From: a virus
Virus record (IMG/VR): IMGVR_UViG_3300023172_004031
Span: 1 to 38,491 of that record
DNA length: 38,491 nt
Reading direction: 5' to 3' (one strand)
Numbering within the stretch: the first letter of the stretch is position 1; the number at the start of each line of letters is the position of its first letter. Of this stretch, positions 1 through 38,491 are shown piece after piece. Position numbers and translations under genes: made by a program. Below the pieces are notes generated by a model, which did no database searches, was not told the DNA's origin, and was given only the letters and a program-made list of their open reading frames with translations.

Positions 1-185
1 GCAATTAAAATGTACAACACTGTCCACACAGGTGCAAAGATCCAAGCGGGTGGTTGTAGCTCTGGTTGAATCAATGATGTGTACCATTCATTGTCCTGAC
101 CAAAATTAAACACAGCACCAGCACTACTGGCCACTACTGTACACAGATAAAATGCTATCCATGTTGTGATTTTGTTGATTTTCAT
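1..185 (-). CDS. tspO: TspO/MBR-family membrane protein, N-terminal part (runs off the window)
   Basis: About 61 codons are visible from the ATG at 185 to the window edge, so the C-terminal two thirds are missing. The first 25 residues form a hydrophobic helix. The last visible stretch reads PPAWIFAPVWTVLYILI, the hallmark of TspO/MBR (tryptophan-rich sensory protein), where a PPxWxFxPVWTxLY motif leads into transmembrane helix 2. TspO proteins are five-helix membrane proteins that bind porphyrins and cholesterol-like ligands and are tied to tetrapyrrole and oxidative-stress responses. The ATG lies one base after the stop of the upstream 36-codon gene, so translation is probably coupled. Family assignment is good for so short a fragment; its role here is unknown. 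Confidence 0.8.
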   Translation of the reverse strand, partial: MKINKITTWIAFYLCTVVASSAGAVFNFGQDNEWYTSLIQPELQPPAWIFAPVWTVLYILI

Positions 186-186
186 T

Positions 187-297
187 TTATTTGAAAAATG
201 CAATGTAAATCAGCAATCCAATTATCAAAAGTTTTCCGTAGTCAAGGTCAAAATCTGTACCTTCACCAAACTTCTTTTTGAGTTCACTCAGTTTCAT
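187..297 (-). CDS. Small single-helix membrane protein, 36 aa
   Basis: This short ORF begins with MKLSELKKKFGEG and ends in a hydrophobic helix, KLLIIGLLIYIAFF, followed by a lysine. The ATG at 297 has a near-perfect ribosome binding site (AAGGAGG, 6 bases upstream). The start lies inside the last 14 bases of the 184-aa gene and the stop lies one base before the TspO start. The strong SD and tight coupling argue that it is translated. The charged N-terminus and C-terminal helix suggest a small inner-membrane protein. I do not recognise a family. Confidence 0.6.
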   Translation of the reverse strand: MKLSELKKKFGEGTDFDLDYGKLLIIGLLIYIAFFK

Positions 298-838
298 TGT
301 TTTCCTCCTTAGGTTTCCAATTTTCTATGTAAATTTTATCATAATGGTCTTTGTCTACAACATCAAATTGAAAAGGACCATTTATGATCAACTGTTCATC
401 TTCTATCTGCCATTTTTCGTTCCAGTCATACAACCATCCAAATCCTGATCTACCGTCTGGATCTTCCGGATCACCATTGTTCCAAGTTTCTTCAAACTGT
501 TGTTTTTCTTCATCAGTCCAAGGGCCTTCGTAATCAAACCAAATGCTACACAAGTCATCTAGTTCAGCACCGTGTCCAATTTGGCTATCGCACCAGATAG
601 TATCACCTTTCCAATTATAATCATAGTTCATGTCATCACCTTCTTTGTAGCCATAACCCCAACGATAGGTCTCATTGATTTCCACAAACTTTTGATTTGG
701 ATCATTTGGTACGTCATACAGTTGAATCATCTGCGTTATACTTTTTTTATGTAAAGGTGTTATTCTTACCACTACTTGATCTGTGGTAAAACCATATTTG
801 AGTTTGTCAACTACTTCTTGCTTTTGGTCTGTGGTCAT
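284..838 (-). CDS. Hypothetical acidic protein, 184 aa
   Basis: The product is soluble-looking, strongly acidic and rich in Trp, Tyr and Asp (stretches such as WGYGYKEGDDMNYDYNW and NGDPEDPDGRSGFGW). No membrane helix, signal peptide, metal motif or catalytic motif is evident. The ATG at 838 follows the stop of the 134-aa gene by one base, consistent with coupled translation in the ligase operon. I do not recognise the family. Its place among small genes beside DNA ligase would suit a phage accessory protein. Confidence 0.65.
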   Translation of the reverse strand: MTTDQKQEVVDKLKYGFTTDQVVVRITPLHKKSITQMIQLYDVPNDPNQKFVEINETYRWGYGYKEGDDMNYDYNWKGDTIWCDSQIGHGAELDDLCSIWFDYEGPWTDEEKQQFEETWNNGDPEDPDGRSGFGWLYDWNEKWQIEDEQLIINGPFQFDVVDKDHYDKIYIENWKPKEENNETE

Positions 839-839
839 A

Positions 840-1244
840 TTATTCGTGTTCTCCGCCCGGATCTCTAGGATCTAGTTTTACTTTATATGGATTGCCATCA
901 TTGTCTCTGTAGATCACATAGTCTCTGGTTCTACCATACGAGTGATATCCTTTGATAAAATTAAAACTCTGCGGACTGCGTTTTGCTGTTTCAAATGTGG
1001 CCACTGTGATAAAAATTGCGGCGATAAAGATCAAATGAGCAATTGCTGTGTAACCAAACACTGTCCAACTGCCTACTAGGATTGAAAATGTCACACACCA
1101 CATCCAACACAATACCTGTGTGACCATGTGTCTAGTATTAAAGTCTTGAATATGACGCAATGGATTTTTCTCCCATCCCATCACAGATGTGTATGCATCA
1201 TAGATCCATTCTGCTAAGTTACGTTTACCGTTAATGTTTGCCAT
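840..1244 (-). CDS. Two-helix membrane protein, 134 aa, unknown function
   Basis: A polar N-terminus of about 38 residues is followed by two hydrophobic helices (about residues 40-60 and 64-86) and a charged C-terminal tail with RDYVIYRDNDGNPYKVKLDP. The arrangement predicts a hairpin inner-membrane protein with both ends on the same side. The ATG overlaps the ligase stop codon by one base (TAATG), so it is translationally coupled to the ligase. I do not recognise a characterised family. Confidence 0.65.
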   Translation of the reverse strand: MANINGKRNLAEWIYDAYTSVMGWEKNPLRHIQDFNTRHMVTQVLCWMWCVTFSILVGSWTVFGYTAIAHLIFIAAIFITVATFETAKRSPQSFNFIKGYHSYGRTRDYVIYRDNDGNPYKVKLDPRDPGGEHE

Positions 1245-2557
1245 TATATTTTTTCTCCTGCTTCAAAACCTCTAAATCTTAGGAATCTTGGAAAACGCAA
1301 ACTCCATTCGTTGTCTGCATCTTGATTCTTAGTTATAGCATCTGCTCTAACTTCTACTATTTGTCCAACTAATTTTTCCTTGCCAGTCCAGAATTCATCT
1401 CTGTTGTCGTCAGTCAATCCACTGCCCACATTGACTTTGATGAACTTGCCATCATCTGTGCCTTCACAGATCAAAGCACCAAGTTTGCCTGTATTTCTAC
1501 CTGTGCCTTCTTCTGTTGCTACCACTTCTAATGAAACTTCTATAAATGGTTTTGCTTTCAGCATGTAATGACTTCGCTTACATTCGTAAGGTGCATTTCT
1601 GTCTTTAATCATTATGCCTTCAAAACCTTTTTCAATTGCTGTTGCATTATATTCTTTAAATGTTTTTTGACCTTCATCAGTGTCAAAATCACATTCTACT
1701 TTGTCTACTACAAATATATTGCTGTCTGTTTTTGCATCAGCAAGTAGATCCTGTAACTGTTGATGCCTATCCCAACAACCCAGTTTGGATTTGCCTTGTT
1801 TAAACTCTTTAAGTGTCAACACATCAAACAGAGCAAATTTGGCATCAGTGGCTTCTACATTGTCTTTTCTATGCACCTGTTTCATTAGTGCCTGAAAAGA
1901 ACTAGATACCATTTCGCCATCCAACACCATAGACTCTTCAAATTTACTTGCAAGTGTATCTACAATTTCTTTTTCAATGTGTCCAAAGTTATGAAACTGT
2001 TTACCATTACGTGAATACATTGCTACTGCATCTGTGTCAGCATCATATATTGCAAGTACTCTTACACCATCTAATTTGTAGTCTAATAGTTTTTCACCTA
2101 CTAGTTTCTTTTCATGGTTAGCACTGTCATGAGCCAACATACAACTAAAAACCGGTACCATGTACTCGGGCTTTTTGCTTTTTTTAGCCACTGCATTGAT
2201 AGTTTTTTCACTGACTCCACATTTTAAATCTTTGATAAGAATTCTACGATACCAATTGTTCCATTGATCTTGTGTGGCAATATCCATGTGAAACTGAATC
2301 AAATCTCTGGCCGCATGGCCGGTGGCTGTTCTGTTGTTGAGTTTTCGTGCTAATTCTTTGAACTGTTCCCAACTGCATCCAGGACCATCTTTGGTAGATT
2401 CAGGCACCTGCTTTACACCAAACACATACAGTTTGTCTAAGGCCATTTGGCAACCTTCAAAAAACACAGTGTTGTTGTTTTTGATTTCTTGTTCAATCAC
2501 AGATTCTTTAAACAATCTTGAGTTGTCTGATTCTAGTTTTTTAATTATCTGTTCCAT
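1244..2557 (-). CDS. ATP-dependent DNA ligase (phage type)
   Basis: The 437-aa product has the nucleotidyltransferase motifs of ATP-dependent DNA ligases: motif I YKLDGVR with the adenylated lysine at about residue 161, a later LDGEMVSS segment, EGIMIKDR, and a C-terminal OB-fold region ending WSLRFPRFLRFR. An N-terminal helical domain opens MEQIIKKLESDNSRLFKE. The enzyme would seal nicks during replication and repair using ATP. Most bacteria use an NAD-dependent LigA for this, and the size and N-terminus suit T4-like phage ligases. I chose the ATG at 2557 because it overlaps the upstream stop (TAATG). An in-frame upstream start at 2572 would lie inside the preceding gene. Confidence 0.92.
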   Translation of the reverse strand: MEQIIKKLESDNSRLFKESVIEQEIKNNNTVFFEGCQMALDKLYVFGVKQVPESTKDGPGCSWEQFKELARKLNNRTATGHAARDLIQFHMDIATQDQWNNWYRRILIKDLKCGVSEKTINAVAKKSKKPEYMVPVFSCMLAHDSANHEKKLVGEKLLDYKLDGVRVLAIYDADTDAVAMYSRNGKQFHNFGHIEKEIVDTLASKFEESMVLDGEMVSSSFQALMKQVHRKDNVEATDAKFALFDVLTLKEFKQGKSKLGCWDRHQQLQDLLADAKTDSNIFVVDKVECDFDTDEGQKTFKEYNATAIEKGFEGIMIKDRNAPYECKRSHYMLKAKPFIEVSLEVVATEEGTGRNTGKLGALICEGTDDGKFIKVNVGSGLTDDNRDEFWTGKEKLVGQIVEVRADAITKNQDADNEWSLRFPRFLRFRGFEAGEKI

Positions 2558-3216
2558 TATTTCAATACACAATTCTTAACCACAGTCTCATGACCATAGT
2601 ATTCAGTTATCTTGTGACTTTTAACTCTGCCTTTGAGAGTAGCTTTTGATCCAATATTATGATCAAGATACTTTTGTGTCAACCATTTGATCACATTGTT
2701 TTGTGAATCAGTAAAAGTGTACACACAAAAATCATGCATATCATTGTTGTAAACATTAATTAATGTCACATCAGTCTCAATTGATTGTCCAACTTGTCCA
2801 ACAAAACGACTGTTTTCTTGATAAAAAGCATATTCTTTTTGTCTCTGTTGTTTTTTCAAATAGTTTTGATGCACTCTTGGCAGACTGGCCACAATACCAA
2901 CATACCGTTGGTTTACCTGATCAGAATCAAGAACTGCTAAAACCTGTTGTTCATATGAAGTAATAGTTCCTGTCATTTTTTTCAACAACAGCTCTTTTTT
3001 GAGATCTAGAATCTGTTCTACAGTTTCATGATAATCCGGTACCAATCTTAATCCATTTGTTATCTGATTCAAACGATCTAGTACCACTTGTTTGTTGGGT
3101 TTTTTATCAGAAACGTCAAAGGCTTTCACGTAGCCTTGTGTGTTGAACACATCAACGGCCACAGATATTGCGTCATAGATATTCCAATTTGTGTTGGTTT
3201 TCATTGCTACTTCCAT
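2557..3216 (-). CDS. Hypothetical protein with C-terminal OB-fold-like domain, 219 aa
   Basis: Residues about 1-130 are mostly helical. Residues about 138-219 read as alternating beta strands (FVGQVGQSIETDVTLINVYN, then VYTFTDSQNNVIKWLT and ATLKGRVKSHKITEYYG), a pattern like the OB folds of single-strand-binding and helicase-associated proteins. It is the first gene after a sigma70-like promoter and is coupled to DNA ligase by TAATG, so a role in DNA replication or repair is inferred. The start at 3216 is favoured by position, but an in-frame ATG at 3204 is possible because neither has a strong SD. I do not recognise a named family. Confidence 0.6.
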   Translation of the reverse strand: MEVAMKTNTNWNIYDAISVAVDVFNTQGYVKAFDVSDKKPNKQVVLDRLNQITNGLRLVPDYHETVEQILDLKKELLLKKMTGTITSYEQQVLAVLDSDQVNQRYVGIVASLPRVHQNYLKKQQRQKEYAFYQENSRFVGQVGQSIETDVTLINVYNNDMHDFCVYTFTDSQNNVIKWLTQKYLDHNIGSKATLKGRVKSHKITEYYGHETVVKNCVLK

Positions 3217-3230
3217 TGTTTCTAACTTAT

Positions 3231-3247
3231 AGTGTTATAATAACACT
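3231..3247. promoter_or_regulatory. 17-bp perfect palindrome overlapping a -10 box (putative operator)
   Basis: AGTGTTAT and ATAACACT form exact inverted arms around a single central base. The palindrome covers the -10 element (3237-3242, minus strand) of the promoter ahead of the OB-fold-like gene. Such placement is typical of a repressor site that blocks RNA polymerase. No repressor gene is identified in the window. Confidence 0.55.
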
Positions 3248-3264
3248 GTTTTGGATTTTGTCAA
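3237..3264 (-). promoter_or_regulatory. Sigma70-like promoter for the OB-fold/ligase operon
   Basis: On the minus strand a perfect -35 TTGACA (3259-3264) is followed by a 16-bp spacer and TATTAT (3237-3242). It lies in the 66-bp gap between the 257-aa gene and the OB-fold-like gene, about 20 bases before the ATG at 3216. It would drive the genes down to TspO. Confidence 0.7.
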
Positions 3265-3282
3265 GTGAGTTTTTGGTGTGTA

Positions 3283-4056
3283 TTAGTGATATTTTCTGAC
3301 TTTTTTCCACTCATCCTGTGCTATGCAAGAATTACACACAATATCAGTTCCAGCAGGATTGTAGAAAAAATCTAGTTGGTCAGAGACAAAATCTTTAAGA
3401 CTTTTTTCTAATTCAGTATTGTCATTGTTCGTTAGAAAATAATTTATTTTCTTATTATTTTTTACTAGATCAAACTTTTCGTACTTGATACTAATATCGT
3501 TAGACTTTATCTTTAAAAATTCTAATACTTCATCTAAGACCTTATTTGTCTTTTTAATAGTTGCTAGGTTGTCAAATTCAATACCATGAATAGCAGTGTT
3601 GTTTTCAAAATCAAAAGATTTATCATAAAAAGATTTCATATCAAGATTTGTGTTTTGATAGATTTCATCGTAATTCTGATCATTGATAAACTTTAAAAAA
3701 GATTTCATTTTTGATTTGCTAGTTAACGTTGAAAAATAATGATATTCGATAAGCCATAATAGTTGTATACCTTGGCCATCGATAATAGTATTAGCAATGT
3801 AGGAATTGTCAGTATGAAAACTAACTACGTTAAATGTTAATTCTTTATAGCTTAGTTGGTATCTTACTACATTAATTGATTGTAAATATTCTTTTATAAT
3901 ATTATTTGAGTTTAACAAGCTATAAAATATAAAATCTTTTTGATTTTCTAGTAACAATTCTTTATTGCATATTGTACATTTGTTTTGACTATGCTCAGTT
4001 CTGTACTTGATATTCAACTTTGCAATTTTTCTTGCTAGTGATTTTTCTAAATACAT
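3283..4056 (-). CDS. Hypothetical protein with split CxxC pairs (zinc-ribbon-like), 257 aa
   Basis: A CTIC pair near residue 27 and a CNSC pair near the C-terminus (before IAQDEW) could together hold one zinc ion, with a long AT-rich, Asn/Lys/Ile-rich middle between them. No catalytic motif is seen. The start is placed at the ATG at 4056, which overlaps the stop of the HAD gene (TAATG). An upstream in-frame start at 4086 would lie inside that gene. It is more AT-rich and Asn/Lys-rich than its neighbours. Family not recognised. Confidence 0.55.
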   Translation of the reverse strand: MYLEKSLARKIAKLNIKYRTEHSQNKCTICNKELLLENQKDFIFYSLLNSNNIIKEYLQSINVVRYQLSYKELTFNVVSFHTDNSYIANTIIDGQGIQLLWLIEYHYFSTLTSKSKMKSFLKFINDQNYDEIYQNTNLDMKSFYDKSFDFENNTAIHGIEFDNLATIKKTNKVLDEVLEFLKIKSNDISIKYEKFDLVKNNKKINYFLTNNDNTELEKSLKDFVSDQLDFFYNPAGTDIVCNSCIAQDEWKKVRKYH

Positions 4057-4607
4057 TATGTTACTTGTCCTAATATCTGTTGCCAATTGTCAACTTTGGT
4101 TATTCTAGCATCATCTTTGTAAGCATTATATTCATGCTTCATTAAAAATGTATTTAACCTCTGATCTGCTCCGGCAACTGCATTTGTCCATTTGTCTTCA
4201 ACCCAGATTGCACCTGAATCTTTGTACTGAGATAACCATTCGTTTTTTGGTTCACCAAAACCTACCACATCCATTCTTGTGATTAATCCTGGAAAAACAT
4301 TTTCCAAATTCTGCTTTCTAAGTGAATATTGATATTGATCATAACCCATAGCAGTACAACAGATAATTTCATATCCTTTCTTTTGGAATTCAAGCAATAC
4401 TTCAGCCGCATCTTTGTGTGGCTTTAGATACCCAATCCAAGCAGAATGATTAAATTTCTGCATCACTTTAGCAATATCAGAATTCTGAACAAATTCAGTT
4501 GGATCCATTAATCCAAGATCAGGATAATAAGTTTCAAGATATTTGTTAAAGTGACCTGACCAGTCTAGCAATACTCCGTCAATATCAGTTAATAATAATT
4601 TTTTCAT
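4056..4607 (-). CDS. HAD-superfamily phosphatase
   Basis: The 183-aa protein begins MKKLLLTDIDGVLLDW, the HAD motif I, with nucleophile Asp8 and general acid Asp10. A Thr in CCTAMG is a candidate for motif II, a Lys in the FGEPKNEW region for motif III, and VEDKWTNAVAGAD for the metal-binding motif IV. It would hydrolyse a phosphomonoester, and the substrate cannot be read from sequence. Nucleotidase or sugar-phosphate phosphatase roles are plausible. The ATG at 4607 forms an ATGA overlap with the stop of the ferredoxin reductase gene. Longer versions starting at 4688 would overlap that gene by 80 bases and precede motif I with unrelated residues. Confidence 0.8.
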   Translation of the reverse strand: MKKLLLTDIDGVLLDWSGHFNKYLETYYPDLGLMDPTEFVQNSDIAKVMQKFNHSAWIGYLKPHKDAAEVLLEFQKKGYEIICCTAMGYDQYQYSLRKQNLENVFPGLITRMDVVGFGEPKNEWLSQYKDSGAIWVEDKWTNAVAGADQRLNTFLMKHEYNAYKDDARITKVDNWQQILGQVT

Positions 4608-5365
4608 CGTTGCACAAAAGCCTTTTCTACTACAAAATCGCCCGGAGTCTGTGTGTTTCCTTCTTGGGCACCCATTGACTCTAACCAATCCATTAGATCA
4701 GAGTTTAAACCTTGAGAACCACAAATCATCATACGGTCTTGTGTGTAATTATAATTTGGTAATTCTAAATATTTTTCTATGCGTTGCTCAAAAAACCAAT
4801 TGGTAATTCTACCTTCGTGTGGCCACCATTCTTTGGTAAGAGTGCTAAAATATTTGAACTTACCTTGTGTGATTTCTGCATGAGTATTGTTAAACTCTTG
4901 CAGATAATCTCTGTAAACAAGTTCTTCTGATCGTTGTACAGTGTGAGTCAGTATCACCTGATCAAATCTCTCATAGGTATCTAACCCTTTGATTACACCC
5001 AAAAACGGAGCCAGCCCTGTGCCGGTACTGACCAAATATAAATTTCTACCAGGTTTTAGATAGTCTACAACCAGAGTTCCTGTGGGTTTGCTGTTTACCA
5101 ACACATTATCTCCTTCCTTAATGTGTTGTAACTTTGACGTCAATGGACCATCTTGAATTTTAATCGACAGCCATTCCAAGTAGTCATCATGATTAGCAGA
5201 TGCCATACTGTAAGCTCTCATAATTTTTTTACCTTCATGCTCAATGCCTAGCAGTGTGAATTCTCCATTATTAAATCTAAAACCTGGATCACGTGTTGTT
5301 TTAAATGTAAAAGTTTTATCGCTCCAGTGTTTGACTTCTGTGACTTGTTGACTAGTTATAGGCAT
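4604..5365 (-). CDS. fpr: Ferredoxin/flavodoxin-NADP+ reductase
   Basis: The 253-aa protein has an FAD-binding RAYSMAS motif (residues 50-56), an NADP-binding STGTGLAPF motif (about 113-121), a CGSQGLNSDLMDWL segment and the C-terminal VEKAFVQR typical of bacterial Fpr. It exchanges electrons between NADPH and ferredoxin or flavodoxin in the cytoplasm. Running from NADPH to flavodoxin, it is a known electron route to radical SAM enzymes, which matters given the adjacent array. The ATG at 5365 has AGGAG seven bases upstream; a TTG two codons earlier is less convincing. It overlaps the nucleosidase gene by 14 bases. Confidence 0.92.
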   Translation of the reverse strand: MPITSQQVTEVKHWSDKTFTFKTTRDPGFRFNNGEFTLLGIEHEGKKIMRAYSMASANHDDYLEWLSIKIQDGPLTSKLQHIKEGDNVLVNSKPTGTLVVDYLKPGRNLYLVSTGTGLAPFLGVIKGLDTYERFDQVILTHTVQRSEELVYRDYLQEFNNTHAEITQGKFKYFSTLTKEWWPHEGRITNWFFEQRIEKYLELPNYNYTQDRMMICGSQGLNSDLMDWLESMGAQEGNTQTPGDFVVEKAFVQR

Positions 5366-5894
5366 TAGCAATCTCCTTTAATTTTTCTTTGAACAGTTTG
5401 CTACCTTGACTGCACATTTCTACCCAATCGTCAGCGGCACTTTCGTCTGCATTATCACTAATAAACTTATAACACAAAAAAGGTGTCTTATAATGTCTTG
5501 CCACTTTTGCTATACCATATGCTTCCATTTCAACAACATCGCAATCAACTGCAACAGCAGAAGTTACAAAACGATCGCCGGATCCACACCTGTAGCCGTC
5601 GTTGTGTTCATTAACAATGACTTCACTATTGGATTCAAATGGTGTTTCACCTGGAGCAAATCCTTGTGCTGTAGCATCCATGTCGTGTTGAACAAAACTA
5701 GTACATTTTACCAATCCAGATAAATCTTTTTTAAACGATCCAGCAGTACCATAGTTGATAATGATTTTTGGTCGATGTTTACATATCACTTCAGTGGCAA
5801 CTCTGGTTGCATTGACTTTACCAACTCCTGTGTAAAATACATTATCCATGTTTTCCAACTCTTGTGGTAGTGCTACTAATATTGCGTAATCCAA
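5352..5894 (-). CDS. Short 5'-methylthioadenosine/S-adenosylhomocysteine nucleosidase-like protein
   Basis: Several MTA/SAH nucleosidase landmarks are present: a glutamate near the N-terminus (PQELENM), GVGKVNA, INYGTAGS, VVEMEAYGIAKVA (ribose-binding Met-Glu) and FISDNAD with the catalytic Asp. At 180 aa it is shorter than the usual 230, apparently lacking an early strand-loop segment. The family cleaves adenine from methylthioadenosine, S-adenosylhomocysteine and 5'-deoxyadenosine, the last being the radical SAM by-product. The start is a TTG at 5894 with AAGGAG about seven bases upstream. An in-frame stop directly precedes it, and the ATG at 5898 is out of frame. It follows tRNA-Glu in the same transcript. 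Confidence 0.8.
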   Translation of the reverse strand: MDYAILVALPQELENMDNVFYTGVGKVNATRVATEVICKHRPKIIINYGTAGSFKKDLSGLVKCTSFVQHDMDATAQGFAPGETPFESNSEVIVNEHNDGYRCGSGDRFVTSAVAVDCDVVEMEAYGIAKVARHYKTPFLCYKFISDNADESAADDWVEMCSQGSKLFKEKLKEIANAYN

Positions 5895-5911
5895 TCATAA
5901 ACTCCTTTTTT

Positions 5912-5986
5912 TGGTATCTCCTACGGGAATCGAACCCGTGTTTACGCCGTGAAAGGGCGTTGTCCTAACCGCTAGACGAAGGAGAC
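5912..5986 (-). tRNA. tRNA-Glu (anticodon TTC), CCA encoded
   Basis: The minus strand folds as a full cloverleaf. The acceptor GTCTCCT pairs with AGGAGAT (one G-T pair at the top), the anticodon loop CTTTCAC has anticodon TTC, and a T-arm with GGTTCGATTC is present. The discriminator A is followed by an encoded CCA at 5912-5914. It is the first element after a TATAAT promoter and is followed by the nucleosidase gene. Confidence 0.95.
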
Positions 5987-6003
5987 ATAAATCTCATATT
6001 TTG

Positions 6004-6031
6004 ATTATACATTCTTTTTAAAATAAATCAA
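6004..6031 (-). promoter_or_regulatory. Sigma70-like promoter for tRNA-Glu and the nucleosidase-reductase operon
   Basis: On the minus strand TTGATT (6026-6031), a 16-bp spacer and a consensus TATAAT (6004-6009) precede tRNA-Glu by about 18 bases. The -35 box overlaps the TGA stop of the last radical SAM gene (6028-6030). Confidence 0.65.
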
Positions 6032-7338
6032 GAAAAATATGGCTTGTATTCTGGTACCACATCTAAAATGCTTTGTGATCTCAATTGATCTAACTGCCTA
6101 GTATATTCACAGAACCAATCCCATTTGTGAGATTTATCTTCTTTCATCATAAAATTCACTGTGTTATTGATGATTTTCATACCAGCTTGTTCAATGTGTT
6201 CCGGAAATTTTTCATTTATTAACCAGTCTTTAAAATTATCATATTGCTCTCTTACCAACTGTTTCATTTCAAAAGGCAGTGTTTGAATACAAGCAGTTGT
6301 TGGCGAATGTGCCATGTGTATTGTTAATATAGGTAATCGTTTACCTGAATTGATTTTTTTAAAATTACTTTCAGTTAATTTCCATTTCATAAACTTGGGT
6401 AAATGAAAAACATTTAAAGTTGTAACAGTACAAGCCAACCAAGCATTGACATTGTCACCTAGCTGGTCAACTGTTTGTAAATTTTTTTCAATTGCTGACC
6501 ACTTAGCAGGGTAACGCTGATATTCTACAACACTGCCAAATCCATCAACACTGGCGCCAACGTTAACTGTTTTAAAATTTTTCCACAATTCTAAAACTCT
6601 GGGTTGGAGATTTGTCATGTTGGTATTGTACTCAATGCTCATTTTTTCTGCTTGACCTAGATCAATACATTTCTGTAAAAAATCATAATGACGTTCTATC
6701 ATTAGTGGTTCTCCACCAGCCATATAAACATGTTGCATGTTTGGTATATTAGATTCTATATGATTCCAAAAGTTTTCACTAGTATGCCAATCATAGTCAT
6801 TTGTATACAATCTTCCTTTGTTGTTTTTTTGTAATTTTACATATCCGTGTGTATCATCAAAACCGTCACCACCATACACTTGTAACCAATCTTCATACCA
6901 ACTGTGACTGTCTGTTGGTCCACACATTCTGCATTTTAAATTACACAGATTACCAAATCTTAAATCATAATAAACCAAAGGCACATCAGTAGGGTCAATC
7001 GAACCATCGCTGTTTGTTACTCTGACAGCATCTTCAAATTTAAAATCCCAATGCTGTTCATACTGACGTCTACTGCGTAAACCAGATTCTTCTTCAGTAC
7101 GACATCTACCACATTCATCACTCCATCGACCTTCTAGCATGTTTTTACGAACTATGTTCATAAAGTCTGCTGTTCTGGCTTCTGTCATATCGTCTTTGCC
7201 AGCATTGTAAGAACTGCCATCTGCTTTTCGTACCACACCTCTGTTTTTAGTCACATTGGCTTGACAACAGATTCGTATGTCACCGTTGTTACGCACTGCT
7301 TGAAATATCCAGGGTATAGGACAAAATGTATTACTCAT
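6028..7338 (-). CDS. Twitch-type radical SAM protein 1 (last of the array)
   Basis: This is a clear example of the main array type. An N-terminal twitch-like cysteine module (FCPIPW with Cys6, Cys24-Cys25 and Cys76/Cys79) is followed by EEESGLRSRR, which in this type links it to the core. The radical SAM core has CNLKCRMC (Cys132, 136, 139) binding a 4Fe-4S cluster and SAM, then the GGEP SAM-binding motif at 208-211. The conserved VDGFGSVVEYQRYPAKW follows, and the C-terminus carries LDQLRSQSILDVVPEY. Such enzymes reductively cleave SAM to a 5'-deoxyadenosyl radical, and twitch modules usually hold an extra Fe-S cluster. The substrate is unknown. The start at 7338 overlaps the upstream gene by 8 bases. 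Confidence 0.88.
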   Translation of the reverse strand: MSNTFCPIPWIFQAVRNNGDIRICCQANVTKNRGVVRKADGSSYNAGKDDMTEARTADFMNIVRKNMLEGRWSDECGRCRTEEESGLRSRRQYEQHWDFKFEDAVRVTNSDGSIDPTDVPLVYYDLRFGNLCNLKCRMCGPTDSHSWYEDWLQVYGGDGFDDTHGYVKLQKNNKGRLYTNDYDWHTSENFWNHIESNIPNMQHVYMAGGEPLMIERHYDFLQKCIDLGQAEKMSIEYNTNMTNLQPRVLELWKNFKTVNVGASVDGFGSVVEYQRYPAKWSAIEKNLQTVDQLGDNVNAWLACTVTTLNVFHLPKFMKWKLTESNFKKINSGKRLPILTIHMAHSPTTACIQTLPFEMKQLVREQYDNFKDWLINEKFPEHIEQAGMKIINNTVNFMMKEDKSHKWDWFCEYTRQLDQLRSQSILDVVPEYKPYFS

Positions 7339-8536
7339 AGTATTCTGCTAACTCCGGCTGTAATTCTACAATACTAGTATTTCTAATCTTATCTAAACGA
7401 TTTATGTGTTGCTGACCTTGATGTAACAACTCAGATTTATTGTCAAACACTCGATGCACTTCACTGACTACTGGTTTGATTTGAGATTCAAACTTGTCAA
7501 AATCTACATTATCTATATTGTGTTCCACTGTTCTCATAATCTTTTGTTTGTGTGTGTCTGTCATTAATCCTATTGATAAAAACTCTGGATCCACAATAGG
7601 TAAAAAACTTACACCTCTGTATTTCTTATTGCTAGTATACTTGGAATCGTAAGCAAAATCAATCAAATCCTGTAGACCAAATATGCCTGTGATCTGTATC
7701 ACTGAATTAATTCCGCATTTCTTTAGATTTGGCAATGACAACACAGTTTCAAACACCTGCTTTTGTTCTTGCCATACTGTGCCTGTTCGCAAATATTCTT
7801 CCAGTGATCCAACTGCATCAATACTGACATTTATCACCAACGACTTAAACTGTTCCAACACACTGATAATTCTTTTTGGCATATAAGTTCCATTTGTTAG
7901 TAGATGTAGTTCTATGTTTTCTGCATAACCATCTTTTACTGCTTTGTTTAAAAATGTATAAACATTAGGATCAACCAGTGTTTCACCTCCACTCATTTTT
8001 AATGACTGTATGTTTGATAAATCTATTGTACTGGTATCCAACTGAGAATAATTTCTTCCTGTGTCATAGTATGTTCCTTGTAGTTCTGGATTGGCTACTA
8101 CTTCTTTTTGAATTGTGTTGCTCCATATACCTGTACAACTTCTGCATTTTAAATTGCAAGTGTTACCTGGACGAAAATCCAAGTCAATCGGTTTGTGTGT
8201 CTTGTTGCCGGTTTCTACATTTAGATTATATTGTTCAATATCTATATCTTTGTATCTGTCTATAAAATTGTGTCTATAACTTTCTTCGTACACACCTTGT
8301 TTTTCGTACTTGCCACAATACCATTCACACGCACTAGGCCATTTGTTGTCAACAAAGTCTTGTCTTATCTGTTTTAATTCATTACTGACCCAAAAGTTTT
8401 CCATGTTTTGTTGTACTGTGAGTGTTGAATCCATCTTTTTTATTTCTTTACTCATACAACACAGTTTGTGACCATGATTGTTTACATTAACATACTGATG
8501 TAAAAAAGGTGCAGGACAAAATATCTTATCTTTCAT
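7331..8536 (-). CDS. Twitch-type radical SAM protein 2
   Basis: The 401-aa product begins MKDKIFCPAPFLHQ. Twitch cysteines are Cys7, Cys26-Cys27 and Cys70/Cys74, with spacing CEWYC in place of CxxC. The core motif is CNLKCRSC (Cys127, 131, 134) and the SAM motif is SGGET instead of GGEP. The C-terminus carries LDKIRNTSIVELQPEL, matching protein 1. The ATG at 8536 overlaps the stop of protein 3 (TAATG); an upstream in-frame start at 8557 would lie inside that gene. The altered cysteine spacing and the GGET variant suggest a substrate distinct from protein 1. Confidence 0.87.
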   Translation of the reverse strand: MKDKIFCPAPFLHQYVNVNNHGHKLCCMSKEIKKMDSTLTVQQNMENFWVSNELKQIRQDFVDNKWPSACEWYCGKYEKQGVYEESYRHNFIDRYKDIDIEQYNLNVETGNKTHKPIDLDFRPGNTCNLKCRSCTGIWSNTIQKEVVANPELQGTYYDTGRNYSQLDTSTIDLSNIQSLKMSGGETLVDPNVYTFLNKAVKDGYAENIELHLLTNGTYMPKRIISVLEQFKSLVINVSIDAVGSLEEYLRTGTVWQEQKQVFETVLSLPNLKKCGINSVIQITGIFGLQDLIDFAYDSKYTSNKKYRGVSFLPIVDPEFLSIGLMTDTHKQKIMRTVEHNIDNVDFDKFESQIKPVVSEVHRVFDNKSELLHQGQQHINRLDKIRNTSIVELQPELAEYYE

Positions 8537-9612
8537 TACTCTAATCCTTGTCCACACTTTTCAGCACATCTACGAATTCTTGGGTTTGTAGTATCTGTTG
8601 TTTTGTTGTTAAAACTGTCATGCAAATCATTCCAATACGGATGATCAAATATGTCTTGTAAAGATTTGTTATTGATGTTATTCCACTCTGTACCATGTTT
8701 ATCAACATAGTATTGATAATCTCGCATAGCAAATCCTGTGCCACTACCATACTTGCCACTCAAATGACAACACTGCCATACTCTGCCATCATATTCAATC
8801 TGCACTCGCTGTCTTTTTAACCATGGACATTCTATTACACATTCATTAGTAAAGTCTTTGAACTTTTTGATGTTGGTTTCAATCTTTTTAACATAGTCTT
8901 GATCTTTTTCAGGTATAGTTGATATCTGTGTCTGCTTGTGCTTTTTATTTGCATTACCTGAAATAAATTGTTCTTCACCAGTGACTTTTCTAATTGCTTT
9001 TTCTCTCCATCTAGTCTTTTTGACAAAGAAATCAACAAACCCCATCTGCTGTGCCAACTGTCTAGCATCTTCTACTTGATGTGCATTATGATCAAATTCC
9101 AAGTACTTCCACACAGCACGACCTCCACCTTTGATAAAGGCAGTGGCATTTTCAATGATACGATCATAGACCACATTTCTTCTGTACTTGTCATGTGTTT
9201 CATTGTCAATACCATCTATACCAAACAACACCTGTTCTTCGTTTCTAAAATTTTGCGATGTTACTTGACCCATTTCATACCAATAATCTGGATCATGATA
9301 ACCACCATTTGTATTAATTTCTATACGTGATCCTGGAAACTCTTTGGCTAGATACTTTACAAATTCTAAACTGTCAGGATGTATCATGCTGTCGCCAAAG
9401 TTGCCATCAAAATGTGTTTTATCAAAATTTGGCAGTGTTTGTTTGTTAAACACACTTTTAAAAGTTTCAAACTTCATATTACCAGCAGGACCAAAAGTTA
9501 AATGTGGATTTAACTTAACTCCGTCAAGATTTCTACCACAGTCAAGACACATGGCATTACAATTACTTGTAATCTCAATCATAATTTCTTTTAAGTCTGA
9601 TGTTTTTAGCAT
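8536..9612 (-). CDS. Radical SAM protein 3, GNxGD type with C-terminal cysteine module
   Basis: This 358-aa protein belongs to the second architecture in the array. The radical SAM motif is at the N-terminus (CNAMCLDC, Cys18, 22, 25). GGEP is replaced by DGNFGDSMIHPDSL, followed by FGIDGIDNETHDKYRR. The C-terminal half carries a SPASM- or twitch-like set: CPWLKRQRVQIEYDGRVWQCC and, at the end, RRCAEKCG. The family pattern is that of peptide- or nucleotide-modifying radical SAM enzymes with auxiliary clusters; the substrate is unknown. Its ATG overlaps the stop of protein 4 (TAATG). Confidence 0.86.
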   Translation of the reverse strand: MLKTSDLKEIMIEITSNCNAMCLDCGRNLDGVKLNPHLTFGPAGNMKFETFKSVFNKQTLPNFDKTHFDGNFGDSMIHPDSLEFVKYLAKEFPGSRIEINTNGGYHDPDYWYEMGQVTSQNFRNEEQVLFGIDGIDNETHDKYRRNVVYDRIIENATAFIKGGGRAVWKYLEFDHNAHQVEDARQLAQQMGFVDFFVKKTRWREKAIRKVTGEEQFISGNANKKHKQTQISTIPEKDQDYVKKIETNIKKFKDFTNECVIECPWLKRQRVQIEYDGRVWQCCHLSGKYGSGTGFAMRDYQYYVDKHGTEWNNINNKSLQDIFDHPYWNDLHDSFNNKTTDTTNPRIRRCAEKCGQGLE

Positions 9613-10631
9613 TACAAATTATACTCCTGTATAACACTTTCTGGTAACCATTTTGCAGAAGGCATTAATGGATCGTTTGGACCATCCCATCGGTGGCTTT
9701 TCATTATTAAAAAATCTATTCCTATCTGTTTTGCAAACTGTTTGGCTTGTTCTATTTGATGTTCGTTGTGTTTAAAAACTATGTACATCCATTGATTTTT
9801 TTTAAATCCGTATTCTACTCCAAGTTGCATTGCTTCAACTACACTGTCAAAATCTATGTTGACTCTGTAAATGTGTGCTGTGTCTTTTAAGCCGTCGACT
9901 CCAAACACAATTCTATCATATTCGGGATCCATCACACTGTATAATTCTTTCCACCATGCTTTGCTTTTTCTTGAACCGTTGGTATGAAATTTAACTTCTA
10001 TTTCTTTGCTTTTTAATAGTTTGATAATTTCTAAAAACTCAGGATGATATATACAATCACCAAAAGATCCAGTAAAATCAAAAAAGTTAAAATGATGTTC
10101 TTCTGTCATGGTTTTTATTGTTTCCAATGTTACATCAAGTTTTGTCATTGTCTTGTATGCTGGTTCTCCATCAATAATTGTAGTTACTCTAGCACAACGT
10201 GGACATAAAAGACTACATCGATGTGTAACATCTAATTGTATGTTAGTTGGTACTACATAAGTGTTATGATATTCAACTTCTCTAGTTTGATTGTATATAG
10301 AATCACTGTTGTTTAGATACTTTTCTTTTCTTGTGTCATAATCAGATGATTCACGTGACCCACATATTTCATAACACTTTTCAGGAACATTTTTGTTTTC
10401 TAATAAGTTTTTAAAAAACTGCTGATACTCTGTTTTATCAAATATTGTTGATAAAGATTTTGTATGATTAATATTAGTGTTTTGATCTATCAACCATGGA
10501 AGTTCTTTTTCAATCTTGTTGTGTCTATGTAAAAAACAACAAGGTCTTACATATCCATCATGTGTGATATATACTCCTTTTGGTTGTTGTTTTGCTAGAC
10601 ATTTAGGATATACATGTCTATTTTTTATCAT
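9612..10631 (-). CDS. Radical SAM protein 4, hybrid architecture
   Basis: At 339 aa this is the shortest member. It combines an N-terminal cysteine module (Cys11, Cys31-Cys32, Cys86, Cys90) like the twitch type with a core of the second type: CSLLCPRC (Cys139, 143, 146) and TGSFGDCIYHPEFL in place of GGEP. It lacks a C-terminal cysteine cluster and stops soon after the core (AKWLPESVIQEYNL). FGVDGLKDTAHIYR and FKHNEHQIEQAKQFA match proteins 3, 5 and 11. It may be a swapped or truncated form of the second type. The start overlaps the end of protein 5 by 14 bases. Confidence 0.84.
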   Translation of the reverse strand: MIKNRHVYPKCLAKQQPKGVYITHDGYVRPCCFLHRHNKIEKELPWLIDQNTNINHTKSLSTIFDKTEYQQFFKNLLENKNVPEKCYEICGSRESSDYDTRKEKYLNNSDSIYNQTREVEYHNTYVVPTNIQLDVTHRCSLLCPRCARVTTIIDGEPAYKTMTKLDVTLETIKTMTEEHHFNFFDFTGSFGDCIYHPEFLEIIKLLKSKEIEVKFHTNGSRKSKAWWKELYSVMDPEYDRIVFGVDGLKDTAHIYRVNIDFDSVVEAMQLGVEYGFKKNQWMYIVFKHNEHQIEQAKQFAKQIGIDFLIMKSHRWDGPNDPLMPSAKWLPESVIQEYNL

Positions 10632-12243
10632 CTCTTTTCATTTCGTCAGTTTGGCTGACAACAAACTTGCCTGGTTCTACTTCTTTGTAGTATTTGTACT
10701 TTCTAATATCATCTTCGTCAACTACTTTTGAATCGTAGTTTTCATGCACAGAATCTTTTTCGACACCTGCAACATCTTCAATTTTTATATGTTTGCTAGG
10801 ATCAACTTCCATTGCTGATCCAGGTCCCCAACCAGAACCTCCTTGTGGTGGTGTTAATCCATGAATCTTGTTTACATCACTGTATTCACCAGTCACAAGA
10901 TTTTGTTCGTTTCTACGCATTTTTTCAAATATGCCAGTGCCTAATTCTGTGTGACACATCTGCTTACACTTTGCAGGTTGTAAATCACCATTTGGATCAT
11001 CTTCTCTTGACCAATCTTCTTCCAGTAAATGATCATACCAAGGACTCTCTAAAATAGTTTTAACCGGATTAGGATCATTTGGGTCTTGAGCATACAAACT
11101 ATTAAAGTCCATAGGCACATTGTGATGCACCATGCTAGGAATTGGCCAGTGATTTTTACGACTGTCTTCATAGTATTCAATACCACCTAACCAGTTACAA
11201 GGCCAAACTTTGCCATCAAAGCTCACATAAATTCTTGGTTCTGTTCTGTTTTGACAAATAATTTTGTGTTTTTTCATGTAAGGATCTTTTTCAGGATTTC
11301 CTCTATCTAGTCTTTGCTGTGTGAGTTTTTCTCTGTCTGGATGTCGCATAGCCGGATTGTGACTCACAGTGATAGGCGATTCTTCTAGGCCGCCTACTTT
11401 TTCTCGTCTACTGTGACTGCCTTGTAATATTGTGTCATTCTGTATCAGTCTACCCAATGACGTATCAATTTTTCCGGCTTTTTCTGATTCAATTAATCGC
11501 TGTCTATCTCTTTCGTCTTTTTCTTTAAGCATTTGCCATTCAGCATTTTCGGCCAATGTTTCAGCATGTTTTTTGCTCATTCTCACCGGTAAAAATCTAA
11601 AACTCAACTTTTCAATAAATTCGCTAAATCCCATTTTTTTAGCAAACTCTTTGGCTTCTTGTAGTTGGTGTTCGTTGTGATTCATCACAATAAACTGCCA
11701 TCTAGCTCTACCGCCAGCATTAATAAATGCTTCAACGTTTGCCATCAATCTATCCCACTTGGCGCCAATACGATACAAGTGATTTGTATCTTCTAAACCA
11801 TCAATACTGAATGTGACTCTACCACCATGATAGTTTTGTATATTGCCACGTGAGCCTCCGGGACCATTGATAATTCTTGCGGCTTCGGCCCAAAACTCCG
11901 GATCTCTTGAACTACCATTAGAACCAATAGACACATTTTTTGTGCCGTTGTCTCTAAACCATCTTAGAATGTCTAAACAGTCTGGATGTGCGGCAGGTTC
12001 ACCATAGTTACCACAACTCAAAAACCAATGCAACTGTTTGCAAAATTCCGGTGGGAAAAATCTTTTAATGTCTTCAAGTTGTATAATTCTTTTGCCGGCT
12101 TTTTCAATTTTTTCATTAAACGTTCTACCACAGCCGCCACAATACAAAAAGCAAGTGTTGTTAAACTCTAATTCTAATCTGTCAACTCTTTCATATTGAA
12201 AAACTGTTCTACCAAAATCGTCTTTCCACAATGGCTGTGTCAT
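10618..12243 (-). CDS. Radical SAM protein 5, GNxGD type with long C-terminal tail
   Basis: The 541-aa product has CFLYCGGC (Cys31, 35, 38), CGNYGEPAAHPDCL in the SAM-binding position and FSIDGLEDTNHLYRIGAKW. A C-terminal cysteine module follows (RIYVSFDGKVWPCNWLGG, later CKQMC). A charged insertion (about residues 220-320, with KEKDERDRQRL) and a polar tail of roughly 90 residues after the last cysteines, ending QTDEMKRDDKK, are not shared with its relatives. The tail may bind a partner. The start overlaps the stop of protein 6 (TAATG). Confidence 0.86.
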   Translation of the reverse strand: MTQPLWKDDFGRTVFQYERVDRLELEFNNTCFLYCGGCGRTFNEKIEKAGKRIIQLEDIKRFFPPEFCKQLHWFLSCGNYGEPAAHPDCLDILRWFRDNGTKNVSIGSNGSSRDPEFWAEAARIINGPGGSRGNIQNYHGGRVTFSIDGLEDTNHLYRIGAKWDRLMANVEAFINAGGRARWQFIVMNHNEHQLQEAKEFAKKMGFSEFIEKLSFRFLPVRMSKKHAETLAENAEWQMLKEKDERDRQRLIESEKAGKIDTSLGRLIQNDTILQGSHSRREKVGGLEESPITVSHNPAMRHPDREKLTQQRLDRGNPEKDPYMKKHKIICQNRTEPRIYVSFDGKVWPCNWLGGIEYYEDSRKNHWPIPSMVHHNVPMDFNSLYAQDPNDPNPVKTILESPWYDHLLEEDWSREDDPNGDLQPAKCKQMCHTELGTGIFEKMRRNEQNLVTGEYSDVNKIHGLTPPQGGSGWGPGSAMEVDPSKHIKIEDVAGVEKDSVHENYDSKVVDEDDIRKYKYYKEVEPGKFVVSQTDEMKRDDKK

Positions 12244-13739
12244 TATAATCCTTCTTTCTTTATATACGTACTTATCTCTGGATACAAATCATCAAAATTT
12301 TGGTTTCTGTATCTATCTTGTGTTCTGGTCATTTTAACAAACTCTGGAAAAAGATCACTAAGATCTTCACTCCACATGAACTTCAACATTGAATCCATTT
12401 TTCTTTTGAATTGTATATACAATTCATTTTTGTTGTTGTCCCATGGTTGTGCATGATTCCAATCTGCTTGACTAAATTTATAAGACTGATTTTTCATTGC
12501 AAAGTTGTCAGGCAAACTGTTGATCCATGGTCTAAAAAAACTGCTGTCAAACTCTTCAAATTTTGTCTGCACATGTTCTTTTAATTCTCTTGGCAATGCT
12601 TTCACATTATAATAATTTGGAGAATGTAAAAAATGCATACTGAAAAACACACTCTGTCCACATCTATTAAACTTAGTCCAGTTGTTTTCAATCTGCCATT
12701 TTACCAAATCAAAAACCTGTGTGGCATTCAGTATCTGCCAAGTAAAAGTATTAAACATGTTAATATTAGGTCCTGTGTTTTTGTCTAGCCATGCAATATT
12801 TTCATTGATTTTTGACCACTTGCTTGGATATCTAATGTAATCGTTGTATTTGCCAACTCCATCTATACTACAACCTAATTGTACACTTTTAAAGTTGTGC
12901 CAGAGATCAATAGCACGTCTGGGTATATTGGTTAGATTTATGTTGTATTCTAATTCCATGTTTTTGGCTTGACCTGACTCGATAAACTTCTGTAACATGT
13001 CGTACATGTTTTCTACCAGCGTAGGTTCTCCGCCACTGAAATAAATCTTTTTCAAATGTTTGCAGTCACGATCAACATTGTCAAAAAAGTTTGACTGCTC
13101 ATACCATGTGTATATGTCATCTTGCAATTTAACTTTACCATTTTCTTTTTTCATTTCAACCGCAGTAAAATCAGTTTTGAAACCTTTGAACATTGTGTCA
13201 AACCATTCATCGTACCACTGTGTGCTTTCACTTGGATGACACATACGACATTTTAAATTACATAAATTCCCCAGTCTGATATCATATTCATAAACCGGTG
13301 CTTTGTCAATAACTAACGTTCCGTCAGGCATTGTGGTACTTTGTGATTTCCAATAATCGTAACCATATTTTTCATAGTACTCTCTAACAGCATTTCTTCT
13401 ACGTGAATTCATACCTGCATCATCTTCATTGTTGCATCTAACACACATGCTATGACGTTCACCAGACATCATGGATTTACGAACCTGTTTTAACAACGGT
13501 GCATTCCTTACTTGATCAAAACTGTGTGTTTCTGCTCTCATAGTATTTCCAGATTCGTCTGTGAGAATGCCTTTGGTTTTTTTACAGGTTCTTGCTTGAA
13601 TACAACTTCTGAATTCTCCAGAATTATGCACAGCCATTTGAGCAAACGGCAACGGGCACCAAGATGGATTTGTTTTGCTTATATGATCTTGATACAAATC
13701 AACTGGCTTATAAAGATATGTGTCTTTTATGTCAGGCAT
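12243..13739 (-). CDS. Twitch-type radical SAM protein 6
   Basis: The 498-aa protein has an N-terminal extension before WCPLPFAQMAVHNSGEF. The usual paired cysteines are degenerate: SCIQARTC gives Cys46 and Cys52. Cys99 and Cys102 (CVRC) remain, then AGMNSRRR. The core is CNLKCRMC (Cys160, 164, 167), SGGEP follows, and IDGVGKYNDYIRYPSKW matches the array signature. The C-terminus has QDRYRNQNFDDLYPE. The changed auxiliary-cluster ligands suggest altered cluster coordination. It overlaps protein 7 by 8 bases. Confidence 0.87.
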   Translation of the reverse strand: MPDIKDTYLYKPVDLYQDHISKTNPSWCPLPFAQMAVHNSGEFRSCIQARTCKKTKGILTDESGNTMRAETHSFDQVRNAPLLKQVRKSMMSGERHSMCVRCNNEDDAGMNSRRRNAVREYYEKYGYDYWKSQSTTMPDGTLVIDKAPVYEYDIRLGNLCNLKCRMCHPSESTQWYDEWFDTMFKGFKTDFTAVEMKKENGKVKLQDDIYTWYEQSNFFDNVDRDCKHLKKIYFSGGEPTLVENMYDMLQKFIESGQAKNMELEYNINLTNIPRRAIDLWHNFKSVQLGCSIDGVGKYNDYIRYPSKWSKINENIAWLDKNTGPNINMFNTFTWQILNATQVFDLVKWQIENNWTKFNRCGQSVFFSMHFLHSPNYYNVKALPRELKEHVQTKFEEFDSSFFRPWINSLPDNFAMKNQSYKFSQADWNHAQPWDNNKNELYIQFKRKMDSMLKFMWSEDLSDLFPEFVKMTRTQDRYRNQNFDDLYPEISTYIKKEGL

Positions 13740-15030
13740 ACTCTAATAATACACTCTTCCAATCTGTTTGTCTAATATTATCCATTTTATCCAAATATTC
13801 AATGGTACGTGGCCATATATGGCTGTTGTCTTGACTGTTCATAAAATTAACAAGAGCATCTAACTTTTTGTATTTCTGCACAACATCTTTACCTTCTGTA
13901 TCTGTTTGCTGTATCCAAAGTTTTAAATTGTTGATTTTTTCTTCAACCTGTGTTTTGAGATGTTTTGGTAACACTGTGACATTTAGTATATCTGGACTGT
14001 GTAAAAAATGCATTCCTATTAGACCTTGGTTTGTTGGGTATCTGTTGATTTTTTTGTACCGTTGAGAAACCTTCCATTTGATTAATTCATCAATGTGCAT
14101 CACATTTAAAATGCTCACAGTGGTGTCAACTGTGAGTTTGACGTTGCTGGGAGAATTATCCCAATATTTCAATTTAACCAACATATCACTCCAAGTACTT
14201 GGATATCTGATCAAGTCATGATAAGCACCTATACCGTCTATAGAAAGGTGGATTAAAGCTGTTTTAAAGCGGCTGTACAAGGTTTTAAGTTCATCTGACA
14301 CTGTTAGAGCGTTAGTATTAAAACGAAGGTTTATACGGTCGCTATAGCCGGATTCGACACACATATCAAGAAAAGATTTAAACTCAGAATTGATTGTGGG
14401 CTCGCCGCCAATGATATAAAAATTTTCTATACTGTTCAATTTGGCTTCTATGTCTTTCCAAAATACACTGTCTGCTTTGTACCAGTTTAGTTTGCCTTCA
14501 CCTTTTCTCCAATAGAGAGCATTTTTAGTTTCTTGATTTAAATCTGTTTCCATAAGTTTGTTGTAATCTGGAATCCACTTTGAACTATCACCCGGGTTAC
14601 ACATCAAACAAGCCAAATCACATTTGTTGCGACGTTTCATATCAACATATTTGATATCAAATGGTGCTGTGCCATCTGGTTCTACTCTTGCAAGTACTTC
14701 TTCAAATGATAATTTTTCTTCCCATTCTTCATTTTCCCATTGTCGTTTAGATCTATAGCCTGCGGCTTCTTCTTGAAAACAAGCTCTGCATTCAACAGGT
14801 GCTTGACCTTGCATAAATTTTTTACGAATTGATTTGTAATATTCTGTATTCCAGTAATCAGATGGTCTGTCTTGATCAACATACACAAATTCTCCTGTGT
14901 CTTTTCTGTTGTGTCCTATGCTTCTATAATCTTCTGCACTGCCGCTGTTGGCATGACAACACAACTGCATGGCACCATTTGTTCTTGTGCTAAGATGTAT
15001 AAAAGGTAATATACAAAATTTATTCTTCAT
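13732..15030 (-). CDS. Twitch-type radical SAM protein 7
   Basis: The 432-aa protein begins MKNKFCILPFIHLSTRTNG, followed by Cys24-Cys25, CRAC (Cys81, 84) and EEAAGYRSKRQW. The core motif is CDLACLMC (Cys137, 141, 144), with Asp-Leu-Ala in place of Asn-Leu-Lys, a feature partly shared with protein 10. GGEP and IDGIGAYHDLIRYPSTW are intact, and the region LIGMHFLHSPDILNV resembles HFLHSP in protein 6. The pair may act on related substrates. The C-terminal signature is weaker (LDKMDNIRQTDW). The start lies 11 bases inside the end of protein 8. Confidence 0.87.
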   Translation of the reverse strand: MKNKFCILPFIHLSTRTNGAMQLCCHANSGSAEDYRSIGHNRKDTGEFVYVDQDRPSDYWNTEYYKSIRKKFMQGQAPVECRACFQEEAAGYRSKRQWENEEWEEKLSFEEVLARVEPDGTAPFDIKYVDMKRRNKCDLACLMCNPGDSSKWIPDYNKLMETDLNQETKNALYWRKGEGKLNWYKADSVFWKDIEAKLNSIENFYIIGGEPTINSEFKSFLDMCVESGYSDRINLRFNTNALTVSDELKTLYSRFKTALIHLSIDGIGAYHDLIRYPSTWSDMLVKLKYWDNSPSNVKLTVDTTVSILNVMHIDELIKWKVSQRYKKINRYPTNQGLIGMHFLHSPDILNVTVLPKHLKTQVEEKINNLKLWIQQTDTEGKDVVQKYKKLDALVNFMNSQDNSHIWPRTIEYLDKMDNIRQTDWKSVLLEYA

Positions 15031-17131
15031 ATTCTAACAATTCTTTAAAAACTGGGTGAAGTTTTGTGACGTCTGTTTTTTTGTACTTGTCCATAGCTAT
15101 AGTTTTACGTTTAAACTGCTCAAGTTCTTTGTAACTAAATGAAATGTAATCTATATGTTTTATAAACAAATTTAAAAAATGTTTCTTCTGTTTAGCAAGA
15201 GGATCATTGTCTTTTATTTCAGAAATCATTCTTTGATATAACTCTCTTAATTGCTGTTTATACTTGTCAGGCAGAATACCAAATGTAAATCCTTGTGGAG
15301 AATTAATTAATAAAATACAAATTTCAGAAGTAAATTCATTGTGTTTTTTATCTTTGTTATAAAGATAATGTAATTCAAGAAGTTCATATAACCATTCGTC
15401 AACAGTAAATGCATTGAGAGGTTGGAAGACTAGATTTACTCCCATATCATATCTAAAATTACTTCCATAACAATTAATAAAATCTTGAATATTTTTTTTA
15501 ATTTGATACCATTTAGCCGGACGCCGAATATATTCGTAAGTACTACCGGCGCCGTCAAGACTTGCGTTAATATGAACTTTTTTAAATTTATCTATCATTG
15601 CATATGTACTGTTTAAATTAGTAAAATTTGTTGTCATACTTAATTTGATATTCTGTGCATAATCTTTTTCTACACAGTAGTTAAAAACATCATGTACTTT
15701 TTTATTAATAGTTGGTTCTCCACCAAGTATTTTAATTTTTACTGTATGCTCATTGATTAATTGAGCATTGAAAAAATCTAAATTTTCATCAGTATTAATA
15801 TTTCTTTTACCAAAAATTTCAGGTAACTCATTATACATTTTTTCAATCAATGAACTATTTGTTGGACTACACATGGTACACATCAAGTTACATAAATTGT
15901 CCGGTCTATAGTCAACATATTGAGGAAACCCTAGCTTATTACCATTTTGTAAATTTACTCCAGTTAACGGAACAGCGTCAAACCCTCTCCTATCACTATC
16001 AACGTTGGCAACTTCTTCTTGCCACTTACACTCAGAACATTCCAAAGGCCATTTACCATCAATAAATTTTTTTCTAAAATCTTGTGATGATTGAGAAGTC
16101 CACCAATCGTTAATTGTTTCGCTTTTGTCTAAAGTATGTCTACCAGTCTGAGCACAACAAAATGCTACAGTATTTGGCTTTTCTCTGTAGTATATACTTG
16201 TAAATGGTGCTCTACAAAAAACAGGATTCAAACCTGTAGTTTGTCTTACTTGTTTAACTGCTTCGCGAATACCCACTTTGCTATAAATTTGATCAATTAG
16301 ATAATGGTTATAATCCACATGGTCTTTGTTTAACATTGCTATCATCATACAATTGGTTTGTTTTAGATCATTTACAACACAAACATGATGATATATTTTT
16401 TCGTATTTGTCTGGTATAAAATCTGGGCTAAACTTTTCCATTTGCCAAATACCAACTTGAGCGGCTCCTAATGGTAAATGATTGTATTTGTTTTGTTGTC
16501 TGATAGGTAAATCATCATCGTAGTTACTGTAACGAATACCTGATCGAATATTTCCCAATCCTATGCCTTTGGTTAAACTAAAACAAACTTCTGTAATTGC
16601 CGGATGATTTACATCTAAAAAGATATCTCTACAAGTGCCAAACCAAGCACAGTCGAGCAGTATAGGTACATTGTTTTTTAAACAATCATCTTGCAATTGA
16701 TCAAAATGAGGAGGCATTGTACCATTACCGCAGAAAGGATAACTTGTAATTACCCAATCGTTTTCCTCAACCGGAATGTAATTTCCATTTTCATCATCTA
16801 AAAATTCAAAGTTTTTTACCACACGTTTATGATAAGCATATTCGCCTCGAAATAATCTTAGCCTTTTTGTTGAGTATCTATAATATGCTTCATCAAACGC
16901 CTGCGTGGTACCATTGATCATGTCTCTGTGTTTAAATCTTTCTAATCCTTTTACAGAGTTTCTTTTAGTGCTATAAATCCAAGCATGAATCTTTTCCAAA
17001 TACTCATCACGCACTTCAAAATAACCCGGCGTACTCAGCCATTCATTCCATGGTGCTTCAGCAAGATGAGTTTGAAACTCAGGATCATATATGGCGTTAT
17101 GCCTTGTTTGAAATAAATCTTTATCAAGCAT
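15020..17131 (-). CDS. Aminotransferase-like domain fused to a twitch-type radical SAM enzyme, 703 aa
   Basis: Residues about 1-295 look like a shortened PLP-dependent fold type I aminotransferase: INGTTQAFDEAY, then SYPFCGNGTMPP, LLDCAWFGT with Asp160 in the position that contacts the pyridine nitrogen, and FSLTKGIGLGNIRSG with Lys188 as the candidate Schiff-base lysine. Residues about 305-703 are a complete array-type enzyme: FCRAPF (Cys306), Cys325-Cys326, CSEC (Cys365, 368), CNLMCTMC (Cys414, 418, 421), LGGEP (469-473) and LDGAGSTYEYIRRPAKW. One reading frame covers both with no stop. The fusion predicts transamination and radical chemistry on one substrate or pathway. Substrates are unknown, and the aminotransferase half may be non-catalytic. 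Confidence 0.82.
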   Translation of the reverse strand: MLDKDLFQTRHNAIYDPEFQTHLAEAPWNEWLSTPGYFEVRDEYLEKIHAWIYSTKRNSVKGLERFKHRDMINGTTQAFDEAYYRYSTKRLRLFRGEYAYHKRVVKNFEFLDDENGNYIPVEENDWVITSYPFCGNGTMPPHFDQLQDDCLKNNVPILLDCAWFGTCRDIFLDVNHPAITEVCFSLTKGIGLGNIRSGIRYSNYDDDLPIRQQNKYNHLPLGAAQVGIWQMEKFSPDFIPDKYEKIYHHVCVVNDLKQTNCMMIAMLNKDHVDYNHYLIDQIYSKVGIREAVKQVRQTTGLNPVFCRAPFTSIYYREKPNTVAFCCAQTGRHTLDKSETINDWWTSQSSQDFRKKFIDGKWPLECSECKWQEEVANVDSDRRGFDAVPLTGVNLQNGNKLGFPQYVDYRPDNLCNLMCTMCSPTNSSLIEKMYNELPEIFGKRNINTDENLDFFNAQLINEHTVKIKILGGEPTINKKVHDVFNYCVEKDYAQNIKLSMTTNFTNLNSTYAMIDKFKKVHINASLDGAGSTYEYIRRPAKWYQIKKNIQDFINCYGSNFRYDMGVNLVFQPLNAFTVDEWLYELLELHYLYNKDKKHNEFTSEICILLINSPQGFTFGILPDKYKQQLRELYQRMISEIKDNDPLAKQKKHFLNLFIKHIDYISFSYKELEQFKRKTIAMDKYKKTDVTKLHPVFKELLEYEE

Positions 17132-18353
17132 GTTTTTTAAACAATCCTTCCAACCATTCTGCTGTCATTGGCTCTAAATAATCTGCGTAATGCTGTGATC
17201 TTATTTGATCAACTGACTGAATTGATTTCACTATATCAATTTCTTTTTCTTTGTCAATTACAACTGGATTATTAATCAAATTCTTTATTCTTTTGATCAA
17301 TACACTGTTTTCAGAGACTTTAATTAAATTATCATATGCATATTGTAGTATATGTGTTGGTACATTTTCTAATGATAAAAACGAATCATCAGGTTTTACA
17401 AAGGTATTCATAAACGGTGGCCATGTGTTTTTTGTTGTTTCTATAAAACTCTTTGACCATTTTTGTAATGCTGGTAAATTTTCAACATTAATAGCCAAAG
17501 GTACCACTGACATACCAAATGAAATGCTATTGTTTTTGCTGTAGTCTTTTAAATTTTGTATTCTTTCTTGAAATTTATCCCAATTAAAAGGATATCTTAT
17601 GTAATTATATGTGCTGTTGTATCCATCACAACTAATATTCAAATGCACCGATGCAAAACTATCTAATTTAGATAAAAATTCACTGGTAAATTTAGTAGCA
17701 TTAGTAGTAATTGACAAATTGATATTTTGAGAGTAATTCTTATTATTACATTCATCAAGTATATCAATAAACTTTTTTGATATTGTTGGTTCTCCACCGG
17801 TTACTTTTAACTGTTTAATTTGCGGAAGAAGACTTAAAATCTCATTGTACTCGTTTTCAGACACTTGCTGTATTGAATTTTGATCCATATTTTTTTCAGC
17901 AGTTGGACTTCTTAACCAATGCTTAGGCATGTAACTATTACTGTTCTCTAGTTGTTGCATATCATTACCAATCAAATGAGAACTGATATAAGAACACATT
18001 CTACATTTTAAATTGCATTCATTACTTAATTTTAAGTCAAGATATTTAATTTTAGGATTTTTTATATCAACAATATTACTAAATTTTTCAATATATCGTT
18101 GCCTAATACTCGAACCTGATACTTTTTCGTCTTTCCAACAAACATCACACAATTTATTTTGTACACCGGACAGCAGATCTGATCTTAACTGAGTCATAAT
18201 TTCACTGTCAAACCATTCCTGATACGACATATCACGTGTGGTATTTTCCCAAGATCCTGACAAAGAATTACAGCAAGGTTTAAACTTGCCTGATACTGCG
18301 GCATGCGAATGTATAAACGGTAAAGGGCAAAATGTTTTAGATTGTTCCGCCAT
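17124..18353 (-). CDS. Twitch-type radical SAM protein 9
   Basis: The 409-aa protein starts MAEQSKTFCPLPFIHSH at 18353, where AAGGA lies about eight bases upstream. In-frame starts back to 18410 would add residues unrelated to the family. It has Cys27-Cys28, CDVC (Cys69, 72), VSGSSIRQR, CNLKCRMC (Cys113, 117, 120), TGGEP and CDGYNSTYNYIRYPFNW. The C-terminal signature is VDQIRSQHYADYL. It is the more compact, AT-rich and Asn/Ser-rich kind, closest in feel to protein 8's radical half. It overlaps the end of protein 10 by 17 bases. Confidence 0.87.
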   Translation of the reverse strand: MAEQSKTFCPLPFIHSHAAVSGKFKPCCNSLSGSWENTTRDMSYQEWFDSEIMTQLRSDLLSGVQNKLCDVCWKDEKVSGSSIRQRYIEKFSNIVDIKNPKIKYLDLKLSNECNLKCRMCSYISSHLIGNDMQQLENSNSYMPKHWLRSPTAEKNMDQNSIQQVSENEYNEILSLLPQIKQLKVTGGEPTISKKFIDILDECNNKNYSQNINLSITTNATKFTSEFLSKLDSFASVHLNISCDGYNSTYNYIRYPFNWDKFQERIQNLKDYSKNNSISFGMSVVPLAINVENLPALQKWSKSFIETTKNTWPPFMNTFVKPDDSFLSLENVPTHILQYAYDNLIKVSENSVLIKRIKNLINNPVVIDKEKEIDIVKSIQSVDQIRSQHYADYLEPMTAEWLEGLFKKHA

Positions 18354-19821
18354 CTTCAAGTTCCTTTTCTTGTTGTTTCGAAACTGCTTCGCCAACCTGA
18401 ATTGGAACACTATTATCTAATGTTTCATCCATTAACCCTGCCATTTCAGGAAATGTTTTGCAGAAATCTGTACCACGATGTTGATCTAACTTAGTAAGAT
18501 ATTCTCTAAACTCAGGCATACGCACAGACCAATCTTCACTCATCATAAATTTGATCATGCCTTGTAATCTTTTAACGCCATAACTGGCCTGCATAAATTG
18601 TTCTTTTGTGACACCGTGCTGTTTGACACCAGTAAACCTATCCCAATTTTGCTCTAACCAAGGGTAAAATTCTTCATACTTTTGTTTTGTTTTATTTTTA
18701 AACCATTGTGGTAATGATTTGACATTTAATTGACCAGGCCAATACACAAAATGATAGTTGATCATGCCGGCACCAAAAGGCCAAACATTAATCTTTTTAA
18801 AATTTTGTTCAGTTTTCCATTTGATAAAATCAGGAATATAATGAATATTAAGTGCCTGCACAGCACATGCTACAGTAACTTCAACTTTGTCTTCTGTGTT
18901 GTCTAACAAATGAAACTGTTTAACTGTATGATCCCATTTTGATGGATAACGAATATAGTCGTTCATCTCACCAATTGAATCTACACTGTAATGAAATCTT
19001 ACTCTTTTAAAATGACTCCATAGATCAAACAAACGTTGTGGCATTTCTACAGCATTAGAGTTATAACGCAATTCAATCTTGGGTGCATATCCACGTTTAA
19101 CTACTTCTTCTAGCAGTGTATAGTGTTCTTCAATAATTGTTGATTCACCACCTGCAAAATACAATTGATACATGTGAGGAATTTGTTCGTACAACTGTTC
19201 CCAAAACACAGGATTATTCTTATGCCAGTTATATCCAGCACCGTGTACTTTACCTTTGTTATCCCATCCCATTGTTTGCTTTAACGATTCATTTTCAATT
19301 GTTGGGTAAACTGCATTCCAATCTTTAACCCATAAAGATGAATCATGAGGTGAACACATCACACAAGCAAGATTACATTTTGATCCCATACGTAAATCTA
19401 AATATCTTATTTTAGGTGGAATTGATCCATCTTCTGCTGTTTCACCAATAATATCTTCAATTGAATATCTGTTTAACCAATAATCAGTTTCCCACATTCT
19501 TTTTGAATTGTGTCCAGCTTCTTCTTCTTTGTAACATTTTAAACAACTAGGTGGTTTTTCTCCATTGAGCATCTGCTTACGAACATTTTTCATGTAGTCG
19601 TTGTTCCACGAACTCATCAGATCTGAATTGTTTAGGTTAGCCGGTACACCATCTTCTCTTTTTAGTACACCTACTTGTCCGCCATGTTCTTTATCGTTGG
19701 TTGGTCCAACACTACTTGCGTTTGCAGTGCAACACACTCTCATGTTGCCATCTGGTCTTGTTGAAAGATGCATCCACGGTAATGCACAAAAAGTTTTTGA
19801 TGGTAGTTTTTTATTATTCAT
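18337..19821 (-). CDS. Twitch-type radical SAM protein 10
   Basis: The 494-aa protein begins MNNKKLPSKTFCALPWMHLS, with Cys30-Cys31, CLKC (Cys93, 96), EEEAGHNSKRMW and CNLACVMC (Cys149, 153, 156). The SAM motif is AGGES in place of GGEP, and VDSIGEMNDYIRYPSKW follows. The C-terminal signature LDQHRGTDFCKTFPE is followed by an extra tail of about 30 residues rich in Glu and Gln. The FDLW and HFVYWP regions resemble proteins 6 and 7. The ATG at 19821 follows protein 11 by 14 bases with only a weak SD. Confidence 0.87.
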   Translation of the reverse strand: MNNKKLPSKTFCALPWMHLSTRPDGNMRVCCTANASSVGPTNDKEHGGQVGVLKREDGVPANLNNSDLMSSWNNDYMKNVRKQMLNGEKPPSCLKCYKEEEAGHNSKRMWETDYWLNRYSIEDIIGETAEDGSIPPKIRYLDLRMGSKCNLACVMCSPHDSSLWVKDWNAVYPTIENESLKQTMGWDNKGKVHGAGYNWHKNNPVFWEQLYEQIPHMYQLYFAGGESTIIEEHYTLLEEVVKRGYAPKIELRYNSNAVEMPQRLFDLWSHFKRVRFHYSVDSIGEMNDYIRYPSKWDHTVKQFHLLDNTEDKVEVTVACAVQALNIHYIPDFIKWKTEQNFKKINVWPFGAGMINYHFVYWPGQLNVKSLPQWFKNKTKQKYEEFYPWLEQNWDRFTGVKQHGVTKEQFMQASYGVKRLQGMIKFMMSEDWSVRMPEFREYLTKLDQHRGTDFCKTFPEMAGLMDETLDNSVPIQVGEAVSKQQEKELEDGGTI

Positions 19822-19835
19822 TTACTATACTTACC

Positions 19836-20912
19836 TTACTTAAATTGCGATGCAAAAGGATCAAATTCTACTCCACACTTCATTGAGCATACTTTTAATT
19901 TTCCATTATTACAACCAGAAATGTTCCAGCTGTTAGCAATATCATCAAATATACCAGTTTCAAACACTTGTTGTAGACCTTGTTTTGCATCAAGCATTTC
20001 TTTTCCGCCAACAGCATCAATATAATTCCATATCTGTTCTACTTTGGGATCTTTATGCCACCACTTGTACATTCTACCGGCTGTCCAACAACATGGTAGT
20101 GCTAGACCTTCTGCTGTGATAAACAGACTTTTTTCTTTGGCAACTTTGCAATTGATTGGCACTACATCATAATAAGCATCCATAGACCCATATTTTTCTA
20201 CCAATTGATCGTATTTTGATAGTTCTTTGTTTTGATATTTTTGATCTGGCTTTTTTAATTCTGTAGTTTTTTCACCTTTACGATTGACTGCTTGATGATA
20301 GTCTTTCTTTTCCGACGATGCAGTAATAAATCTGCCAGTTTTTTTAGAAGTAAAACTTTCAAAACCTATTTGTTCGCTTAATGCTTTTGCTTGTTCAACT
20401 TGATGCTGATTGTGTTCAAATATCAAATAATCCCAACGGGCTCTTCCGCCGGCTGAAACAAAACTATTCATTGCTGACTCTACTTTTGACCATTGTACAT
20501 TTTGTCTATACAAATGATTTGTTTCTTCTAATCCATCAACACTAAAAATCACATAACCGTTTGCACCAAATGTTTTTGCCAATTGACTCCACCACTGGTT
20601 ATCTCTTGCACCTGCGTTGGTATTCATACTCAACATCATATCTGGATTGTGATATCTAAAATACTCAAAAACCTCTAGTGTATCATCTGCCACAATTGGA
20701 TCGCCTAAATTACCACACATGTACATCTTTTTTAGTTGTTTAATAAACTCTGGTACAAATATCTTTTTACAATCATCTAATGTCAATTCATCAAGATTAA
20801 TATGAGGATTTAAGGCTCCGCCGTTCTGATTTCTATCGCACATAGGACAAGCCGCTTGACATTTTTGCGTGATTTCTAAATGAATTGTTCTGATATCTTT
20901 ATAATTGTACAT
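19836..20912 (-). CDS. Radical SAM protein 11, GNxGD type
   Basis: This is the first radical SAM gene to be transcribed. The 358-aa protein has CQAACPMC (Cys18, 22, 25), MCGNLGDPIVADDTL in place of GGEP, FSVDGLEETNHLYRQNVQW and FEHNQHQVEQAKAL. Auxiliary-cluster cysteines lie in INCKVAKEKSLFITAEG followed by LPCCW, with CNNGKLKVCSMKCG at the end. It is close in length and motif order to protein 3. The ATG follows the methyltransferase-like gene by nine bases. Confidence 0.86.
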   Translation of the reverse strand: MYNYKDIRTIHLEITQKCQAACPMCDRNQNGGALNPHINLDELTLDDCKKIFVPEFIKQLKKMYMCGNLGDPIVADDTLEVFEYFRYHNPDMMLSMNTNAGARDNQWWSQLAKTFGANGYVIFSVDGLEETNHLYRQNVQWSKVESAMNSFVSAGGRARWDYLIFEHNQHQVEQAKALSEQIGFESFTSKKTGRFITASSEKKDYHQAVNRKGEKTTELKKPDQKYQNKELSKYDQLVEKYGSMDAYYDVVPINCKVAKEKSLFITAEGLALPCCWTAGRMYKWWHKDPKVEQIWNYIDAVGGKEMLDAKQGLQQVFETGIFDDIANSWNISGCNNGKLKVCSMKCGVEFDPFASQFK

Positions 20913-20921
20913 CTTTTATTT

Positions 20922-21917
20922 TTATTTAATCCCAATCAACATGTATCTTGTGTATTTTTCTAAGTCTAAATTTCCAGCATAAAGATAAGTTGTCATAGGA
21001 GCAATTGTTTTAAAATGATCTACATTGTCAACACAATTGATATGTTCTGGTAATTCTTTATAATCATTTGACTGTAGAATACACAATTTGCCTTTTGGAA
21101 TACCTGCCCACCACTTATCCCAATTTTCTATATGTTCACAACTTGTGTTAATAATAGTGTTTGGTTCATCAAAAAGTTCTCTTTCTGTACCATTTGATCT
21201 CAAAGTTATATATTTGTGTCCGGCAAAGTTAATATTATGAATATCTTGTGTACTTGCTTTGAACCTCCAGTCTGTCATTACCCATGGCTTATTCATTGAC
21301 TCAGCAATACGCCAGCAACTCTCGTCAATATCAAAACTTCTTATTTTATCTAAATGTATTTTTTCTGATTCAAATAACATAGTTGCTAATGTGCCATACC
21401 ATCCTGCACACAGAAATACAGTTCCTAAGTTCATACTAATTTTTTCAATTTCTGTTACCAACCACTTTTTACTGAGCAACTGACCTCTAGCAAAAGCATC
21501 TTTGATTGTGCTTTCAGGAAATGTTCTTAAAGTTTTTACTAGTGTATCTAGTGTTTCACTTTTAACAAACAATGATAAAGTTTTTCTTAATACTTCAATG
21601 TCATCACCTTTGTTGATAACTGTGTTACGTATCAAATCAATACTTTCACTGTTATCAAGTTCTTGTACTACTCTAAATATTGAATGTATGTTTTTTTCTA
21701 AAACTGCTTTACGCAATTCGTTAAACATCTTTCTTGATTTAGTGTTTGTACCAATTAAACGAAACACACTAGATAAATCTTGATCTATAACTGCACGTCT
21801 TAGATCTTTTAATTCATCTACACTATCATATAAAAGCTCAAATCTATCTAGTAACTCGTGTGTTTCTAAATTAGATTTGGACTCTGTTGAATTGTTGTTT
21901 GAGCCATTCAAAGTCAT
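20922..21917 (-). CDS. SAM-dependent methyltransferase-like protein with helical N-terminus
   Basis: Residues about 1-140 are helical with repeated units of the kind AVIDQDLSSVFRLIG and AVLEKNIHSIFRVVQ. Residues about 145-331 look like a class I methyltransferase: VFLCAGWYG (168-174) in the position of the glycine-rich SAM loop, an acidic FDIDES segment (195-200) and NTSCEHIENWDKWW (257-270), which may include catalytic residues. The glycine-rich loop is atypical, so this is a fold-level call. It overlaps the glycosyltransferase-like gene by 47 bases, with GGAGGAG 13 bases before the ATG. Its place ahead of the array suggests a role in the same pathway. Confidence 0.65.
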   Translation of the reverse strand: MTLNGSNNNSTESKSNLETHELLDRFELLYDSVDELKDLRRAVIDQDLSSVFRLIGTNTKSRKMFNELRKAVLEKNIHSIFRVVQELDNSESIDLIRNTVINKGDDIEVLRKTLSLFVKSETLDTLVKTLRTFPESTIKDAFARGQLLSKKWLVTEIEKISMNLGTVFLCAGWYGTLATMLFESEKIHLDKIRSFDIDESCWRIAESMNKPWVMTDWRFKASTQDIHNINFAGHKYITLRSNGTERELFDEPNTIINTSCEHIENWDKWWAGIPKGKLCILQSNDYKELPEHINCVDNVDHFKTIAPMTTYLYAGNLDLEKYTRYMLIGIK

Positions 21918-23355
21918 TTATCTTGTTTAACTCCTCCATATTATCTTTATTTTGTTCACCGTATTTTCTGCCGTGAATAGCACCACTAATTGCGTATTCA
22001 CCAAATTCTTTATCAGCACCCACTGTACACCAAATGTTTAGTCGCTGTTCTGTTTCTGCATTCTTTTGTTTATCAATCACTTTTGATGACAATTTAGTAC
22101 ATTCTCTAAAAGCACTTTTCCATGTGCTAAAAGGATCTGTGTCAAACGCAGTAACATTACTGACCTGTGGCATTGGTTTAAATTTATTTGCTCCGCCAAC
22201 GCTGGTAGTAAAATCAATATTCCATGAATTTGCATCTCTTAGTGGCTGTGTGGGAAAAAGTTTTATTCCGCCATAACCATATATCAATTCATTGATTGGA
22301 TTTTTGCTACGCCACACATGTATTTTGTCTGTGTCAAACAAACCTGGGAGATAATCAAAATTAAAACCAGGAACCAGTTTTGCATCTGCATCAATCACAT
22401 AAAACATTTTAGTGTCAACTAATTCAGATGCTTTTTTGTGTGCATTAAAGATACCTTTTACACCATCAACTCTGTAAATATTTCTATGTGGTAATTGTTG
22501 CTTGAGTTCTTCAAAATGTTTGTCTGCATTGGGTTCATGATAAGACAACATCACAATGTCATAAGGAACTTCCTGTGATGCCGCAGTGTTTACATATTTT
22601 AAAGGTTTAAATCTCAGTTTGTGATAATCATCATTTGATATTGATTCAGAAAGAAATTTTCTTTTTGGTATTAGTTTAACCCCACCATTTTCATAAACTA
22701 AACCAGTTTCTTTGTTTTCTTTCTGAAACACATGCACGTGATTGCTGTTAAAAAAATGCGGATGAAAATCAAATTTGAAGTCTTCTTTGACTTCTACATC
22801 TTCATCAACAACCCAAAAGAAATCTGTGTTTGATTCTTTATCTTGTGATGCTGTTTCTAGCAGTTGCTGATATGTGCTGTCTATCAAAGTGTTTTGATCA
22901 TGGTTATTTTTGTACATGCCTGTACTAAATCTATATACTTTGTGTTTAGGCGTAATTGTTGCCACAATATCTAAAAACTTACAATCGGTAAAATAGTTGC
23001 TTTCTATTTCAGATTTTGGTATTTTATTTGATAATAATTGAGTTTTTGAAAATAAAAATACGCCACCGTGCCCAGTTTCTTTGCCACTGCTGTTTTTTTG
23101 TTTCCAAACATGTACACTGGTTTTACTCCATTCATCAGGTGTGTACGAAAAATCAAAACTGTCAACCACTTCTAAACTTTCAGGAATAACGTAAAAATGT
23201 GTTGTGTAAGATTTATCAGCACATTCTTTGTATGTGTCAACAATACTATCTTTACGTTTTACAAAACGAGCATAAGGAAATCTTTCAATTAGTTTTAACC
23301 AACTAGTTGAATTTTTATCATTGCTGTTTGAAAGGTAAAAGATGTCTAGCGCCAT
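21871..23355 (-). CDS. Glycosyltransferase-like protein with three internal repeats
   Basis: Three repeats of about 50 residues lie at 54-104, 179-233 and 318-369. Each has a hydrophobic strand ending in an acidic site (VIPES, VVDED, VIDAD), a Phe-rich FDF/FNF segment, a VHVW/IHVW strand and a glycine-rich GGVxLxP turn. The DED and DAD sites resemble the metal-binding DxD of GT-A glycosyltransferases; the first repeat has lost it. A C-terminal segment, DPFSTWKSAFRECTKLSS, ends the protein. I infer a sugar-transfer enzyme, but a structural sugar-binding role is possible. The ATG lies nine bases after the ClpP stop, so it probably shares the clpP promoter. Confidence 0.6.
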   Translation of the reverse strand: MALDIFYLSNSNDKNSTSWLKLIERFPYARFVKRKDSIVDTYKECADKSYTTHFYVIPESLEVVDSFDFSYTPDEWSKTSVHVWKQKNSSGKETGHGGVFLFSKTQLLSNKIPKSEIESNYFTDCKFLDIVATITPKHKVYRFSTGMYKNNHDQNTLIDSTYQQLLETASQDKESNTDFFWVVDEDVEVKEDFKFDFHPHFFNSNHVHVFQKENKETGLVYENGGVKLIPKRKFLSESISNDDYHKLRFKPLKYVNTAASQEVPYDIVMLSYHEPNADKHFEELKQQLPHRNIYRVDGVKGIFNAHKKASELVDTKMFYVIDADAKLVPGFNFDYLPGLFDTDKIHVWRSKNPINELIYGYGGIKLFPTQPLRDANSWNIDFTTSVGGANKFKPMPQVSNVTAFDTDPFSTWKSAFRECTKLSSKVIDKQKNAETEQRLNIWCTVGADKEFGEYAISGAIHGRKYGEQNKDNMEELNKINDFEWLKQQFNRVQI

Positions 23356-23364
23356 GTCTACACA

Positions 23365-23952
23365 CTAACTTCTAGCTGATTCTATTTTGTCAATTAAGCC
23401 AAATTTCTTTGCTTCTTCTGGAGTCATAAAAGTATCACGTTCCATTGCCTGCTCAATTTGATTTAATGGTGTGCCTGTGTGTTTGGCATAAAGCCCATTA
23501 AGAGTTCTTTTAGTTTTTAAAATCTCTTGTGCATGAATTTCTATGTCAGTTGCTTGACCTTGATATCCACCAGATGGTTGATGTATCATTATTTTTGAAT
23601 GAGGTAAACTAATTCGTTTACCAGCGGCGCCGGCCATCAGTAGTAAAGAACCTGCACTGGCGGCTTGACCTATACACACTGTTGAAACATCTGGTTTGAT
23701 ATATTGCATTGTATCATACATTGCTAATCCAGAACTTACTACTCCACCTGGAGAGTTGATGTACATAAAAATATCTTTGTTTTGATCTTGAGATTCTAAA
23801 AACAGCAACTGAGCACAAACCACACTTGCTACCGAATCATCAATAGGGCCATTAACAAATACAATTCTTTCTTTTAGCAGTCGCGAATATATGTCATAAC
23901 TTCGTTCGCCTCTTGATGTTTGATCTACGACTATTGGAATTAAATTACTCAT
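23365..23952 (-). CDS. clpP: ATP-dependent Clp protease proteolytic subunit
   Basis: The 195-aa protein has the full catalytic triad: Ser99 in GQAASAG, His124 in MIHQP and Asp173 in ERDTFM. INSPGG and GLIDKI are typical of ClpP. It forms a tetradecameric serine protease that needs an ATPase such as ClpX, also encoded in this window. The ATG at 23952 is preferred because MSNLIPIVV is the usual start. An in-frame GTG at 23967 would add five residues and would lie upstream of the predicted transcription start. The TATAAT box ends six bases before the ATG, so the message may be leaderless. Confidence 0.95.
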
Positions 23953-23958
23953 ACTGTT

Positions 23959-23986
23959 ATTATACACTCCTTTTTTCTTTTGTCAA
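23959..23986 (-). promoter_or_regulatory. Consensus sigma70 promoter for clpP and possibly the whole array
   Basis: TTGACA (23981-23986), a 16-bp spacer and TATAAT (23959-23964) lie on the minus strand, both hexamers perfect. The -10 box ends six bases before the clpP ATG, placing the predicted start of transcription at or next to the A of ATG. From here to 6028 genes are contiguous with gaps of at most 14 bases, so one transcript of about 18 kb is possible. Confidence 0.78.
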
Positions 23987-23993
23987 TTTGTTT

Positions 23994-24299
23994 TTACATA
24001 TTCAATACTAATCTTGCTTCTTCACTCATCATTTCTGGACCAAAAGGAGGATCAAATGTAGTAATGATCATACACTCTTGAACCCCATCAACAGATTCAA
24101 CAGCATACTTGATATCATCAATAATTTGATCTGCCGCCGGACAGAATACTGATGTTAGAGTATGAGTAATTGTTACTTTTGGAAAATCACTCATATCAAT
24201 ATCATAGATTAATCCTAAATCATAAACATTGATTGAAATTTCTGGATCATGCACCTGTCTAAGATTTTCTATAATTTTTTCTTTGGCTTGCTCAATCAT
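23994..24299 (-). CDS. MIP18/DUF59-family Fe-S assembly protein (SufT-like)
   Basis: The 101-aa protein carries HDPEISINVYDLGLIYDI near the N-terminus and SVFCPAADQ with the conserved Cys53. Both mark the DUF59 family (SufT, PaaD-like, eukaryotic MIP18). These proteins help insert or mature Fe-S clusters in target proteins. It is coupled to nfu through an ATGA overlap, which supports the Fe-S role. No other SUF or ISC gene is present, so it would work with host machinery or genes elsewhere. Confidence 0.9.
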   Translation of the reverse strand: MIEQAKEKIIENLRQVHDPEISINVYDLGLIYDIDMSDFPKVTITHTLTSVFCPAADQIIDDIKYAVESVDGVQECMIITTFDPPFGPEMMSEEARLVLNM

Positions 24300-24856
24300 A
24301 TTGGCTCCACTCTTTGAACTTCTGGTATGTAGTGTCTTAGCATGTTTTCAATGCCCATTTTTAATGTCATAGTTGAACTTGGACATCCCGAACATGCACC
24401 ATACATTTCTAGATATACTACACCATCTTCAAAACTGTGAAAAAGAATATCTCCGCCATCCATTGCCACTGCTGGTCGTACTCTGGTATCTAAAAGTTCA
24501 ACAATTTTTTTTGTGACTTTATCAACACCAACATCGCTGTTGATTGATTCACATGCTGGTTCCGGTTTATCTAAAACAAAAGCATCACCTGTGTTGTTAT
24601 AATCGTCAATTGTGTTTAACACATTTGATTTGACAACTTCCCAACTGTAATCGTCAGTTTTACCAACTGTGATAAAATCAGATCCAAAAAATACATCTTT
24701 GACTCCTTCAATTGCAAACAGTTGTTCTACCAATGGTGCTTCATCTGGTGCTTCGTTCTCTTTTTGATAGAACTTGGATGGTTTGGTTCCTAACACAGTT
24801 CTGCCAGGCAAGAATTTTACTGCATTAGGGTTTGGGGTTGGTTCTGTTAAAATCAT
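24296..24856 (-). CDS. nfu: Nfu-type Fe-S cluster carrier/scaffold
   Basis: The 186-aa protein has an N-terminal Nfu_N domain opening TEPTPNPNAVKFLPG, as in alphaproteobacteria, and a C-terminal NifU-like domain with MYGACSGCPS, whose Cys155 and Cys158 would bridge a 4Fe-4S cluster between two subunits. Nfu delivers clusters to client enzymes. The gene sits between the iron permease and the SufT-like gene, with a one-base gap and an ATGA overlap. The N-terminal domain is a hint of host-derived ancestry. Confidence 0.93.
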   Translation of the reverse strand: MILTEPTPNPNAVKFLPGRTVLGTKPSKFYQKENEAPDEAPLVEQLFAIEGVKDVFFGSDFITVGKTDDYSWEVVKSNVLNTIDDYNNTGDAFVLDKPEPACESINSDVGVDKVTKKIVELLDTRVRPAVAMDGGDILFHSFEDGVVYLEMYGACSGCPSSTMTLKMGIENMLRHYIPEVQRVEPI

Positions 24857-24857
24857 G

Positions 24858-25487
24858 TTATCCTCCTAACACTTCTACTAGTTCGTGTATTCCATTGTAT
24901 GCAAAATACACAGCCAATGTTGCTAACAGCACAGAACTGATCTTAAAGAACATGCCTGTTGGTATTTTTAGTGATAGTTGTTTCATACCAAAGTATGTAA
25001 AAACTAGAGCTACTGCACCTGCAATTCCTCCGGTCCAGATACTGTAAGTGTCAGCAATAGGTGAAGCAAACAAACCTGCATAGAACAGTACAATTTCAAA
25101 ACCTTCTCTCAGTATTGCAAAAAACACAGCCAAAAACAGTGCTATGGTTGTACCTTTTGATATTGCTTCTGTGACATGACCTTCAACATGCTGTTTGGCA
25201 TTGTGACACCAAAAAGCCACATATGCCAACACAACTGAAGCCACAATCATTGTGGTTCCTTCAAATAATTCTTCATGTGTATGTGTCATTGACGACACTG
25301 TTGAAAATAATATTGCTATAATTAAACTACCTAATACACCCATCGAAATACCTTGCCAAACATGTACCTGCTTGTCAGTGGCATTCATTTTTTCCAAATA
25401 GGTGAAAATCAGCATGGCAATTAACATTGCCTCAAATCCTTCTCTAAATATGATAAAGAAAGAACTTAAAAATGGTGTTACTTCCAT
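24858..25487 (-). CDS. FTR1-family iron permease
   Basis: The 209-aa protein has about seven hydrophobic helices and two REGFE motifs (residues 15-19 and 127-131), the iron-translocating RExxE signature of FTR1/EfeU permeases. It would carry iron across the cytoplasmic membrane. Its length is short but near that of compact prokaryotic members. The ATG at 25487 follows GGAAGGAGAAGTTT, a good SD. No EfeO or EfeB partner is seen nearby. Clustering with nfu and the SufT-like gene points to iron supply for cluster assembly. Confidence 0.88.
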   Translation of the reverse strand: MEVTPFLSSFFIIFREGFEAMLIAMLIFTYLEKMNATDKQVHVWQGISMGVLGSLIIAILFSTVSSMTHTHEELFEGTTMIVASVVLAYVAFWCHNAKQHVEGHVTEAISKGTTIALFLAVFFAILREGFEIVLFYAGLFASPIADTYSIWTGGIAGAVALVFTYFGMKQLSLKIPTGMFFKISSVLLATLAVYFAYNGIHELVEVLGG

Positions 25488-25549
25488 AAACTTCTCCTTC
25501 CGAATGCTTATTACAATTGTTTTTCAACAACCGTTGTAACTTGTTATTT
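25488..25549 (-). promoter_or_regulatory. Possible nested hairpin in the leader of the iron permease gene
   Basis: On the minus strand an outer pair TTACAA/TTGTAA encloses an inner pair TTGTT/AACAA with a GAAA loop, a few bases before the permease SD. It could be an RNA hairpin affecting permease translation or a weak terminator after clpS. It is AT-rich and short, so support is modest. Confidence 0.3.
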
Positions 25550-25852
25550 TTATTCAGCTTCGGTTACAACCTGTAAAGGATGTCCGGCTGATCTAGCCAT
25601 ACTTGTACATTCTATGGCTTTTTGTTCAGCAACTTCAAAACTGTATGTTCCTACTACTGCTTTGCCTTTGTCATGTACCAAACGTGTAAGTTCATCTGCT
25701 GTGTCTGGATCATGATAAAAGATATCAACCAACAACTGTACCACAAAATCCATAGGTGTAAAATCATCATTGATAAAAATCACATGGTACTTATGAGGTT
25801 CTGATATAGTTGTTTTTGATTGAATTTCTGAGTTTTCTTTTGAGTTTGTCAT
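25550..25852 (-). CDS. clpS: Clp adaptor protein ClpS
   Basis: The 100-aa protein has KYHVIFINDDFTPMDFVV, the ClpS core strand with the Asn-Asp-Asp of the N-degron pocket, and later LVHDKGKAVVGTYSFEVAE. ClpS binds proteins with N-terminal Phe, Leu, Trp or Tyr and hands them to ClpA or ClpC. No ClpA is encoded in this window, so it would redirect a host ClpA or work with a ClpA elsewhere. The ATG overlaps the upstream stop (TAATG). Confidence 0.93.
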   Translation of the reverse strand: MTNSKENSEIQSKTTISEPHKYHVIFINDDFTPMDFVVQLLVDIFYHDPDTADELTRLVHDKGKAVVGTYSFEVAEQKAIECTSMARSAGHPLQVVTEAE

Positions 25853-26367
25853 TATTTTTCCGTTACATTAAAGTCTGGTAAAATGTAATTGTGCTGTTCG
25901 TTTTCTTCATGATTGTTTTCAGATGGTTTTTGTTCTCCTTCAATCACTTTCATTTCAACACCAATCGGTGACCCCATGCTCATTTCCATAAGTGAATCCA
26001 ATTGTTCATGTACATTTTCATCATATTGTATACTAATACTTCGCGGTTGTCTATCATTAATAAATCTATCCAGAAATCTTTTTTTGCCAGAATCTGGTTT
26101 GATCAGCCAAAGTTCAATGCTTTCTTCATCGCTTGATATGTAAAAACTTACCAAAGTAAACTTTCCTGATGGAAATTCAGTTTTATAGGGCCAACCGTAC
26201 AGTGTTTCCAAAGAGTATGACATGGCTACTACTGTGGCAACTGACAGCGATGTACAAAATATTTTGGTAAATGTACTGATTGACTTTCTTAAGATTATTG
26301 CTAAACATAAAAAAATTGCCAGAATTGACAATCCAATAACTATAGCTAAGTGTCCTGACATTATCAT
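25852..26367 (-). CDS. Membrane-anchored hypothetical protein, 171 aa
   Basis: Two hydrophobic helices (about residues 6-26 and 33-52) anchor a polar C-terminal domain of about 110 residues, with strands such as FTLVSFYISS and IELWLIKPDSGKKRF and an acidic, Asn/Glu-rich tail. The start at 26367 has GGAG nine bases upstream; a second ATG at 26361 is possible. It is the third gene of a unit with the ExbD-like and ExbB-like genes, so it may be a third component of that complex. No family recognised. Confidence 0.6.
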   Translation of the reverse strand: MIMSGHLAIVIGLSILAIFLCLAIILRKSISTFTKIFCTSLSVATVVAMSYSLETLYGWPYKTEFPSGKFTLVSFYISSDEESIELWLIKPDSGKKRFLDRFINDRQPRSISIQYDENVHEQLDSLMEMSMGSPIGVEMKVIEGEQKPSENNHEENEQHNYILPDFNVTEK

Positions 26368-26368
26368 A

Positions 26369-27010
26369 TTATCTTGCTCCTGGGCTGTTTGATTTTGATT
26401 GTTTTACCATTTTGTATTGCAATTTGTTGGTTTGTACCACTGTACCATCTGCATCAACTATGAATCGAAGAAAGGTGATTTCTTGTCCCGACTGTTGAAA
26501 AACTTCAGTGGAAACATCAATTAATCTATAAGGATTTAATTTTTCTATCTTAACTGTAACAGGAACTTCTTTGCTTGGCACATATCCTTTTTCTATGAAT
26601 TGAGATTTTTGAGAAAACCAATGTGCATTTACGATGTATTCTCCAGGTAAAATTCCTCTTATGGTTACATTTTCTTCATTAAGCTCATGAACAAAACTAC
26701 CTGACTCGGTGTGTACAACATCATTTGAAAACCCAAGATCGTCTCTGTTCAGATTCATTAATCCTCGATCTTTTTGTTTGAAGAAAACAACATTGCCAGC
26801 TGGATCTTGAACATACAGATCTATGTCATCGTACATGCCTTTTGGCCACGACATTGTGATCATAAACTCAGCATTAACAACAATATCACCTTTTTTGGCC
26901 ACAGGATTTATCATCAAAAATGCAATAATAAAAAGCATAGCTATTCCTACTGTGATATTAAACAGCAGATCAATGAATGCAATGCTAGTCTTGTAAGAGT
27001 CTCTTCTCAT
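26369..27010 (-). CDS. ExbD-like single-helix protein with beta-rich outer domain
   Basis: One N-terminal helix (about residues 11-34) contains Asp14 in FIDLLFNI, the place where ExbD/TolR/MotB proteins keep a proton-carrying Asp. The remaining 175 residues are beta-rich, with DDIDLYVQDPAGNVVFF (about 61-77) resembling DUF2135-like modules. It overlaps the ExbB-like gene by 26 bases, which supports a two-gene motor-stator-like pair. In ExbD the outer domain engages TonB; no TonB is seen here. The family link is by topology and context, so it is tentative. Confidence 0.55.
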   Translation of the reverse strand: MRRDSYKTSIAFIDLLFNITVGIAMLFIIAFLMINPVAKKGDIVVNAEFMITMSWPKGMYDDIDLYVQDPAGNVVFFKQKDRGLMNLNRDDLGFSNDVVHTESGSFVHELNEENVTIRGILPGEYIVNAHWFSQKSQFIEKGYVPSKEVPVTVKIEKLNPYRLIDVSTEVFQQSGQEITFLRFIVDADGTVVQTNKLQYKMVKQSKSNSPGAR

Positions 27011-27539
27011 CTGTAGACAACTTTAACTGCTTCTCAAAATATGCTTCTAATCTAAAATACTGTACCTTAAGTAATAGACTTGATATCAAACCTACCATTG
27101 TGGTGTACAATGCTGTACTCATTCCCAAGCTCATTTTTTTTAAACTTTCCTGAACACTTATAGTATCACTGATATTGATGTCTGCGAAGGCACCATACAG
27201 CATCAAAATAAATCCAGCAACTGTGCCAATCAGTCCCATTGTCAAGCACATTTCACTAACAAACCAACCAGCTTCGTACTTGTGTTTTAGTGTTGGATCT
27301 AGATATGATTTATTGACATTGATTTTTGACAACTGCCATGCTTGAATTCCGCAATATATTGTCATTAAAAAAAATAAAAACAGTATTGCAAAACTGATTT
27401 TGGTTTGGTCTGCTGTCCATAGTCTTTCTATAACATCAAGTTCATAAGTAATAAACCCTGTTAATACTAAAACACACAGAAACCACCACCATTCTAAGAA
27501 AATTTTATGTTTGATTGTAAATGCTTTCAAAATACTCAT
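26985..27539 (-). CDS. MotA/TolQ/ExbB-family proton channel protein
   Basis: The 184-aa protein has four predicted helices (about 17-32, 48-66, 96-118, 143-160) and the family motifs MGLIGTVAGFILML (101-114) and GMSTALYTTMVG (139-150). Members form proton channels that power TonB, Tol, flagellar or gliding systems. The ATG at 27539 is chosen because upstream in-frame sequence is non-conserved and AT-rich. No SD is present, and a CATAAATA late-promoter-like box lies exactly five bases before the ATG. Which machine it powers is unknown. Confidence 0.78.
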   Translation of the reverse strand: MSILKAFTIKHKIFLEWWWFLCVLVLTGFITYELDVIERLWTADQTKISFAILFLFFLMTIYCGIQAWQLSKINVNKSYLDPTLKHKYEAGWFVSEMCLTMGLIGTVAGFILMLYGAFADINISDTISVQESLKKMSLGMSTALYTTMVGLISSLLLKVQYFRLEAYFEKQLKLSTDEKRLLQD

Positions 27540-27544
27540 AAAAG

Positions 27545-27552
27545 TATTTATG
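27545..27552 (-). promoter_or_regulatory. T4-type late promoter box (CATAAATA) for the ExbB-like operon
   Basis: The octamer differs from the T4 late consensus TATAAATA only in the first base. It ends five bases before the ATG at 27539, so transcription would start at the ATG. No SD lies between box and ATG. It is divergent from the plus-strand box at 27560-27567. Confidence 0.6.
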
Positions 27553-27559
27553 GTGAACT

Positions 27560-27567
27560 TATAAATA
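27560..27567 (+). promoter_or_regulatory. T4-type late promoter box (TATAAATA) for the nitroreductase gene
   Basis: This is an exact match to the T4 late promoter consensus on the plus strand, about 72 bases before the nitroreductase ATG. It lies back to back with the minus-strand box at 27545-27552, so two divergent late promoters fit in 23 bp. Confidence 0.65.
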
Positions 27568-27604
27568 TTATTAATGTACTTCTTACTATAACAGTTGTAG
27601 TACA

Positions 27605-27628
27605 TTATTTTAAACATGTTTAAAATAA
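27605..27628. repeat. 24-bp perfect palindrome in the nitroreductase leader
   Basis: The left arm TTATTTTAAACA is followed directly by its exact reverse complement, ending just before the AAGGAG ribosome binding site. It could be a protein binding site or an RNA hairpin that controls access to the SD. Confidence 0.6.
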
Positions 27629-27639
27629 GGAGAGAAAAA

Positions 27640-28281
27640 ATGTTATCAAATGCAGAAGTAAAAAAAGCAGTGCTAAGAAGTCAGCATTGTCAAAGAAACT
27701 TTAACTTAAATTTAGAAATGCCACAAGAAGATATTGATTTATTAGTTCATGCGGCAACTAATTGTCCTAGTAAACAGAATGCAGGTTTTTACAACTTACA
27801 TGTAATTACCAACCAAGATATTATTGAAAAAGTACATCAGCTTTCACCAGGTGCCCTAGCAGAAAATCTATCAACTGGCGAGAGATTAGAAGTTACCAAC
27901 AGCCAAGTTAAAGCCAATGTTTTATTTGTTTTTGAAGATAAACTTTTAGAAGATATGTCACCAAAATTCTTAAACAAATGGAATGACGGCGATGAAGCTA
28001 ATGAGAGAATGTTTATCAGAGATAAAGACACAGCAATTGGTATTGCCGCTGGTTACTTAAATGTTATTGCTAGTTTAATGCACTACGGTACTGGTTGTTG
28101 TCAGTGTTTTGACGGAGAAGAAATTCAAAAAGTTCTTGGATTAGCAAGAAGACCTGTGCTTATGATGGGTATTGGATTCAAAGATGCTGAAACAAGAAAT
28201 AGAAGAGAACATGCTACTGATTCAAATCTATTTTTTACAACAAACAAAAAAGAAGAAATTTCAGTAAACTATATCAAATAA
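27640..28281 (+). CDS. Nitroreductase-family flavoprotein
   Basis: This is the only plus-strand gene. The 213-aa protein has SQHCQRNF at the N-terminal FMN-phosphate site, AATNCPSKQNAG, and AIGIAAGYLNVIASLMHYGTGCC, all typical of the FMN-dependent nitroreductase fold. Members reduce nitro compounds, quinones or flavins with NAD(P)H; the substrate is unknown. The ATG at 27640 is chosen because AAGGAG lies eleven bases upstream. An earlier in-frame ATG at 27616 sits inside the palindrome with no SD. It has its own late promoter and a following terminator, so it is a one-gene unit. Confidence 0.85.
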   Translation: MLSNAEVKKAVLRSQHCQRNFNLNLEMPQEDIDLLVHAATNCPSKQNAGFYNLHVITNQDIIEKVHQLSPGALAENLSTGERLEVTNSQVKANVLFVFEDKLLEDMSPKFLNKWNDGDEANERMFIRDKDTAIGIAAGYLNVIASLMHYGTGCCQCFDGEEIQKVLGLARRPVLMMGIGFKDAETRNRREHATDSNLFFTTNKKEEISVNYIK

Positions 28282-28298
28282 TTTATACTTAAACAACG

Positions 28299-28322
28299 AA
28301 AGGCTGGATTAATCCAGCCTTT
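28299..28322. terminator. Bidirectional terminator between nitroreductase and hsp20
   Basis: The arms AAAGGCTGGATT and AATCCAGCCTTT are exact inverse repeats, giving a GC-rich stem with a short loop and A/T tracts at both edges. It lies between two convergent genes (stops at 28281 and 28375), the expected place for a two-way terminator. The trailing T-runs are short. Confidence 0.75.
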
Positions 28323-28352
28323 CAAATTGCATGTTTAATTAAAAGAGAATCA

Positions 28353-28370
28353 GATTATATTTATAATCTA
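28353..28370. repeat. AT-rich hairpin after hsp20
   Basis: AGATTATA and TATAATCT are exact inverted arms separated by TT, five bases beyond the hsp20 stop. It could stabilise the hsp20 mRNA end ahead of the terminator. The low GC content makes it weak as a terminator. Confidence 0.4.
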
Positions 28371-28374
28371 AAAA

Positions 28375-28818
28375 CTACTTGATCTCAATTGATCTTGGCT
28401 TTTTACCTTCTGGAACGATTCTTTCCATAGATACTTTTAACAAGCCGTCTTTCAACTCAGCACCTTTGACTTCCACGTCATCAGCAATTGTGAATGATCT
28501 TGTGAACTGTCTTTTTGAAATGCCTCTGTGTAGTACACCATCAGCATCTTTGTCTTCATCTGTTTTTTTAACAGATTTCACAGTTAACACATTGTCAGCA
28601 TAGTCTACAGTGATGTCGTCTTTTGAAAAACCAGCAAGTGCCAGTTCTACGTCATATGTATAGTCACCTGTTTTCACAATGTTGTACGGTGGAAAATTAA
28701 CTGTAGGTGCGTTGAATGTCCAATTGTCATCAAACATACTTTCGAAGTGATCGAATACGTTGTCAAATCCTACAGTGTAAGGTCTTAGTTGATTAAAAAT
28801 AGATAGATGTTTTGTCAT
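28375..28818 (-). CDS. hsp20: Small heat-shock protein, Hsp20/alpha-crystallin family
   Basis: The 147-aa protein has a central alpha-crystallin domain (about residues 35-130) with ELALAGFSKDDITVDY and NVLTVKS, and a C-terminal IEI motif (I-x-I) that fills a groove on the next dimer. Small heat-shock proteins hold unfolded proteins without ATP. T4-like cyanophages and relatives carry such genes, often late in infection. The ATG at 28818 has a strong AAAGGAGGAG SD; an in-frame start seven codons earlier is poorer. An exact TATAAATA box lies about 66 bases upstream. Confidence 0.94.
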   Translation of the reverse strand: MTKHLSIFNQLRPYTVGFDNVFDHFESMFDDNWTFNAPTVNFPPYNIVKTGDYTYDVELALAGFSKDDITVDYADNVLTVKSVKKTDEDKDADGVLHRGISKRQFTRSFTIADDVEVKGAELKDGLLKVSMERIVPEGKKPRSIEIK

Positions 28819-28883
28819 TTTAACTCCTCCTTTAAGCAAGTTATATTTGTTTATGTAGATCCTATCTAAGCAATCTACATGTG

Positions 28884-28891
28884 TATTTATA
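28884..28891 (-). promoter_or_regulatory. T4-type late promoter box (TATAAATA) for hsp20
   Basis: An exact T4 late consensus on the minus strand, followed by a leader of about 60 bases with an extended SD before the hsp20 ATG. Its upstream edge overlaps a perfect inverted repeat at 28888-28909. Confidence 0.68.
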
Positions 28892-28909
28892 CAGCATTTT
28901 TGCTGTATA
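28888..28909. repeat. Inverted repeat touching the hsp20 late promoter
   Basis: Nine-base arms TATACAGCA and TGCTGTATA flank a TTTT loop. The repeat overlaps four bases of the TATAAATA box. It may be an activator or repressor site, or the 3' hairpin of the upstream transcript. Confidence 0.5.
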
Positions 28910-28943
28910 CTATTAATATAGTAATTCTTTTAAAATTTACGAC

Positions 28944-29177
28944 CTATTTTGGATAAATTAATTTAATTTTTTTTCCAACTTCTGTGTTAGAGGGCAAATC
29001 CTGGTATATTTGTAAAAATTCTTCTAATACTCCTTTATAAAAAAGAGTACTGTCATGATCTACTTTTTGGTTGATTTTGCTCAATGACAAATTATCTGCT
29101 GTTTGTAAAATTTGCAATGCTAGGCTTGATTCTACTTGAAGCTGTCTTAAAGATAAATTGTTAATATCTACATTCAT
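28944..29177 (-). CDS. Small hypothetical protein, 77 aa
   Basis: The protein is mainly helical (LRQLQVESSLALQILQTADNLSLSKINQKVD, shown here only to describe character) with no membrane helix or metal motif. The ATG at 29177 forms an ATGA overlap with the stop of the upstream radical SAM gene, which supports real translation and a link to it. A small partner or substrate-like protein for that enzyme is possible but not shown. Confidence 0.55.
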   Translation of the reverse strand: MNVDINNLSLRQLQVESSLALQILQTADNLSLSKINQKVDHDSTLFYKGVLEEFLQIYQDLPSNTEVGKKIKLIYPK

Positions 29178-30367
29178 GTATTATATGTCCAATTATATAA
29201 TTCTAAATTAACGTCTTTTAATTTTTCAGAACGAATTGTGTCTAAAATGTCATTGTTGTTTTTAAAAATTTCTAAATTTTTAAATCTTTCTTTGTCGTGT
29301 TTTTTCCAATTGTTGGCAGTAAACACTTTTTCTAGATGTTTTTTAACTGTTTGATTTTTTATTTTAGAAATTCTACTTTTTAAAATTTCTAAATGATCAT
29401 GCGATAGAATTTTAATTGCGTCTAAATCATTAGTAAAAACATATTCAGATACCACTGGAATATCTACCTTTTCAAGCCAACTGTCAAAATCAAGTATTTT
29501 ATTGATTGTGTAAATATTAGTTGCTAGATGTAGTCTATATTTTGTATTTAGGTTTTGATTAGCAAAATCTTTCCATTTGTAAACATTTTCTTCAAATGTA
29601 TTCCAAACCAATCCTTTTCTTACATATTCAGCTAACTTCCCAGTACTTTCAATACTTGACCGTATATCAAATCTTTTAAAGCGAGAAAAAATATCTAATT
29701 TTTTTTGTTTTGGAAAAATAGAAGTATTGGTGTTAATCTGCATTGACAACTTAGATATATCTGTTTTTCTTTCAAGCAGTTCTAAGAAATTTTCAAAATT
29801 TCGTGCCATAAAAGGTTCTCCGCCAAACACTGCAACATCTCTTAATTTTGAAAGATCTTGCTTTTCAAGATGAAAAAGGAACTCTTTTTCATGATCAATT
29901 GTTTGTGTTGCTGTCATGAGAATTTCTTTATCAATATTTCTTCTATTATACTGGTCATAAAGACCAAGCTGTTTCATTTTGACAATATCTTCGTTCCATT
30001 CTGTACTAAGTTCAGGACTACAATATCTACATTTAAAGTTACAAAAATTTGAAAAAGAAACTTGTAAATTTACAATTTCACCAATTTTTAAACTGTCTAA
30101 AAAATTTTGATCTGTGTCATACAGAATATCTTGTGTTCTCATACTGGTTCCTGTAGACTCTTCGGCTTGAAAACATTTTTTACATTGAAGTTGTGATAGA
30201 TTTTTGTAATTTATATCTTTGTTGATTTTTATATTTTGAAAGTGTTTATCAATATCTTTAGTGTGTAAATCACTATCAGATAACTTGTATCGACAACACG
30301 GCATAACACCATATGGTTCGTATGCTAAACCATTTGTAAGCCAATAGCATCCTCTTTCATTAGACAT
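29174..30367 (-). CDS. Twitch-type radical SAM protein 12 (outside the main array)
   Basis: The 397-aa protein begins MSNERGCYWLTNGLAYEP, followed by Cys24-Cys25 (MPCCRY), CKKC (Cys62, 65) and EESTGTSMR. The core is CNFKCRYC (Cys109, 113, 116), with FGGEPFMAR and then IESTGKLAEYVRKGLVW in place of the usual DGxGxxxEYxRYP. The C-terminal signature is LDTIRSEKLKDVN. The start at 30367 is chosen because an extension to 30424 would read through the tRNA-Ala gene. It is more diverged and AT-rich than the main array. Confidence 0.87.
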   Translation of the reverse strand: MSNERGCYWLTNGLAYEPYGVMPCCRYKLSDSDLHTKDIDKHFQNIKINKDINYKNLSQLQCKKCFQAEESTGTSMRTQDILYDTDQNFLDSLKIGEIVNLQVSFSNFCNFKCRYCSPELSTEWNEDIVKMKQLGLYDQYNRRNIDKEILMTATQTIDHEKEFLFHLEKQDLSKLRDVAVFGGEPFMARNFENFLELLERKTDISKLSMQINTNTSIFPKQKKLDIFSRFKRFDIRSSIESTGKLAEYVRKGLVWNTFEENVYKWKDFANQNLNTKYRLHLATNIYTINKILDFDSWLEKVDIPVVSEYVFTNDLDAIKILSHDHLEILKSRISKIKNQTVKKHLEKVFTANNWKKHDKERFKNLEIFKNNNDILDTIRSEKLKDVNLELYNWTYNT

Positions 30368-30385
30368 AACTTTACCCACTATATA

Positions 30386-30461
30386 TGGTGGAGCCAAGGA
30401 GGATCGAACTCCTGACCTCCACACTGCCAGTGTGGCGCTCTCCCGGCTGAGCTATGGCCCC
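30386..30461 (-). tRNA. tRNA-Ala (anticodon GGC), CCA encoded
   Basis: The acceptor GGGGCCA pairs with TGGCTCC (one G-T pair). The anticodon stem-loop CCACA-CTGGCAG-TGTGG gives anticodon GGC, and the T-arm has AGTTCGATCC. An encoded CCA ends at 30386. It lies 10 bases after the rimK stop and 18 bases before the start of radical SAM gene 12. Confidence 0.95.
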
Positions 30462-30470
30462 ATTGTTAAA

Positions 30471-30499
30471 ATTATACTGCATTTATTTTAAATTTGCAA
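30471..30499 (-). promoter_or_regulatory. Likely sigma70 promoter for tRNA-Ala and radical SAM gene 12
   Basis: On the minus strand TTGCAA (30494-30499), a 17-bp spacer and a consensus TATAAT (30471-30476) precede tRNA-Ala by nine bases. The -10 box contains the rimK stop codon. The -35 box is a partial match. Confidence 0.5.
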
Positions 30500-31359
30500 T
30501 ACTGTACTATTTCTTTTGCAACATCTATTTTACAATACTTTTCAAATCCTTCAAATCCAGGTGCGGAATTGGCTTCACAAACCTTGTAGCCATTTTCATC
30601 AAACAACAAATCAACTCCAGCAATATCAAGATTAAGCAGTTTTGCTGTTTCTGTAGCAATGTAGGTTATTTCATCATCTAAAGGATACAATTCTCCTACT
30701 CCGCCTCTTGTGATATTGGCTTTGAAACTGCCGTCTTGACTAGATCTTTTCATTGCACCAATTGGTTTGTTTCCAATTACCAATACTCTTAAATCTGTAC
30801 CAGGTTGACTGCTGATATACTCTTGAATAATAATATTCAGTGGTGATTTTAAACTTTTGATAAATTCTGCTAATTCATTTAATGCTGATTTGTTTGGCAC
30901 AAGGTGTATGCCTTGTCCATAACTACCACTCAGCACTTTGATTACACATGGAAAGCCTATTTGTTTTTCAACTAGTTCTTCATCTACAGGAAAACGTACC
31001 AACATGGTTCTTGGAATTGGTATGTTGTGTTGTGCAAGAATCTGTGTGGAATACATTTTGTCTTTGACTGCTTCAATGCTGTCTCCTGTATTAACAACAG
31101 GCACATGAAGTCTTTCCAAATGTCTTAGCACACTGAGAGCATAATAACCTGTGCCACTGCCAGTTCTAGGCAACACTAATTTTGGCAAAGCAACAGGTTC
31201 GCTGTTAACACGAATACTGCGTCTATCACTTCTAGTTACAATTAAATCAACTTCGTCAGGTGTCACAACTTTGATATCTAATTTTTGATTATTGGCTTCT
31301 TCAATAATTCTATTAGCTTCATAGTCTAATTCATGATCTTTTCTAAAATACCAAATCAT
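30472..31359 (-). CDS. rimK: RimK-family ATP-grasp glutamate ligase
   Basis: The 295-aa protein has an N-terminal pre-ATP-grasp domain (TRSDRRSIRVNSEP), an ATP-binding strand-loop (PCVIKVLSGSYGQGIHLV), DLRVLVIGNKPIGAMKR and the metal-binding end VCEANSAPGFEGFE. RimK adds glutamates to the C-terminus of ribosomal protein S6, and relatives ligate other amino acids to peptides. It lies between tRNA-Asp and tRNA-Ala in one transcript. With bS21 and IF-3 nearby, ribosome modification is the likeliest role, though a peptide ligase for the radical SAM pathway cannot be excluded. Confidence 0.88.
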   Translation of the reverse strand: MIWYFRKDHELDYEANRIIEEANNQKLDIKVVTPDEVDLIVTRSDRRSIRVNSEPVALPKLVLPRTGSGTGYYALSVLRHLERLHVPVVNTGDSIEAVKDKMYSTQILAQHNIPIPRTMLVRFPVDEELVEKQIGFPCVIKVLSGSYGQGIHLVPNKSALNELAEFIKSLKSPLNIIIQEYISSQPGTDLRVLVIGNKPIGAMKRSSQDGSFKANITRGGVGELYPLDDEITYIATETAKLLNLDIAGVDLLFDENGYKVCEANSAPGFEGFEKYCKIDVAKEIVQYCKFKINAV

Positions 31360-31375
31360 AATTTCTCTTCAAAAC

Positions 31376-31452
31376 TGGCGGGAGCGAAGGGACTCGAACC
31401 CTCGACCTCCTGCGTGACAGGCAGGCGTTCTAACCAACTGAACTACGCCCCC
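31376..31452 (-). tRNA. tRNA-Asp (anticodon GTC), CCA encoded
   Basis: The acceptor GGGGGCG pairs with CGCTCCC. The anticodon loop CTGTCAC gives GTC, and D- and T-arms are complete (GGTTCGAGTC). CCA is encoded at 31376-31378. It lies 16 bases before the rimK start and two bases after tRNA-Val. Confidence 0.95.
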
Positions 31453-31454
31453 AG

Positions 31455-31530
31455 TGGTGGGTGATAACAGACTCGAACTGCTGACCCTCTCGGTGTAAAC
31501 GAGATGCTCTACCAACTGAGCTAATCACCC
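31455..31530 (-). tRNA. tRNA-Val (anticodon TAC), CCA encoded
   Basis: The acceptor GGGTGAT pairs perfectly with ATCACCC. The anticodon stem-loop TCTCG-TTTACAC-CGAGA gives TAC. CCA is encoded at 31455-31457. The first base of the tRNA is also the last base of the speD TAG stop codon, so cutting at the tRNA 5' end would remove the final base of that stop codon from the speD message. Confidence 0.95.
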
Positions 31531-31901
31531 TAAATTTCAATCTCTGTTAAACCTTGTTCTCTATTTAAATACTTATACTCAAGTTTAACAGGTTCAAATT
31601 GTTTTAATTCTTCAAAAATTATTTCAGTTTTCAAATCTCCACACGTGTAAACATCTAACTGTAGCAATCCTGGATCAGTTTCGTCCCAACAATGTAAAGC
31701 AATATGAGATGTTTCTATAATTACTAATCCAGTTAAACCTCTATTACCAGGTATATCTAAATAGGTAGTGATTGGACCTTGACATATTTGCATACCAATT
31801 TTCGACACTAGTTCAGTTAACCAAGTGTGAGCCCACTTTTGATTAGTTGGTGGTTTATTTACTTCTGCTCTTATTATCAAATGTTTGTGTTGTACTGTCA
31901 T
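31530..31901 (-). CDS. speD: S-adenosylmethionine decarboxylase proenzyme
   Basis: The 123-aa protein has the processing-site motif ETSHIALHCWDE, where Ser65 would become the pyruvoyl cofactor after self-cleavage, and the later LLQLDVYTCGD. SpeD makes decarboxylated SAM for spermidine synthesis. Marine cyanophages also carry speD. Its by-product pathway yields methylthioadenosine, a substrate for the nucleosidase in this window. The ATG follows the stop of radical SAM gene 13 by one base. Confidence 0.93.
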   Translation of the reverse strand: MTVQHKHLIIRAEVNKPPTNQKWAHTWLTELVSKIGMQICQGPITTYLDIPGNRGLTGLVIIETSHIALHCWDETDPGLLQLDVYTCGDLKTEIIFEELKQFEPVKLEYKYLNREQGLTEIEI

Positions 31902-31902
31902 A

Positions 31903-33270
31903 TTACCTTTCTAACACTAGAGGACAAGATTTTTGTATATCCATATTCCTATTCTTATCTAAAACTCTATTAAAATTTACAAAATCTTCATAGTATTTTT
32001 TATGTTTGTTATTTTCTATACAACTTTCTAACCAATTTATAACATTATTAAACTGTGTTTGCAAGTTATATTTTTCTTTTTCATCTTTCATTTGATTTTT
32101 TAATTTTTCTAGATCTATATCTTTTATTTTTTTAATACTATCTTGTAATATACCAATAGGTAATACATTTGAATGCAAATGTTTTGGCCATTGTAATCTT
32201 GATGTATGCCAGTTACAACCAAGCTCATTTATAATCCATAATCCTGTTTCTGACAAATAAGGAGTATTTAATGCTTGAACTGTTGTAGTTGCTTTAATTT
32301 CTATTTTATCTTTTAATTCTTTTTTTGCTATTGTAATATTTTCTTTAAGAACACTATTATCTGCACCATGCCTAATGTATTCATTTCTTATTGGATCACC
32401 ATCAATACTTATTGTTAATTTTACCTGTTTAAATTTTTTCCATAGATCAATTATATCCATTTTTTTATTAAAATTTAATTTGCTTAAATTAGTACTGTAT
32501 TTTAAAATAATGTTTTCTGTACTAATATTGTCTTGATCTACTAGTATGTTAATAATTTTAAACACCAAAGGATCTAACAAAGGTTCGCCACCTGCAAATT
32601 CAATTTCATCTAATGATGGTGCTAGTTCTTTAAACTCATCTATAAATTTTTCTTGTTGTTCAAATAAATTTATCAAAGGTGTTTTATTCATGTTGAATCG
32701 CTTGATATCATTTTCAACTGGTTCACGATCTCCTTCTGGATAAAACTCTTTTACACTATCCCAATCTGCCATCCATGGTGTTGAGTCTTTTGGCCAACAC
32801 ATACGACACTTAAAGTTACACAAATTAGAAGGCTTTAATTCTAGTACAGGTATTTGAAATGGAAATGTAGATGTATTTCCTTTATAAAATTCTAACCAAG
32901 AACTAACATTGTTGTGATAATCGTCTAACCTTGCAATATTTTGTCCTTGCCTTAAACTCATAATTCCTTTTGCTTCCATAGACCAACAATTGGCACACTC
33001 TTTTAGTTTGGTTTTATCACCTTTGATCATTGCTTCTCTAACAGAATTCATTTTGTTGCTGTACCAAATATCTTTAAATGTTGTATCAGCCGCATCTGCA
33101 ATTTTGTGTGAGCGACAACACAATTTGATTTGTCCGTTAGGGGTAGTGCTTAGATGAATAAAAGGTTGAATACAAAAAGTTTCTTTATTAAAATCATAAT
33201 CTAAGTTTTTAGACAAATTTTCAATCTTACTTAGAGAGTATTCTGTGTGTTCTTTATTTGAATTAGGCAT
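31903..33270 (-). CDS. Twitch-type radical SAM protein 13 (outside the main array)
   Basis: The 455-aa protein has a 30-residue leader before TFCIQPFIHLSTTPNG, then Cys51-Cys52, CANC (Cys92, 95), CNFKCRMC (Cys151, 155, 158), AGGEPLLDP and IDGDPIRNEYIRHGAD. The C-terminal LDKNRNMDIQKSCP matches the array signature. CNFKC rather than CNLKC is shared with protein 12. It sits between nadE and speD, both of which handle nucleotide or SAM metabolism. Confidence 0.88.
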   Translation of the reverse strand: MPNSNKEHTEYSLSKIENLSKNLDYDFNKETFCIQPFIHLSTTPNGQIKLCCRSHKIADAADTTFKDIWYSNKMNSVREAMIKGDKTKLKECANCWSMEAKGIMSLRQGQNIARLDDYHNNVSSWLEFYKGNTSTFPFQIPVLELKPSNLCNFKCRMCWPKDSTPWMADWDSVKEFYPEGDREPVENDIKRFNMNKTPLINLFEQQEKFIDEFKELAPSLDEIEFAGGEPLLDPLVFKIINILVDQDNISTENIILKYSTNLSKLNFNKKMDIIDLWKKFKQVKLTISIDGDPIRNEYIRHGADNSVLKENITIAKKELKDKIEIKATTTVQALNTPYLSETGLWIINELGCNWHTSRLQWPKHLHSNVLPIGILQDSIKKIKDIDLEKLKNQMKDEKEKYNLQTQFNNVINWLESCIENNKHKKYYEDFVNFNRVLDKNRNMDIQKSCPLVLER

Positions 33271-33276
33271 GACATT

Positions 33277-34047
33277 TTATTGTTTTTTAAATATTGGTAT
33301 TGGTTGCATTTTATGTAGGTTTGGTTTTCTTATACTATGATATTTATGTAATAAATCAATGTCTCCTATAGATAAAAATTTTTCTTCGCTTTCATCTATA
33401 ATTGTTTCATCTAACATCATAGCTCTTTCCATTTGTTCATAGGTTAGTCCGCCTAGTTGATCTAAATCAGTTCTGCCATCTTCCCACAAACCATCTGTAG
33501 GTGGTGCATCTATAATTTCTTGTAGTATGTTTAAATCTTTGCCTAACTGCCATACTTGTGATTTCATTAGATCAGCAATTGGAGATATGTCTACACCACC
33601 ATCACCGTACTTGGTATAAAATCCAATGCCAAAGTCTTCTACCTTGTTGCCTGTTCCAACAACTAATCCTTTTGTGGCTCCGGCAATGTGATGCAGTGCC
33701 GCCATTCTTATTCTTGATTTAGAATTAGCAAAAGCATGTTGATTGTTAAAATCAATCTGCATTTCAAATTTAAATGCATTATAAGTAGTGTCTAGATCAG
33801 TTATAATGTGTTTAACATTTGTAAATTTGTTAACCAACCATTCACCGTGTTTAATACTTAGATCGTGTTGTGATTGTATTTGTTTGATTGGCATTGATAC
33901 CGCATACACAGGCAATTCTGTCATAGCACACAAAGTGCTAACCACAGAAGAATCAATGCCTCCTGATATGCCTACAACTAAAGTTTTACGATTATTAGTT
34001 TGTGCATAATCTTTGATCCAATTTGAAATTTGATCTTGTATTTGCAA
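33277..34047 (-). CDS. nadE: NH3-dependent NAD+ synthetase
   Basis: The 256-aa protein has the pyrophosphatase-loop motif GISGGIDSS (26-34), GTGNKVEDFGIGFYTKYGDG and DGRTDLDQLGGLTYE, all typical of NadE. It amidates nicotinic acid adenine dinucleotide to NAD using ATP. The glutaminase domain is absent, so free ammonia is the nitrogen donor. The start is a TTG at 34047 with AGGAG about nine bases upstream; the bS21 stop lies between them. A phage could use it to keep NAD supply during infection. Confidence 0.92.
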   Translation of the reverse strand: MQIQDQISNWIKDYAQTNNRKTLVVGISGGIDSSVVSTLCAMTELPVYAVSMPIKQIQSQHDLSIKHGEWLVNKFTNVKHIITDLDTTYNAFKFEMQIDFNNQHAFANSKSRIRMAALHHIAGATKGLVVGTGNKVEDFGIGFYTKYGDGGVDISPIADLMKSQVWQLGKDLNILQEIIDAPPTDGLWEDGRTDLDQLGGLTYEQMERAMMLDETIIDESEEKFLSIGDIDLLHKYHSIRKPNLHKMQPIPIFKKQ

Positions 34048-34052
34048 AGGAC

Positions 34053-34385
34053 CTATCTCCTTTTGTGTTTTTTTGGTAAGGAGCCAAACTCTTCTATTTC
34101 TCGTTCACGTCTTAATTTTGCCGCTCTACGAACTGCACGTTTTTTATCTTCACGTTTTATAAAAGAAGGTTTTGAGTAATAGCGTCTATCACGAAGTTCT
34201 TGCATTACTCCTTCTTTCAACAGCATTTTTTTAAGTTTACGCATAGCACGGTCTACATTGTTATCTACAACTGCTACAGCCATACCAGGTAACTTTGGAG
34301 GTCTTGCTTTTTTAAAGTCCTTTTTCTTATGACCTATGTCAAAGGATTGGACATCATATTTTTGTCTAGGTTTTGAAGTTTTCAT
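34053..34385 (-). CDS. rpsU: Ribosomal protein bS21, long form
   Basis: The 110-aa protein contains the bS21 core VDNNVDRAMRKLKKMLLKEG, then LRDRRYYSKPSFIKREDKK and a basic tail. The core is preceded by about 37 extra residues, making it longer than the usual 60-75 aa. bS21 binds near the anti-SD of 16S rRNA and affects initiation. Viral bS21 is known from Pelagibacter phages. The ATG at 34385 has no SD, and a TTGACA/TAAAAT promoter ends eight bases upstream, so it may be leaderless. Confidence 0.9.
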   Translation of the reverse strand: MKTSKPRQKYDVQSFDIGHKKKDFKKARPPKLPGMAVAVVDNNVDRAMRKLKKMLLKEGVMQELRDRRYYSKPSFIKREDKKRAVRRAAKLRREREIEEFGSLPKKHKRR

Positions 34386-34393
34386 AATAGTTT

Positions 34394-34421
34394 ATTTTAG
34401 CATCATTAGATTATTTGTCAA
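34394..34421 (-). promoter_or_regulatory. Sigma70-like promoter for bS21
   Basis: TTGACA (34416-34421), a 16-bp spacer and TAAAAT (34394-34399) lie on the minus strand, ending eight bases before the ATG. The -35 box contains the IF-3 stop codon TGA. It would give a leader of only a couple of bases. Confidence 0.62.
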
Positions 34422-34972
34422 CTCTTTTTTGCATCATTATCTTTACAAACAACTGCTAATATTCTATTCCCAGTTTGTTTTGGTTCAGAATCAAATTTAG
34501 TGTTAGATAACTGCTTGATTATCATTGTTACTTGGTCAACAAACATTCTACCATTTGGAATTTCTCTACCTCTTAATTTCATAACTATTTTAACTTTATC
34601 ACCATCATCTATAAATTCTTGTGCTTTTTTAAGTTTTACATTAAGATCATGCACATCAATATTTGGCCTAAATTGTAGTTCACGCAGTTCTACTCTATTT
34701 TGCCTTTCTATTTTCTTTTTTTGTTTTTCTTTTTTTTGTCTTTCATAATTCCATTTACCAAAATCTTGTATTTTACAAACAGGAGGATCTGCTTTAACAG
34801 TTGTACAGATCAAATCTAATCCTAGTTCTTTGGCTTTGGCAAGAGCTGTTTTACTATCAACTACACCTATAAATGCTCCATTGGGATCGATCAATCTAAT
34901 TTTAGGAAATGTAATTGCTGAATTTAACAGTACACTTGGTTGAGAAAACTTATTACGAAATGGTTTTTTCAC
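34418..34972 (-). CDS. infC: Translation initiation factor IF-3
   Basis: The 184-aa protein has both IF-3 domains: PKIRLIDPNGAFIGVVDS and LDLICTTVKADPPVCKIQDFGK (N-terminal), then a Lys-rich linker and VELRELQFRPNIDVHDLNVKL with IVMKLRGREIPNGRMFVDQ (C-terminal). IF-3 controls start-codon choice on the 30S subunit. The start is GTG at 34972, overlapping the ClpX stop by one base (TAGTG). Bacterial infC usually precedes rpmI and rplT; here bS21 follows instead. This context suggests a captured gene. Confidence 0.92.
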   Translation of the reverse strand: MKKPFRNKFSQPSVLLNSAITFPKIRLIDPNGAFIGVVDSKTALAKAKELGLDLICTTVKADPPVCKIQDFGKWNYERQKKEKQKKKIERQNRVELRELQFRPNIDVHDLNVKLKKAQEFIDDGDKVKIVMKLRGREIPNGRMFVDQVTMIIKQLSNTKFDSEPKQTGNRILAVVCKDNDAKKS

Positions 34973-36231
34973 TAGGCGTTGCTTTTCTTTTCTTTAGATT
35001 CAAAAATAATCATTGGTTCATTTTCTTCTAAAATTACTTTGTCGTTGATCACTATCTTTTCTGCATGTTGTTGTTTTAGTTTAGGTAACTCATACTGTAA
35101 CTGAAGCAACACTTTTTCAAGAACAGAACGCAATCCTCTAGCACCAATGTCTTTTTCTAATGCCTGTTTTGCTACACAATCTACTGCTTCTTTGGTAAAT
35201 TCTAATTTTATACCATCAAGTTTAAACATTTTTTCAAATTGTTTTAATACTGCGTTTTTTGGTTTGACTAGAACTTCTTTAAGATCGCTGTGTGTTAAAC
35301 TATGACAAGCAACTACTACAGGTAGTCTACCAACCATTTCAGGTATTAGACCAAATTTAACAACATCATCTGGTTGTACCTTTGATAGTATTTGATCTAT
35401 TTTTTCTTGTGTTTCGACTGTGGACATGAATCCCATAGTTGAATTTACATTTAATCTACGTTTTACAATTTCATCTAAACCAACAAATGCTCCTCCACAT
35501 ACAAATAATATGTTTGTAGTGTCAACTTCAATCATTTCTTGCTGTGGGTGTTTTCTACCGCCTTGTGGCGGAACTCTAACCACCGTACCTTCAAGTAACT
35601 TTAAAAGTGCTTGTTGCACACCTTCACCTGATACATCTCTTGTAATTGATGTTGATTCTGACTTTCTAGATTTTTTGTCTACTTCGTCAATATAAACAAT
35701 ACCGCGTTGGGCTCTATCAACATCAAAATCACAACTTTGTAATAATCTTAAAATGATATTTTCTACATCATCGCCCACATAGCCACTTTCAGTTAGTGTG
35801 GTTGCATCTGCTTGAGCAAAAGGTACATCTAGATAATCTGCAATCTTTTTGGCAAGCAGTGTTTTACCACAGCCTGAAGGACCAACTAACAGTACATTTG
35901 ATTTTTCTAATTCTACATCATCAACGACGGGATTGTTTAATCTCTTATAGTGATTGTAAACTGCAACACTTAAAACTTTCTTTGCTTGATCTTGACCAAT
36001 AACATGTTGATCTAGATGTGTTTTTAATTCTTCTGGTATAATTTCTTTAAGTTTATGTGTGTGAACTTTCTCATGTGAATTTTGTAAATCATTTTCTTCT
36101 AATATTGAATGGCATAGTTGCACACATTCATTACAAATATAAACCTTTGGGCCTGCTATTAATTTTCTTACTTGAGCTCTTTCTTTACCACAAAACGAAC
36201 ACGAGTAAGCATCATCTTTTTTCTTTGGCAT
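34972..36231 (-). CDS. clpX: ATP-dependent protease ATPase subunit ClpX
   Basis: The 419-aa protein has an N-terminal zinc-binding domain (Cys11, Cys14, Cys33, Cys36), Walker A GPSGCGKT (117-124), the pore loop GYVGDD (150-155), Walker B VYIDEVDK (179-186) and RLPVVV near sensor 2. The ClpP-docking IGF loop is present as MGF in NSTMGFMST. It unfolds tagged proteins and feeds ClpP. ClpP is 11 kb away rather than adjacent as in many bacteria. The ATG at 36231 has AAGGA upstream and follows a small ORF by one base. Confidence 0.95.
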
Positions 36232-36232
36232 T

Positions 36233-36457
36233 CTAATCCTTTTTATCTATTTTACCAACATAAGGTTTAATCCAACCAACCGATTTAGGTTTATCTTTTG
36301 ATTGTTTTAAATTATCGGCTTTCATTGTTTTATTTATAATAACACGATTTTGCTCTGTGTCAATCTCTTTTTTGGATTCTACTAAAGATACATTTAGATT
36401 TTCACGAAACTTCATGATAATTTCTGGCCTTCCCATTAACTGGTTCAGTTCTACCAT
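36233..36457 (-). CDS. Lys/Asn/Asp-rich ORF, perhaps the frameshifted tail of the coiled-coil protein
   Basis: From the ATG at 36457 this ORF encodes 74 residues beginning [17 protein letters not shown] and ending [14 protein letters not shown]. There is no good SD. The same frame stays open upstream to about 36580, where an A-run ends the coiled-coil gene. A -1 slip there would join both frames and add about 113 residues. As a stand-alone gene, initiation at 36457 or at an internal ATG at 36325 (five bases after a TATAAATA box) is possible. No family recognised. Confidence 0.45.
36331..36338 (-). promoter_or_regulatory. Internal TATAAATA box, five bases before an in-frame ATG
   Basis: An exact late consensus on the minus strand lies inside the 36233-36457 ORF. 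An ATG at 36325 follows at the same five-base distance seen at the ExbB-like and coiled-coil genes, and would encode a 30-aa peptide. It also could serve clpX. It may be chance in AT-rich sequence. Confidence 0.35.
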
Positions 36458-36573
36458 TTGTTTGGCTGGTGGTTTGATATCAATTTCTTCAACTTTTATT
36501 TGATTATCATTGGATTTTTGTTTTTTAAACTCAACATTATCTTTTAAAGAAATATTTAGATTATCCTTATTCT

Positions 36574-37935
36574 CTAGTCTTTTTTTTTCTTAACTTGATC
36601 GTTTGATTTAACCTTAACTGTTTCATCAATATTAATCACAGTTTTTTCTGGTTTATCTTCTAGACTTTTTTGATAATCTAACTGTTCTTGTAATTCTTGT
36701 TCTGCTTGTGAAAGTTTTTCGCGAAACTCATCTAGTTCTTTTTCATGTCTTTTTTTTAGATTGTTAACTTCTTTTTGATTATCTTCTGTTTTAGAATATC
36801 TTTTTACTAATTCCGGATCATACTGTTTTTCAAAACCTCTACCAAAACGTCTAATAAAAGACATATTGGCCGCAATTAAAAGCAATACAGCAAGTGGATC
36901 AAAAACAAATATAATAACAATAATAACCCAACGTACTGCTTCTTCTAATAGATCTTTGTCAGCATCTTGTCCATACACAAACTCTGCAATGTATTTTAAA
37001 GGTCCAACTTCAACTTCTAGTTTTTGCTGTTCCATTACTAGTACAAGTTTGTCTTCATTTACTATGTTCATTTCTTCTTGTTCTGTTTCAATAAGTATTT
37101 CTAATTCATTTATCTTAGTATCGATATCACCTGTTTTATTATTTGCTTCTGCTCTAAGAGATGTAATTGTTTCATTTATATCTTGTATTTGATTTTTATA
37201 ATTATCATCAATCTTTACAAGATCTTCTTTGAGTTGATTTTGTATTTCTACAATGAGTTTTTGTGCCGCAGAAGCAACAGCAAGTTCGTTTGATTTGGCT
37301 TGTTCTATTGCTTCGTCTAAACCTGATTTACTAAATGCACCTTTGTAACGTTCCTGCGCCGCGGTAATATCTGCATCTTTACGTTCTTTTGCCTGTTGAA
37401 TTCTGTCTTGTTGTAGTTGTATTTCTTTGTCTGCTTGGATTGTTAGTGCATCTTTTTCTTCTTTTATTCTAGCATATATGTTTGCTAGTTCTTGATTCTG
37501 TTTATCAATTAATATATCAACACGAACATTTTCACCACTGTTGAGTCTTGTAATTTCATTTGACCATCTTTCGATTTTAGTTTGAGAGCGTAAAAGTTTT
37601 TCTTCAATTTGATCTAACTGTAGAGACTGTGTAGATCCTAGCGATGCTTGTTCAACGTGTGCTTTAGATAAAAATCCAAATATACCCATTGATGTTATAA
37701 ACATCAATACTACAACTGCCGCACTCAAATAAGATTTAATAAGACGTGGGGCTACTTTCCAATTTTGGTATAGCCACGAAGCAGTTACTAGTTTACCTAC
37801 TTCAAGAACAGTCCCCATAATCATAATAGGAATTGCCGCCGCGGCAAAAATAGCCGCCAAGCCTGCAATTGAATAGTAAATTGCTACCGCTGAAATGCTG
37901 AGTGCAGTCAGCAATGTTATAATTGCCATGAACAT
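36574..37935 (-). CDS. Membrane protein with long coiled coil, 453 aa
   Basis: Three hydrophobic segments (about 3-24, 25-45, 70-90) lead into a coiled coil at about 95-305, rich in Glu, Gln and Lys heptads (QLDQIEEKLLRSQTKIERW). A further helix at about 335-360 (WVIIVIIFVFDPLAVLLLI) and a second coiled coil (about 375-430) follow. The end is Lys-rich: VKKKKD before TAG at 36574-36576. It resembles scaffold-like envelope proteins in design, but no family is recognised. The ATG at 37935 sits five bases after CATAAATA with no SD; a second ATG lies two codons later. Confidence 0.72.
   Translation of the reverse strand: MFMAIITLLTALSISAVAIYYSIAGLAAIFAAAAIPIMIMGTVLEVGKLVTASWLYQNWKVAPRLIKSYLSAAVVVLMFITSMGIFGFLSKAHVEQASLGSTQSLQLDQIEEKLLRSQTKIERWSNEITRLNSGENVRVDILIDKQNQELANIYARIKEEKDALTIQADKEIQLQQDRIQQAKERKDADITAAQERYKGAFSKSGLDEAIEQAKSNELAVASAAQKLIVEIQNQLKEDLVKIDDNYKNQIQDINETITSLRAEANNKTGDIDTKINELEILIETEQEEMNIVNEDKLVLVMEQQKLEVEVGPLKYIAEFVYGQDADKDLLEEAVRWVIIVIIFVFDPLAVLLLIAANMSFIRRFGRGFEKQYDPELVKRYSKTEDNQKEVNNLKKRHEKELDEFREKLSQAEQELQEQLDYQKSLEDKPEKTVINIDETVKVKSNDQVKKKKD
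36577..36588 (-). other. Candidate -1 ribosomal slippery site (A-run)
   Basis: Just before the TAG of the coiled-coil gene, three AAA codons follow AAG and precede GAC, giving a heptamer A AAA AAA in the correct register for a -1 slip. The -1 frame is then open for about 113 codons to the stop at 36233. No clear upstream SD-like or downstream stem stimulator was found, so a homopolymer indel is also possible. Confidence 0.4.
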
Positions 37936-37940
37936 ACTAT

Positions 37941-37948
37941 TATTTATG
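37941..37948 (-). promoter_or_regulatory. T4-type late promoter box (CATAAATA) for the coiled-coil gene
   Basis: The octamer is identical to that before the ExbB-like gene and ends five bases before the ATG at 37935. No SD lies between. It falls in the short gap after the QueD-like stop at 37961. Confidence 0.55.
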
Positions 37949-37960
37949 TGAAAAAATAGG

Positions 37961-38413
37961 TTATTCTATGCTGTAAATAGCCGAGTTTGCACCATGTTCT
38001 GCACATTCAACACTTACACAATAGCAACGATTATTTGTTGCTTCTCTGATCAATCCATCTGCATAGTTAAAGGCATGTTCGGCAAATTTCTCTGCGCCAA
38101 CACCATCAAAAGTAACAATGTCTATAAGATCTAATTTTTCTAGTTCTCTAAACTTTTCAAGATGTGGATCATTTATATCCAATGCTGTTTTGTGATCAAA
38201 GTGATCTTCTAGCCATTTTTTTAGTGGTTTAAGTCCACCAAAGTCTACTGCCCAGTTTTTATTATCTAATTCGTCACAGCCAAAAGTAAATTTAAATTGT
38301 AAACTGTATCCATGTAACAAATGACAATGTGAATGATCTGCGTTAGGTTGTCTGAACACACATGCAAGTCCTATATTGTGTCCATATGTTTTTGTACTAT
38401 AATGTTTTGCCAT
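37961..38413 (-). CDS. QueD-like 6-pyruvoyl/6-carboxytetrahydropterin synthase
   Basis: The 150-aa protein has HSHCHLLHGYSLQF, where Cys30 would be the catalytic Cys of the CxxxHGH motif, but the second His is Tyr (HGY). VDFGGLKPLKKW, a DHK segment and VECAEHGANSAIY follow, matching a divergent QueD-related subfamily I recall from alphaproteobacteria. QueD makes carboxytetrahydropterin for 7-deazaguanine synthesis, used in tRNA or phage DNA modification. The loss of one zinc His leaves the reaction uncertain. The ATG at 38413 has GGAG about seven bases upstream. Confidence 0.75.
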   Translation of the reverse strand: MAKHYSTKTYGHNIGLACVFRQPNADHSHCHLLHGYSLQFKFTFGCDELDNKNWAVDFGGLKPLKKWLEDHFDHKTALDINDPHLEKFRELEKLDLIDIVTFDGVGAEKFAEHAFNYADGLIREATNNRCYCVSVECAEHGANSAIYSIE

Positions 38414-38491
38414 ATTGGTCTCCTGTTTCTAACGGCAGAGTGTTTAGTGAGGGTTGACGTCTAGTCCTCATATGCAAAGTGCGTTGTAGCA
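38414..38491 (-). other. Window-edge segment with no assignable gene
   Basis: The 78 bases upstream of the QueD-like gene hold its SD. A minus-strand frame reading ATTHFAYED ends with TAG at 38461 and could be the C-terminus of a gene outside the window. The fragment is too short to identify. Confidence 0.3.

Follow-up and report, generated by a model that had tools for sequence, protein, structure and literature searches.

An ordered array of eleven radical SAM genes and its conserved core in large uncultured phages

Radical SAM (rSAM) enzymes catalyse reactions that rank among the most difficult in cells. In the window (the whole stretch of 38,491 nucleotides analysed here, IMG/VR record IMGVR_UViG_3300023172_004031), derived from a large, uncultured virus of bacteria, eleven consecutive rSAM genes lie head-to-tail on the (−) strand between positions 6028 and 20912.

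Composition of the array

All 13 rSAM open reading frames described earlier are present, and a PF04055 search against the six-frame translation of the window gave exactly 13 matches (10 over the cut-off), none with an internal stop. Each of the 13 proteins contains one CxxxCxxC motif and further cysteines, fitting an auxiliary Fe-S domain. The sequence-only reading of eleven consecutive rSAM genes (A to K) with two more nearby (L, 29174-30367, and M, 31903-33270) is borne out by these frames, motifs and matches; all 13 are encoded on the (−) strand.

Nine of the 13 proteins exceed the cut-off (>170 bits) of NF033640, the N-twitch rSAM family, namely A (6028-7338, 383.3 bits), B (7331-8557, 260.9 bits), F (12243-13739, 330.3 bits), G (13732-15030, 356.6 bits), H (15020-17131, 237.6 bits), I (17124-18410, 264 bits), J (18337-19821, 434.7 bits) and the separate L (183.1 bits) and M (309 bits, with an additional SPASM match to PF13186, 2e-8). 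These nine share a GGE motif and extra cysteines for another cluster, and we know of no member of this subfamily with an assigned reaction or substrate. The match of I begins at residue 24, and its true start probably lies about 20 codons downstream of the frame start. The start of L is placed near 30367, as reported earlier, because the upstream part of the longer frame (29174-30424) overlaps a tRNA-Ala (30386-30461); a structured RNA search of the window found only tRNAs.

The other four array proteins differ in their additional domains, namely C (8536-9612; C-terminal SPASM, 2e-5; PF04055, 1.5e-6), D (9612-10631; N-terminal SPASM, 1e-5; PF04055, 7e-12), E (10618-12243; C-terminal Cys cluster and long tail; PF04055, E 0.001; PHROG 21308, E 3e-14) and K (19836-20912; C-terminal SPASM-like cysteines; PF04055, E 1.6e-4; motif CQAACPMC). 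Their SAM-binding motif reads GNxGD/E in C, E and K and GSFGD in D. For NF033640, D (53 bits), E (48 bits) and K (46 bits) fell below the cut-off and C was not listed. The tungsten-cofactor rSAM maturase family TIGR04317 was rejected (C and D 58 bits, K 43 bits, against an equivalog cut-off of 380), and sequence searches of J and C against solved structures gave chance-level matches only.

H (703 aa) is a fusion, in which residues 301-703 form the N-twitch rSAM part and residues 1-300 are a predicted PLP fold-type-I, aminotransferase-like domain, a fold that decarboxylases and other activities share. The domain was modelled by AF2 with a pLDDT of 91 and matched PLP enzymes in Foldseek (probability 1.00, E 1e-11), nearest to amino-acid aminotransferases and decarboxylases rather than sugar aminotransferases, and the predicted catalytic lysine is present in every alignment row spanning the site.

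The closely spaced block also takes in two upstream genes on the same strand (20922-21917 and 21871-23355). From the glycosyltransferase (GT)-like gene (21871-23355) to gene A, the successive junctions are -47, +9, +14, -74, -8, -11, -8, -1, -14, -1, -22 and -8 bases, so the largest gap is 14 bases, in line with the earlier description of overlaps and gaps of at most that size. A promoter scan gave one 12/12 sigma-70-like match (23986-23959, (−) strand), ending 7 bases before an ATG; promoter-like sites numbered 97 in all, close to the 85 of shuffled sequence.

Recurrence, age and the conserved core

Four array genes that were compared (F, H, E, J) recur without any difference in a second IMG/VR contig, and a separate 242-kb phage contig (G001) encodes orthologues of all eleven genes in nearly the same order at 26-80% identity. 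In G001, E is conserved at 69%, F is present in two copies, and the two parts of H are separate genes. These two contigs rule out an assembly artefact, the possibility that the sequence-only reading had set against its own finding. Recent tandem duplication or amplification is likewise ruled out, as the array paralogues are mostly 20-35% identical to each other while all eleven have orthologues in the 242-kb contig. The dN/dS values of 0.05-0.39 indicate purifying selection, with dS mostly saturated and a single unsaturated pair giving 0.09.

Long sister contigs encode 2-23 rSAM genes each, and which accessory rSAM genes are present varies strongly from phage to phage. This variability, together with the doubled F of G001, would suit a bank of diverged paralogues that are redundant or have decayed and that persist through gene flux, sharing no pathway; however, the nearly kept orthologue order, intact motifs and low dN/dS make such a bank very unlikely. 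The suggestion of a multistep pathway instead gains from the same features, namely old and distinct paralogues, an order nearly kept, purifying selection and other tailoring enzymes alongside.

J is the most conserved gene, has 343 relatives in IMG/VR and keeps at least 64% identity to its window copy in 22 orthologues, and the cysteines of K are invariant in 22 orthologues. Among 60 viral loci with enough upstream DNA, K precedes J in all usable cases (60/60), the GT-like gene lies upstream of J in 55, a methyltransferase-like gene is present in 57, and the complete four-gene core (GT-A-like, methyltransferase-like, K and J) in 53. Downstream of this core come rSAM genes and other tailoring genes whose set varies. 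The class-I methyltransferase-like protein (20922-21917) has a 24.6% match to a methyltransferase-annotated gene of Pelagibacter phage Mosig and no Pfam match. The GT-like protein (21871-23355) contains three repeats and a C-terminal domain predicted to adopt a GT-A-like fold (AF2 pLDDT 90), whose best Foldseek matches are nearly all glycosyltransferases, though weak ones (best E 7e-5, TM 0.3-0.5); it has no Pfam glycosyltransferase match. The GT-A-like fold class also takes in nucleotidyltransferases. Sequence searches of both proteins against solved structures gave nothing useful. Viral scans based on E and on AT relied on a handful of short patterns and recovered few loci, so they are not evidence of absence elsewhere.

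The Gp23 major capsid gene was present in 7 of 8 long sister contigs, indicating that the sister phages are large T4-like phages; the window, a fragment of 38 kb, has no capsid genes. Among named phages, no close relative was found at the DNA level, and protein matches were weak only. Accessory genes of the sister arrays encode carbamoyltransferase, UDP-glucose/GDP-mannose dehydrogenase, cytidylyltransferase-like protein, B12-rSAM, cupin and Asp/Arg hydroxylase. In four loci an amidinotransferase with the His-Cys motif kept follows J. Its best solved relative is inosamine-phosphate amidinotransferase (E 3e-28), but HsvA, SxtG and AGAT lie near it too, which would allow a polyamine or an amino acid as its substrate.

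The array of the window adjoins ClpP and Fe-S genes rather than tail genes. Several neighbours on the (−) strand are candidate support genes, including a SUF-associated/PaaD-type Fe-S assembly protein (23994-24299; PF01883, 9e-16; TIGR02945, 2e-32), an Nfu/NifU-type Fe-S scaffold (24296-24856; PF01106, 8.5e-29; PF08712, 4e-27) and an FTR1-family iron permease (24858-25487; PF03239, 6.7e-31). A ferredoxin--NADP reductase-like protein (4604-5371; NF008178, 5e-34, below cut-off), conserved at 70% in G001 where it adjoins the array, could supply electrons, and an MTA/SAH-type nucleosidase (5352-5894; PF01048, 3.8e-20; NCBIfam nucleosidase, 1.5e-26, below the equivalog cut-off), with a homologue downstream of the array in one other contig (G010), could remove 5'-deoxyadenosine. 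Most sister contigs lack the support genes. As a constant partner of the array, the nucleosidase (found in 1 of 9 sister contigs) is ruled out, and so are the reductase and the Fe-S assembly protein, which occur together in 4 of 11.

Relation to known systems

Phages with many rSAM genes have been published before. Campylobacter phages CP220 and CPt10, reported in 2010, carry 11-12 rSAM genes, including a five-gene module with an amidinotransferase, and the block was described as interchangeable (PMC2853527). CP220 is T4-like, like the sister phages of the window, and has 11 rSAM genes in its genome; its block of five comes with two genes of nucleotide-sugar-transferase fold and one for a predicted amidinotransferase. 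Unlike the eleven consecutive genes of the window, the five of CP220 and CPt10 are interrupted by others, their similarity to the array is distant (23-26%), and protein searches of these phages found no match to J, the methyltransferase-like or the GT-like gene. The marine T4-like environmental genome TARA_ERS488813_N000010 (2017) encodes 12 rSAM genes and Fe-S assembly genes including paaD, all treated as Fe-S genes in that paper (PMC5332604); likened by gene content alone, it may be a relative of the array phages. Pelagimyophages (2020) carry rSAM cassettes in a variable host-recognition cluster (PMC7029224). In Pelagibacter phage Mosig EXVC030M, MoaA-like genes and ArnB-like aminotransferase, carbamoyltransferase and methyltransferase genes lie between the tail-fibre and VrlC genes. 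In contrast to the array phages, pelagimyophages including Mosig have few rSAM genes, no J and no long array. The idea that the array is undescribed therefore holds in part: multi-rSAM phages were already published in 2010, 2017 and 2020, whereas the ordered eleven-gene array, its conserved core and a link to Bdellovibrionota were not found in the literature searched.

J is found in Bdellovibrionota chromosomes at 58-67%, usually with K. Several of these loci also hold relatives of A, D, AT, MT and GT, and each of six J-bearing genomes contains between 8 and about 20 N-twitch genes over the cut-off. The clusters are patchy across the phylum and differ from the phage array in gene order and strand. 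Family-2 glycosyltransferase (GT2) genes account for 13 of 90 cluster neighbours, whereas six such genomes, about 20.7 Mb in total, contain 92 of them, an approximately tenfold enrichment; J is flanked by GT2 genes in only 3 of 6 genomes checked. A literature search of titles and abstracts found no description of the Bdellovibrionota rSAM cluster.

QueC-like PP-loop proteins are also among the Bdellovibrionota neighbours, and the window encodes a QueD-like protein (37961-38413). The DNA of those Campylobacter phages that carry rSAM clusters is modified, which would likewise fit enzymes acting on phage DNA or tRNA bases, e.g., in 7-deazaguanine or other hypermodification. However, one QueE is enough for the 7-deazaguanine pathway, the array enzymes match NF033640 and not QueE, and a TGT/DpdA-type transglycosylase is present in none of six long sister contigs (the window itself being a fragment), so that base modification is highly improbable. 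Deazaguanine modification of DNA in particular was rejected on this absence of TGT from the six sister contigs.

Possible function of the array

The observations above concern gene content and order, conservation, motifs, neighbours and two predicted folds. What we infer from them about catalysis, substrate, product and site of action is that the array may be a modular pathway supplying a surface glycan with an unusual unit, either a sugar or aminocyclitol-like, a proposal to which we give about an even chance. In a large T4-like phage, the conserved core would be followed by lineage-specific rSAM and other enzymes. Each rSAM enzyme would split SAM and abstract hydrogen from an unactivated C-H bond; in this way one position of a small substrate shared by all of them would be oxidised, deoxygenated, epimerised or rearranged. 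Then, the PLP-fold domain would aminate the resulting ketone, and related phages would add amidino, carbamoyl and other groups. The product would be transferred by the GT-A-like protein to a virion or host surface glycan, and the neighbouring iron-uptake, Fe-S assembly, electron-supply and nucleosidase genes could keep the oxygen-sensitive enzymes working.

Counted for this sugar pathway were the kept motifs, gene order, dN/dS, the core in 53 of 60 loci, the predicted GT-A-like and PLP folds, the sister-array accessories, the amidinotransferase loci, the Mosig and CP220 gene sets and the Bdellovibrionota GT2 enrichment. Counted against it were the lack of any NF033640 member with a substrate known to us, the peptide-acting SPASM/twitch rSAM enzymes, the weak GT fold match, the PLP resemblance to amino-acid enzymes, the amidinotransferase ambiguity, the ClpP/Fe-S instead of tail neighbours, GT2 genes beside J in only half of the six Bdellovibrionota genomes and the support genes mostly missing in sisters.

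SPASM/twitch rSAM enzymes often act on peptides, and the second-best profile matches of several array enzymes are to peptide maturases (PapB, HxsB, ACGX), with scores that fall far short of the cut-off in every case. Together with the Asp/Arg hydroxylase neighbours, this would agree with a bank that modifies a protein or peptide in the style of RiPP maturases, e.g., a tail or capsid protein, each enzyme acting on other residues of one protein. However, gaps of at most 14 bases could not accommodate a precursor peptide gene within the array, no protease or export gene was recognised there, and sister arrays contain sugar-type enzymes, which makes a peptide target rather unlikely.

A diffusible small molecule, e.g., derived from arginine or an aminocyclitol and directed against the host or competing phages instead of joining a surface glycan, could also draw on these enzymes. 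Among the Foldseek neighbours of the PLP domain are MppP, GntC and OrfR, which tailor arginine in antibiotic pathways, although the fold matches are general, and sister arrays combine an amidinotransferase of the StrB/SxtG/HsvA group with a carbamoyltransferase. We consider such a product unlikely, since neither an exporter nor a resistance gene was recognised in the array and a near-universal core with a GT-A-like gene better fits a polymer or surface acceptor.

Returning to the surface-glycan pathway, a more specific and doubtful version is a large T4-like phage lineage of Bdellovibrionota, or of hosts exchanging genes with them, that carries an rSAM pathway for surface sugars of host type and remodels glycans of the host or the virion with it. 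If true, about a dozen radical enzymes would produce a natural-product-like (amino)sugar decoration, a cascade that to our knowledge would exceed in length every other one of radical enzymes in a virus.

The ordered set of eleven genes and its four-gene core offer a defined route to the substrate of N-twitch enzymes, and the array joins scattered reports from Campylobacter phages, pelagimyophages and the TARA genome into one question. The Bdellovibrionota homologues provide bacteria in which gene removal and measurement of its effect may be possible. Should the product prove to be a surface glycan, this would connect a large bank of viral enzymes with host recognition or superinfection control.

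Radical SAM array and its enzymes

The window carries 13 radical SAM (rSAM) genes, eleven of which (A-K) form an uninterrupted minus-strand run from 20912 to 6028, as the sequence-only reading had claimed, while L (29174-30367) and M (31903-33270) lie apart. The tight spacing it described was also confirmed, with junctions from the GT-like gene (21871-23355) to gene A ranging from -74 to +14 bases. Each of the 13 proteins possesses one CxxxCxxC motif, and nine contain a GGE motif, the other four having a related G-N/S-x-G-D/E form. Nine N-terminal-twitch proteins (A, B, F, G, H, I, J, L, and M) exceed the cut-off of subfamily NF033640 (170 bits), and C, D, E, and K make up a second group with SPASM-like cysteines. 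Paralogues inside a subfamily share only about 21-35% identity in the longer BLAST alignments, which marks them as old and distinct enzymes.

Several other genes were found around the array. ClpP-, ClpS-, and ClpX-like proteins (23365-23967, 25550-25852, and 34972-36231, named from sequence reading) and an IF-3-like gene (34418-34972) would constitute a set for taking over protein turnover and translation. Genes for a RimK-like ligase (30472-31359), S-adenosylmethionine decarboxylase (31530-31901), and NAD synthase (33277-34047) adjoin L and M, and four tRNA genes (Glu, Ala, Asp, and Val; 5912-5986, 30386-30461, and 31376-31530) are located amid rSAM and metabolic genes. A MotA/TolQ/ExbB proton-channel gene (PF01618) and its partner (26369-27617) are also present near the array in phage contig G001, at 60-63% identity.

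Recurrence and variable periphery

Recurrence of the array was verified in G001 (IMGVR_UViG_3300020477_001008, 242,646 bases), which has orthologues of all eleven genes in nearly the same order (GT, MT, K, J, I, H, AT, G, F, F', E, D, C, A, B; MT, methyltransferase-like; AT, PLP aminotransferase-like) and also matches several genes flanking the window array. Protein identity ranges from 26% (B) to 80% (J). Unlike the window, G001 has A and B swapped, F doubled, and AT as a separate gene. An assembly artefact was ruled out by these orthologues and by a 29-kb IMG/VR contig identical to the window across all array genes tested. dN/dS between orthologue pairs was 0.05-0.39, with dS mostly saturated; the sole unsaturated pair (gene I versus locus L024) gave 0.09. 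G001 encodes 23 rSAM genes in total; at 25000-50000 and 86000-100000 (L015-L017), additional rSAM genes occur along with T4-type terminase, SufBD-core, APS-kinase-like, fatty-acid-desaturase, and other metabolic genes.

With J (18337-19821) as the alignment query, 343 relatives were found in IMG/VR, 80 loci of which were listed and 60 had sufficient upstream DNA. Among these listed matches, K (19836-20912) is upstream of J in 60/60 loci; 57 have the methyltransferase-like gene (20922-21917 in the window) there, 55 have the GT-like gene, and 53 combine all three. Some J loci hold K and J alone and others hold long arrays with other rSAM classes; in the 33 listed loci exceeding 19 kb, 2 to 11 rSAM genes were counted inside 9-10 kb of J. 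A Gp23 capsid protein is encoded by seven of eight long contigs, and rSAM genes number 2 to 23 per contig. The eleven-gene array is thus a single lineage's form of a shared core with a variable periphery.

The suggestion that the array may be undescribed holds in part: phages with multiple rSAM genes, and one five-rSAM module, were already published (PMC2853527, PMC7029224, PMC5332604), while neither the core, nor the conserved gene order of the array, nor the Bdellovibrionota clusters were described in the literature searched. Three clustered rSAM genes distantly related to J (OZ196521, 161548-165950; L106) are present in Vibrio phages K566/K567 (255 kb), a possible cultured model.

Counterpart in Bdellovibrionota

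Relatives of J (58-67% identity) are also present in Bdellovibrionota genomes, one on a 936-kb contig, usually alongside K and in several loci with relatives of A, D, AT, MT, and GT, although gene arrangement is rearranged compared with the phage core and array. NF033640 matches number 12-37 in each of six J-bearing genomes, many of them clustered and 8 to about 20 above cut-off; no match reached the cut-off in control genomes. Chromosomes rich in N-twitch matches include those of loci L118, L115, and L108 and genomes G017-G022, and one region (G018:C1:745-775 kb) contains 13 over-cut-off genes in 30 kb. In an even draw across the phylum, 10 of 39 genomes had strong matches, indicating a patchy trait. 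Family-2 glycosyltransferases account for 13 of 90 selected neighbours at 12 loci; given a background of 92 genes in about 20.7 Mb (six genomes), about one would be expected in the neighbour DNA, an approximately tenfold enrichment. A quick J tree placed most Bdellovibrionota sequences outside the group containing all viral rows, which also includes a few viral-looking MAG contigs and one long-branch Bdellovibrionales row; its deep forks are poorly resolved. Gene exchange between Bdellovibrionota and array-bearing phages is likely.

Partner proteins and putative product

Window H (15020-17131) is a single 703-aa protein joining a PLP-like domain with an rSAM domain, and this fusion speaks for a functional link between the two; residues 1-300 are predicted with high confidence to be a PLP fold-type-I enzyme (pLDDT 91), and their catalytic Lys is conserved. 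In the GT-like protein, the C-terminal domain has a predicted GT-A-like fold, with a consistent but weak fold match. Sister arrays encode carbamoyltransferase, UDP-glucose/GDP-mannose dehydrogenase, cytidylyltransferase-like, B12-rSAM, cupin, and hydroxylase proteins. In four loci, an amidinotransferase gene lies downstream of J; among solved structures, its best relative is the inosamine-phosphate amidinotransferase of the streptomycin pathway, and HsvA, SxtG, and AGAT are nearly as close. Pelagibacter phage Mosig and Campylobacter phage CP220 have a comparable enzyme mix on a smaller scale, close to tail or baseplate genes. The window's FTR1 iron permease, Nfu, SUF-associated, ferredoxin-NADP reductase-like, and MTA/SAH-type nucleosidase genes, present in some sister contigs only, could support rSAM chemistry.

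The gene set, order, motifs, predicted folds, neighbours, and conservation are directly established, and from them we infer the catalytic steps. A single small substrate would undergo C-H activation by one rSAM enzyme after another. Amino, amidino, carbamoyl, or methyl groups would be attached by the PLP enzyme, joined in relatives by accessory transferases, and the GT-A-like protein would transfer the resulting unit. We give about an even chance to the product being an unusual sugar or cyclitol destined for a surface glycan.

Follow-up and report, generated by a model that had tools for sequence, protein, structure and literature searches.

Late promoter boxes placed five bases ahead of start codons predict leaderless late mRNAs in T4-related marine phages

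The closest described counterparts of the arrangement reported here are the late promoters of phage T4 (gp55/gp33/gp45), which have the same octamer, TATAAATA, no −35 element, and, likewise at +1, a preference for purines. The cyanophages Syn9, S-PM2, P-SSM2 and P-SSM4 are similar in having (N)ATAAATA boxes and gp55 homologues, and leaderless mRNAs such as that of lambda cI resemble the messages predicted here in having an AUG at the 5′ end and no Shine-Dalgarno (SD) sequence. However, lambda cI is a single regulatory gene, whereas the genes described below would form a whole class that is expressed late, includes structural genes, and is tied to the promoter of a phage sigma factor. A published study of pelagimyophages was unsuccessful in predicting middle and late promoters (PMC7029224), a paper on phage AR9 gives 5′ UTRs of 26–491 nt, and one on a marine methylophage describes no leaderless late mRNAs in T4-like phages. 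We found no description of such messages in T4-like phages in the literature searched, which covered few subscription papers, and their novelty is therefore not certain.

The window, which is the whole stretch of DNA analysed, is a complete IMG/VR record of 38,491 bases, with nearly every gene on the − strand. It contains radical SAM genes and genes for ClpP, ClpS and ClpX, FeS assembly proteins, IF-3, bS21 and Hsp20, together with four tRNAs; about ten genes in a row (6028–20912, −), on this single phage contig, match PHROG radical SAM families. No gp55, gp45 or gp33 gene is present in this fragment. One relative, contig G001, is 100% identical to it across an ExbB-like protein, and a coiled-coil protein, which has no Pfam match, is 90% identical in G002, 73% in G003 (92 kb) and 69% in G004 (65 kb), with further homologues in G008, G010, G011 and the pelagimyophage Mosig. 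The 328-kb contig G008, the closest near-complete relative, was found with others through a gp41-like helicase; it encodes T4-type gp23, gp20, gp17 and gp43 and has a weak tblastn match to gp55 (26% identity, E about 1e-9), from which it follows that the window's group is T4-related. Judged by these genes, the source of the window is a T4-related marine phage. Matches to gp55 are likewise weak in G009 but strong in the pelagimyophage HTVC008M and in the cyanophages, and the gene is annotated in Mosig; gp45 was found in the pelagiphages and not in G008. Relative to HTVC008M and Mosig, the kin of the window are more distantly related and carry genes for IF-3 and ClpX, among others. An apparent uL11 ribosomal protein gene in G003 (L023 8833–9255, −) reaches 59% identity at best, to proteins of diverse bacteria; with matches at this level scattered over phyla, it was set aside as uninformative about the host.

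The boxes and genes with which we are chiefly concerned are as follows.

37941–37948, − strand: T4-type late promoter box CATAAATA, followed by atagt and the ATG (37935–37933) of the coiled-coil gene
36574–37935, − strand: coiled-coil protein gene, 453 aa, its ATG at the predicted transcript +1
36331–36338, − strand: box TATAAATA, followed by aaaca and ATG (36325–36323), the third site
28884–28891, − strand: late box TATAAATA with a long SD-type leader before the Hsp20 gene; a similar box is present in G002, G003 and G004
27560–27567, + strand: divergent box TATAAATA before a nitroreductase gene, with a long leader containing an SD
27545–27552, − strand: box CATAAATA, followed by ctttt and the ATG (27539–27537) of the ExbB-like gene
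26985–27539, − strand: ExbB/MotA/TolQ-like gene (PF01618, E 1.5e-9), start at 27539

The sequence-only reading had pointed to three boxes lying exactly five bases ahead of an ATG (here termed N5), and all three are present on the − strand as described. It had also remarked that none of these ATGs has an SD motif at the usual place, which is correct and follows from the box itself filling positions −13 to −6. Three occurrences of YATAAATA-N5-ATG in the window compare with 0.19 expected from dinucleotide shuffles, in which three was never reached in 100, and with 0.23 per window when any first base is accepted (NATAAATA-N5-ATG, third-order Markov sequence). ATAAATA itself is depleted, with 7 observed against 18.7 expected; one of the other boxes, at 33348, is within the NAD synthase gene, and another, at 28365, lies between two convergent genes, within the inverted repeat AGATTAT-AAAT-ATAATCT. 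Two late boxes at 27545–27567, one on each strand and separated by 7 bp, face away from each other before divergent genes. Three cases in an A+T-rich window, one of them different in kind, could be put down to coincidence, but given these expectations, and how strongly the pattern recurs in independent contigs and in isolates, such an account is scarcely credible, and we regard it as ruled out by the shuffles, the Markov expectation and the permuted-word controls described next.

The census covered six related contigs, which are metagenomic and together hold 201 boxes in 612 kb; for every ATAAATA the offset to each ATG opening at least 60 codons was recorded. The counts at offsets 0 to 10 are 0, 1, 1, 0, 0, 28, 2, 3, 14, 1 and 2, followed by a broad hump at about 17–35. 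N5 accounts for 28 of the 201 boxes (13.9%, or about one in seven), as against 0.3% in controls made by permuting the word in 20 ways (11,770 occurrences, composition unchanged), and the binomial p is about 6e-37 for 29/201. Some orthologues are common to these contigs, and the number of separate gene families carrying N5, counted by eye, is about 23. Ten other T4-like marine contigs have N5 at 16 of 218 boxes. Octamers like TATAAATA are in this way placed non-randomly before genes and at defined offsets to their starts, as in T4-type late promoters. The proposed spacing is strongly enriched both in the related contigs and in isolated pelagiphages, so that the refuting condition set by the sequence-only reading, a lack of such enrichment genome-wide, did not arise; but its restriction to exactly five bases is too strict, as N8, corresponding to a 3-nt leader, forms a second allowed class. 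In these contigs 0- and 3-nt leaders are frequent, whereas those of 1 or 2 nt seem to be avoided (N6 2, N7 3).

A phage-by-phage census, confined to the first ATG of ORFs of at least 40 codons, shows how unevenly the arrangement is distributed. N5 is found at 9 of 45 boxes in HTVC008M, 7 of 52 in Mosig, 13 of 102 in G008, 6 of 14 in G013 and 6 of 37 in G003, so that the two pelagimyophages have the same arrangement as the window's kin at nine and seven genes, respectively. In contrast, neither T4 (0/65) nor KVP40 (0/35) has a single N5 box before such an ORF (Fisher p 5e-6 against the kin), and T4 uses longer leaders, 25 of 31 with an SD. The cyanophages are close relatives of Mosig (gp23 about 61–65% identity), yet Syn9 (0/38), S-PM2 (1/59), P-SSM2 (2/66) and P-SSM4 (2/47) together have N5 at only 5 of 210 boxes; for the two pelagiphages combined the count is 16 of 97 (Fisher p 2e-5).

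The ATGs at N5 are true gene starts. They open at least 40 codons in 29 of 34 cases in the kin and 16 of 17 in the pelagiphages, as against 22% of all ATGs, and the start codons at N5 in the kin are exclusively ATG (28, with no GTG or TTG). All nine in HTVC008M coincide with annotated CDS starts, those of a 2OG oxygenase, CsgF, the tail tape measure, a DNA end protector, a transcriptional regulator, the baseplate tail tube cap, a baseplate wedge subunit, the baseplate wedge initiator, and a hypothetical gene following the major head gene; by homology the class also includes the terminase large subunit (G008 and G013), the portal (G013), and virion proteins. The nine HTVC008M ATGs lie, in order of position, at 6280, 7562, 16007, 18916, 19456, 31132, 49760, 75559 and 142360. 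It could be argued that the A, T and G belong to the promoter, through an initiator preference for TATG, and that translation starts elsewhere or from an upstream transcript, and a T does precede the ATG in 96% of N5 cases and is also common at that position in the long-leader boxes. However, the N5 ATGs nearly always open long ORFs, match annotated starts, and mostly have no upstream in-frame ATG and a stop close by. We consider this account very unlikely; the N5 peak is explained by translation and not by promoter sequence.

The position of the transcription start can be judged from boxes at other spacings. Among the long-leader boxes of the kin, a purine occupies the position six bases past the box (N5+1) in 87% of cases (A in 73%), whereas the preceding five bases are purines in 37–62%; the corresponding figure for T4 at the same position is 88%. 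This position agrees with that at which T4 late transcripts begin. All of the N8 cases with no earlier ATG have a purine at N5+1, which fits a 3-nt leader. For N5 boxes the preference places +1 on the A of the ATG, as the sequence-only reading had proposed, and a start there is thus predicted from the spacing and the purine preference together. An SD-like motif precedes the start in 4 of 28 N5 cases and 0 of 12 N8 cases (together 4/40), as against 43 of 71 in the long-leader class, and the N5 genes therefore combine an AUG start with an SD that is mostly absent, as leaderless mRNAs do.

The absence of a −35 element bears on a further alternative, according to which host sigma70 reads the boxes as −10 elements (extended, TATAAT-like), and the messages, leaderless or nearly so, are early and host-driven. 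The likeness of TATAAATA to a −10 hexamer and the perfect TTGACA at 16 bp at the 36338 site both speak for it, but matches to TTGACA at 5–6 of 6 positions accompany 2% of N5 boxes compared to a background of 8%, with no enrichment in either the N5 or the N8 class. Moreover, several N5 genes are structural, and TATAAATA is the known T4 late consensus. Host sigma70 recognition is accordingly rejected for the class, for which we think it unlikely, and accepted for the 36338 site alone, where a −35 element is present.

The best explanation, to which we assign a probability of roughly 0.83, is that the N5 genes are expressed from leaderless late mRNAs. A gp55-type late sigma factor, bound to the RNA polymerase of the host, would direct recognition of (N)ATAAATA with no need for a −35 element, and transcription would start six bases past the box. 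For about 14% of the group's boxes the start codon would then sit on +1, and the mRNA would begin with 5′-AUG; translation of this leaderless message would probably be initiated by 70S ribosomes with fMet-tRNA. We infer these 5′ ends, the use of gp55 and the mode of initiation from the pattern of the boxes. A second subset would have a 3-nt leader of the form purine-N-N-AUG, and most of the remaining gene-preceding boxes would act at offsets of 13–44 bases, usually with an SD. Because the box occupies the SD position, read-through transcripts are expected to yield little translation of an N5 gene, and transcripts from the gene's own late promoter to be translated efficiently.

Within the window, the leaderless scheme would cover the coiled-coil and ExbB-like genes, whose sites (ATG 37935 and ATG 27539) are members of the N5 class. 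The coiled-coil box is kept in all close relatives covering the site, at N5 in G002, G005 and G008 and at N8 in G003 and G004, although several of these five have a different sequence upstream. At the ExbB-like gene N5 is seen only in the window and G001, the latter with an identical copy of the box, and the orthologues in G002 and G003 have leaders of N26 and N25, respectively, so that the N5 state is not fixed for a given gene. An ATG at 27617 was rejected as the ExbB-like start, since the orthologues align from residue 10 and begin near 27539.

The sequence-only reading had further suggested that a phage encoding its own IF-3 and bS21 might favour leaderless messages, and this found no support, the pair showing no association with the N5 class. 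HTVC008M and Mosig have the class together with bS21 and no detected IF-3 homologue, while G010 and G011 encode both IF-3 and bS21 and have few N5 cases. According to a review, IF-3 mainly inhibits leaderless initiation, with mixed results (PMC9031893). The reading of the messages as leaderless is thus retained for its N5 enrichment, its +1 on the ATG and its general lack of SD motifs, and dropped in respect of IF-3 and bS21 and of the 36325 site.

More tentatively, and at a little less than even odds, we suggest that the T4-related phages of some marine hosts, namely the pelagiphages and the kin of the window, have joined the late promoter to the start codon as a single unit, mainly with 0- and 3-nt leaders, leaving terminase, portal, tape-measure and other late genes leaderless. 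The trait would track the host translation system rather than phage kinship, being present in the pelagiphages and largely not in their close cyanophage kin. The rule NATAAATA-N5-ATG or NATAAATA-N8-ATG may serve to locate the late promoters of pelagimyophages and the real starts of their genes, in a group for which promoter prediction was reported to have failed (PMC7029224). If confirmed, this would mean that a lytic phage uses leaderless messages systematically in expressing structural genes, and would offer an accessible example of an mRNA format fitted by a phage to the ribosomes of its host; the class is open to direct test in cultured pairs, with HTVC008M or Mosig on Pelagibacter HTCC1062.

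The third site is of a different kind, and lies among the following features.

36580–36588, − strand: A9 run immediately ahead of the stop codon of the coiled-coil gene, probably a −1 slippery site; present in five phages, whose protein identity goes as low as about 69%
36233–36580, − strand: −1 frame extension, 115 aa, containing ATG 36325 and ending just before clpX
36336–36363, − strand: sigma70-like promoter, TTGACA (36363–36358), N16, TATTAT (36341–36336), kept in G002, G003, G004 and G008
36331–36338, − strand: TATAAATA overlapping the sigma70-like −10, not a normal leaderless start
34972–36231, − strand: clpX, followed by infC (34418–34972) and bS21 (34053–34385); Pfam PF06689, PF07724, PF05198, PF00707 and PF01165

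This site had been counted with the other two, but it is outside the leaderless class. The perfect TTGACA stands 16 bp before TATTAT inside the −1 frameshift extension, and ATG 36325 opens no separate normal gene: the reading frame around it extends without a stop from 36580 to 36233, and just 30 codons come after it. In G008 the late box is lost, reading TATTAATA, whereas the sigma70-like elements persist. Within the span of the promoter 0 of 15 codons for conserved residues change synonymously, as against 10 of 24 elsewhere in the aligned part (Fisher p 0.006; four phages, counted by hand). The site is most likely an early promoter for clpX, infC and bS21, which probably form its transcription unit. 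The −1 extension is open in all five phages examined, at 89–120 aa and with a similar C-terminal part, and the +1 frame is closed. With a conserved slippery run and a conserved predicted product in all five, the A9 run and the −1 frame probably constitute a programmed −1 frameshift, or slippage, giving the coiled-coil protein a C-terminal extension.
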